In this document: positions 1 through 64,000 of the stretch, one piece after another
Numbering within the stretch: the first letter of the stretch is position 1
Layout of the letters: each line of letters starts with the position of its first letter
From: Spinacia oleracea
Taxonomy: Eukaryota; Streptophyta; Magnoliopsida; Caryophyllales; Amaranthaceae
Assembly: GCF_020520425.1 (NCBI RefSeq)
Contig: NC_079487.1
Coordinates: 125,262,385-125,326,384, forward strand
Length of the DNA: 64,000 bases
Direction of reading: 5' to 3'
The notes under the pieces: generated by a model
What the model was told of the DNA's origin: nothing
Database searches by the model: none
Seen by the model: the letters and a program-made list of their open reading frames with translations, nothing else
Position numbers and translations under genes: made by a program

Positions 1-88
1 GAGGCTATTACTTCTTACAAACGTACGTTAACTCTTTGTAACTGGTGAAGTGAGTGGACAAAATGAATGAATATAAGAATCAAGATAG

Positions 89-2438
89 CTACATGCCTAC
101 TTCCTCTTTCTCATCGACAACATGACGTACACTATCAACAACTTGCTTTACGGATAATGCTTCTTTTTCTATAGCATCAAACAGTAACAAGTGAGACTTT
201 AGCTTCTCTGAGAAAAACTTGAGCTTCCGATCTCTTGCTTCAATTGAACGTTTCATATCATATGTTGATTCCTGAACACCAACCAAAGATTTACTCAGTG
301 CATACTACCAAATCTCTCTGTATCCAACAGTATAGGGTGTCCATCTGGACTACAATACAAGTCAGGTTCAAAACATTACTAATAAGAAGAAAAATTCCAC
401 ATATACATGTAAAATAACAAATCTACAGAGCATTGCAGAAAACCCTTTTAATAATAACCGAAGTCAAGGGATTAGTATCATATGAAATTGACCAAAGTAT
501 CCAAGATATAGCCACACAGCCCACACTATCTTACAGGATAATAAGAAATAGTTGGAATTGATTGTCCTACTAAACATTGGACTTTCATAAGACTACAGAA
601 GAAAAGGAAGTGTGGGAGGGGGAATAGAGATTATTGGTGGTAAATAGGCAACCATTTATCTATTTAAATGACCCGGGTCATATCTCAAACCAACTTCAGG
701 TCGTATGGCAAATGCCATTTTCAAGGATCATCTAAAGAATTCATTATAATTCAGTTGAAAAGCTTATGATACTTGATAGCTTTGCTTGGAGAAAAAGTAT
801 TGTCCTGCATCCTAAGCCGGAAATGCAACACTCATAAGTGTGTGACCTCATAGATACATCACTAAGCTTGTAATACTTGCAGACTATACTTGCAGTATAG
901 TAGGTATAAGTGTCCATGTGCTTCTTAAATGAACTCACCCATAGCATAACATCTTGAAAAGCCATTAACGGCATTTTATGCAGAACTATTTTGCTCTCTT
1001 TAAGTTTTCGTGACAGCATGTGCATTATGCCAACTCACAATTTTCTCTGCATATCAACGTGAGCAAGAAATGGGGTAAACACTTGATAAAACCCAATATT
1101 ACAAATTTTAAACTCATCAAACAGAAAGGTCACTGTGAATGTAGTGACAGTCTTGTACTGAAAGGAGACGTCTGTTTTGCCTAGGAGAAAGAAAAAGTCA
1201 CATCATTTGCGAGGGGATGCTTATAGTTATAGCATTCTAGTGGCTTCATCAAATTTGCCAAGCTAGAATAAAAAAATATATACTAGTGGCTTCATCAACC
1301 TACTTATAGCATTCTTCTGAGTTATCCTACCAATCTCCAGTCTAATCGCCCAATGCAAATAACCAACTATTATCTGTCAGAAACACTTACATTTTTAGAA
1401 AACACTGCAACATTCTTGAGTAACATAATTATCCTCAATATTCGCAACTCCAACTTTCATCCTCTATCTTCATTTCTAATTCTATCCTTGAAGGTGTTCC
1501 CTCACAAGTCACAACCATCTCAACATATGCATCTCTGCTACTCCCATCTTCCTAATATGATCTTTCCAAAATTCCCAACATTCCAGACACATTCATACCC
1601 CTTTATGCACCATTTACTTGAATCTTCACTTTGCACATTCACTTAGATGATCAGTACTTTTGCTTTTAATTAATTTTAATTATAGTATTTAACCATTATT
1701 TGGCATGGTATCTACTATGTGTCTATAAATCTATAATTGATCAAGCAATAAAATTCATTAAGAAAATGGCTTAATTAACTCTTAAACAAATACTAAAAAC
1801 TCGCAATCAAAAGAAAACCTGATAGGCATTTACGAATTGCTCCCTTGATTGAAGAAGGCTTTGGATTGTGTCATTCAGTCCCTTTTGCTTGCTCTCAAGC
1901 AAAGCATTGTCGTTCTGGAGATAACTCACCTATCAAAACAACAATACTAATCAAAATTACAACCAGTATCTCTCACAGGAATTTCATCGAACAGTTGATG
2001 TGCAAAGTTCTGAAGAAAGAAAAAAAATCAAACCTTCCTTTCTAATTTCTGCCGTATTTCAATTGATGAAGCTAGTTCCGATTCCAATCCCTTCAATTTC
2101 CTCCCGAATTCCTCTTCTGATTGCTTCTGTTTCTGAAATTAAAACCATGGAAAATTAAACAACCATCATTTCAAAGCAGAAAGAGGAGCGAATTGAAGAA
2201 GAAATGAAATAGATTGAAAAACCTGATTTGAATGATGGAGTTGTTCTGTAGCAGATCGTTCTCTTTCCTGAATTGCGCAGAAGATGGAGATTAGAGAGGA
2301 GAAGAGAGAAGGAGGAGAAGGAGGAGAGAGAAAGCTTACTCGGAGATCTTTGACTTCGGAGATTAGGGCACGAAGCTGGAGTTTGAGTCTGGAGAGTTTC
2401 AGCAACTCCATTTTCCCTCCAAAATTGCTCTCTTCCAT
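89..2438 (-). CDS. Coiled-coil protein gene, five exons, function not recognised
   Basis: Exons on the minus strand are 2340-2438, 2223-2267, 2034-2132, 1819-1929 and 89-271; all introns are GT-AG and all junctions are phase 0. The joined product is 177-178 residues, starting MEESNFGGKMELL and ending EKEEVGM. It is rich in Glu, Lys, Leu, Gln and Ser with heptad-like spacing nearly throughout, so it should form a long alpha-helical coiled coil. I see no signal peptide, membrane segment or catalytic motif. The start is the first ATG of exon 1; a second in-frame ATG lies nine codons on. The final stop may be real, or the last exon may splice at GAA/GTAGGC and continue past the left edge of the window, so the C-terminus is uncertain. 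I do not recognise the family; a cytoskeletal, Golgi or kinetochore scaffold would fit equally well. Exon structure is confident, function unknown. Confidence 0.75.
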
Positions 2439-2499
2439 CTATCACTCGCCCTTAGTCTTTTACCTACGTTTACCGCCCAGAGGCGCGAAGCAAGGCTTG

Positions 2500-2770
2500 G
2501 TAATATTTCAGGAGCGGGTAACCCTTGTGGAGCGAGGCCCGATCTGACCCGGCGCGAAAAATTCCGGGCAGCACGGGCACAAAAAGCATAGACCGGTCCG
2601 GTACAATAAAAATATGCTAAATTTAGTAAATTTAAGTTTATGTATGATGCGTTTTGAAATTTTGGCCCAGCACGTCCCGACCTAATGCAAAGTGAGTTGG
2701 CGTATGCCGGACCCGTTCAGGCCACGGTCGTGAGCCCGAAATGGCCCACAACCATGTTTATCGAAGCACA
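2500..2770. mobile_element. Degenerate hAT-like remnant, GC-rich CCGG/GGCCC motifs
   Basis: A GC-rich patch in AT-rich DNA holds repeated CCGGTCCGG, GGCCC and CCCGACC motifs in both orientations, like the subterminal repeats of plant non-autonomous hAT elements. No clean ends or target duplication were found, so the limits are approximate. It lies just upstream of the coiled-coil gene's first exon. Confidence 0.4.
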
Positions 2771-3218
2771 TGGGATTGGGGTGCTCTCTAAAGTTTAGTG
2801 AGGAGTCATGGAACCGACTCGTATTGATATTATTAAGAGAAACCTGAACTTCATCTAAACCGAACTCGATTGACCTGAATTCGACCCGATTTAACTCCTT
2901 TAATATATTTCACATTATTGTCAAGTTTCACATTTTTTTTTAATTTTTTGGTACGACCTGTAACCAAACACGAACACAAACCATTAACTTGAATTACCAC
3001 CCCATTTAACGTGCCAAATTAAAAGTTGAAACATTGAGTCCCTTTCGTCCTCCACTTTGTAAGCAGAGCCCTCCTCGCATCCTCACGAGTAAGGTTAGTG
3101 TGAGTGATTTGGTTTACATACTTGAGATAGATGGGTAAAGCTTTGGCAATGTAAACAAGGTTAAGTCCCTAATGCTCTTTACCTAACTTGCTTAGATGAT
3201 CGTTGGCACCACACCATC
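2771..3218. other. Intergenic, no feature seen
   Basis: AT-rich intergenic DNA without a convincing exon, RNA gene or repeat end. Confidence 0.5.
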
Positions 3219-3226
3219 ATAAAGTG

Positions 3227-3678
3227 GAGGGCGTCAAAATCGCAGCCAGGCATGTATTATGAAATACATGCCATGGGCTTGTTTGTAATTTCCCAGCCAT
3301 TTTGAAATGGTTGAATAGTCAACCCCGTTTGCCAACTTGGATCCCGTTACTGCCAATTTTGTAATATGAATACCATTTTAAAATATTTAGCACCATTTTT
3401 GTGATATTAATACCACTTTATAAAATTTAGTACAAAACGAGTACCATTTAAGGAAAATGAATTTCATTTAGAAAAAGTTTAGTACCATTTTTGTAATACC
3501 AATACCATTTTTCTAATGAATTGCCAACTCAGCAATGCCAAGTCAGCACCCCGTTTTACAAGTGTACAATACCGTTTTACATTTCCCCCCAAAAATATTT
3601 ACCATTTAGATTTACCTTTTTATTTGGAGTTGGCATGTTTTTGCAAATACATACCTGGCATGTATTTGGACTTCCTCC
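3227..3678. mobile_element. hAT-like MITE, 452 bp
   Basis: The ends are imperfect inverted repeats about 32 bp long (left GAGGGCGTC..., right end reversed GGAGGAAGTC..., both reaching CCAGG(C/T)ATGTATT). The element is bracketed by ATAAAGTG at 3219-3226 and 3679-3686, a 7-8 bp target duplication typical of hAT transposons. The interior has several degenerate copies of a short motif with TACCATTTT and no coding capacity. Confidence 0.7.
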
Positions 3679-3861
3679 ATAAAGTGCCCGAGTAACATTT
3701 GATACCATCAAATATCCAATTCCCCATCATATAGAACTTCAACATCTAATGAAGTACTTTATTATTTTATGCATATTTGTACCAATTAAATTAAATTTCT
3801 CAACATGGTTTTGTAGTTTTTTTTAAATAATGAATTTATTTACATTAGCTCGAGTATAGTC

Positions 3862-3941
<80 letters not shown>
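3862..3941. repeat. (TTA)n microsatellite, about 80 bp
   Basis: Uninterrupted TTA/ATT triplets. It has no retroelement beside it, unlike the AAT arrays at 44949 and 47846. Confidence 0.95.
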
Positions 3942-3942
<1 letters not shown>

Positions 3943-4705
3943 GAATGAAAAGAATAGCTAAAAGAACATATAAAATGAAGAACATGTCTATAGAGGAGCT
4001 AAATTTGGTAAAGCGACACCCCTAATATCCCCATCTATTGTTCTGTTTAGCTCTATCGGAAAAGTCCCAAAGAAATGAAGCTTGCAAACTTGAGTTACAA
4101 TGTGATGTGCAAACCAATTTGCCGTCATTTACCTTCCAGATAAATATGAATTACCTTCACCTCTAATCGTTTTGTAGAGAGATTCACTTTTTTTTTAGAA
4201 ATTGTACTACGTATTAGTTAATAGCTTAGGTGATACACCAGGCCACTTATCATGTATATTAAAATCATTTTTTCTACGGAGTATTTAAATTAAGCGCGCA
4301 GAATAATATGTATTTTAATTTAGTGTTAGTTTAATATTGAATTTTACTTATTTTTAAGCATAATTAAACACAACGTTACTCAATCAACTAGTAGTCAATC
4401 ATATATGAGTACATTCATAGTCGTATGACTTGTAACTTGTAAGTTATGAGTCATACAAAACATACCCCATTTCCTCCCCCCCATGTCTCGTTAAGTACAA
4501 ATGAAACAGCTGGTTTTGTTCATCAAATTGTGTCATCAAATCTTCAAACTGGAAACTACATGAATCTATCCATCCCATCGCAAGAATATGCAAGTTTTGA
4601 ATTATTGAGATGGTAAGGTCCATGAGTACACCATGAAACATTAATATTACTCCGAGAGCAACCCGACCGACGACCGACCTGCTTGCCAACTCTAAGTATG
4701 GAGCA
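3942..4705. other. Intergenic, no feature seen
   Basis: AT-rich sequence with short ORFs only; none has a recognisable domain or plausible splice context. Confidence 0.5.
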
Positions 4706-4785
4706 TTATCCTACCTAAAGTCCTAAACTATTAATGTGGCCCTAAGTCTCAATTTATGCCCAAGTAAAGAAAACAGGACGGGCTA
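4706..4785 (+). repeat. 80-bp direct repeat, left copy
   Basis: Matches 6592-6671 over about 80 bp with one clear mismatch. The two copies bracket the Helitron-like block. The right copy continues into the RPS13 promoter region, so it is probably the ancestral one. Confidence 0.85.
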
Positions 4786-6591
4786 TATAATTAAAAAAAA
4801 TCAAAGCCCTCTTATCAAAAAATAAGGTCGGGTCCAGCCATCTAAGGCTATGTTTGACACGCACATGTGATGAGGGGGGATGAAAATAAATTTTTCTATG
4901 TATCCTTATTTGTTGTTTTAATAAATAAGACACCGAATGGGGAACTAACAAATTTATCCATCATTAGTTTTAATTAGAAGAATTTATAATTGCTATATGT
5001 GTCCAAAGTATAATGTAATTAGACAATCAAATTGTCAGATACTTTAGAATAGAGTTGGGTCCAGCCATCTGGGGTTAGGTTTGGCACATGTTATGAATAG
5101 GGAGGAAAAAAAATTGTCTATGTACCCCTAATTGTTTTTTTTTTAATAAATAAGACACTAAATGAGACAATAACAAATTTACCCATCATTAATTTTAGGA
5201 AAATTTGTCAGAAAGGACCTTTTAAAACACAAAAATTGTGAGAAAAGACATTTTTTAAAAAAAGTTGTGAAATGAGGCCCAATTCAATTTTTTTGTTGTG
5301 AGTAAGGACCAAATATGATTTTTCGGTGGTCAAATTTGCGCAACCCATTTTCTTGTTGGGAATTTTCGTACGAGGTTACATTAAAAGCCCCAATTTTTTT
5401 GCTCAAATTTCTCCAATTTTTGGAATCTTTAAATTAGGGTTCTTGAGCTTAATTTTTCTAATTTAAAGATTCAAAAAGTTGGAGAAATTTGAGCAAAATT
5501 TTTGGGGCTTTTAGTGGTACCTTGTACGAAAATGCTTGACAAGCAAATGGGTTGCGCGAATTTGGTTAATTTCAACTGAAAAGAAGAAATTCGTGGTCTT
5601 AAGGGGGAAGAAAATGGCAGAGGCTCGAGGAGAGAGAGTCGGATTTTTTTTTTAAAAACCTGAAAATGTTAGATTGGGTAGTAAAAGGGGTGGCAGAAAA
5701 TATTGGAGGGAAATTTAAAAAATAATATTTTTTGGTTAAAAAATGACACAAGTGCAGGTCAACGCCGGAAATCAGTCGTTGACCACCGGAAAATCACATT
5801 TGGTCCTTATTCACAACAAAAAACTTAAATTGGGCCTCATTTCACAACTTTTTTTTTAAAAGGTCCTTTCTCACAATTTTGTGCTTTAAAAGGTCTTTTC
5901 TGACAAATTTTCCTTAATTTTAATTAGGAAAAATATCTATAAGCTATATATGTCCAAAATATAATGTAACAAGACAACCAAATTTTCAAATATTCTTAGA
6001 CTTTTAAAATTCAAAACTCTTATAAAAAAATAATGTCGGGCCCCGTCGTCTAGGGCTTGGTTTGAGGAGGATGTGGATTCACAGACGGGTGATGAAGCGG
6101 GGTTAATTTTATTTTCCTCTCTCTAAACGGGGATTTGGACGGGGATGAATATCGTAATTATCGTGGTGAGAATTTTGGCAGCTAAAGGTGTTGAGGGACC
6201 AACCTCACCCTACTTCGAAGTTATCTCTAGCTATCTGAATAAAGTATATGGTGGGGTAGGTGTTAAATGATCGGGTAATGATGTAGATTATAGGGGAGTA
6301 TTAAGTGGGTATGACTATCGAAATAAAGCTAGAGAGGAAGTGAATACATTTATGTTTGACCTGAATTGTGAAAGGGGAAAAACGTAAATTTATCTATGTA
6401 CTTATTTATTTATTTTGAATTTGTTAAATAAATAAAACACGGAATGAAGGCAGTAACAGATCTATCCATCATTAGTTTAATAAGGAGATTTCCCATAAGC
6501 TCCATTTTGATGATAAGTGTCTATAGTTAATTTAGAGATGCAAATTTAATATTCATATCACAATTCGTGCATCGCACGGGTACTATACTAG
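4786..6591 (+). mobile_element. Helitron-like non-autonomous block with repeat trimer
   Basis: The right end has the Helitron 3' signature: a hairpin CGTGC-ATC-GCACG at 6566-6578, nine bases, then CTAG at 6588-6591 followed by T. The interior holds three degenerate units beginning near 4828, 5046 and 6021, each with a variant of GTCGGGTCCAGCCATCT. The second unit is interrupted by the foldback MULE at 5198-5913. No Rep/helicase coding is present. The left end (5'-TC) could not be fixed, so the start is approximate. The last 431 bp recur at 36145-36575. Confidence 0.6.
5198..5913. mobile_element. Foldback MULE (Mutator-like), non-autonomous, 716 bp
   Basis: Long terminal inverted repeats of about 140 bp start GGAAAATTTGTCAGAAA and end with its reverse complement. 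A perfect 9-bp target duplication TTAATTTTA lies at 5189-5197 and 5914-5922, the hallmark of Mutator-like elements. A second inner inverted repeat (about 5388-5438 against 5459-5505) makes most of the element one large potential hairpin. No transposase coding is seen. Confidence 0.85.
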
Positions 6592-6671
6592 TTATCCTAC
6601 CTAAAGTCCTAAACTATTAATGTGGGCCTAAGTCTCAATTTATGCCCAAGTAAAGAAAACAGGACGGGCTA
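6592..6671 (+). repeat. 80-bp direct repeat, right copy
   Basis: Partner of 4706-4785; it starts immediately after the Helitron-like CTAG terminus. Confidence 0.85.
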
Positions 6672-6837
6672 AGCCCAGATAAGAAATCTAATAAATCAGA
6701 GCCGTTCATCTCTAGGGTTTATCAATCAATATATGTTAAGCCTACCTTTTCGGTTTCAACCCTTCTCTGTTTTGTCTCAGTTGCTCTCTCTTCCTCGCTA
6801 GGGTTTTCCTCGCTCTATCTCCTCTCGTCGATCGGAG
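6623..6837 (+). promoter_or_regulatory. Distal promoter and leader-exon-like module
   Basis: Contains a site II element TGGGCC (6623-6628), a telo-box TAGGGTTT (6713-6720) and a second TAGGGTTT (6799-6806). A pyrimidine-rich leader-like stretch follows, ending at a good splice donor (GGAG/GTACGT, exon end 6837). Site II plus telo-box is the usual promoter combination of plant ribosomal protein and snoRNA genes. No coding exon follows before RPS13, so it may supply a non-coding first exon for RPS13 or be a leftover 5' end. Confidence 0.55.
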
Positions 6838-7929
6838 GTACGTAATCTCACTTCACCTCTCTCCTTCTTTCGACTGTTTTGTTTCCTTCAATTTTGGTAA
6901 TGATTTTGGGTTTTATGGTTTAGCTTTTTTGATAACATTTGTGATTGATTGTTTTTTTTTATGTTTCTGAAATCATTTGTTTGTGTATCAATTTTATGCT
7001 TGAAGTCTCCTTTGTGTAGAGATCAGGGAATTCAACTTTATACCATATTTATCTGAGCTTGTTAGTTGCAGTCTTGCAGATGAGCTTTAAATTATAACGT
7101 ATCGTACTCTATTAGAAAATATGAGTTCGGCAAATTGTTGGATGTGGAAAGCCATTGATAACTTGATACACATTGGACTCTTAGAGTACTGTTCTTTGAT
7201 CCGTGTCTGTAAATTACTGTTGCTGGAGGTATCTAGCGCTTTGAATAGCAATGCCTCAATCCATGATTTGATGTTTTGGGGATTAAGGGGGTAATGGGAA
7301 CAGTTTCAATTCTAATAAAGCTCGAATAGGTAAAACCTTATTTCAATTCTAATCTATTAGATGAAGATGAACTATACTGGGTACTTTATTTCATACACTG
7401 ATGTCAATAAGCTACAATCTTTCGAATTTTCGACACTGGAACACGGGACTATATTACTCGGTAGCAAATCGTTATGGTTTAAAACTTTAAATCACATTAT
7501 TAAAACACTTCCCAGCTTTTACAAGAACAATGCAATTGAATAACACCTAAGAATCTCATCAAAAGCAGAAGAAACAGAAAATGTGAAGGCTTCCTTTGAT
7601 GCAACAACTACCTTTTCCTTTCTCAGCTTTAAATTGAAAGCTCTTTATTTTCTTATTACTAATATGATATCTACAAGTTGTTGTATGAGTGAACATTATG
7701 TGAGCTTTTTCCAGTGAGTTTATGTTTTGAGAAGTTTAAATTGTTGGTTTACACTGCAGTTAAATCCATTTCACTTGCAAGTTTATGTGTTGAGAATATT
7801 GCTTGATCAGCTTCCTTTCTGGTAGATGTGAATGTCTCCTGTTGTGCAAAGACCTAGGCCTTTATTAGTTATAAATTGGTAGCTCTGATTTTCTTACTAG
7901 TTAATAAAAAAACGCAAGAAAAATAATCA
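6838..7929 (+). other. Non-coding region between the two RPS13 promoter modules
   Basis: AT-rich, intron-like sequence with no convincing ORF. I looked for C/D-box snoRNA motifs (TGATGA with CTGA) and found no paired set. If the distal module is used this is a leader intron. Confidence 0.5.
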
Positions 7930-8156
7930 TGGGCCTCCCCTCATGGACCAAATCCAACCTTTGAAAGGCAAACCCAAAAACCCACGAAGGCTGGAAATAT
8001 TTCGTGTATATTAATCCAACTACGTGAATGAACCACTGAAATGCTGGGAAAAATCTAATCTAGGGTTTATTTTTCAGTGTGCGTCGTCAGAGTAAGAAGC
8101 CGCCGCCGTAGCGCCACCCAAACTAGGATCGATTACTCCTTACCTACGCCGTCACC
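7930..8156 (+). promoter_or_regulatory. Proximal RPS13 promoter and 5' leader
   Basis: Site II element TGGGCC at 7930-7935 and telo-box TAGGGTTT at 8061-8068, 89 bases before the RPS13 start codon. A GC-rich leader with CCGCCGCCG follows. This copy lacks 15 nt (a CAG-rich tract) that the other two copies have in the leader. Confidence 0.75.
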
Positions 8157-10319
<2,163 letters not shown>

Positions 10320-10870
10320 GCATCTGGTTTTGTTTCGGATCCATTGAAGTAGAAGAAATGCCAGCTTCAGGCTGAACATGTTGTTTTGCAATTCGCTGTA
10401 TGGAGTTCTAGAACTAGTATAATATCTCGTCTAAAATTATGGTTTCAAATTTTGTTTTTCTAAGTGCTCTAGGAATCAGAGATTTGCTTGCATGTCTTGG
10501 TAATATTTTCACAATGAAGGCATTTAATTTTGAGTGTTGGAATCCTTTAATTCAATTAAGTGTTTTAATTTAGGTTGTCTGAGTAAAATACCCTCAGCAG
10601 CCCAGTGTCGCGCAAGTGATTGAATTTCCTGTTTTTTTTGAGAAAATTGTTGGAGCAACATGTACAGGTAGGTGTGTTTTAATTGCAAACTAAAACTTGA
10701 ACTCTTGCAAAGTTATAGCGGTGCAGTTAGAGTACTTCAAGTTAGCAAATGAACGATGTTTGATGAATGGGATTACTGCAACGTATCAGTGTGCGTGGAA
10801 TAGCTTTACCGGCTTTTCCAACTGTGCAAGCTGCATCACAAGATGTTTGTAAGAAAGATCGGAAGCATTG

Positions 10871-11020
10871 TGTAGGCATCGGTATTGTTACATCTTGTAG
10901 GCATCGGTATTGTTACATCTTGTAGGCATCGGTATTGTTACATCTTGTAGGCATCGGTATTGTTACATCTTGTAGGCATCGGTATTGTTACATCTTGTAG
11001 GCATCAGTATTGATTCATCG
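10871..11020 (+). repeat. 25-bp minisatellite, five units plus a variant
   Basis: The unit begins TGTAGGCATCGGTATTG; five identical units (10871-10995) are followed by one diverged unit. The duplicate block has only two units plus the variant. Confidence 0.93.
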
Positions 11021-11105
11021 TTTAGGCTTTGCTTCTCGGCATCACCAATAGTAAATCAAAATATGTTCGGTATAATCATTTTCTAAAACAGTTAATGGGT
11101 ACAGT

Positions 11106-11928
11106 TAGGACTATGCACTGGTCCAGATCCGGTCCGGACCGGAACCAGAATGTCTAAAATCCAGAATCTGAATTTTTCCGTGTCCGGAGACCGGTCCTAA
11201 ATTATTCTGGACAAGACCGGTCCTATCCTGAAAATTCCGGGCCGGATCTAGACCGATTTGTCCGGTTTTTGTAACTTTTGCAATCTTTTCCATTTATAAA
11301 GCAAAATAATAATGAGTAATTGTCAATTAGTCTAAAATACCGTAGCTAAAATAATATTAGTCTATAATGAAACAAACACCTTGTCGTTGTCTCCCAACAC
11401 AAACCATGAAACCACTCTACATCTTTGATTCCCAGCCTCAATGGCTTAGAAATAATCTAGCCATACAGTGCCTCTCATCTCGGATTTGTTGTACCAAATC
11501 TTGATGTATTCTTTTCTACCTTCCCATAAGTTAGATACCCACCTATGCCGAATAGTCGAATACTTGTGTGATATGTTCGTCGTCCGGCCGTTGACGACTC
11601 TGATTGTGAAAGTGATAGATGATGGAAGTGTTACCGTTGTGATATCTGGTGGTCGACTGGTGCGACCGTCCGAATGTGAGATCTATAATTGAGGGACGGA
11701 GGAGGGTAGAGAATGAGGAGGAGAGAGAATGAGAGGAGGGAGGCTGCATTAACAGCTGCCAAACACAAAAAATGTTCTTTTTTAAAAAAAATTATTGTCC
11801 GGTCCTGTCCTAAATCCGGGTTGTCTACATTTTGAGGTCCGGTGTCCGGTCCTGAATCCATCGGTCCGGACAATTCAGGTCCGGTTCCGGATCGGATTCA
11901 GGACCCGTTCAAATTTTGCACACCCCTA
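11106..11928. mobile_element. hAT-like MITE, 823 bp, copy 1
   Basis: Bracketed by 8-bp sequences GGTACAGT (11098-11105) and GGTACCGT (11929-11936), one mismatch. The ends are TAGGACTATGCA and TGCACACCCCTA, short imperfect inverted repeats, with many GGTCCGG/CCGGACC motifs just inside both ends, as in plant non-autonomous hAT elements. No transposase is encoded. It was present before the block duplicated. Confidence 0.85.
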
Positions 11929-11936
11929 GGTACCGT

Positions 11937-12601
11937 AGTTCGCCAAGTGTAATGAATTTCACTCCTTTCTCTCTCCCCTTTCCAGTTAAATTTTGCCATC
12001 ACATTTGGTTTCTACTTTCTATTTTCAATCTTTTCCTCTTTCTCTCTCCTCCTTTCACCGCGTTTCTGCCCTCTCGCGATTTACCGGAAGAGCTCTGGTG
12101 TTGATTAACCTCTCGACATATGTTATGTTAGGTTTTACTCTAATTTGTGGTTCGTTTCCTTTTTTGTATTGAATTTTATTGGTAGCTAAAATAGTGAAAT
12201 GTTTGATTTATTCTTGAAATTCCGGGTTGCTAATTTATTCTTCTTACTCGCTGGCTTCGAGCTCAGGCTCCACTTTATGCGAATCGATCTTCTGTTGGAG
12301 AAGGTAATTTTCTATCAATACAATTATTTCCAAATTTGTTGGGTTTGTTTTTCCCCCAAATTTTGTGTTCTTAGGGTTTGACTTCAGTACATTGTTGATT
12401 AATGAAATGATTACATGAATAATAATTCATGCACGATTTTTTGTGTAACTTGGATTCGGAAAAAAACGATGAATTTTGATCTCCTAAATTAAACACGATA
12501 AAATTAAGAAATGAAAGATGTATTTTTTTGCTCTGTTTTGTGTTTATCCCAACTCCATTCTATGCACTTATTAAACAAATTTCTTTGATGTCATCTTCAA
12601 T
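11937..12601 (+). other. Leader-like sequence, possible orphan 5' UTR exon
   Basis: A pyrimidine-rich stretch resembling a plant 5' leader (about 11950-12100) and a second stretch ending at a donor-like GAGAAG/GTAATT near 12302 are present, with no coding exon following. It may be the decapitated start of a gene lost when the block was cut at 12601. Confidence 0.25.
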
Positions 12602-13813
12602 AATGATGCCAGTCATTCAGGTCTATTACAGGCCAGGTAGGGTCTGATTCAAAAAAAAAAAATCCGAGTTGTTTAAAAGAGATAAAGTCAAATTTTAAGA
12701 TGACAAAATTAGGTTCATAATTCAATATTTTCAAGTCGGTTTTGAGGCGACAATTTCAATCAATCCCCTTGTCTATAAAGACGGCTGGGTCATGCCTTGT
12801 GCTAACCCTTCAGTCTTAGGCCTGGTCCACACCCAACCCACTAGCTAAGTGTCGTGCCTGACAAAAGATCTCAAAACAAAGGCCCAAACAAGATCCAAGA
12901 CCACGTGCCACTTATCAAACCTTCATATTCATATTACACTTTGCAGACTCATTGGCAGTCATAAGTTTGTGCACAACTCCGTTGTTGCAGAGATGAGTTA
13001 CACCACTCAATTGAAACATTCTCACCAAACTAATCCTATGTGTAGCAGACTAGCAGCGCGTCTTGGTTAATAAAAAATTTTACTGTTAAAGAATTGAGCA
13101 TGGAAACATGATTAGATTTTGAATAATAATTTGTTTAAGGAGGTATGGTTATAGAATACCAGGTTTTAGCAACTCCTTGAATTTAGGGCATTGGTACTTC
13201 CATTCTATTTTTGTTGCTGCTGATGGAATCCAATGTTTGATTACTTTGATTATAGGTGAAACCATACAAGCTTAGTTTATGTGCTTTTAGACTGTAATGC
13301 TGGTTAAATCTGTGTGCCCTCCCTCTTCTCTGTCATTTTCCCAGTCAAGTTCATAAATCATCGCTTTATTTCTGCTTGCATACATTTATGAAGTGGTAAT
13401 TTTCCATGTAGCAAGTTTTGCTTTATTTCTGTTTGGTATGAATGTTGGAAAGGGAGCGGAATGGAAACAAATAAGAAGGGAAAGGGTAAGGTTAAGTATT
13501 ACCATTATTGATTGTTTGGTATATCCTAGAAAAGGAATCGCTTATACAAGTTTCCCTTACTTGATGTTTGGTAAGTAACAAGGAAAGTAATAAATTTTGT
13601 AGTGTATATTCTACATCATACATGTACAATAGAAAAGATAACAAAGTACTGTTGCTGGTTATAAAAATAATGCTGCTTGGCATAAAAATACTATTGTTGC
13701 TGCTGTTATAAAACAAGTTGTATATCCAAGTAATCCTTAAAACAAGCTAAAGTACAGTCCTGTTGGTAACAACTACTCACAAGCTGTATAATCCATATGA
13801 ACTGTCAACTGTG
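12602..13813. other. Intergenic outside the duplicated block
   Basis: Holds a stretch (about 13425-13570) with GTTTGGTATGAA-type motifs like those near 18520-18595 in the opposite orientation; these may be two ends of one transposon split by the LINE. No gene is seen. Confidence 0.35.
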
Positions 13814-16800
13814 TTTTTTTTTTTTTGACAAGTGCTAAACAAACATTAAGGAAAGAAAGCAAAAGAAATAGAAGTTGCAGCTGCAGAGGTTGCAATGTCG
13901 TGAGCACCTTGAACTTGATCTCGACCTACCTTTTGGATGCTGCACCAGTCGAACATTCTTCCCAGACGCTTAATCTTAGTTATGGTCCAAAGCAGGTTAA
14001 TGTCAATCGTGCTTTGTTGGAGAAGCATTTCAACCAACATATGAGAATCCGTTAGAACAGTAATATGTCGAACTGTAGCTGTAATGCTCCATCTAAGTGC
14101 AAACAAACATGCAAGGACCTCCGCTTGAAGAGCTGACTTTGCTGTCCCTACAGAAGCTCCACCTAAGATCCTATCCGATGTTATCAGAGGATTACTAAGC
14201 ACCCAACCTATTCCAGCTATCCGAGTATTCTTCTTCCAAGATCCATCAACCTGAATGAAAGACATTATTCCTTGTATCTCTGAGTCAGCAAGTATCACTC
14301 TAAAAAAACCCGGCGGATAAAGCGGATCATTTTCCGGAGGATGTAGGAAACGTAATGCAGGAAATGGATGATTGCTAAAGATTTCTTGCTGCTTCAAACC
14401 TTCCCTGATAATAATATACACTGCGAGAACCTCACCCCTTTCATTCCTGAATATTCGGTTATTACGTGATAACCAAAGACCCCAAAGTGTTGCAATGAAA
14501 TAAATAACCCTAACACTATTCTTCCCATCCTGGCATTGAAAAAGCCGGATATAGTAGAGAACCCAGTCAATAAAGGAAAGGTTCTCATTGATTTCTGAAT
14601 GGATCGCAAGTGATCCATACCTCCAAACGCGTTTCGCACAGTCACAAAACCTGAAAATGTGCTGAATATCCTCGTTATCTTTTGCACAAAAATCACAAGT
14701 AAGAGACAATTGAACTCCTTTCTTTCCAACATTCACTTTTGAAGCAATTCCATTGTGAAACAATTTCCACAAAAAAACCTTCCATTTTGGGAGGATCTTA
14801 AGAGCCCACAAAATCTTAAAAAAATCCAAACCTGGATGGGCCTGTGCCAACCCATAATCCTCCACTGCTAACATTGCATATGCTTTTTTAACAGTAAACT
14901 TACCCGACTTGTGAAAACGCCAGTAAAGAAAATCTTCAACACTAGTAGAAGGCAATTCTGTTGCCACAATTTCCCTGGCGTCGTTAAACTCAAAACAAGA
15001 ATGAACCCGATTAAGATTCCAACCAGAACCATTAGGAAGAATAAAATGATTAACTTTCCATGTCGCTGCATTGAGTAGTGTGACATTTGATTTAAACTCA
15101 GGCACTCTTCCATTGACCCACCTATCCTTACTAGCCCAAACTTTCTTACCATTTCCAATTTTCCAATCACAACCCTTGAACAGAAGATTACTAGCTCGAA
15201 AGATACCCCTCATACCCCAAGATAACCTCCGAGAAGAAACATTAGTTATATTACCTGTCTGGAGAGGAAATTGAAAATTCCGCCTACAAATGTCTGATAA
15301 CACAGAATTTGGATTGCTATGGATACGCCATGCCTGTCTCATTAACAAAGCTTTATTAAGGCAGACCATACTACGTATTCCTAAACCACCCAATCCTTTA
15401 GGAAGTTGAATAATCTTCCTCTTAACCCAGTGCATTCCCGAGTTTGCTCGATTTGCCCAGAAGAACCGTGCCAGAATCGAATCAACCTTATAAGAGATTG
15501 ATAACGGTAATTCCATGCAATTCAGAACATGGGAAGCCATCGAAATAAGCACAGAATTAATGAGAATAAGTTTCTGAGGCTGGGAAAGAGAAACAGAATT
15601 CCAGGAGCTAATCTTGTTGACCACCCTATCCACAATAAATTGAAAATTAGTACTCTTCTTCCTCACAAGATCAATAGGAACTCCTAAATGTGTACCCATA
15701 TTTGAGACCAAATCCATCCTCAAGATTCCTCTGAAATTTTGTTGATCTAACAAAGGAGTATTAGGACTTAGTTTAAAATGAGACTTCTGAAGATTGAGTT
15801 GTTGCCCTGAGATTCTACAAAATCTACTTATAGTATTTGAAATTTGTGCACAACTATCATTTTTAGCTTTGAAGAAAAAAAGAGCATCATCAGCAAAGAA
15901 CAAATGTGAGATTAAAGGACAACCCCTCGTAAGACGAATTCCTTGAAAAAACCCCAGATCCGAGCCAAGTTGTATCATCCTGGATAGCACATCCATACAG
16001 AAAAGAAACAGGAAAGGTGATAAAGGATCCCCCTGTCGAATACCACACTTTGGATGGAACTGTTCTGAAGTATTGCCGTTGACAAGAACCTTGTAAGAAA
16101 CAGTAGAAATGCACTGATGAATTAATTGGATCCACTGATTTGGAAACCCATATGCTTTTAGTATGCGAAGGAGAAAATCCCAATGAACCCGATCATAAGC
16201 TTTACTCATATCGATTTTAATCGAAGCCAAGTAATCCTTCCCTTTCTTCTTACTATTGATTTTGTCAAGAAGCTCATGGCTGAGAAGAATATTATCCGTC
16301 ATAAATCTTCCAGAAATAAAAGCATGTTGAGCTGGAGAGATAATGTCTGGCAAGACAGACTTCATTCGAATCACCAAACATTTTGAGGCACACTTATAAA
16401 TGGTATTACAAAGACTAATTGGTCTGAGATGCCCTACCTCTTCTGGAATGTCACGTTTTGGAATCATAACTAAAAGAGAATGATTCCATTCCTTCAAAAG
16501 GAACCCAGTTGTCAAGAAACTACTCACTGCATCGCAAACACACTGTCCCACCTTGTCCCAATGGATCTTAAAGAATTCAACCGTAAAACCGTCTGGACCC
16601 GGAGACTTCAAATTTCCCATAGCAAACATAGCCGTTTTAATGTCAGAATTCGAGAAAGGTCTCTGAAGCATATCAATAGTTTCCTGAGAGATCCTAGGCA
16701 AATCTAACTCCCTTAAAACCATGTCAAGCTCATCGTTGATAGGAATGTCTGCCGAGGACTTAAAAACTTGCTTTAAAGAATTGACCACAAGATCTTGCAC

Positions 16801-17650
16801 CTGATGTTGTCCCTCAATCCAATGGCCCGATTGATCTTTCAAGGTCAAAATTTCATTCTTTTTCTGTCTTACCTTCACTCTTGAATAAAAGAGCTTAGTT
16901 GGAAAATCTCCTTCCGCAGCCCAACGCTCTTTCATTCTCTGCTTCCAATACTTAATTTTGATAACAGCAGTAGAAAATGCCTCGTCCACTTTGGAGATAT
17001 AATTCCCTCCATCCACTAAAGTTCGCACTTCCGAGCCTTCAACTACTAGAGTATCATTTAATTCTTTCCAATTCACACCCCATAATTTTTTATTCCTCAA
17101 GCACCATCCTCTAATTTTCAAACGAAGGTCGACTAATTTCCTAGATAAACTAAACATTGGAGACCCGTGATGTGGTAATTCCCAAATATTATCAACTAAA
17201 TCACAAATTTCCTTAAATTGAAGGCACCAATTTTCAATTTGATAAGGCCTATTCCTCATAAAAGATACTCCAATATTATCAAAAATAATTGCAGCATGAT
17301 CGGAAGCAATAAAAGGTTGATTCAAAATTTTACTTCCCGGAAACGATAAAAACCAATCATTTGTCATATAACCTCTATCTAAACGTTCCAAAATCAAGTG
17401 GTGATCTTTACGTTTATTGGTCCAAGTATATTTTGGCCCCGAAAAAGGAACATCCATTGTTTGGCTATTCAGTTTCCATGTTATAAAATCATCCCAACCT
17501 TGTATATTAGAGGAACCACCCAATTTATCCGAATGTAGCTCAATTTGGTTAAAGTCCCCTAATAATAAACATTTGGGATAGGAAATTAGAAGCTGCAACA
17601 TTGTTTCCCAAACTAAAGGGGCACCATAGCAAAACATCACATAGTAAAAA
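13814..17650 (-). mobile_element. L1-type LINE, 5'-truncated, with RNase H
   Basis: Minus-strand element. Its poly(A) appears as the T-run 13814-13826, about 20 bases past the ORF2 stop. The body holds one long ORF (13846-17640). The 5' end falls inside the endonuclease domain near 17650; ORF1 and the front half of the endonuclease are missing, the usual outcome of incomplete reverse transcription. I found no convincing target duplication, so the right limit is approximate. Confidence 0.88.
13846..17640 (-). CDS. LINE ORF2 fragment: endonuclease (part), reverse transcriptase, zinc-binding, RNase H
   Basis: An uninterrupted 1264-codon frame. From the N-terminus: the C-terminal part of an APE-type endonuclease (GDFN at residues 28-31, YTWTN at 71-75, SDH at 113-115); a reverse transcriptase with KSPGPDGF, KIDMSKAYDRV, GIRQGDPLSP and the catalytic FADD near residue 582; a zf-RVT region with CDFCAKDNEDIQHIFRFC; and an RNase H domain starting VDGSWKKN near residue 1130. 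In life the protein nicks target DNA and reverse-transcribes its own RNA in place. The shown start is only where the truncated frame opens; no native start remains, so the fragment is unlikely to be functional despite having no internal stop. Confidence 0.88.
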   Translation of the reverse strand: MMFCYGAPLVWETMLQLLISYPKCLLLGDFNQIELHSDKLGGSSNIQGWDDFITWKLNSQTMDVPFSGPKYTWTNKRKDHHLILERLDRGYMTNDWFLSFPGSKILNQPFIASDHAAIIFDNIGVSFMRNRPYQIENWCLQFKEICDLVDNIWELPHHGSPMFSLSRKLVDLRLKIRGWCLRNKKLWGVNWKELNDTLVVEGSEVRTLVDGGNYISKVDEAFSTAVIKIKYWKQRMKERWAAEGDFPTKLFYSRVKVRQKKNEILTLKDQSGHWIEGQHQVQDLVVNSLKQVFKSSADIPINDELDMVLRELDLPRISQETIDMLQRPFSNSDIKTAMFAMGNLKSPGPDGFTVEFFKIHWDKVGQCVCDAVSSFLTTGFLLKEWNHSLLVMIPKRDIPEEVGHLRPISLCNTIYKCASKCLVIRMKSVLPDIISPAQHAFISGRFMTDNILLSHELLDKINSKKKGKDYLASIKIDMSKAYDRVHWDFLLRILKAYGFPNQWIQLIHQCISTVSYKVLVNGNTSEQFHPKCGIRQGDPLSPFLFLFCMDVLSRMIQLGSDLGFFQGIRLTRGCPLISHLFFADDALFFFKAKNDSCAQISNTISRFCRISGQQLNLQKSHFKLSPNTPLLDQQNFRGILRMDLVSNMGTHLGVPIDLVRKKSTNFQFIVDRVVNKISSWNSVSLSQPQKLILINSVLISMASHVLNCMELPLSISYKVDSILARFFWANRANSGMHWVKRKIIQLPKGLGGLGIRSMVCLNKALLMRQAWRIHSNPNSVLSDICRRNFQFPLQTGNITNVSSRRLSWGMRGIFRASNLLFKGCDWKIGNGKKVWASKDRWVNGRVPEFKSNVTLLNAATWKVNHFILPNGSGWNLNRVHSCFEFNDAREIVATELPSTSVEDFLYWRFHKSGKFTVKKAYAMLAVEDYGLAQAHPGLDFFKILWALKILPKWKVFLWKLFHNGIASKVNVGKKGVQLSLTCDFCAKDNEDIQHIFRFCDCAKRVWRYGSLAIHSEINENLSFIDWVLYYIRLFQCQDGKNSVRVIYFIATLWGLWLSRNNRIFRNERGEVLAVYIIIREGLKQQEIFSNHPFPALRFLHPPENDPLYPPGFFRVILADSEIQGIMSFIQVDGSWKKNTRIAGIGWVLSNPLITSDRILGGASVGTAKSALQAEVLACLFALRWSITATVRHITVLTDSHMLVEMLLQQSTIDINLLWTITKIKRLGRMFDWCSIQKVGRDQVQGAHDIATSAAATSISFAFFP

Positions 17651-18598
17651 ATTAGACTCTTTTAATTAGGTTTGCCCATCTTTTAACCCAAAAAAAAATT
17701 AGCTAAAAATATCAACATTTCAAGGTCAAGCAATATTCCCAACAACTAAAAAACCCCAAAATAATCCCAGAAACTAGAAAATCATGAATCTAGGCCAAAA
17801 AAATCCCAACAAATAAAAAACCCCAAAATCTTCACTGTATTATTATTTTTTAGCACAACTGAATTCCTAATTTCATTGTAGAATGCTTAACTGTATAATG
17901 CTATTGGGCATTCGACTTCTTGTTAATTTTTATCTTCTAGTAATAAGCCTTGTTTATGAAATTCACGACAACAATCCGTAGCAGCCGCAATCACATCACG
18001 ATGCTACCCCAAATTTGTGCGAAAATACCAATTGAATAACCAAAGTCGAATTAATCGCCAAAATCCAAAAACAAGGTCGATTAATCGCCAAAATCCAAAA
18101 ACAAGGTCCAATTAATCGCCAAAATCCAAAAATTATGATGAATTTATGAAATCATAGCTAACAAACTTCTCAAAATGCAGAAGTTTTCCAAAAAAATTCC
18201 GAAGAACAGACGATAAATCAAAAAATGAAACAATAATCAAAGAAATTGTGAAAATAGTCGATAAATGTTACCGTTGTGAAAGAAATTGCCGAAGAACCCA
18301 ATGTTGATCGGAAAATCGACGAAGATGAAGCTTGAGATCGGATCGAAATTCAACAAAGAGAGGGGAAGAGGAGAGAGGAGAGGGAGAGAGATGGAGGCGG
18401 CAAGAGAACAAAGAGAAATTTGAGGGGAAAGGTAAGGGTTACTGCAGGTTTTAGAGCAGAAATAAAGTAACGGATTTAGTTACCCTTAATAAACGGTAAC
18501 AGTTACCAAATACGTACACCAAACAACTAGTAACGTAAACGGTTACTTAATTCCGTTTCCAGCTCCAAAATTCTTCATACCAAACATGCCCTAAGAAT
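17651..18598. other. Intergenic with a 30-bp triplicate and an outward leader-like stretch
   Basis: Contains three tandem units of about 30 bp (ATTAATCGCCAAAATCC..., 18050-18133). On the minus strand a pyrimidine-rich, 5' UTR-like stretch spans about 18290-18425, followed by TTACC/GGTAA-rich sequence ending near 18595 with TTCATACCAAACATGCCC. This could be one half of a transposon that picked up a gene leader. Confidence 0.35.
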
Positions 18599-19437
18599 TC
18601 ATGTGTAGCCACCTTAGATCCACTTAAATCCACTTCTTATCGATCTGAGGTATTGAGTAGCCACCTTAGATCAACTTTTGAGTAACCTTTGATATGAATA
18701 GCCACCTTAGATTCATGATTACACATGGAGCTTTCCGCTTAACCATTACTCCAATACCATACCAGAGGTGTTGTATAGCCATTTTATTCCTTATCATGTA
18801 ATCAGTTCAATGTTTGTAAGGTTTATAAGGTGAAATATATGGGAGAGGGGTCAGATACATTGCATCATTACCTGTGCATCAAAGAGGTTCTTTTGGCCTT
18901 AACCTTACAATTGTAAAGAGATTTTTCCATTACAGACCCTTAAGCAATCAAATGACTTGTTACTTTAAAATAGAAAACATTTAGTGACACATTTGCATTA
19001 TACCATCGTAATCATTTCCTTTCTTTAAAAAGTCATATGTTATTCTTTATCTACTTGACTTGATCTTGAGATGTTTTCTCGCTTTACACAATTATTAGCA
19101 ATTTCAACTTCCTGTGCGCCGTGGATTTACTCTCGTTAAAAGCATAGTCTAGCAGTTGTACTTGTCTTCCCGGGTCCTATCAACACATGAATAGTGGTTG
19201 TCTAATTATCTTCAAAAGGGTGGCGGATTCTTTAGTTTGGTTTTAGTCAAACACTGCATCCCATCCCCTTTTATGGAGCCCGATTATACTTGATAATGGC
19301 CTATCTATGAGTAGGGCGCTACGAGCATTGCATTCCTCCTTTGTTTACATATGCCCTAAACAATTCTGCCTGCATTGAATTTGAACATAACTGTAGTTGA
19401 CTGCTTTTTAAAAATGTTAATATGTTGCTTTGTTTAA
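18599..19437. other. Intergenic, short direct repeats only
   Basis: GTAGCCACCTTAGAT recurs three times with spacing between about 18606 and 18720. No gene is seen. Confidence 0.4.
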
Positions 19438-19449
19438 TCTTTACATGTT

Positions 19450-19554
19450 TTTTTTTTGGTGTGAATAAGCCACAAAGGCGGGGATGAGAATCGATCCCAG
19501 GATCACCTGGAACCGAGATGGAAGCTCTAACCAACTGAGCTATCCACCACTCTC
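19450..19554 (-). mobile_element. tRNA-derived SINE, about 105 bp
   Basis: On the minus strand the element carries a pol III A box (TAGCTCAGTTGG; plus coordinates 19531-19542) and a B box (GGGATCGATTC; 19488-19498), then a short tail and an A-run (T-run about 19450-19458). A perfect 12-bp target duplication TCTTTACATGTT lies at 19438-19449 and 19555-19566. The A-box region reads like a tRNA 5' half, but there is no clover-leaf 3' half, so it is a SINE and not a tRNA gene. It must have been mobilised by a LINE in trans. Confidence 0.88.
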
Positions 19555-19761
19555 TCTTTACATGTTAAGTCATCTCCACAAAAATCCCGTGTTACGGTTG
19601 ATGAGGAAGCGGGTGTTATGGCCCACGAATATCACAACTTAATTAATATCAACTTTGAGTCATTATAATTTTGTGATACAAGATGTATTTTTTTCTTTTT
19701 TCTTTTTTCTTTGTTGGTGTAAACTTTTTGTTCGTTTTAAAATTTTCTCTTTGGAATGCAG

Positions 19762-20160
19762 GAGCAAAATACAGTACCATATTTGAGCAAAGCACTTAGA
19801 GATGTTGTGATGGAGAAAGATGCAGCAGCTATTGCATGTGTTTGGACTTGCAGAAGGACATCTTTTGGGAGCCTAGATGAAAAAGACCCATGTGCTCATG
19901 CCAAAGAATTCTTCTACTTGGAACTCAATTAGAAAAAGATACGGAGCTCACAACACCAGAAGGGTCAGAACAGCTAAAATTGCAAAACTGGTTGCAGAAG
20001 GCACCGCAGCTTAATATATTTAAGGTGATTAACATTATTTTTGTATATACCTCTGCATTACTATTATTTTCCACATGTCAATCTTCATATGAACTGAATT
20101 CGTAAGTTTGGCTTCGCATTTCAGGTTCAAATAGAGACCGAAAAATCATTTGAGAATGAT
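19762..20160 (+). pseudogene. Possible decayed exon fragments of a coiled-coil gene
   Basis: After a good acceptor (TGCAG at 19757-19761) the frame reads EQNTVPYLSKALRDVVMEKD, which looks like a genuine coiled-coil exon, then degenerates to a stop within about 60 codons. Further splice-bounded pieces (for example a frame reading LEKDTELTTPEGSEQLK near 19930, and VQIETEKSFENDLV near 20126) may belong to the same source. No start, no complete ORF and no family could be named, so this is tentative. Confidence 0.3.
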
Positions 20161-22539
20161 CTTGTCCTAGAGTAGTATTGAGAAGTATCTATCAACCCGC
20201 TTCTCTGTTGTTAGCTGGTTTTCTTTTTTATTCTTTTATTGCTATTAGACCTCGTGTTACTCATTCACCTACTTCTGATGTGATTGCTTGGGATTTGGGA
20301 TCCCTCTGCGGTACTACTTTTAGAAGAAAGGCATCACACCTGCAGTGTTATTTGTTCAAGTATCAGTATTGCAAGTAATCATGGTCGCCAACTGTCATTT
20401 CCTGCTTGGGAAATTCTTGCTTCGTTTATGTTATATAAAATCCTGTGATGGAAGTATATTGTTTGTTTCAATTGTAGTTGCAAACTTTTACCCGGATACA
20501 ATTGTACTCCATCCAGTTTTACAGTTATCTGGTGGACAATTTTAAGTATTGTATTGATTAAGGAAATTATATATTCCGTAATTCCGTTGTAGGCATGCTT
20601 ATGTCGAGTTTCCTAAATTCAGGTGACCATCCTTATGGAGGTGACACTATTAAAGATGCTATTATGTTGCCAAATGTGTCCGGTAGCTTAACCGCAGGCC
20701 TACAGCTTCCACGGCTTGCACTTGAGATCACAAAACATGAATATGGTGCTAATTCTTGTCAAAGATAGTATTTCTGTTGTTGTTGCGAAGCTACATTCTG
20801 ATGAAGTACTTTTTAAGTAGTCTTACTTTGAAGCGCTCATTATCGATGTTGTTGTAGTAGAAAAATCGTCTTCTACCACTGGACTGTTATGTGATGAAAT
20901 ACACATTTTGAACTACAAGAGGGAATTGTTTGAGTGTACACAAGGGGCTCATCACACTGCCAAGTTAAATGCAATTTTTACTAATATGTTAAATTTCAAG
21001 CTTTGGGTCGACAAGAAACGGTTTAAGGAGTCAATCATCATGAAAATCATTTTGTTTCTTAAGTATGAGTATTTCTATATGTTTTGGGTATCTCGTAGGA
21101 GCGAAGGAATTACCTATATCTCTTTTTCTTCAGGATATAAGTTACCGTTGTTTAGTTTTATATAAAAGCGTTATATACTCTTATGTTTTCATATTCCAAT
21201 TATTTCTTTGTATGTTTCTTATGCATCATGCTTTTAGCATAGTGCTTGTATATATTTAGAAGTTATTAAAATTAAGGCAACGGAACGATATGACATGGTT
21301 TTCTCTTGATTGAGTTTGCTTATTAACCAGTTTTTATATCAATCTCTTTGAAGCTAAAAGATAAATATTCTATGACCTACTACGTATGTAGTATTTTGTT
21401 ATTGTAAATGCGATTTTATTTAGTTTTTTTAGCACAATTTCAAATGTTCAAAAGATAATATACTCAACTTTTACATAATCGCTGATTAAAATGAAGCCGA
21501 GTTTACTCTGTCTATTAGGCATATACATTGTTGACACTTTTTTCATAAACGACATTCATCATTTTCTTTGACCGCGTGCGGTCCGTTCCCTAGTTTGTTA
21601 AGCTCGTGCTTCCAAGTTTTAGAATGATATATAGTAGGAGAAAACAAGGCACAATATTAGACACCAGTACTTCATCAATCATACATATGACTCGTTATTA
21701 AATTGGCGTGAATGTCTCCTAGAAGTTGTGTATATATATCCTACCTTCATCTATCTCTCTCTCTATATACATATATATATTCTTCTATAAAAAAGCCGAA
21801 AGGGTGAAAAGTTTTTGCATAACTTTCTATACCTATTATACCCCTGTATTTGCCTTATTATTACGAGCATGCATGTGTCCTACTACTATATTTTTTGCTT
21901 CGTATTTTTATTTTCTATTATTTTCCATGTTGGTTTTGCATGATACTGGCACACACATTGATTCATCCACGTGTACATTTTTAAAAAAAATTCCCCCCTC
22001 TTAAAAGGCTCAACAAAAGGTTGATCAAAAGGAGGATAGAGGGAAAATAACACTTTAGTTTATACGGAATATGCCTTCTTCATTACAAGAATTTCCCTTA
22101 TTCGATTAATGTGTGTAAGTTCTACATTCAACTGACTCATTATATAATATTTAATTTTTCAAAATTATATTAGACAATAGCTTGAGAAAAAACCTGTATA
22201 TTGGCACGATGGGTAAGTTTTATTTTTTAAAACTTCAACTACGGTGCAACATTACAAATCCTCAAATCTCAAAGTTTAGTTTGAATGGTATTTTGGTGTT
22301 ATATTATTTTATTTTTTGGCGGTATATTTTAATGTATATTCGTCCCGTTTCTATAAATGGTATACTTTTACAAATATTATATGAAGTATCATTTTTCTCA
22401 CTTAACAATGGACCCACATGTATTCTTATTTCCTAAAAAAGCATTAAGAAATTCAACCATCTAAAATCCCCACCACTTTATTTGACACATTTCCACTAAC
22501 TATATTAAAAAAAATACCCCACTATCAAATACCACCTAA
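20161..22539. other. Intergenic, no clear gene
   Basis: AT-rich sequence with short ORFs lacking domains. One splice-bounded stretch near 20632-20745 could be another decayed exon (DHPYGGDTIKDAIMLPN). Confidence 0.4.
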
Positions 22540-22548
22540 TATATTAAT

Positions 22549-24411
22549 CGATTTTTTCATGAAATGCCCCCGAGGTTTGCAAAAACGCACCAAATACCCT
22601 CGCGTCTTTTGAATCACATAATATACCCCTATTTTTCCGTACTATTCATGAGATGCACCTTCAGTTAACAGACGATAGTCTGCCGTTAGTGACGTTTTAC
22701 TATTTTGCCCTTAATTCATATTTTGCGACATAAATTCCAAAAAAAAAAAAAAACTCAAATTCTTTCTCTTTCTCTCTCCTCTATGTTCTTCCTCCTGCTC
22801 TCTGGTCGTCGGCGGCGTCCAATTTCCGTTCTCTGGTCGTCGGCGGAGGCCGATCTCGGCCCAGGGTTCAACATCCTCGGTTGCACCGTCGATTCAGTGA
22901 CCCAGTCAACTCTCCATTTCCGGCGACGCTCCTTCCAAACTCTCCAAAGATTGGAAACCAATGTTGCTCAAACCCAACAAGAAATTCGAAAAATCCGGAT
23001 TAGTTCTTGAATTCTTCGAGAAAAATGGATTCTACTCAAAAACCCAGTTGGAGACTTGGAGGAATTGGTGATACGTGATCCTCGTGTTCTTGCTTCTGAT
23101 CATAACAGAGGTATTAGGGTAAAATTCGAAGGAATTAAGGATTTAGGTTTCTCAAATGATGAACTGGCCAATCCATTGTGTGCCGCCTCCGGCCATTTTG
23201 ACCCTACCACGGTCAGATTTCTGCATTGCAAAGTATTTTGGGTTCGAACTCTGATGTTATAAAGTTGTTAAGGACTTGCAATTGGTTTCTTAATGGAGAT
23301 TTGAATAGTAATTTGTTGCCCAGATAATACTGAATTGATGAGGCAATGTGGGATTAGCCAATTGCAAATTAGGCAAAAATCTTTTTAGTTTCCAAGGTTA
23401 TTCTTGCGAAAACATCATCTTTGTCCGTGTTTCGTAGGACACCTTAGGTGGTGCAGTATCAGAGAAGCATCAAATACATTCAATTTGGGAATTTAGCTTT
23501 GAATTATGCACTTGCTATTCGTCGCTAATGGCCAGGTATAAGCATCAAATACAGTTAGGCATTTAGCTTTGAATTTGGAATTCTTGACAAATTCAGGGGC
23601 TGATTGTTAGTTTAGCTTCTTTTTTTTATAGTTAATCTTCTCATTTATTACTTGGGAATGAGATTACAATTGCACTTCCCCTGGCTAAACCAAAACCATT
23701 CCAGTTATTGGCACCATAGGAGGTTGAGGATGGGAAATCAATTACAACCAGGCTATAAACTCTGAATTATGATGGATGCCTTGTTTTGCTTAAGAGTCCG
23801 CCACTGTATTTGACGATCTTCCTTTGTGTATGATTAATTGTTAGTTTTAGCTTGTTATGCTTAGCGCTAAAATACATTTACTACTAAGATAGTATGAAGC
23901 ACTTAGTTAAGGAATTCCCTGTAAGTGTTGTTGCAAGTGTTGTTGATCTGAATATCTTTGATAAAGTGGCTCAATTTTTGCAGTCTTTGTGTTTTAAGTA
24001 GCTCAATCCCGTGTGTTCTTCTCTGAGTCCGCCCTTCTTGTTTCTCCAATCTTAGTCCAATTTGTGGGTGATTATTGTGAATGGAAGTAATTGATTTTTC
24101 GAATTTGATTGTTTGCACCGGAGAAGATGGATCGGGAAAAGAGAAGGAAGGGGTGGAGAGAAAAGAAAAAAAAAAAGGCAGTTTGGATATTGTGCAACTT
24201 AGTTTACAAATAGGTGTATATTGTGCAATAAGTTTAAAAATATGGGCATTCTGTGAATTATAAACATGACTTAACGGAGGACTAACGGAAGGTCGGATTA
24301 GGGGTATTTGGTGCAAACTTAGGAAAAATAGGGGTATATTATGTGATTCGAAAGACGCGAGGGTATTTGGTGCGTTTTTGCAAACCTCGGGGGCATTTCA
24401 TGAAAAAATCG
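22549..24411. mobile_element. Pack-MULE, 1863 bp, carrying an mTERF gene fragment
   Basis: Terminal inverted repeats of about 91 bp (22549-22639 and 24321-24411) are nearly identical, starting CGATTTTTTCATGAAATG. A perfect 9-bp target duplication TATATTAAT lies at 22540-22548 and 24412-24420. No transposase is encoded. The interior contains gene-derived sequence: a leader-like stretch (about 22740-22930) and a fragment related to mTERF proteins. Capture of host gene pieces between MULE termini is a known behaviour of Pack-MULEs. Confidence 0.9.
22970..23200 (+). pseudogene. Captured mTERF-family gene fragment
   Basis: One frame reads LKPNKKFEKSGLVLEFFEKN followed by GFYSKTQLET; after a one-base shift near 23055 a second frame reads ELVIRDPRVLASDHN and VKFEGIKDLGFSNDELA. 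These are the helical repeat signatures of plant mTERF proteins (organellar nucleic-acid-binding proteins with repeated three-helix modules, typically L...F...GF s..ql..lv.r.PrvL). Only about two repeats are present, split across two frames, so it cannot make an mTERF protein. It lies inside the Pack-MULE, which explains its isolation. Confidence 0.7.
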
Positions 24412-24420
24412 TATATTAAT

Positions 24421-24661
24421 AAGTCAATTAAATTGCCTAAACTATGTGCCGATCAAATTAGGACAAATATTAAGGGATGGAAGTGTATTTTTGAGTGATC
24501 GATATGCAATAAAGTTGCATGCAACAAATTAAGTTAATTGCAATCTTATCTCTACTATTCTAAAAGTCTGTTATATTCCATTGATTTGGCCATTGTATTC
24601 AATTAAACTTCAAATTCTTGAGATTTAAATTCATTATAGATTATGTGGTTTATAATTCTTT
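24421..24661. other. Intergenic spacer between Pack-MULE and RPS13 copy 2
   Basis: AT-rich, no features. Similarity to the RPS13 block starts abruptly at 24662. Confidence 0.5.
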
Positions 24662-24855
24662 AGTTTAAATTGTTGGTTTACACTGCAGTTAAATCCATTT
24701 CACTTGCAAGTTTATGTGTTGAGAATATTGCTTGATCAGCTTCCTTTCTAGTGGAAAAGCTAGAGAGAGAAAGTTAGAGAGAGAAAGTTAGAGAAAAAAG
24801 AATCAAATTTTGTTTTGAGTTCCTTTTGGTTTCTCAGTTTGAGTTCTTCTTCATC

Positions 24856-26273
24856 ATGGATGGAGAGGATCTAGGTCCAAATAAACCTCCAGATGATTCT
24901 CTTATGGGGGAAGTGGGTTTGTCAGAAGGAAGGCTCATTGAAGTTGAGCATCAGGAATCAAAGAAAAAATATCAAACCTTTAGAGAGGCGGTGGCATCGT
25001 CTTCTCAATGGTTTGAGGATGCAAGAAAGATAGTCTCTCAATCAAAAATTGGGAGGATGTGGAGGATATTCCACCAGAGGGGGATTTGGTGGTTCAATTC
25101 AATAAGGTAACACTGGATAGGTTAAGAGCTCCATGGAAGCTCACTTTAATGGGTAAGTGTATGGGCTTGAGTGTTAAAGCAAATTATATGGAAACAAGGG
25201 TGAGAGCAATGTGGCGAACGAAAGGAAATTTAGAGGTTATTGATCTTGGAAAGAATGTTTTCTTTTACAGATTTGCATGCCAGGATGATTATGATAAGGC
25301 TCTGTTTGGGGGTCCTTGGTTCATATTGGATCATTATCTAATGATTTCAACTTGGAAACCAAATTTTAGGCCATCGACTAATACGTTTGACCATATGTCA
25401 GTTTGGATTAGGTTTTCAGAATTGCCCGTCGAATATTACGATAAGGAGGCTCTGTTTGATATAGCAAGAGTCGCCGGAAAACCAATACGGGTGGATTATG
25501 CAACGGATAAGATAACTAGGGCTAGATATGCTAGGGTTTGTATTGAAATAAATTTAAATCAGCCTCTAGTCACTAAGATCTGGGTGGGTGGAGCTTGGCA
25601 AGGGATTGTGTATGAAAATATTAGCTTGCTGTGTTTTACATGTGGAAGAATTGGGCATGAGAGGAAAGATTGTGAGGAATTAAGGGTTAATCAGAAAGAG
25701 GTGGACCGGGTTCATGAGGATTTTCAAGGGAATCATAAGGTTGGTAGGTTACAAAAAGAAATAGAGAGTGAGGAGGTTAGCCCATTAGTGACGAATGGTA
25801 ATATGGGTTCAAAGGATAATAAGGGTTTAATTGGGCCAGATGAATATGGCCCATGGACTTTGGTGGTTAATAAAAGGGGAAACAGGGGAGGGCTGAATGG
25901 AAACAAATTTCAGAATTTGGGTTATAGGGGTTCTAATTCCAAAATTAATGAATATAGGGCTGGCAACAATTTGGTTAATGCGAATTCAAAGCAACAAACA
26001 TGGTCCAATTTGAGGAATTCTAAAGGACAATTGGTTGCCCAATGGGGGAAGATTAATTCATCGGCTAATTCAAAGTCACAAGGTAAGATTAATGAAGGAA
26101 ATATTTTGGCTGGTTCAACAAGTAAAGTTTTAAATGGTGGAAATAGTTTAGAGATCCACGTGTTGAATCCTATTGAGCAAGTGGTAGTTGGGGATGATTC
26201 AGCTACTCCCTTTTTACCTTTGAAATTAAATACAGAAGTGGTAACCCAAGTCGCAATCAATCACAATGCATGA
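24856..26273 (+). pseudogene. LINE ORF1: nucleic-acid-binding protein with zinc knuckle, frameshifted
   Basis: Translation starts at MDGEDLGPNKPP (24856). The frame changes by one base within the A-run at 25044-25048: upstream ends ...RKIVSQSK, downstream continues NWEDVEDIPPEGDLVVQFNK. The middle region (about 25110-25560) resembles DUF4283, the RRM-like domain of plant L1 ORF1 proteins. A CCHC knuckle CFTCGRIGHERKDC lies at 25632-25673. The C-terminal third is Asn/Gly/Ser-rich. This protein would coat the LINE RNA. The stop TGA at 26271-26273 overlaps the next ATG (ATGA). Confidence 0.85.
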
Positions 26274-26881
26274 ATTCAGCTCCAGCGACGATCACGTATC
26301 AAAGGAGAGGGCGACAAGATTGGGTGCAAAGGGGGCCGAGAGGCAGCATCAATCACCGGAGGGAGAGGGGGGACAAGCTTCCAGCAGCAACAATCCATGG
26401 AATTACTCAACCTCTTCCCAACGTCACCATCGATGAACCTATGTTCGACGGAGAGGGATCGCATGTAGAGCCCAAATCCTGCATGGCAGCCTCTGAACAT
26501 TCTGGAGTCCTTGCAGAGGAGGGAAATAGCTCAAGTTCGGAGGCCCGTTCCGTTGAGGCCAAGGAGAATGTCGTTTCAACAATATCTAGGTTTCAGAAGT
26601 CCGCCGCCACACCCGGTGCATCGAGAAGAGTTTCCGATAACACCCTTGCTGTTCGTCACGGAAGGAGTAGACCTAGCTCGTTCAGATCGCCCTATCGCCA
26701 TATTTCAGACTCAAGAGGAGGTGGTAGGAGTTCAGATAGAGGCTCTGTTCTATCAACCATTCCAGAATCACAACAGGATTTTCACGTCCATCTCTCCGAT
26801 AAGAATGGCGGATGTGACTCTGATGGGAATGGCGGAACAATGGAGGGATTGGGAGGAATTTTATCTTCCCCTGGCAAGTGA
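26270..26881 (+). CDS. Small LINE ORF between ORF1 and ORF2, 203 codons
   Basis: Starts at the ATG that overlaps the ORF1 stop as ATGA and stays open for 203 codons, ending 52 bases before the likely ORF2 ATG (26934). The product is rich in Ser, Arg, Gly and Pro, basic, and has no recognised domain. It could be a separate protein made by stop-restart translation, or the original C-terminal extension of ORF1 displaced by a frame change. I cannot choose between these from one copy. Confidence 0.5.
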   Translation: MNSAPATITYQRRGRQDWVQRGPRGSINHRRERGDKLPAATIHGITQPLPNVTIDEPMFDGEGSHVEPKSCMAASEHSGVLAEEGNSSSSEARSVEAKENVVSTISRFQKSAATPGASRRVSDNTLAVRHGRSRPSSFRSPYRHISDSRGGGRSSDRGSVLSTIPESQQDFHVHLSDKNGGCDSDGNGGTMEGLGGILSSPGK

Positions 26882-26933
26882 ATTGGGTGCAGTACCGTCA
26901 GTTACTTTGCAACGCCCATTACCCAATTTAGGA

Positions 26934-29900
26934 ATGAAGGTTTGCTTATGGAACGTGAGAGGTGCTTCGAGGGATAACTTTATTCCCCATGCTTGGATTA
27001 TTGTGGAAGCTCAAAGGCCAGCAATTTTTATTTTACTCGAAACAAAAAGTGAGGAGTTTAGGGCTCGTGAGGTCATGAATCGTCTTCGTTTTGATGATTT
27101 CCGGGTGATTCCGCCGTCGGGGAAGCGAGGAGGAATATGGCTGTTTTGGAAGAAGGAGGTGGATGTGATTAATTATACTGCTTCAATTAAAAAGTTCCAC
27201 GTTCTCTTTCACTTTAAGAATGTTGGTAGGGAGGCTCTGGTTACGGGTTTGCATGCTCCAAGTGTGCCCACAAGTAGACATCGTATGTGGCGTGATATGC
27301 AGCAGAATCTTCCACCACATATGATGCCTTGGATGATGATGGGGGATCTGAATGAAATTACGAGTCAAGCAGATAAAGATGGTGGCAGACCGTTTAGGTC
27401 GTCCCAATGCAGGGATTTGTCAAACTTTGTGGATGCAGCGGGTTTAATTGATCTGGGCTATAATGGTTGTCCATTTACGTGGACAAATGCTAGGGATGGA
27501 GCAGCATTGATTAAGGAGCGGTTGGATAGAGCGCTGGTTAATTCTCCATGGTTGCAAGTTTTCCCCCACACTAAGGTACATCATCTTGCTCGTACATATT
27601 CTGATCATGCCCCTATTATAGTTTCATTAGATAATCCTAGGGTTTGTGGTCCTTTTCCTTTTCGTTGCAAGGAAGTCTGGTTAGAACATCCTGATTTTTC
27701 AGCTTTTTTTGTTAATAATTGGAAATCCCCTAATAATTCGTTTATTCAGGGTAGGGATCGATTTTTAGCTAATATTGGTTCTTGGAATCATAATATTTTT
27801 GGAAATCTTTCTCAAGCTAAAAAACGTATTCTAGCTCGTATTAATGGGATTCAAATTGCTTTGGCTAGAAAACAATCTCCTTTTCTGGTTAATTTAGAGA
27901 AAGAACTTTTATTCAAATTAAATGATATTCTAAAAAAAGAAAAAATTATTTTGGCTCAAAAGGCGGGTATTAATTGGCGTAAGTTTGGGGATTATAACAC
28001 GAAATATTTTCATATTTTGGCCAAAATCAGGAAAAGTAAAGGAAATATTTTGACTCTGAAAAATGATAAGGGGGATTGGATTACTAATTCTGATGAGTTG
28101 AAAAAATTAGCCACTGATCATTTTAGGAATATTTTTCAAACTACTCATTCCTATAGCTCTAATTTAGTGGCACAGTTGAATAGAATTCATGTTTCAGAGG
28201 ACGAAAGGAAGTTATTAGTTAAAGAAGTTTCTATGGAGGAGGTTAAGGTAAACTTATTTAACATGGATCCCATTAAGTGTCCGGGCCCGGATGGAATTCA
28301 GCCTATCTTTTTCCAAAAACATTGGGGTTCTTTGGGTGGGGTCATTTGGAATTTTTGTAGGGATTGCTTTAATAATAGCAATATTCCTATTGATATAAAT
28401 AAATCTTATATTTCTCTCATCCCGAAAAAGGATAATCCGTCAACTATTACGGAATTCAGGCCAATCGGATTATGTAATACGATTTATAAGCTGGTAACTA
28501 AGATTATTTCTACTAGGCTTAGGAATATTTTAAATAGATTAATTAGTCCCCTGCAATCTAGTTTTATAAAGGGTAGAGGAATAGAGGATAACGTCATCTT
28601 GATTAAGGAGGTTGCTCATGTCTTTCATAAATGGAAAAAAGGTAAAAAAGTGTGTGCGTTAAAATTGGATCTTACCAAAGCTTATGATAGCCTAGAATGG
28701 AGTTTTATCCATGAAACTTTAATGAGTTTTAATTTCCCTGCTTCTTTGATTAAGTTGATTATGTGTTGCATCTCTACTTCTACTATCTCAGTTTTATGGA
28801 ATGGTGAAATATCGTCTGAATTTTGTCCCACTAGGGGTATAAGACAGGGGGACCCTCTTTCTTCTTATATATTTGTTTTATGTCTAGATAGGTTGTCTAC
28901 GTTGATTGAGGAAAAGGTTCGTTCCAATAGTTGGAAACCTTTGAAATTAACGTCTACTATTAGTATTTCTCATGTTTTTTGTGCGGATGACGTATTTTTA
29001 TTTGGGGATGCCACCATTGATAATTTGGGTGTGATTATGTCAACTTTGGAGGAATTTGGAAATAGGTCAGGTCTTCGTGTTAATATGCAAAAATCTTCCC
29101 TAATTTTTCCTACTAAAATGTGCCACTCAATTAGGAGAGAGTTGTCGGCTCCTTATGGATTAGCCTCTGGTTCGTGTTTTGGTAGATATTTGGGTGTAGA
29201 TATTAGGCCTCATAAGTTAAAGATTTCAAATTTTAGGGGTTTATTGGATAAATCTTTGGAGAGAGTGAAGGGTTGGCAAGATAAGTTGTTGAATATGGCC
29301 GGAAGATGTACTTTGGTTAAATCGCTTTTAAATACGTATCATTTATATTCTATGCAGACTTCTCTTTTGCCTAGTAGTGTTCTTTGTACTCTTGAAAAAG
29401 GGTGTCGGCGGTTTTTATGGAATAAGGTTGATAGCCCCCACTATATGCCTAGAACAAGTTGGCATAATGTTACTAAGCCTATGAATATGGGGGGGTTGGG
29501 AATTCGTAAATTAAAAGAATGGAATTTGGCGTTTATGGCAAAGCTAGGTTGGACCTTATTAAATAATTCAGAAAAATTGTGGGTTCGGGTTTTTAAGGAA
29601 AAATATCTTCGTAAAACGGCTTTTTTGGATTGCTTTCCGAGTTCTAATCATTCCCCGATTTGGAGAGATATCCTTAAGGGACGTGATGTTTTGAAAAAAG
29701 GTCTTATAGTGGGAATAGGAAATGGTAGGACAGTTTCTTTGTGGTATCATCACTGGGTAATGGATAGGCCGTTGTATCTTTTAATGGATAGGGAGATTCC
29801 GGATTCGAAAGCCCATTGGTTTGTTAGTCATATTATTAGGGATGGGTCTTGGTATCTGAATGATATTGATCATTTAATTTCGAAGGATATTCAAAATGCG

Positions 29901-31286
29901 ATTTTAGCAGTTCCTCTGGCTAGAAATCAGAATCAAGAAGACTTTTTAAGATGGCGATTTTCAACTAATGGGTTATTTAATATTAAATCTGCTTATTTCT
30001 CTCAATGTGCTCCTTTCTGGAACAGTAATGTCTCTAATTTCACTGGCTGGAAACAGTTATGGAAGCTAAAGTGTCCTTTTAAATATAAGATGTTATTGTG
30101 GAATTGTGTCCATGAAATTCTTCCTGTAGCTGAAAAAATTTCTGCCTTTATTCCAAATTTGTCTTCAGTTTGTGTCAGATGTGGTTTGCAATGTGAAAGT
30201 CATTTACATTTATTTAGGGATTGTTGTGAATCAGGAATTGTTTGGAATTTTATATTCCAAAGAGTAAAATGCTCAAAGAACATTAACTTGCACAGCTTCT
30301 TTAATCTTACCTGGCATGATTGGATTGTGTTTAATCTGTCACAATCTTAGGAGTGGAAAGTCTTATTCTGTGTTACTATTTGGCATGTGTGGAGATCTAG
30401 GAATCAGGCTGCCTTTGATTTAAAGATGAAAAATGTTTTCTCAATTTACAACTCTTTATTTGCGGATTATGCTGCCACTAATCATATCTTGCAGGGTAAA
30501 GGAAAGGGTAAATTGCCAAGGGCTGAGAAACTGATGAGGGCTTGGAAAGCACCATCTGATGATTTCATGAAACTCAATACTGATGGGGCTTGGAAGGCTA
30601 TTAACTCAGCTGCAGGGGGTGGTATTTTTAGAAGATCAAGTGGCACATGGTCTCTGGGTTACTCAGGAAAATATCATGCAATAACTCCTTTAGCTGCTTA
30701 GCTTTTGGCACTTAGAGATGGGTTAATTCTTGCAGAAGAGTATGGCATCAGCAAGCTAGAAGTGGAAATTGATGCTCTTTCTTTGAAAGTGATGCTAGAC
30801 TCAATGGATCAAACCTATCATCATGAATTGTCTCCATTGTTGAATGATGTGGTTAGTTTGATGACTAAGTTTGAGTCCATTAATCTAATGCATATCCCCA
30901 GAACTTATAACACAGTGGCACACAAGTTGACAGCTTTTGGGTTAGCTATGGATGAGAGGCAGAAGATCCATTTGGTGGTTCCAGATTGGGCTCAAGAGGC
31001 ATATGAAGCGGATTTGAGAATTTTCTCTCCTGTGGTGGGTGTTGAGGATCCTTTTCCTCCTTTGGCACAGTCAAGTGGTGATATTCATAATCAGATTCCA
31101 GAAGAGATGGATACCAGTGAGGATGTTATAATGTTTGGTACAATCGCTGCTCCTATGAGGAGGGCAGATGATGCAGCATTAGCAGCAATTGGAAAGGGTA
31201 AAGCAAATTTGGGACATGAAGGAAATAACAGCAAGAGCAACGTTCAGAAGGTTGGTGGCATCAACATTGTAAATGTTAGAGAGTAG
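26934..31286 (+). pseudogene. LINE ORF2: endonuclease, reverse transcriptase, RNase H, two in-frame stops
   Basis: I take the start as the ATG of MKVCLWNVRGA (26934), where the APE-type endonuclease begins; the frame is open further upstream but that part reads through the overlapping small ORF. Motifs: GDLN and SDHAPII in the endonuclease; CPGPDGI, KLDLTKAYDSL, GIRQGDPLSS and CADD (catalytic Asp pair present; C in place of the usual F before ADD, near residue 683) in the reverse transcriptase; a zf-RVT region with CVRCGLQCESHLHLFRDC; RNase H with LNTDGAW. In-frame TAG codons lie at 30348-30350, before RNase H, and at 30699-30701, where the family has the catalytic Glu region (A-E-L-x-A-L). 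The second half of RNase H and a tail follow to 31286. Confidence 0.88.
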
Positions 31287-31644
31287 TTGGCTCAGGAATT
31301 CTCTTCACCTAGTCAGTTGGATTACAAATTCTTATAGTTCTATCTTATTTCTGGGTGAAGTTTTTGTAAATCTTTTGGATAAGTATTGGTGGTGTGTTGG
31401 TCTAATTAGCTTTCTTTGCTGGGCTTTCAGCTTTTGTAGGATGGGTTGTTGTACAAAACAGTTTATGAAGCCCATGGGCTAATTTAATATATATCTCCTC
31501 TTTTAAGTTAAAAAAAAAAAAGCTTCCTTTCTAGTAGATGTGAATGTCTCCTGTTGTGCAAAGACCTAGGCCTTTATTAGTTATTAATTGGTAGCTCTAA
31601 TTTTCTTACTAGTTAATCAAAAAACGAAAAAAAAAAAAAAACCA

Positions 31645-31887
31645 TGGGCCTCCCCTCATGGACCAAATCCAACCTTTGAAAGGCAAACCCAAAAACCCAC
31701 GAAGGCTGGAAATATTTCGGGTATATTAATCCAACTACGTGAATGAACCACTGAAATGCTGGGAAAAATCTAGTCTAGGGTTTATTTTTCAGTGTGCGTC
31801 GTCAGCAGCAGCAGCAAGGAGAGTAAGAAGCCGCCGCCGTAGCGCCACCCAAACTAGGATCGATTACTCCTTACCTACGCCGGCACC
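31645..31887 (+). promoter_or_regulatory. RPS13 copy 2 promoter and leader
   Basis: Site II TGGGCC at 31645-31650 and telo-box TAGGGTTT at 31776-31783, with the same spacing to the start codon as the intact copies. The LINE insertion lies about 110 bp upstream of site II, so the core promoter is retained. Confidence 0.7.
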
Positions 31888-32435
<548 letters not shown>

Positions 32436-32549
32436 TGAAGATTTGATTGGGACTTGCTTTTTTGTAATTGAATGCAGTAATTGTGGTATATGTTGAATAG
32501 GAAGAATATGTGGTTGTAAACGGGAGTAAATGTTTCAGTGAAAGTGATT

Positions 32550-35500
32550 ATTTTTTTTATTTTTTTTGGCAGCTCATAATAAAGAAGGAGGGAATTAGGC
32601 CTGCTTTCTAGCATGGGTAGCTAGAACGTGGGCTCTCATAACAAGTGCCCTGCAGACCTTAGTTACAGAAACAAAATGAAAAGAAGCAGCTATACTACGG
32701 ATATCATCTAACAATAGTACAATCTCTCTAGGGGCAATATATGGGGAACGAAGTGCCCTTACAAGCACCTCTGAATCTGTACGAACACGCACAGAACTTG
32801 CCCTGTTGGGCGTATCTCACAGAGCCAATAGAACAACCATTGCTTCTGCTTGGATTGGAGATGAAGCAAGGACCTTTTGGGCACCTGTCTTTATCTCCAC
32901 ACCACTTCTGCTAATTCTCCAACCTGCTGCAGCCGACCATCTACCATCCCCGTAGTCCCCCTTACACTTCCAAGCCCCATCAACCTCAATGAGAATCATG
33001 TCACCTTGCGAATGCACCCCCACCTGCCAGCTCCAGGCCTTGTTCGGGCTGGTAGTGGTGATTCGCACCTTGTCATTCAGACAATGCGAGACCTCCCACC
33101 TGCTCATCCATTGTCTAGCTAGCTCAAGTACCGTTACTGCCGAAGCCTTGGTACCTTTAAAAACACATTCATTACGATGGAGCCAAATGCTCCATAAAAT
33201 CGAAGAGAAGAAAACCACACGATGCCCCGAGTTTCCATCCTGATTCAGAAAGTACAGCAAGAAATTTTTCACCCAACTTCCCACATGAGTTTCTACTGCA
33301 GCTAGCCCATTAATCCCAAGAGAACACGACTTCCACACTCTCATGGACAGCTCGCAGTCCCGAAACAAATGGGCCAATGACTCCTCCTTACCACAAAAGA
33401 CACAAGCGGGCGAAACATCAATGTGCCTTCTCCTTAGATTCTGCTTCGTCGGGATAGCATTATTGATAACCTTCCAAATAAAGATTTTCCACTTTGGGAA
33501 CATATTGGCTTTCCACCACAAAGACCAGAATTGAGAGACGGTATTTTCTTCCACTTTTCCTGTATTCTTGTGGAACCAGTACCCTGATTTGATGGAATAA
33601 GCCCCCGTACTTGACTGACTCCAATCCCACCCATCCTGAGTACCCCGGTTCGAAGTATGAATAGCAAGGATACGACGCGCCGTGCTACTCTGAAAGAGGC
33701 TCCAGACTGAGCTAGCATTCCACGAGTGGTTGCTGCATTTTAACTCCGAGACCCAAGTGGGCTTAGTACCAACAAAGGAAGAATGCTCCTTGAACTTTAT
33801 TCTGTTGTCACCCACCCACACGTGGTCAGTTATGCTTGTAGCTTCTCCATTTCCTACAGTTCTTCTTATTCCACCCTTCATCGAGCTAACACTTTTCATG
33901 ATACTCCTAGCTCCCCACGAGGCTGCATTAACTCTTCTACCAGAAATGCTATTCTCAAACCAGGTGCTGGGGTATTTCCCGCTGAAAACTCTACTCACGA
34001 GAAGATTCGGGCATGTTTTCATTCTCCAAGCTTGGTTGAACAACATGGCATGATTAATGGACTCTATGTTTCTCATACCGAGCCCACCTAAGCTCTTATG
34101 CTCTTCTAACAGGGAGGATTTCCTCCAATAAATTGGCCTTTTCGCCATTGAAGCCCCCCACTAGAATTTGATAATCATGGAGGAGATCTTTTTGTGAACG
34201 CTCCTTGGCAGTAAGTAAATAGCAAGAATGTGAGAGGCCATGGCCACAAGAATACCATTTATTAGGATCAGTTTACCTGCCGGAGACAAGTGGATAAACT
34301 TCCAGTTGGTGAGCCTTTTAGATACTTTTTCTGCAATATTCTAGAACGCCACAGTAGACCGCCCATCAATGTCCATGGGGCAACCCAAATAAGTGCCCAT
34401 TTTATCGTTACTGTTGACCCCCAAGACTCTCCGAAGAATTCGTTTAAAACGTGGGTGAGTGTTGCCCGAGAAAACAACGAATGACTTCTGTAAATTGACT
34501 ATTTCGCCCGACAAAGAGAAAAACTGATCCATATTACCTTTCAAAATAGCAAAGTTGTCGATGGAAGCTTTAACAAAGAAGAGGGCATCGTCCGCAAAAA
34601 ATAAGTGGTTGATATACGGAGCACGTCTCCCTGCCTTTAGCCCCACCAGGGCCTTACACTCTTGGAGAAAATCAAGCTTCCGGGCCAGCACTTCCATACA
34701 GAGAATGAACAGGTAAGGGGACAGGGGGTCCCCTTGCCTTAGCCCCACCTGAGGAATAATTTTCCCCGTGGGCTCACCGTTGACCAGAATAGAATACGAG
34801 ACCGTCGAAACACATTGCAGTAGCCATTGGATCCAATTAGCTGGGAAGAGCATCTCCTCGAGAACTTTTCGTAGAAAATCCCACCTTACTCTGTCATATG
34901 CCTTATTTAAGTCAACTTTGAAAATTGCCGCCATAGAAGCTCCCTTCTTCTTTCTGATGGTGTGAAGAATTTCGTGAGCAAGAAGACAATTATCGGACAT
35001 TGCACGTCCCGGGACAAAAGCATTTTGAGTATCTCCCACCAAATCTTCCACCACTTTCCTTAGTCGCCGGACCAAGCATTTCGATATGATCTTGTAGGTA
35101 GTGTTGCACAAACTAATAGGCCGAAATTCTGAGACCAATTCCGGCCTATCCACTTTGGGGATGACCGTTATGAAAGTTTCATTCATCTCCTTCAGCATGA
35201 ACCCGCTACTAAAAAAACTCATAGCAGCCATTTCAACATCCTTGTGCACCATTTCCCATTTCTGGTGGAAAAACCCCGGTGGGACACCGTCCGGGCCGGG
35301 AGATTTGAAGGCTTTGATACTGAAGGCGGCCTCCTTGATTTCCTGTAATGAGAAAGGAACATTGAGAATAGAAAAATGGTTAGCATTAAGTTGTTTCATT
35401 GGCGGTTTCCAAGAGTCCCACTGGAGGGAGATATCTCCAAGTGGAACAGATGGGATAAATAGATCTTTGTAAAATCTGAAAAATTCAGCCTTTATCTCAC

Positions 35501-36144
35501 TGCCTTCATATAACCAATCCCCCTGTATGTTCTTGATAGCCCGAATATCGTTCCTGGATTTTCTATCCTTCACACATTTGAAGAAAAAGGAAGTTCCTTG
35601 GTCTCCCAACTGATCCCATTTCGAACGGGCCCTTTGTTTCCAGAATGTATTTTTCATTATCACCTCATCTTGTTTTTCTTTTCTTAACACCGCATCTGCT
35701 CGCACCATACTATTCACCGTTGGGTCTTCGTGATTGGCCATAAGATCAGTCTGAATTTTGTTCCAGTCAATACGCCTCTCATCTTTGAAGTCTAGGCACC
35801 ATTTCTTACAAGATCGAACCAGAAACCGCAATTTCCTTTGCAGCACAAACATTGCTGAACCTGACGCTTCATACTCCCAAGCCTTCGAAATAGTATCTCG
35901 TGCCTTCTCTGAATTGAGGCACCACTGTTCTAGCTTATACGGTCTCTTCTTTGGAGTATAGTTGGGGGTACAATCAACTACCACTGGACTGTGATCTGAT
36001 AAAAGAATAGGTAGGTTCCAAACCATCGCATTAGGGTACACCACCCTCCAATCTGAAGATGCATAGGCACGGTCAATCCTCTCCCATATGTTTCCCCCTT
36101 CCTCTCTATTATTTGTCCACGTGAATCGAGCCCCGTGATAGACC
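32550..36144 (-). mobile_element. L1-type LINE, 5'-truncated, at a duplication junction
   Basis: Minus-strand element with its A-tail as the T-rich run 32549-32567. ORF2 spans the body. The 5' end falls in the endonuclease domain (VYHGARFTWTN at about 36145-36115). Its 3' end joins RPS13 copy 2 and its 5' end joins the left edge of the second full block, so the flanks are not one target site and no target duplication is seen. Confidence 0.88.
32595..36144 (-). pseudogene. LINE ORF2 relic: endonuclease (end), reverse transcriptase, zf-RVT, RNase H
   Basis: One frame throughout, with in-frame stops at 34341-34343, 34161-34163 and 32817-32819 (plus coordinates). Domains in order: endonuclease end with FTWTN and LLSDHSPVVV; reverse transcriptase with KSPGPDGVPP, KVDLNKAYDRV, GLRQGDPLSP and FADDALFF; zf-RVT with CVFCGKEESLAHLFRDC; RNase H from IEVDGAWKCK to VRTDSEVLVRAL. 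The three stops are single-codon changes in otherwise well-preserved sequence. It is not functional. Confidence 0.87.
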
Positions 36145-36606
36145 TCGTGGTGAGAATTTTGGCAGCTAAAGGTGTTGAGGGACCAACCTCACCCTATTTC
36201 GAAGTTATCTCTAGCTATCTGAATAAAGTATATGGTGGGGTAGGTGTTAAATGACCGGGTAATGATGTAGATGATAGGGGAGTATTAAGTGGGTATGACT
36301 ATCGAAATAAAGCTAGAGAGGAAGTGAATACATTTATGTTTGACCTGAATTGTGAAAGGGGAAGAACGTAAATTTATCTATGTACTTATTTATTTATTTT
36401 GAATTTGTTAAATAAATAAAACACGGAATGAAGGCAGTAACAGATCTATCCATCATTAGTTTAATAAGGAGATTACCTATAACCTCCATTTTGATGATAA
36501 GTGTCTATAGTTAATTTAGAGATGCAAATTTAATATTCATATCACAATTCGTGCATCGCACGGGTACTATACTAGTTATCCTACCTAAAGTCCTAAACTA
36601 TTAATG

Positions 36607-36820
36607 TGGGCCTAAGTCTCAATTTATGCCCAAGTAAAGAAAACAGGACGGGCTAAGCCCAGATAAGAAATCTAATAAATCAGAGCCGTTCATCTCTAGG
36701 GTTTATCAATCAATATATGTTAAGCCTACCTTTTCGGGTTTCAACCCTTCTCTGTTTTGTCTCAGTTGCTCTCTCTTCCTCGCTAGGGTTTTCCTCGCTC
36801 TATCTCCTCTCGTCGATCGG
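36607..36820 (+). promoter_or_regulatory. Distal promoter and leader-exon-like module, copy 3
   Basis: Site II TGGGCC at 36607-36612 and telo-box TAGGGTTT at 36697-36704, followed by the same pyrimidine-rich leader and splice-donor-like GGAG/GTACGT as at 6837. Conservation in both full copies is expected from recent duplication and does not by itself show function. Confidence 0.5.
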
Positions 36821-37971
36821 AGGTACGTAATCTCACTTCACCTCTCTCCTTCTTTCGACTGTTTTGTTTCCTTCAATTTTGGTAATGATTTTGGGTTTTA
36901 TGGTTTAGCTTTCTTGATAACATTTGTGATTGATTGTTTTTTTTTATGTTTCTGAAATCATTTGTTTGTGTATCAATTTTATGCTTGAAGTCTCCTTTGT
37001 GTAGAGATCAGGGAATTCAACTTTATACCATATTTATCTGAGCTTGTTAGTTGCAGTCTTGCAGATGAGCTTTAAATTATAACGTATCGTACTCTATTAG
37101 AAAATATGAGTTCGGCAAATTGTTGGATGTGGAAAGCCATTGATAACTTGATACACATTGGACTCTTAGAGTACTGTTCTTTGATCCGTGTCTGTAAATT
37201 ACTGTTGCTGGAGGTATCTAGCGCTTTGAATAGCAATGCCTCAATCCATGATTTGATGTTTTGGGGATTAAGGGGGTAATGGGAACAGTTTCAATTCTAA
37301 TAAAGCTCGAATCGGTAAAACCTTATTTCAATTCTAATCTATTAGATGAAGATGAACTATACTGGGTACTTTATTTCATACACTGATGTCAATAAGCTAC
37401 AATCTTTCGAATTTTCGACACTGGAACACGGTACTATATTACTCGGTAGCAAATCGTTATGGTTTAAAACTTTAAATCACATTATTAAAACACTTCCCAG
37501 CTTTTACAAGAACAATGCAATTGAATAACACCTAAGAATCTCATCAAAAGCAGAAGATGTCATTAGGAAAAATAAGAAACAGAAATGAAGTGAACTGAAC
37601 TGAGTATCAATGTCAATAGCAAATGTGAAGGCTTCCTTTGATGCAACAACTACCTTTTCCTTTCTCAGCTTTAAATTGAAAGCTCTTTATTTTCTTATTA
37701 CTAATATGATATCTACAAGTTGTTGTATGAGTGAACATTATGTGAGCTTTTTCCAGTGAGTTTATGTTTTGAGAAGTTTAAATTGTTGGTTTACACTGCA
37801 GTTAAATCCATTTCACTTGCAAGTTTATGTGTTGAGAATATTGCTTGATCAGCTTCCTTTCTGGTAGATGTGAATGTCTCCTGTTGTGCAAAGACCTAGG
37901 CCTTTATTAGTTATAAATTGGTAGCTCTGATTTTCTTACTAGTTAATAAAAAAACGCAAGAAAAATAATCA

Positions 37972-38214
37972 TGGGCCTCCCCTCATGGACCAAATCCAAC
38001 CTTTGAAAGGCAAACCCAAAAACCCACGAAGGCTGGAAATATTTCGGGTATATTAATCCAACTACGTGAATGAACCACTGAAATGCTGGGAAAAATCTAA
38101 TCTAGGGTTTATTTTTCAGTGTGCGTCGTCAGCAGCAGCAGCAAGGAGAGTAAGAAGCCGCCGCCGTAGCGCCACCCAAACTAGGATCGATTACTCCTTA
38201 CCTACGCCGTCACC
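37972..38214 (+). promoter_or_regulatory. Proximal RPS13 promoter and leader, copy 3
   Basis: Site II TGGGCC at 37972-37977 and telo-box TAGGGTTT at 38103-38110. The leader keeps the CAG-rich 15-nt tract missing from copy 1. Confidence 0.75.
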
Positions 38215-40181
<1,967 letters not shown>

Positions 40182-40732
40182 GCATCTGGTTTTGTTTCGG
40201 ATCCATTGAAGTAGAAGAAATGCCAGCTTCAGGCTGAACATGTTGTTTTGCAATTCGCTGTATGGAGTTCTAGAACTAGTATAATATCTCGTCTAAAATT
40301 ATGGTTTCAAATTTTGTTTTTCTAAGTGCTCTAGGAATCAGAGATTTGCTTGCATGTCTTGGTAATATTTTCACAATGAAGGCATTTAATTTTGAGTGTT
40401 GGAATCCTTTAATTCAATTAAGTGTTTTAATTTAGGTTGTCTGAGTAAAATACCTTCAGCAGCCCAGTGGCGCGCAAGTGATTGAATTTCCTGTTTTTTT
40501 TGAGAAAATTGTTGGAGCAGCATGTACATGTAGGTGTGTTTTAATTGCAAACTAAAACTTGAACTCTTGCAAAGTTATAGCGGTGCAGTTAGAGTACTTC
40601 AAGTTAGCAAATGAACGATGTTTGATGAATGGGATTACTGCAACGTATCAGTGTGCGTGGAATAGCTTTACCGGCTTTTCCAACTGTGCAAGCTGCATCA
40701 CAAGATGTTTGTAAGAAAGATCGGAAGCATCG

Positions 40733-40807
40733 TGTAGGCATCGGTATTGTTACATCTTGTAGGCATCGGTATTGTTACATCTTGTAGGCATCAGTATTGA
40801 TTCATCG
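40733..40807 (+). repeat. 25-bp minisatellite, two units plus a variant
   Basis: Same unit as 10871-11020 but with two identical units rather than five, followed by the same diverged last unit. Confidence 0.92.
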
Positions 40808-40892
40808 TTTAGGCTTTGCTTCTCGGCATCACCAATAGTAAATCAAAATATGTTCGGTATAATCATTTTCTAAAACAGTTAATGGGTACAGT

Positions 40893-41775
40893 TAGGACTA
40901 TGCACTGGTCCAGATCCGGTCCGGACCGGAACCAGAATGTCTAAAATCCAGAATCTGAATTTTTCCGTGTCCGGAGACCGGTCCTAAATTATTCTGGACA
41001 AGACCGGTCCTATCCTGAAAATTCCGGGCCGGATCTAGACCGATTTGTCCGGTTTTTGTAACTTTTGCAATCTTTTCCATTTATAAAGCAAAATAATAAT
41101 GAGTAATTGCCAATTAGTCATACACTTTGAATACTAAAATACCGTAGCTAAAATAATATTAGTCTATAATGAAACAAACACCTTGTCGTTGTCTCCCAAC
41201 ACAAACCATGAAACCACTCTACATCTTTGATTCCCAGCCTCAATGGCTTAGAAATAATCTAGCCATACAGTGCCTCTCATCTCGGATTTGTTGTACCAAA
41301 TCTTGATGTATTCTTTTTTACCTTCCCATAAGTTAGATACCCGCCTATGCCGAATAGTCGAATACTTGTGTGATATGTTCGTCGTCCGGCCGTTGACGAC
41401 TCTGATTGTGAAAGTGATAGATGATGGAAGTGTTACCGTTGTGAGATCTGGTGGTCGACTGGTCCAACCGTCCGAATGTGAGATCTATAATTGAGGGAGG
41501 GAGGAGGGTAGAGAATTAGGAGGAGAGAGAACGAGAGGAGGGAGGCTGTGTGAATGATTGTTTGGAACATAAAAACATAACCCTAATTTTGTCATTAACA
41601 GCTGTCAAACACAAAAAATGTTCTTTTTTAAATTTTTTTTATTGTCCGGTCCTGTCCTAAATCCGGATTGTTTACATTTTGAGGTCCGGTGTCCGGTCCT
41701 GAATCCGCCGGTCCGGACAATTCAGGTCCGGTTCCAGATCGGATTCAGGATCCGTTCAAATTTTGCACACCCCTA
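40893..41775. mobile_element. hAT-like MITE, 883 bp, copy 3
   Basis: Duplicate of 11106-11928, flanked by GGTACAGT (40885-40892) and GGTACCGT (41776-41783). It differs by small indels, including a stretch of about 45 bp near 41547-41595 absent from the other copy and one near 41120. Confidence 0.85.
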
Positions 41776-42452
41776 GGTACCGTAGTCCGCCAAGTGTAGT
41801 GAATTTCACTCCTTTCTCTCTCCCCTTTCCAGTCAAATCTGGCCTTCACATTTGGTTTCTATTTTCAATTTTCAATCTTTTCCTCCTTCTCTCTCCTCCT
41901 TTCACCGCGTTTCTGCCCTCTCGCGATTTACCGGAAGAGCTCCGGTGTTGATTAACCTCTCGACATATGTTATGTTAGGTTTTACTCTAATTTGTGGTTC
42001 GTTTCCTTTTTTGTATTGAATTTTATTGGTATTTTTTATAGCTAAAATAGTGAAATGTTTGATTTATTCTTGAAATTCCGGGTTGCTAATTTATTCTTCT
42101 TACTCGCTGGCTTCGAGCTCAGGCCCCACTTTATGCGGATCGATCTTCTGTTTGAGAAGGTAATTTTCTATCAATACAATTATTTCCAAATTTGTTGGGT
42201 TTGTTTTTCCCCCAAATTTTGTGTTCTTAGGGTTTGACTTCAGTACATTGTTGATTAATGAAATGATTACATGAATTATTCTATTCGATTTTTTGTGTAA
42301 CTTGGATTCGGAAAAAACGATGAATTTTGATCTCCTAAATCAAACACGATAAAATTAAGAAATGAAAGATGTATTTTTTTGCTCTATTTTGTGTTTATCC
42401 CAACTCCATTCTATGCACTTATCAAACAAATTTCTTTGATGTTATCTTCAAT

Positions 42453-44948
42453 GAGTTAATCACATTGTATGAAGACTAACAACTATTGTTTGGAGGTTGA
42501 GGAGTTGGATAATCAGGCAAATAAGATGGAGACATCGTTACTACCTCATAAATATGGAGGATAATGCTTGAATGGTTATAAATCCTGTAAAATGGTCTCA
42601 TAGCCTTAAACACACATGTATATATCGTATATCATAGCCTTGATTGTTCAGACACATCGTCCATGCAAAAATATTGTGATTAAGGAAGGTAGAGCATGTA
42701 AGTGTGACACAACTTCTGTACATGTGCTCGCAATTACGTGTTCCTCTCCCTATTTTTAGTGGAGAAAACTACACTATAATATTTGTATGATGTAAAGTAA
42801 AAAATGTGTAAACAAACCCATGGGTTAATTATCCATATACTTACATGGAATAAAATGAAACATCCAATAATGTCATTTTCCGCAATGATAGTCTTGATCT
42901 TATGTTGATTTCAGACAACTTAGTGGAGAAGGATTTGTGTTGACTTTATCAGTATCAAACTACACACAGTTACTGCTCAATCTCTGACATATAACAAGAC
43001 AAGTAAAAGATAAAAAAAAAGGCCCAAGTTTAGATCATACTTCGTATATAATACTAAAAATTCATCATATTTCAGTCCACACCTCCACAATACTATTTGC
43101 TCATATAAACTTTCTCCCAAGAAATGCGACTATAGCAAGTACTTCTTAATAAGAAACACTATCAGGAGATTAAATAATGCAACAATAGAGACACTAAATA
43201 ATACATAAATCCATACCTTAAATAATGCAATACCTCTTAGTTTAATTTATAAGCATGAGTTTTGAATATTGGGGATATTCCTTGAGCTCAACTCGGCTAA
43301 CACCTTTAACAGGAGCCACACCATTGGCAATGTTTAATAATATATACCTGGTGCCACATTTTAAAATTGTGTCAAGCGAAGATCTCGGGGCTAAAATGAT
43401 GTACATAACCGCTTAACTAAAATGTACAGAACCATTGAATGTTCATGAAAATTAGTGCTATCTAAGGCCACCTAAGATAAAAAAAATTACCCCTCATATA
43501 TTTCTTGTTATGAAGTCCTGCAACATAAAATATATACATGAAGTGAGACATCCTATATACAGGGAGAGGACATAATACATTCTCTCCTATTGTAAGAGGC
43601 CTTAAAGTAATTAAATAACATAATACCTCAAAATAAGTTTAATCCCACAAAAATAAACTTATTTTGTCAGTTGAGTAGGCATTAACTATCCTCATTGTAG
43701 AAAAGTATATAGAGGTAGGCTTTTGCAGACCTCAATAAGAAAATACATCATGGGAAAGAGATCCAAAAGGAAATCGAATGACTATAAAGACAGGTGAGGC
43801 GTGGACAGTTGACAGAAGTGTAGGGGAATACAGTTAAACGTAATAACATGTGTAAAAACAATCCCCAAAGCCAGGAAATATGTATAAAGCACAGATTAAG
43901 CAAACTTACATTCGAAGCGTATTTGAAATTCACCCAGATTTTATAGATCATTATTTTATTTAATTAAATAACCTAACATATATATTGGAGGAAACTAAAT
44001 ATATGATAGTCAACAAACTGAATGTAACTTTTGGTTGATATAACACATCTCTACCTCGAGGAGGAAGTACAAATACATATCAGATATGTATGGGGAAATA
44101 CATATCAGAACATAAGACAAAATAGGAAAAAGGACAAAAAAATAATTAAATGGTACTTTTCTAAACACAAAGGAGTACTTTTTTTTTACAGAATGGTACT
44201 TTTTTTTACAGAATGGTACTTTTTTACATGAATGGTACTTCCTTTTTTATCTTTTAGCTATTTGTCTTTTAGTTGATAGGTGTATTTCCACACATATCAG
44301 ATATGAGAAAAAACGAACCCCTACCTCGAGCCACCACTATCCACCACTGCCTCCTCCCCTCCACCATCAAACTTTCACCATCCCCTTCTGTCAAACCACC
44401 AGTGACCACTACCTACTCCATCAAACCAACATCCAACACCGACTCTACCTCATCCGTCAAATGTCACCACCTCTACAAATGACACAAAAACAACAACCTG
44501 GAATTTCAAGGATGTATCTCCATTAAACTCCAACCTTGATCTATTCACATCCAGCCGAATTAATGTGGATATGATTTTGATTTTTTGGAATTCATATTAA
44601 AATGAAAATGATTATAAATAGTAGTATTAGCGTTAATGTAATAAATCGCTATTTTGCTGCAGATTACTGTTTGATTAATACCAGAAGCTAATGGCTTGAG
44701 CCTTTTTACTCAAAAAAAAACATGTCATAAATCACTATTAAAACTGATTATATTCAAATTTATGCAGTTCTGCTTACAAATAAATGAAAACAAAATAAAT
44801 TTTACACTTATTAATTCATAGTTACAACTTACAAGTAATAGTGCTACGTAGTAGTTGTAATAATAACTTTTTGTAATACTTACCTATAAACAACAGAAAC
44901 TAGACAGAATGATGGAGCTAATAACAACCACAATAATAATAAGTAGAA
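42453..44948. other. Intergenic, no gene seen
   Basis: AT-rich sequence with short ORFs lacking domains. Near 44140-44240 a short motif (AATGGTACTTTTTTTTACAG) is repeated about four times, and around 44065-44110 ACATATCAGA is repeated. Confidence 0.45.
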
Positions 44949-44986
<38 letters not shown>

Positions 44987-45005
44987 TAATAATAATAATA
45001 ATAAT
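44949..45005 (+). repeat. (AAT)n microsatellite, 5' side of retroelement
   Basis: AAT triplets with one GAT interruption, ending exactly where homology to the retroelement coding sequence begins. Confidence 0.95.
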
Positions 45006-47800
45006 TTTTCTTTTGATGTTGCTCTTCTAGACACTTTATTGTCTAAGCGGTTGCGTTCTGTGAAATCCATTCCTCCTAAATGCCGTTTGGGTTTTACGCA
45101 AGTTCTAAAAGGGGTGCTTGATAAGGTGATTTGGAGACCAGATGACATTGCTTGTTGGGTTCAGTTGCTCGTGTTACCTCTTTGTGTCCTGAAGACTTTT
45201 TCTCCGCGAAGTAATCGTGAGTGTTCCTCCGGTGTTAGGCGGCGACTACAGGAAGAGAGTATCACCTCTGCTATTCGTTCTTGGGGTGTGCCTGGTGGTT
45301 CTGAGCAACTTGTCATAGACACATTGGCTAGCGTGTCTCCCCCTCTATTGGATGTTGACAAAGACCATGATTTGGCGGAGCGTAATATTAAGCAATGTAA
45401 GGGAAAGATTTCTGACGGTCACTACACTGCTGCCGTTAAAGTTCTTTCGTCCTCAAGTCTTGCCCCTTACAATGATGCTACTCTTGCAGATTTGCAAGCA
45501 AAGCACCCTTCAGTTCCGGTCCCTACCTTACCGGATATCCCTGCTGATCATCACCTTACTGCTTCCTTTGCTGTTGTGTTGGAGCAGATTAGGGGATTTC
45601 CGAGTGGTACGTCGTGCGCGCGGTAGAGATGGCTTGCGTGCTCAACACCTTTTGGATTGCTTGGGTGGTGCTGCTGTAGCTGTTTCTGATGAGTTGGTGG
45701 ACTCTATCACTCAGGTAGTTAATCTCTTTCTTCCTGGAAAGTGTCCTGCTGAGCTTGGAGGATATATTTCTAGTGCTCCTCTTACGCCACTTGTTAAGCC
45801 TGGTGGTGGTATTCGGCCTATTGCTGTGGGCACTATTTGGAGGCGCCTTGTTTCTAAGGTCGGGGCTGCTGTGATTGGTCCGCGTTTAGGGAACTACTTA
45901 GGAGGGCTTCAGTTTGGAGTTGGGGTTCCAGCAGGTGGTGAGGCCATTCTCCATGCTGTCAATCGTTTGGTTGAGGCTCGTGGGGCCGATGTTGGCCTCT
46001 CTATGTTATTGGTGGATTTTCAGAATGCATTCAATTTGGTTGATCGATCGGCTTTGTTGCGGGAGGTTCGGCTACATTGTCCTACTCTTTCGCGTTGGGT
46101 TGAATTCTGCTACTCCTCTCCAGCGCGGTTGTATTATGGGGAGCATACCTTGTGGTCTTGTCAAGGTGTGCAGCAAGGGGATCCTCTCGGCCCTTTGCTA
46201 TTTTCTTTGGTTCTACATCCATTGGTGTGTCGAATCAGAGACTCTTTTGATCTATCTCTTCAGGCTTGGTACTTGGAGGATGGCACTATCGTTGGTGACA
46301 GTTTAGTGGTTGGAAAACTCTTGGAGTTGATTTTGGAGGAGGGTCCTCATTTAGGTCTCCATGTTAATGTTGAGAAGACAGAGGTTTTCTGGCCTTCGAA
46401 GGACCCACGCAGTCGTCTAGAGGGTGTCTTTCCTACGGATATTGCTCGTCCTGCACTTGGTGTTAAGTTGCTTGGTGGTCCAGTCAGTACGGATTCCTCT
46501 TTTTGTAAGGAGTTGGTTTCGCGACGGGTGTCGAAGACTGTTGTGTTGATGGATGCTGTAGCTAAGCTTAATGATCCCCAGTGTGAGTTGTTGCTTCTTC
46601 GTGCGTGCACTGGAGTTTCTAAACTCTACTTTGCTATGCGCACTTTTCCGCCTCATCTTTTTGAAGCGGCTCAATTATCTTTTGATGTGGCTCTTCGGGC
46701 TTCTTTAGAGCGTATCGTGACTGCTTCGGGACCTGGGTTCGGCGACTGGCAATGGCGTCTTGCTACCTTGCCTTATTCTTATGGAGGATTGAGTGTTTAT
46801 TCAGCTGGTGATGTTCGGCATTATGCTTTTCTTGCATCCCGTTTGCAGTCTTCTGGTTTGCAGGATTTGCTTCTTCGGCTTTCAGGTGTTGTTGGTCCGG
46901 GGTCGGCCTTTGATGATGCTCTTGGTCTTTTCAATAGGACCGTGGAGACCGACCTTATGAGTAGCCCTAGTGAGATCGCTGCCCCCACTCTCATGAAGAA
47001 ATTGGCAGACATATATTTCACGAAGGTTACTGCTGATGCGGAATTCGCCTACTCCTTATCTTCTCGTCATGTTGCCCTTTGGAAATCACAGCAGGGGGAT
47101 CACTCCTCAGCTTGGTTGCGGGCAGTCCCCATCTCGGGTTTAGGCCAGACTATAAACGGTAAGACTTATCGTTCGGTTCTTAATTTGCTATCGGTTGGGT
47201 ATTCCGTTGTTCTCTGATTCGACGTCGTGTTCTGCTTGCTCTCGGGTTTTCGATGGGGACATTTATGGGGATCATGCCGTGTCTTGTGCTGGGATTGTGG
47301 GTATTAAACATCGACATAATGTTGTTCGTGATACCCTTTTGGATATTTGCTATTGGTCGGGGATTTCTGCTCGCAAGGAGGTTGATGTTGGGCTGACTAG
47401 TGAGAGTGATGGAGCTCTTCGTCCTGCAGATATATTGCTTTATTCTTGGGATGGCGGTGTAGATGTGTGTGTTGACTTGACTGGGTCTTCCCCTATGACG
47501 CAATCTGGGTTGTCAGACTTCGTTCCGGGTCGGGTTGTGGCGGTTGCTGCGCAGCGGAAGCAGGCTATGTACGCGGCACGTTGTAGGGCTTTGGGTTACG
47601 GTTTCTTTCCTTTTTCCTTCTCTTCTTTTCGGGAATTAGAGAAAGGGGCTGTTTCGTTGCTGAAGCGGGTCCAGACGTACTCCAAGGCTCAAGACATTGG
47701 GGCACGGGCAGCTGCCTACATTTTCAGCAGGATCGGGTTCGCCATAGCTAGAGGAGTGGGGGCCCGGATTGTGTCTCGGCTCCCCACCAACTTCTTGTAG
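45006..47800 (+). pseudogene. Reverse transcriptase / zinc knuckle / endonuclease-like polyprotein, two frameshifts
   Basis: The frame opens in the microsatellite (FDVALLDTLLSKRLRSVKSI) and shifts by one base near 45615, between SGTSCA and GRDGLRAQHLLD, and again near 47190, between RSVLNLL and LGIPLFSDSTSCSAC. Domain order: an N-terminal region (45006-45610) with WVQLLVLPLCVLK; a reverse transcriptase (about 45610-46420) with GGIRPIAVGTIWRRLVSKV, LLVDFQNAFNLVDRS, GVQQGDPLGPLLFSLVLHPL and WYLEDGT; a C-terminal CX2CX11HX3C knuckle (CSACSRVF...DHAVSC); then RPADILLYSWDGG...CVDLTGSSP, resembling the catalytic core of restriction-like endonucleases. Motif C reads YLED where YLDD is expected. From memory, proteins with GVQQGDPLGPLLF and this C-terminus occur in animals, fungi and oomycetes; the plant clade name I cannot give. 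Confidence 0.75.
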
Positions 47801-47845
47801 TTTACTTTATCTTTGTAGCTTGTTAAGCTTGTTACGTTTTGGTGG
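45006..47845 (+). mobile_element. Non-L1 retroelement with C-terminal restriction-like endonuclease-like domain, inside (AAT)n
   Basis: A 2.84-kb segment with (AAT)n on both sides in the same orientation (44949-45005 and 47846-47905). It encodes a reverse transcriptase followed by a CCHC knuckle and a PD-(D/E)xK-like region; there is no APE-type endonuclease upstream and no poly(A). Only about 45 bases separate the stop (47798-47800) from the 3' AAT array. The coding frame is already open at the 5' array, so the element looks 5'-truncated. This layout is that of endonuclease-site-specific non-LTR retrotransposons (R2/R4/Dong-like organisation, by analogy), not of plant L1. GC content is well above the surroundings. 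Confidence 0.75.

Positions 47846-47905
<60 letters not shown>
47846..47905 (+). repeat. (AAT)n microsatellite, 3' side of retroelement
   Basis: About 20 AAT triplets directly after the short 3' UTR. Confidence 0.95.
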
Positions 47906-47906
<1 letters not shown>

Positions 47907-47924
47907 CACATCATTATATGCAAG

Positions 47925-48155
47925 TAGGGGTGTGTAAAAATCGGTCCGTTTTTCGGATCTAGAAATATATCTTGTCTTCGGTTCGACAATGTTCAAAACC
48001 CTTTAAAATTTAATTTTGGACCAGACCGATTTTTCCTTAAAAAACATAATATAAACTACTTAAAATTTTCTCCATTATTATGTTGTAAATATTAGTATAT
48101 TGTGAGATATTTAATTTTAGCTTTCAAAAAATGGCCTCAAAACAGGTACGAAGTA

Positions 48156-48230
<75 letters not shown>

Positions 48231-48469
48231 TCGTACCTGTTTTATATATACTCGTACCTGTTTTGATCTTTACGGTTTATATATATATAAAATATACGTA
48301 GTATATATATATAGGTTTACAATCGCCCCAAGCCGGTCCTGTCCGGGTTTTACAACAATTTTCTGGTCCGACCTGGATCTGGTCCAAGCATAACCGGTTC
48401 GGACTTCAAGTCTTGGATAATCAAATTTCTGGGCTTTGATCTGGTCCAATTTTGGACTAATGATCACCC
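47925..48469. mobile_element. hAT-like MITE, 545 bp, with internal (TA)n
   Basis: A perfect 8-bp target duplication TATGCAAG lies at 47917-47924 and 48470-48477. The left end is TAGGGGTGTG and the right end reads GATCACCC; GGTCC/GGACC motifs cluster near both ends as in the element at 11106. The middle has a (TA)n run (48159-48229) flanked by inverted copies of GGTACGA/TCGTACC. There is no coding sequence. Confidence 0.85.
48159..48229. repeat. (TA)n microsatellite inside the MITE
   Basis: About 35 TA dinucleotides. AAACAGGTACGA stands on the left and TCGTACCTGTTTT (twice) on the right, so the arms could form a cruciform. Confidence 0.9.
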
Positions 48470-48477
48470 TATGCAAG

Positions 48478-50228
48478 ACCTCGAAAATTGCAATAAGTAT
48501 GAAATTGTTTCTCCAAATTAAGTTAGGAAAAAGTTTGTAACACCGTATCAAATAAGTTGACATCCACCAATTGCATGTTGGTGATTGAGGTTGAAATTGA
48601 CAGGAAGGGAGGTTGTATTTGATTCCCGCAACAACAATTGAGAAGGGACTGAAATCTATCTACTCAGAACGCGCTCCAATCCGTATTGGTGGTACACCGG
48701 GAGAGGGGAAAAAAATGACATCCACGCTAACGCATGTAGTGTACCAATACATTTAAAAAGCTATGACTACTCCATATTAAGTATTAGTGTACTACTTCAA
48801 GCTTTGTGTCAATTAGTGACATATGAAACTTATCCCATCAAGATAAAAGAGTCTCATTTCCTTGTTAGTGTAAACAAGTTCAGTAAATGTCATTAGATTG
48901 TCCCCACAATGTATGATGACACCTCAAATCTCTTTCACTTTCACACACTTCTAGTTGTTCCAAATTGCCAAAACTAAGCAATACCCCAATGTCTTGTTCA
49001 CTTTTCCTATGTTCCAAAGCACTTGCTATTTGTGTACTACTGTTTTTGGTAATGGGCCTTATTAAACACGTGGGCTAATTGGAAATCAACAAACATCAAT
49101 TAATTACAAAAAGGTGGTGGAAATGTGTGAAAAACAAAAACTTTAGACTAAAATAGAGACGTATCAAATAGTGTGATAGGATAGCATCTTGTTGCAAACC
49201 ATCTTCTGTTAGTGGTTATCTAATGATCTTAAACAAAATATTAGGCACCGTTTCGTAAGTAATTCGGGTATTCAACTACCCTATCAAATACGATTGACCT
49301 ATCTATCTATTACATTATACTAAAATAAACACTAGAAATAACATTTATGGTGTAAATTTTTTCCTCTAAAAATCTCTTTCCTAAAAAAAATTATTTACTT
49401 TATTTAAAATTTTATTTTCTCTCTTTTTGGATAAACGTCCAAATGTCTATGTATAGATTTTTTTTAATTTTTTATTATTGAATATGACAATATTAGACGA
49501 TTTTGGTTATATCTAGATATATTTACTCAGTATTTTGGTCATATTATCATATTAAGCATATCAAATATTTTAGTCAAGTTATCATCAACATATAAAATAT
49601 ATAATACGTAGTAGGGCGAAAATTTCATATTATATGATTAAATAAGTATGTTTAAAATTTTTGTTAATTACGCATTAGATTTAAGGGATAAATCTTTCAC
49701 AATATTTTACAAAAAATATTATTAAATAATAATTTTCGAATATCCATGTTTGCATGAGACCTAATCTAGCTATGAAGTGCTCGTACTACGTACTTACTTT
49801 ATATTATTGGTGGAACTCTTTTAACCGGCCAGTATAATTAATGTTTGACTGCCTGTAAATAAACACCTTTACACATTTTCTTAATTGGAATAAATAAAGG
49901 AATGTCATGTACAATCACGGGTTAACCGACCAGTATAATTAATGTTTAATTAACTCCCTTGAAGTTTTCTGCTTCCACATTTGAATAATTTTTTTTAATT
50001 TAACTACATATTTTCATTTTTAGCTCTTTAATAATGAGGCCTAAGGGCTTTAGGTTATGTTTTAGATCTACCATAGCTCAAGTTTAGAGCTTTTAACGTT
50101 AACACTATATATTTGTTTAGTTAGCTTTTTATTAAAAAATAAATAAATAAATAAATTTAACACTATATTTCATTTTTTTTGTTTTTAAAGCTTTAAACCT
50201 TTTAAACTTCAACTTTAATACTATAGTA
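48478..50228. other. Intergenic, no gene seen
   Basis: AT-rich with a short (AAAT)n run near 50138-50156; nothing coding is recognisable. Confidence 0.5.
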
Positions 50229-51839
50229 CTCCCTCCATTCCTTTTTGTTGTTCCCATTTCCTTTTTTGGCATTTCTTTTTGTTGTTCCCCTACTGAATCT
50301 TTACTATTTTTGGCCATAGATTTTTTACCAATTTACCCTAAGATTCCCCACTATTTACCAAAAAATCCTAAGATTCTACCCTTTTTCCAACCTAAATTTC
50401 ACCACTTTCATTATTTTATTCATTCCCTCCCCCCAACTTACCCGTCCCTATCTTCATCTCTCTCTTCTTTTCATTATGTTATTCGGACCTCTCTCCTCCT
50501 TCCTCTCTCTCTCCTCCTTCCTCTCTCTGTTTCTCTAAAGAACATCTTCATTTTCCATCTTCCTCCTCTCACTTCTCCCTCTCTCCTCCTTCCTCTCTCA
50601 CTTTTCTCTCTCTATTTCTCTCAAGAACACTAAGATGTTCTTCATTTTCCATCTTTCTCTCACATTTCTTTCAAGAACACTGAAATTCTAGATCGCCGCC
50701 ACCACCACCACACCTCCGCCACTGCCACCACCTTCCAGAAAAAGTTGTAGAATACGTATTATGGCTTTAGATGGTGAAATTCGACTATGAAAACTCTAGA
50801 TCTAGAGTTTTCATGGTCGAATTTGACCTCTAAATCCTCAAAATCGTGACATTGAGATAAAGTGAGTATTAATTTATTTTTGTGCGTTTTTTTTGTCGAA
50901 CTTTTTGGGTGATTTTTGTCGAAAATTTGGGTTGATTTTGGTTGTTATTTTGGCTGAATTTTTGGGTTAAATTTGGTCAAATTTGGTGGTTGATTTTGGG
51001 TATAATTTTCTCGAATTTCAAGGTTTAATTTTCTGTTTTTTTGGTCGAATTTCTGGGTTTAATTATCTCGAATTTGGTCGAATTTTTGGGTATAATTTTG
51101 CTCGATTTCTGGGTATAATTTTGGGTGAATTTTGTTGAAATTTTCGGTTGAATTTTGGTTGAATTTTTGGGTTTAATTTTCTCAATTTTCTGGGTTTGAT
51201 TTTGGGTTAATTATGGTTGATTTTCTCGATTTTCTGGGTTTAATTTTGGGTTGTTTTCTCGAATTTTTGGGTTGAATTTTCTCGAATTTCTGGGTTCATT
51301 TTGTACGGATCTTGCTTAAGAAATGAAGATTAGTTGTTTTTCTCGAATTTTCTCGATTTTTTGGGTTCATTTTGTCGAATATCCTGGGTTTTTTGGTCGA
51401 ATTTTCTTGATTGTTTGTTTGTCGATTTCTTGATTGTTGATTTCTTTTTCTTGATTTGGTTGAATTCTTGATTGTTGGTCGAATATTCTGGTTTGATTTT
51501 TCTTGATTTTTTGTTCGAATTTTTGTTGTTATTTGGGTTTTTCTTGATTTTTTGCTCGAAATCCTCACCCAGATTTTTTGTTGTTGATTTTTGATTTCAA
51601 AACTGGGTGATTTTTTTGATATCAAATCTGTTTGTTTTTTGATTTTTTGATTTCCCCAATTTATCTTATTTATTTAATATTTTCTCTCTCCTTACTTTAT
51701 TTTAAATATATAATCTCTTACACACAATCATTATTCTTACACCCAATCATTACTCATATCCCAATACAACTCAAGATTCCATTTTTCTTAAAAACCCCCC
51801 AACATTCCTTATGGGAACAACAAAAAGGAATGGAGGGAG
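50229..51839. mobile_element. Tc1/mariner (Stowaway-type ends) non-autonomous element, 1.6 kb
   Basis: Terminal inverted repeats begin CTCCCTCCATTCCTTTTTGT (50229) and end with the reverse complement (51839). A TA dinucleotide on each side (50227-50228, 51840-51841) is the mariner target duplication. No transposase is present. The interior has a TC-rich, leader-like part (about 50440-50690) and about 750 bp of loosely repeated TTTTGGGTTGAATTT-type sequence (50880-51640). It is much longer than ordinary Stowaway MITEs. Confidence 0.85.
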
Positions 51840-51841
51840 TA

Positions 51842-52780
51842 ATAAATAAACTAGTACACATCTAAGAATTATCAACTAAGATATACTAAAAACATACTCC
51901 TTTCATTTCTATTTAGAAACAGTGTACTTTCGCTACATGCTCTATTTGTGTCTGTTTTAGAGTACGTTCATAGTTATATATTCGATATAATTTTTTTTAA
52001 GCACTTCAATCAAATTATGTGTGAGTTGTTGACTAGATCACATGACATGATTTTAAGGTATTTTGAGATCAAGAGGGAGTGGATTAATAGTTGGATATGA
52101 AATTTTTCTTAAGTACAACTCTCGCTAAAAGTAAGGATAAAATGAGGAATGATTCACAATAAATAACGTAAAAAGTTATCCTTGAACATAAACAATTAAC
52201 AATACAAAATATCTTTATAAAAAAAAAACGAAATTTAACCGATCACGTATAAGCTTTTGTATTCACCCCAATCTAATCCCTTACATTATAGTCTCTCTCC
52301 ATCATTATACCTTAATAATGAATGACTAATCACTCCCAAAATCTAATCTAAATTCTACCGAGTAAATTACAACTAATCACACATCATCATCAATTCATGA
52401 TTACCTAATTAGGAGAAAAAGACGAGTGATAGAACAATAAAGGAAATCTAACCCACTTTGCTTTTAATTGCTTAACCAGTTTGTACCTTTCATTCGTACC
52501 CTTTTCCCCACCCAAAAAGGAAACCCGCCCAAAAATAATTATAAAATCAAAAAATCATAATAAATCCCTGCCAAATTGCCAGCGCAACAAATCTTTACGT
52601 GTCTGAACCCTAGATGACCGTCGATGAAGTGGACCCCCTAAATAATTTCAACCCAATTTACCAATCTAACGGCCGTTAATTCGAGTTGTATGATTGCTTA
52701 CTGTAGTACTGTAACACCGGATCAGATTTTATAAGTAGTCCGTAGTACTGTTACTCAAAAAGTCACTCTTCTTCTCAAGT
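51842..52780. other. Intergenic and upstream region of the bHLH gene
   Basis: AT-rich with no coding; the promoter of the bHLH gene is probably within 52450-52780. No specific element was assigned. Confidence 0.4.
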
Positions 52781-52928
52781 CTCAACTCCCGAGGACTACC
52801 CCCATTTTCTCTCTCCTCCTCCATTGAAGCTTCATCTTCAAGCTACGCGAACTTCGAATATCACAACCATATTATAATAAACACGATCATAAATTTTATC
52901 ATATAGTATTGTGTATTGAAATTAATTA

Positions 52929-52930
<2 letters not shown>

Positions 52931-52966
<36 letters not shown>
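52931..52966 (+). repeat. (ATT)n microsatellite in the bHLH 5' leader
   Basis: Twelve ATT units about 60 bases before the start codon. Confidence 0.93.
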
Positions 52967-53026
52967 GGTGTTGTTGTACCGAGATTTTGAATGGTGTGTT
53001 GGATGTTGGAGTTTTAAAAAAGTGCT

Positions 53027-56000
53027 ATGGATCCGCAGACGACGCTGATGAATGAGACGCCGTCGTTTAACTTGTCGGAGATCTGGCCGATTCCGATGAA
53101 CGGCGCCGCTGCGGCGGGATTGGACCTCAGGAGAAGCCCCTTTGGCCCGAGTTTGGCCCGGTTTGTTGACCCTGGACCAAATCTGGAAGTTTCTGGGAGC
53201 GACGGCGGAGGTTGTGGTGCGGCGAGGAAGAGGAGAGAGAATGTTGAGGATGATGATTCCGGCACGGGCGTGTGCAATGGCATGGTATTTCTATTTTCTT
53301 TTTCTTTCTTTTTTCTTCTTTTTATTTGAACTTTTCTATTTGCAATTTGAAATAAATTGTTTGTTTTGATTAAATAGAAAAATATGGAATGGAAAAAATG
53401 GAGAAAATTATTGAAAGGCAATATTCACTTTTTGTTGCCATGTTCATATTTGGTTGAATTTTGGTTATTTGTACTCCGTATTATTTCTGAACTTGGATTT
53501 TTTTTTTCATCAACGATAATTAATGAATGAATTTTTAAATTTTTTGTTATAGGTTTGACAACGACTTAAATTACTAAATTAGTAAGCAGAGTTAAATTAG
53601 TAATCATAGAGTTTTGTAATTGTATTGCACAGCCCACACTGACTTAAACTGGTAATCATAGAGTTCTGTAATTGTATTGCACTGAGTTGGGTAATCCCTC
53701 AAACGCAAATTCTTGTATAAGACGGTCCAACAGCCATAGATATATTAGTAGTTACTAGTTAGATATTGTCAAGATTTTATTCAATATTGAGATTGTGACC
53801 GTACTCCGTAGTTAATTTAATTGAAGTGAAGTTAAATAGTTATAGGAGCAAAGTCAATAGGTGTCAATTAAGTAAATTGGACTGTGAATGGCAATTTCTA
53901 TAATGAACACTGATAGTTGGTTGTGTCATCGTTGTCGAATCTGTCATCTATGAATTGCTCAAATGTTCTTATCTGGTTTTTGTTTTGTTGATCTGTATTT
54001 ATGAAATAGAGAGCACTTTACAATCGACTTTCTGAAATTGCAGAGTGATGCGGATGGTAAACGGCTCAAATCAACAGGATCCGAAGATGAAAATCAGGAT
54101 CAGAAAGGTGGTAATGAAACAAATTCTGGAAAGGGACCAGAACAAAAGAGTAAGCCAGTATCTGATCCATCAAAGGACTATATTCATGTGCGAGCAAGGA
54201 GAGGTCAAGCCACTGATAGCCACAGCCTTGCTGAAAGGGTAATTTAACTGTTGTAAGGGAATTGTTTTTGCTTATTTGACAGGCCCTTTTCGCAAAATTT
54301 CTTTAGCTAGAGTGTTATATTAACCTCATGGAACAAATAATATTATGTGATCATTTAAGGAGATCGGAAAAATCCCTGTATTTGTCATCCTTTCAATAAG
54401 CCATATGTTGTCAGACATCTAGGAATATGATACAGTTGATGAGATTTTAGATATTTTTGTTGGCAGGCTAGAAGAGAAAAGATCAGTGAGAGGATGAGAA
54501 TATTACAGGATCTTGTCCCTGGGTGTAATAAGGTCCGATTTCTTTCCTTACAGTGTTTTCCACTTATTGTTGTTATCATTGGAAGGCTGATGAATTATCG
54601 ATCTGTCATACTTATTTCGAAATGGCATTAGTCGTTCTGTATTCTCAATTAGGCAGTCCACTTTTCTCTTAAAGCATCTTATCCAGTTACACAGTGAATC
54701 CTATTATGGAGTATTGAATTTGTGGGATTCATGGTGCTTGAGTTTTCTGGATATTTTTTGAGATGTTCATTTTCTTGACCAAACTTCTGGGTTCAGGTCA
54801 TTGGCAAGGCACTGGTACTTGACGAGATCATAAATTATATCCAATCATTACAGCGTCAAGTTGAGGTGCGCAACTGCTGAAACTGCTGGTTGTATGTTCT
54901 TTATGTTGCCTACTCATTGAGCTTTAAAGTGAACCTTGAAATGCTTATTGCAGTTTCTTTCAATGAAATTAGAAGCTGTCAATACGAGAACCAGCCCTGG
55001 TATTGAAGGATTTCCGTCAAAAGATGTAAGTACAAACTACTGCCTCTGTAAAGAATGAGCTGGGACAAGATATTTATTAGTCAATGGATGATGGCTCCCT
55101 TTCTTGCTGCCTTTTTGAAATCGTAGATACATGTAACATTCAAAATCAATAGCTAGCAAGAATTTAAATGGCCTTAGCTTAAGAAGATCAATCAGCTCTT
55201 CCACTCATTGTGTTCCCCTGCCAATCTGAAATGTAGCATGGAATTTCCCATTTTCTAGCATATCCTGGTTTCTGACCACAGATACTCCTCTGAAGCGTTT
55301 TCTAGCTCAAGTTGCCAATTTAATAATTATGGGGGAGAATAATTGTTTGATTAGTGGCTTTTGAAGCATACTGAATCAAGTTATTTACTTGACCAGAAAT
55401 TTTAATATTTAGGACTTATACGTCACTGTATTTCTTGCTTGATTCATACTTAGATGGCTACCTTGCATGTAAAAAAGATTGGAGAAATATAACCCGCGAA
55501 TATATAATATTTCATACAATTAGGATATGTGGATGCAAAATCTTAAACTTCAAATCAACAATTTTTAAATCAAATCAAAAGCATAAAATAGTGTATTAGA
55601 GTTGGGCTCTTTTACTTGAAGAAACTTTTAGATACCATAGGTCTTTTGTAAGTTTTTGAGTTTTGGAAACGCGAAATGTAACCTTCTTGAGCATTTCCGC
55701 GCCTCAAGATTTCTTACCGTATATGAAATTACCTTTAGTCTTCTATTTTTCCAAGCGATGGATAAAGTCTGCCATCCACCTCCAACCCCTCCCTGATAAT
55801 TGCCCCTTTTTATTTTTATTTTTTTATTTTTTTATTTTTAACATGGTGTTTAAAGTTTCTTTGTTGTAGTCTGTTCTCTTATCTGCTGATCATCTCTCCA
55901 CCCATTATGTTTCCCTCTTCCCTCTATGCTTTGTTTAATATTACTTCGTGTTTGAACACTACTAATGGTGGCGACAATTAACTTCACATGCTCTGTCCCA

Positions 56001-56406
56001 TATCTAGTCCTGAAAGGCTTCTCCGAATGGGAGATTTTGTTCTCTAACATGCGAGGAATCCATCATCTGTTTAGCCTTATATTTCATGCAGATGTCTTTA
56101 ATCTTTACCATGAATGTTCTCACAATTGAAGCTTCGGTAGTTTAAATTTTTTTCCTATTTGTTCCTACTTCCTCGAGTGTGTAACTGTTTAAGCATAGAG
56201 GAATTGCCACTTACTAGCATCTGTTTTCTTAGATTTGCGACCTTTTATTTTTTTATTTTTTTTTGGCTTTTCAGTTTGGTCAACAAGCTTTTGATACTTC
56301 TGGAATGGGATATGGTTCACAAACTGCAAGAGATCAGTATGGTCGCGATACATCACCAGAATGGTTGCATATGCAGATTGGTGGTGGTTTTGACAGACAA
56401 ACATGA
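53027..56406 (+). CDS. BHLH79: bHLH transcription factor, bHLH79-type
   Basis: Six exons: 53027-53284, 54044-54238, 54467-54532, 54797-54865, 54954-55025 and 56275-56406; all junctions are phase 0 and GT-AG. The coding sequence is 792 nt, 263 residues. The bHLH domain spans roughly residues 130-195: the basic region [16 protein letters not shown] has the His-Glu-Arg triad for E-box/G-box binding; helix 1 ([12 protein letters not shown]), loop (NKVIGK) and helix 2 ([19 protein letters not shown]) follow. The N-terminal [11 protein letters not shown], the [14 protein letters not shown] segment before the domain and the C-terminal [16 protein letters not shown] match what I recall of Arabidopsis bHLH79 and its BPE/CIB-like relatives. 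It acts in the nucleus, probably as a dimer. The start is the first ATG giving the conserved MDP N-terminus. Its exact orthologue within this subfamily is less certain than the family. Confidence 0.92.
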
Positions 56407-57795
56407 CAAAAGGTCACTGTTTCCAGACCGGTAATAAGATCCATTTTAGCTAGAAGTAGTTCATACTCCTTTCAGTAAATGTAATATTATACTACCAGTA
56501 CCTTGTCATCAACACAGACCTTACATCGATTACTGAATCAGGCATCAAGTGTAGTCGATCTGTGTTTGTAAGAATACGTACTTCAATTCAATTTACACAT
56601 GCCCTAGCTTCTTTATCACTTCGACTTCTTGCTTAATTTCTCGCCTCTTAAACCGTTCTGAAGTCTGAACTATATGTGTAGTTCTCGTTGTCGATGAATG
56701 CTTCTTGCCCGAGGTCTCAGTGTTTTAGGGTATGGCAAGGAGTTTGGGATGCATTATACCCTGGGTGTTTCCTGAAAAAAATGTTATGGTTATATGCAGG
56801 CCGTGTTTGGTACTCCGTAGTCCGTACTATATGGTTCAACTGCCCAACCAAACTCAAATGAAATGGTAGCTCATCAGCCATCAGCGTTCACCACCATCAT
56901 TCTTACACCGAGTAACATTTTATATATCCTAGAAAATCGAATTACTTGATAATTAAATCGAATTACTTGACAATTCAATTAAACGATCACTTGGAATTCA
57001 ATTAAAACGAACCATCACTGGTACGTAGTCTTCATCTTAGTTTTCCTTATATGATTTTGTATTAGCATATTATATTTGAACTGAATTGGTTGATCCTTGA
57101 GTTAACTAACTAGAACTTATTGATCAACACATTGATCGGGCCTTACGGGCAACATATGTGACCATTTCTTTTTTTAAAAAAATCCCTTATTTAGTTGTCT
57201 TGTCTTATGTATGCTATAAATTAATTTTGGTGAGCATGTTAATTACCTTAATTGGTTAAGGAATATGATTGTACGAATATAGTTTGAATATTATCGAGCA
57301 TGCTAATTAATTAGTTGGTTAAAGTCATAAGGAATATAATTGTACGAATTATGTTTGTGGCTCTATGTGATGCAAAAAGAGTTTTGTTTTTCATTTGCTA
57401 GGGAGTAAGTAGCTATTTGGCATAAACATTGTCGGTCATGGAACATTTTACTGTGCTCCCTGTGATGCTTTTGTATCCTTCAAATTACTTTAAAAAGTAA
57501 AAAAAGGCTATTAAAATTTTACTTTATCTTTTAAGATGTGGAAAATGTAGGGTACACAAACGAATTGAGTTGAGTTTAGTCTGCCCGAGTTAAGATGTAT
57601 AAGAATTATAGGGTACGAGTTAATTCGAGGTTGAACGAGCTTTTAATCGACTCCTGTTCGACATTGGTTTTTTAAGATTTTGGTTTGCTCGAGTTTGAAA
57701 TAAGCTCTTAGCGAGCTTACATAGAGCCTATTAAATTTAACAATTACTCCATGTTAAGCTTATATTATCCATTTCCAATTACTCCGTAGAATAAA
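56407..57795 (+). other. bHLH 3' UTR and intergenic DNA
   Basis: The first few hundred bases are presumably the 3' UTR. From about 57540 a patch of CGAGTT/GAGCTT-rich sequence may be an old hAT-type remnant. No gene is seen. Confidence 0.4.
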
Positions 57796-57952
57796 GTCAC
57801 TATAATTTTTTTATTTTTTTTATTTTATTTTATAAGTCAGAGTAGATTTCATTACTTGAAAAACCAGATTACAAACAAAGTCCTAAGCCAGGGAGGCTAA
57901 GGAACAAACAACATGACAACAGTCATAGGGAAGAAAAGAGAAGAAACAAAGC

Positions 57953-60900
57953 CTAAATAGTGCATTTGCTCTTCCACCAAATCTGGTCATTTGTGCTAGA
58001 TTGCTTAGCACCTATATGAGCTAATCTGTCAATCACACTCCTCTGAATGCATCTGATAGTAGTTGAAGGAGTAGGAACCTTCTGATTCCAGAGAGCATCA
58101 TTTCTTGCTCTCCATAGAGTATACACAGTAGCATTGACAGCAGTGTGTATTGCTGTCTTTTGAAATTTGCTGCACTGGCTCTTCCATTTAACCCACCTCA
58201 GCAGGCCCATATAATGTACTTTGCTAGTAGGAATATCTAGCCATTCCTCAACCCCCTGTAGACATCTTCTACTGTATTCACAGTCAAAGAAAAGGTGTGA
58301 GTGAGTTTCATCTTTTGCCTCACAAAGCAAGCATGTAGTAGTGTTACAGACCCCAATCTTATGTAGCCTTTCTCTTGTTTGCAGTCTCCCTTGGACCATC
58401 AGCCAGCAAATCACTCTAGTCTTGGGAATAGAGGCTCTATTCCACACTGCAGATCCCCAAGGGACCTTCTCATGCTGTTGAACCAACTTCTGATATACCT
58501 TCTGGATAGAGTATTTAGGCATTTGATCCAACTCAGCCTCACTAAACAAACCCTTTAGTTTCTCCTTCACACTACAAATCTTTCTCCAGTACCAACCACT
58601 ATCAGCTTTTGGCTGATAATGCCACCAACCTGCAGTCTTAATGTAGATTGCATTGACCCATCTAACCCACATTGTGTCCTGTTTTCTGGCTATAGCCCAA
58701 ACATATTACCCTAAAGCTGCAATATTCCATGCCTGAACTTGCCTTATTCCTAATCCCCCTTCCTTTTTAGGTCTGCAAACTCTATCCCAGGCAACATAAC
58801 CTGGTTTAGAACATAAGTAAGTGCCTTGCCATAAAAAGGCTCTACAGATAGCTTCAACATTTTTAAGCACATGTTTGGGAAGGATAAACACTTGAGCCCA
58901 GTAAGAGTGGATGCTTAAGAGGACTGAATTGATAAGAGTTATCCTTCCTGCAAAAGACAAGTTCCTAGAACTCCAAGTCTTGATTCTTGCCATCATTTTA
59001 TCAACTAATCCTTCACAATCAGCATTAGTGATTCTTTTAAAGTAAATAGGAACCCCTAAATGAAGGAAATAATGCCCTAGGTCCAAGTATGCATTCTATG
59101 TTAAGTCTAATAAATGCGGTTCAGTATTAATTAACAAGTTAATAATTCAGTGAGATCAAGTGAGCTGAATGCCTAGCTAGAGGCCGCTTCAGTTCAAGTG
59201 GAATTAATGATATTAATCCACAGCTTACTCTTGACTGAACCCGTAGGGTCACACAAATAGTACGTAAACGGATCAAGTATTTAATGGCATTAAATACTCC
59301 ATCTATGAATATTCGGAACCGACGGATCTTGGTTTCAGTGGGAGCTAAGATCGTCACAGGCAAGAAATGAATACTCCGGAAACGATGATATTGCCGGAAA
59401 CGGAAATATGGATCGTATCGGAAATATGAATATTATCCAAGTCGTAGATGTTACCGGAAACGGAAACATGGTACGTATCGGAAAATATTATTGGAAATGG
59501 AAATATTACCAGAATCGGAAATATTGCCGGAAACGGAAATATTGTCAGAATCGGAAATATTGCCGGAATCGGAAAATAATTCCGGAAACGGAAATATTAA
59601 ATATTTGTTCGAAACGGAAATTAATTCCGGAATCGGAAATATTAAATATTGTTCGTATCGGAAATAGATTCCGGAAATGGAAATTTAATCGGAAGCGTAT
59701 CGTACGAATTAGCATCGGACGAGGCCTGCCGGACGAAGGCCCAGCACGAAGCCAGGCCGTCGCCCAGCAAGCACGCACGCCACAAGCCCAGCGCGCGCCA
59801 AGGCCACGGATGCGTGGGCCTTGCTGCGTGGGCTGCAGCTCGCACGCATGGGCAGTCCTTGTGGCTGCCGTGTGTGTGTGAGTTTGTGCTCATGCGTGAT
59901 TCCTGAATCAGCAAGAGTCAGTGTATGATTAAATGTCTATTCCTAATTGGATAAATTAATTAAATAGAATTCATGTAGGATTCTAATTCCAATTAATTCG
60001 CATCCTACTAGGATTACGATTCCTTTTCCATAACTCTATAAATAAAGGCCTAGGGGTCATAATTTATATACAAGTTTCAAAGTATTCAAAAGTGAGTTTT
60101 TTGAGAGAAAATTAAAACACATCTTGCTCATAAAAGTGCCGAATTTTCTAGTACCTTAAGGGCGATTCTAGTTGGTCAATCTTAAGGCGGATCCGGACGT
60201 GCTGTGGACTATCTACGGAGGGACGACACTTGGAGTCCTAAAAGACTTGTTCTTGTTCGGTTCGGGCGCAGCTAGGGAGGGCACGCAACAAAGAGTATGC
60301 ATCTAATTATGCTATATGATTATGTGTAAATAATATGTTTCCTGGGTTAATGGTTGTTTCCGCATGATCTATGTAAATGTCATATGTATCATAACCTAAC
60401 ACTAAATACCTAAAGGGAAAAGAACCCAAGGCAAACCCAGAAAAGTCCACTACCTGCTGAACTACCTCTGGTTTCATACCAGCACAATACACAGCTGACT
60501 TTTGAATGTTAGCCTTCAGACCAGAAGTGTCAGAAAAAAGTTTGAAACCTTGGAGAAGCAGCTGAATAGAGTGAAACTCACCTTTGCAGCATAAGATGAG
60601 ATCATCTGCAAAGCAGAGGTGAGTCAAATTTGTAGACCTACACCTTGGATGAAATTTAAAGCAGCTATCCTCACCCACCTTGTATAGAGTTCTAGACAGA
60701 TATTCCATACATACTACAAACAATAAAGGAGACAAGGGATCCCCTTGTCTTAACCCCCTGCTGGAAGCAAAATATCCTTGGGCTGAACCATTTAGCATGA
60801 TTGAGAATTTGGGAGTTGTAACACAAACCATGATCCAATTAACAAACTGAGCTGGAAATCCCAAAGCAAGCAGCATCTCTTCCAAGAAATCCCACTCAAT

Positions 60901-61380
60901 TGTGTCATAAGCTTTCTGCATATCTAATTTGATCAAGCAACCAGGTGATGCATTCTTCCTTCCATATTGTCTGACAATTTCTTGACACATCATTATGTTA
61001 TGCATGATAAATCTACCATGCACAAAGGCCCCTTGATTCTCAGCTATCAACATAGGTAGCACACATTTCATTCTCTCACAGAGGATTTTTGTGATGCATT
61101 TATAAATTACATTGCAACAGGATATGGGCCTGAATTCAGTAACATTTTTTGGACATTTTGTCTTGGGAATCAGAGTGATAGTAGTGGAATTAATCTCTTT
61201 TAGGAGTTTTCCAGTGTGGAAAAAGTCCAGAACAGGCTTTGTTACATCCTCCCCAACTATGTTCCAGTTTTCTCTGAAAAAATGGCTCCCAAACCCATCT
61301 GGGCCAGGGGCTTTGTCACCATTAATAGAGAACATAGCATACTTGACTTCCTCATTAGTGACAGGGGCTAATAATTGGTC
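57953..61380 (-). pseudogene. LINE ORF2 relic: reverse transcriptase and zf-RVT, interrupted
   Basis: 61380 to about 60407 encodes the reverse transcriptase with KAPGPDGFGS, EFRPISCCNVIYK, KLDMQKAYDTI, GLRQGDPLSP and FADDLILC. The frame is cut by the LTR insertion within FRYLGVPIY and resumes at 59055. An in-frame TAA lies at 58706-58708 (plus coordinates), within NIAALG-YVWAI. The zf-RVT part has CLLCEAKDETHSHLFFDC. The frame ends at 57953 with no RNase H motif. Confidence 0.87.
59061..60401. mobile_element. Solo LTR, 1341 bp, of an LTR retrotransposon (fossil)
   Basis: Starts TGAAGG and ends CCTAACA, with a perfect 5-bp target duplication CTAAA at 59056-59060 and 60402-60406. No internal gag/pol region is present, so it is a solo LTR left after recombination between LTRs. 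It contains a long stretch of loosely tandem GGAAA/CGGAAAT motifs (about 59395-59690) and a GC-rich part. Superfamily was not assigned. It is younger than the LINE it interrupts; the intact target duplication suggests moderate age. Confidence 0.9.
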
Positions 61381-61408
61381 TTTCTGCAGTTGGGCTTTGT
61401 CACTATAA

Positions 61409-62077
61409 ATTTTTATTTATAAGTATATTTGATGAATTTGTTTGTGTTTCTTAAGAGTTTTAATTTCCTGCAACAAATTTTCAAAAGGTTATAAACGAGT
61501 TTTAATTAGATATTTAGATGTATATGGACAAACCAATTTACAACCAAATTTAAAACGAGTTGTGTATAAACAATTTACAAGTCAAAAATAAAATCGTTGG
61601 TCTTTAACTTACTAGTTTTGACCGTATTTGTTCACGATTTGTAAACGTATGATAAATAGAATATTATTCACGCGGAAAGAATCGCGTCATCGGTGAGAGA
61701 AAGCGCAGATGAAGAACTTGACCATCGCCGTTAAAAAATTAGCGAAGGCCTAACCAGTCAGAAAATTCGATACAAGAAAAAGGAAAACAAAATTCAGGGG
61801 AAGTTCTTCGAACTTGAAAATCCAGAACTTCAACCCGACCTATTCAAGCAGGCGATCGACGAACGTGGAGTGAGAGAAAAATGGGGGGTGAATCTTTTGG
61901 AATCCTCACTCATTTTTGAACAACAAACATCCTTTCATCTTCTTCCTCATTTTTCGCAATTCAAAAAGAAATTGAAAATTTCCCCAAACAATTCCGCCAT
62001 TGTTGAATTTTTTTGAAGCAGAAGAGATTTTTGAAAATTAGGGTTGTAAATTTGAAGGATAAAAGCGAGGGCGGGAG
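61409..62077 (+). other. Upstream region and 5' UTR of the ALA3-like gene
   Basis: AT-rich up to about 61650, then a more balanced, leader-like stretch leading to the start codon at 62078. Exact transcription start unknown. Confidence 0.5.
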
Positions 62078-62236
62078 ATGGCGGGGTGGGATAGGCTTCA
62101 ATCATCGTCGAGATCGGGTTTGGATCGCTCATCTTCGACTCGTTCGGTCCGACTTGGTCGTGTTCAGCCTCAGGCACCTTCTCACCGCACCATCTATTGC
62201 AATGACCGTGATACCAATGCCCTCACCAAATTCAAG
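62078..62236 (+). CDS. ALA3: P4-ATPase (phospholipid flippase) ALA3-like, exon 1 only
   Basis: A 53-codon first exon starting MAGWDRLQSSSRSG and ending ...NDRDTNALTKFK before a GT donor (AAG/GTTAGA), phase 0. The conserved part, VRLGRVQPQAPSHRTIYCND, matches the N-terminus I recall for Arabidopsis ALA3 ([20 protein letters not shown]). ALA3 is a Golgi/trans-Golgi P4-ATPase that works with an ALIS beta-subunit to move phospholipids to the cytosolic leaflet and support vesicle budding. Exon 2, expected to begin GNSISTTKYN, is not in the remaining 1.7 kb, so intron 1 is long and the gene runs off the right edge. Confidence 0.85.
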
Positions 62237-63281
62237 GTTAGAAAAACAGCAAGTTTTTATTTTTATAATTTTGATGTCATATTTTCGGTATTAATTTGCA
62301 ATTATTAAATATCTACAATTATGTTTTAAGCTCTTAGTATGCTGGTTGAGGATGGATGACTGAATTAAGGTTTGCATTTGTCTTAACTTGCCTATATGGA
62401 AAACATTTTTTTGTTTGTTTTGGGTATAATGGTTAACAATATGCCCTGAATAATAATGCACTTTTACAAACTCTGGAATTGCTATGGAGTCTGCTGATCT
62501 GGTGATCATACTTTTAATAATTCCGGAACTAAGAAATGGTGGTTGCTCATTTGGCTCAAACTTGAGTATGCTTTATCTTGGTTGGGAATGAATGTTTCAG
62601 GGTACTTTTCGTTAAACCTTTGATCATTGTGTTAACAAAATAATCTTGCTACAAATCCTGTTCATATATATCCAGTTGTTCCTGAATGTCCTTTGAGTCA
62701 TGAATGTTGACCATCTTTCACCTGGAAGCTCTTCTTGTGCTCGTTTAGAGATGCAAAATGAATGGGATTTGGAGATGAAATTTTGCGTGCTTCATATCCC
62801 TGCTCAATTTGCAAAAATTGTTATAGTTATGAACTTAGCATAGAGTGAGTGTTACTCTGTAGAAGCTAAAATTGTGGGTGTTGAGTAGATTTTGATGAAC
62901 TCAGATGACAAATAATGTATGCCCTTCTATGCCAAGTTAGTAGAGCAGATTGGATGGGCTTGCATCTGATGTTACTTGCATTTCTTGTTTCATGGAAAGT
63001 ACTTTGTCTAATTTTTGGACATGCAAATATTGTATTAGGATTAATCATACAAGTTAGACAAAAAATAAGCAGCACTTTGTAAAAGTAGGTTTGAGATGAA
63101 CGATAAACCATAGAAGCCATACATATGAAGAGGCAGATAATGGAGAATTATCTGGCGAGGGAAAATGATTTTCATGTTTATGCCAAGCTGTGCATGATGG
63201 TTTTATGGAGAGGGGCAGCGAAGGCTTGCCAGAGAATGAAATGAAGAGGGGAGGGAGGTGGGGGGGGGGGGGGTGGAGAAA
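62237..63281 (+). other. ALA3-like intron 1, left part
   Basis: AT-rich intronic sequence with no exon. A 14-base G-run at about 63260-63273 lies just before the MITE. Confidence 0.6.
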
Positions 63282-63289
63282 GGAGCCAC

Positions 63290-63849
63290 CTTAGTTTTAA
63301 AAAGCGCGCTTTTTTGCTCTTAAAGCCCTGGAAGCCCAGAAGCTCACAGCAAAACGCTTCTGCCAGCCGAAGCCTAGCGACATACAAGAAGCGCGCGCTT
63401 CCTAGCGCTTCGGTGCTTCTGCGCTTTTGCGCTTCCTGTAGTCTGGGCACAAGCCTGGGCACATCAGACCCTTTTTTTTATAAAAAATAAATCCACTTTA
63501 CTCTAATCTTCTTTTCTAAAGTATCACGTGATTTCTTTTTTTAAAAAAACGAATATTTAGGAAGTTTTTGAAAATCCTAGTGCAATTTTCTCCCGTAGCC
63601 GGATTTCTCTATCCTTCTCGCCAGAATTGTCCCGTCGGATTCTGAATTTTTCTTTCATCGTTTTGATTTCTCTTTTTTCATCATCTTTTCTTTCCATATT
63701 TTCTCCATATTTTCTGAACTTTTGGAATTTTATTATTTCTTTCCGGGTGCGCTTCGCCTACGAAAAGCGTGCGCTTTCGCTTTTCGCTTTGCGCTTAAGC
63801 TCCAGGGCCCTTTTGCGCTTTAGTGCGCTTCGCGCTTTTTAAAACTAAG
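63290..63849. mobile_element. hAT-like MITE, 560 bp, GCGCTT-rich, in ALA3 intron 1
   Basis: A perfect 8-bp target duplication GGAGCCAC lies at 63282-63289 and 63850-63857. The terminal inverted repeats begin CTTAGTTTTAAAAAGCGCG. Both subterminal regions are packed with GCGCTT/AAGCGC motifs (more than a dozen), the kind of array hAT transposases bind. There is no coding sequence. Confidence 0.9.
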
Positions 63850-63857
63850 GGAGCCAC

Positions 63858-64000
63858 AACTAGTAGTATGAGAAAGGAAATGAAGGGGCGGAGGAGAAAA
63901 TTAGCTTAGGGGAATTGGGGTTAGGGTATTTGGGATTATCTAAATTTTTTCAATTAAAATTTGAACCTTATTGCTGGTGATAACTTCCCATTGTTTTTTT
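63858..64000 (+). other. ALA3-like intron 1, right part to window edge
   Basis: AT-rich intronic sequence; no exon before the window ends. Confidence 0.6.

Follow-up and report, generated by a model that had tools for sequence, protein, structure and literature searches.

The 64-kb window of Spinacia oleracea DNA analyzed here (the whole stretch, to which all positions refer unless a locus is named) contains a single copy of a 2.84-kb retroelement at positions 45004-47845, placed between two (AAT)n arrays of one strand (44949-45003 and 47846-47905, both on the plus strand). The upstream array consists of (AAT)12 at 44949-44984, one G replacing an A, and (ATA)6 at 44986-45003, about 18 units in 55 bp, and is immediately preceded by degenerate AAT-rich DNA at 44932-44948. 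The downstream array, 60 bp long and on the same strand as the upstream one, is composed of 20 perfect units in the ATA register, (ATA)20. The coding part and this array are separated by just 45 nt of 3' untranslated sequence (47801-47845, plus strand), which carries no poly(A) at its end and passes, as ...TTTTGGTGGA, directly into the repeats. The predicted fold of 47791-47866 was no better than that of shuffled sequences (z -0.62), and the 64-kb window held no Rfam match at gathering scores. The bracket of (AAT)n in the same orientation and without poly(A), which the original prediction had described, is present. Both element ends adjoin AAT on one strand, and the insertion of this copy into an AAT array is well supported. 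Outside the arrays no duplicated flank was found (70 bases on each side gave a local score of 12, equalled by 719 of 1000 shuffles), and because both ends of the element lie in repeats, a target-site duplication is unreadable. The element also stands out by its GC content, 0.49 compared with 0.32 and 0.30 in the 2-kb flanks. Shortly 3' of it, a (TA)36 run and, after it, two copies of TATATATACTCGTACCTGTTT occupy positions 48158-48264; elsewhere in the window, tandem arrays at 59454-59688 are built of units like CCGGAAACGGAAATATTACCAGAATCGGAAATATTG, which we take to resemble repeats of the spinach/beet family.

The coding capacity is spread over three open pieces on the plus strand. The N-terminal piece (45004-45626), covering the region before the reverse transcriptase (RT) and the start of the RT, is open up to the array and has no in-frame ATG; the middle piece (45628-47182) encodes the RT, thumb, and linker and matches Pfam RVT_1 (E 2.9e-12); and the C-terminal piece (47186-47800, with its stop at 47798-47800) encodes a zinc knuckle and a restriction-like endonuclease (RLE). 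Two frame breaks separate them, one near 45605-45626 between the N-terminal piece and the RT and one near 47180-47195 between the RT and the C-terminal piece. At the RT active site the element reads YLED (46270-46281, plus strand), a position at which all seven relatives introduced below carry [FY][LM]DD (YMDD, FLDD, or YLDD), so that the substitution is probably inactivating. Given the frame breaks and YLED, the copy is probably dead. The N-terminal piece aligns to approximately residues 240-433 of the relative L004 (local score 97, compared with 66 for the best of 200 shuffles), which has two C2H2-like fingers at residues 149-214, upstream of the part kept by the spinach copy. As the fingers further upstream are absent, the copy is 5' truncated, which is frequent in LINEs. 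The persistence of long open frames might alternatively indicate a host gene derived from a retroelement, but the two frame breaks, the YLED motif, a first piece without an in-frame ATG, and a microsatellite at both ends make this reading highly improbable.

Relatives were gathered by scanning genome contigs with a degenerate QGDPLGPLLF pattern, which retrieved nine loci. Seven of these, with tblastn E values from 1.4e-15 down to 2e-63, code for relatives of the RT, namely, L005 (2e-63), L004 (4e-63), L007 (7e-31), L010 (3e-30), L008 (3e-23), L011 (1e-17), and L009 (1e-15); the remaining two, both Silvania loci, do not (RT tblastn E 0.14 for L003 and 0.09 for L006). Only L005 (7e-13) and L007 (5e-4) among the seven were also found by tblastn with the C-terminal piece at E 1. 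These relatives represent fewer than seven lineages, with L004 and L005 being near-identical and L009 and L011 close to each other. All seven sit on contigs labelled as bacterial metagenome-assembled genomes, and we infer that these contigs are eukaryotic and were binned wrongly. Six of the relatives have open reading frames (ORFs) of 1078 to 1841 aa, and L007, which contains masked stretches, was read as two pieces. A loose C2H2 pattern detected two fingers in L004 and one in L008. In L009, L010, and L011 the N-terminal part had none, L011 being interrupted by the end of its contig; L005 and L007 lack an N terminus that this comparison could use, and the truncated spinach copy has no finger. 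Other searches were less productive: direct protein searches of viral contigs and of genome contigs yielded no relative, a protein search of phages gave no match and one of plasmids a single group II intron RT (E 3e-4), and NCBIfam returned only a group II intron RT model at 26 bits against a cut-off of 300. Likewise, the QGDPLGPLLF scan found no stretch in viral contigs, and none of 58 viral loci with a WYLDDGT pattern was a relative at E 1e-3. In angiosperm databases, proteins like those of the element are presumably common under the name "uncharacterized protein."

Two of the relatives showed features of their own. In L005, positions 3277-3363, soon 3' of the ORF, correspond to the zinc-finger coding region of a second copy, with 85 of 87 bases identical to L004 947-1033; this arrangement is either a tandem, head to tail, whose second copy is truncated, or a join made during assembly. 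A Utopia family is reported to have tandem copies (PMC4640811). In L008, a 933-aa ORF (3963-6761, minus strand) with a gag-like knuckle, CRTCGEAGHSAAKC, lies upstream of the RT ORF; it has no Pfam match at E 0.01 and may be the first ORF of the element.

The C-terminal piece bears the residues expected of a LINE endonuclease. A CCHC knuckle at 47228-47287 (plus strand; C-x2-C-x11-H-x3-C, wider than the published x7-8) is followed by an RLE core at 47312-47476 (plus strand) with RHN at 47312-47320, E at 47378, RPAD at 47420-47431, and D at 47474, and the succession of knuckle and RPAD that had been read from the C terminus is thus found as described. The overall spacing is C-x2-C-x11-H-x3-C-x8-RHN-x19-E-x13-RPAD-x14-D. 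Further downstream, KQAMY (47558-47572, plus strand) corresponds to the catalytic-lysine motif K-x2-K-Y with its less conserved second K changed. The residues outlined in passages of two reports on LINE endonucleases are CCHC, RH, PD...D/E, and a displaced catalytic K in K-x2-K-Y, the second K being less conserved (PMC5678591, PMC12857005). The GXW motif, also given in a passage of PMC5678591, is absent from the element as written, and neither the published strict REL motif spacing nor its FoTeR form matches. A relaxed RLE residue pattern matched once across the window in six-frame translation and never in 200,000 shuffles (1 of 200,000 for the core without the knuckle); as this pattern was written after the sequence had been seen, the independent relatives are the better test.

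Aligning the spinach C terminus with those of the seven relatives (eight rows, L010 being cut by its contig end) revealed six invariant columns, C25, H40, C44, H54, E75, and D107 in the numbering of the spinach piece, which correspond to three knuckle ligands (C, H, C), the histidine of RHN, and the core E and D. All seven rows that reach as far as KQAMY keep its K, and three of the seven keep its Y; the first D of RPAD is conserved in only 5 of 8 rows. Searched against the PDB, the combined eight-row profile matched the R2 C termini of 9nl3 (E 1.1e-4) and 9dou (R2Tg; E 1.4e-4) over an alignment spanning CCHC, RHN, E, PD, and D; the next match was a caspase-11 construct at E 0.013, and R2Bm was not among the matches listed. 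A profile made from the seven relatives only scored the spinach domain at 69 bits, where the best of 1000 shuffles reached 4.4, and R2Tg at 23 bits, compared with 0.9 bits for the spinach domain alone against R2Tg, so that the RLE identification runs through the relatives. Predicted structure models had mean pLDDT values of 34 and 37. Taken together, the residue alignment with the relatives and the profile matches to both the spinach domain and the R2 C termini uphold the proposed restriction-like endonuclease. The absence of an APE endonuclease likewise holds: at E 1, Pfam shows no Exo_endo_phos in any of the three open pieces of the element, which is weak evidence by itself because the copy is 5' truncated. 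Among the relatives, L004, L008, L009, L010, and L011 (the five searched, L005 and L007 being left out) have no Exo_endo_phos at E 0.01, and L004, at 1410 aa, has RVT_1 as its only Pfam match at that threshold.

The RT profile of the family matched R2 at 3.5e-23, L1 at 8e-19, and bacterial group II or retron-type RTs at 2e-6. In phmmer comparisons, R2 and L1 scored 48-92 bits against each other and 8-33 bits against the element, whose own best score, 40 bits, was to a group II intron RT that was included in the trees as the best plasmid match. For reference, the trees included fragments of R2 and human L1 taken from PDB alignments, four L1s of the window, and two group II intron RTs of plasmids. 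An initial 11-row tree, built without the relatives, placed the element outside R2+L1 with a support of 88/93, and here neither a grouping with L1 (AU 0.050) nor one with R2 (AU 0.107) was firmly rejected. Once the seven relatives were included (18 rows, 253 columns), R2+L1 formed one side of a branch supported at 98/98, and membership of the element in L1 (AU 2.9e-16) or in the R2 clade (AU 2e-78) was rejected. The grouping of the element with its family reached 72/93, with a program warning of long branches meeting, and holding the whole family with R2 (AU 0.048) or with L1 (AU 0.044) was borderline. The RT thus is unlike the L1 type, as claimed at the outset, and the R2 and L1 part of the tree proposed there places the element outside both. 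The idea of an ordinary plant L1 or RTE element could draw on the abundance of L1-type elements in the window; it conflicts with the rejection of L1 and with the presence of an RLE where the L1s of the window have zf-RVT/RNase H, and we regard it as highly improbable. On the basis of these sequence comparisons, the element is best classified as a LINE of the RLE type whose lineage lies outside R2+L1. The likely home of this lineage is CRE; CRE, R4, NeSL, HERO, Dualen, and RTE had no rows in the trees, and the element is set beside CRE by architecture and depth, as taken from descriptions. With good confidence, therefore, we view the locus as a 5'-truncated, now inactive copy of an RLE LINE whose lineage branches outside R2+L1 and resembles CRE in architecture and depth.

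How might such a copy have come to lie within AAT repeats? A passage of PMC10499050 treats target-primed reverse transcription as established for R2-type proteins with the same domain order. Most simply, the endonuclease would have nicked one strand within a preexisting AAT array, exposing a 3' end on the (ATT)n strand that would then have served as primer for copying the element RNA from its own 3' end. Synthesis would have halted short of the 5' end, with the loss of the zinc-finger region, and joining of the new end to the array upstream would account for AAT repeats at both sides.

It is tempting to speculate that the lineage prefers AAT arrays in general, by endonuclease specificity, by annealing of the RNA end, or by both, as Dong does with TAA repeats. 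Consistent with this, both element ends abut AAT on one strand. The statement that Dong uses TAA repeats agrees with a passage on primers in PMC3774820, in which TAA stands upstream of Dong on its sense strand, matching the repeat and the orientation found here. In addition, 4 of 5 RLE clades are mostly target specific, and some HERO families target microsatellites, according to a passage of PMC4640811. On the other hand, this is a single copy that was noticed because of its flanks, and a scan for perfect repeats of at least 18 bp found an AAT array in none of the seven relatives. Their flanks are short (DNA 3' of the ORF amounts to about 187 nt in L004, 124 in L005, 72 in L007, 6 in L008, 607 in L009, 0 in L010, and 597 in L011), and the target of a plant branch need not be common to them. 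On balance, we consider a general AAT preference a tentative reading that falls somewhat short of an even chance.

Two other accounts of the flanks have to be weighed against this preference. The element might have inserted by chance into a microsatellite, having no target preference at all; HERO, for instance, includes many nonspecific RLE elements, as a passage of PMC4640811 notes, and the window offers two further AAT-type arrays. These, at 3862-3939 and 52931-52966, are the only other AAT-type runs of at least 5 units, though, and account for 114 of the 61,158 bases of the window minus the element (0.19%, or 0.37% with the bracketing arrays), so that random landing there would be rare; we judge chance possible but somewhat doubtful. 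Alternatively, the 3' AAT run could be the tail of the element itself, and the 5' run could stem from a short AAT-rich target that was expanded later by slippage. The I factor, for example, ends in TAA repeats. The perfect 3' array starting directly after the short 3' untranslated region and the degenerate AAT-rich DNA upstream would suit this account, but the 5' array is about as long as the 3' array, which a tail alone does not explain, and the account would entail AAT tails on copies at non-AAT sites as well; we hold this origin to be rather unlikely.

In the open-access literature searched, RLE LINEs of plants appear only as survey labels in passages of two papers (PMC6337768, PMC8729191). 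The first, a spinach repeat survey based on MGEScan-nonLTR, reports 642 full-length CRE LINEs and 22 R2 in the passage on its Table 1, which has no L1 row; the second, a plant transposable element atlas, mentions one CRE in soybean in the passage concerned. The spinach count means either mislabelled L1s or many RLE-type LINEs that went unremarked; on the strength of the Table 1 passage, we consider the CRE label doubtful and mislabelled plant L1s the likely explanation. The suggestion that such a plant lineage was not known to be described is uncertain: the literature covered contains no paper on a plant RLE LINE, and the spinach survey does attach the labels CRE and R2 to 642 and 22 elements, respectively. 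RLE elements with known targets come from animals, oomycetes, an amoeba, fungi, and trypanosomatids, as far as passages of PMC4640811 and PMC12857005 list them, and Utopia is assigned in the former to Amoebozoa, SAR, and Opisthokonta, plants not being included in that passage.

With an RLE lineage of plants outside R2+L1, this old LINE type would be known from a wider range of hosts. More speculatively, and in our view more probably wrong than right, flowering plants may harbor an RLE-LINE lineage of deep origin that predates the separation of R2 and L1 and is common to other eukaryotes, with a plant branch that homes into AAT microsatellites and a Dong-like target choice that arose independently. 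If true, AAT arrays in plant genomes could be seeded, interrupted, or spread by elements of this kind. If the element does target AAT, it would provide a plant example of a microsatellite-dwelling LINE and a system in which to separate endonuclease specificity from RNA-end annealing.

Among known systems, the nearest at hand are the plant-type L1s of the window, of which there are at least four (13846-17661, minus strand; 25017-31286, plus; 32817-36188, minus; 57953-61416, minus). Of seven L1-type ORFs, four carry zf-RVT, one RVT_3, and one Exo_endo_phos, and the domains found among the L1s also include DUF4283, which like zf-RVT is typical of plant LINEs. Each L1 ORF span lies at least 4,987 bases from the nearest AAT array. 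The L1s share with the element an RT and a zinc knuckle near the C terminus. The RTs of the L1s, unlike that of the element, fall together with human L1 and R2. The "CRE" LINEs of the spinach and soybean surveys are similar in being plant LINEs with an RLE-group label from software or repeat libraries; the survey passages give them as labels only. Dong, of the Dong/R4 clade, also has an AAT/TAA repeat beside the element on the sense strand. The R2 clade (R2Bm, R2Tg) has the same order of RT, linker, CCHC, and RLE, and its C termini are matched by the family profile, but the RT of the spinach element falls outside R2 and the element has no rDNA target. In architecture, the element resembles the CRE group (SLACS, CRE1/2, MoTeR, FoTeR), in which the RT is followed by a C-terminal CCHC and a REL endonuclease and the REL motif has RHN and an AD variant replacing PD (PMC12857005, in the passage on this motif), the RPAD of the element resembling RAD. 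The knuckle spacing differs, x11 in the element compared with x6-8 in the CRE group, while the residues and their order match, and the deep position of the element relative to R2 and L1 is a further point of likeness to this group.
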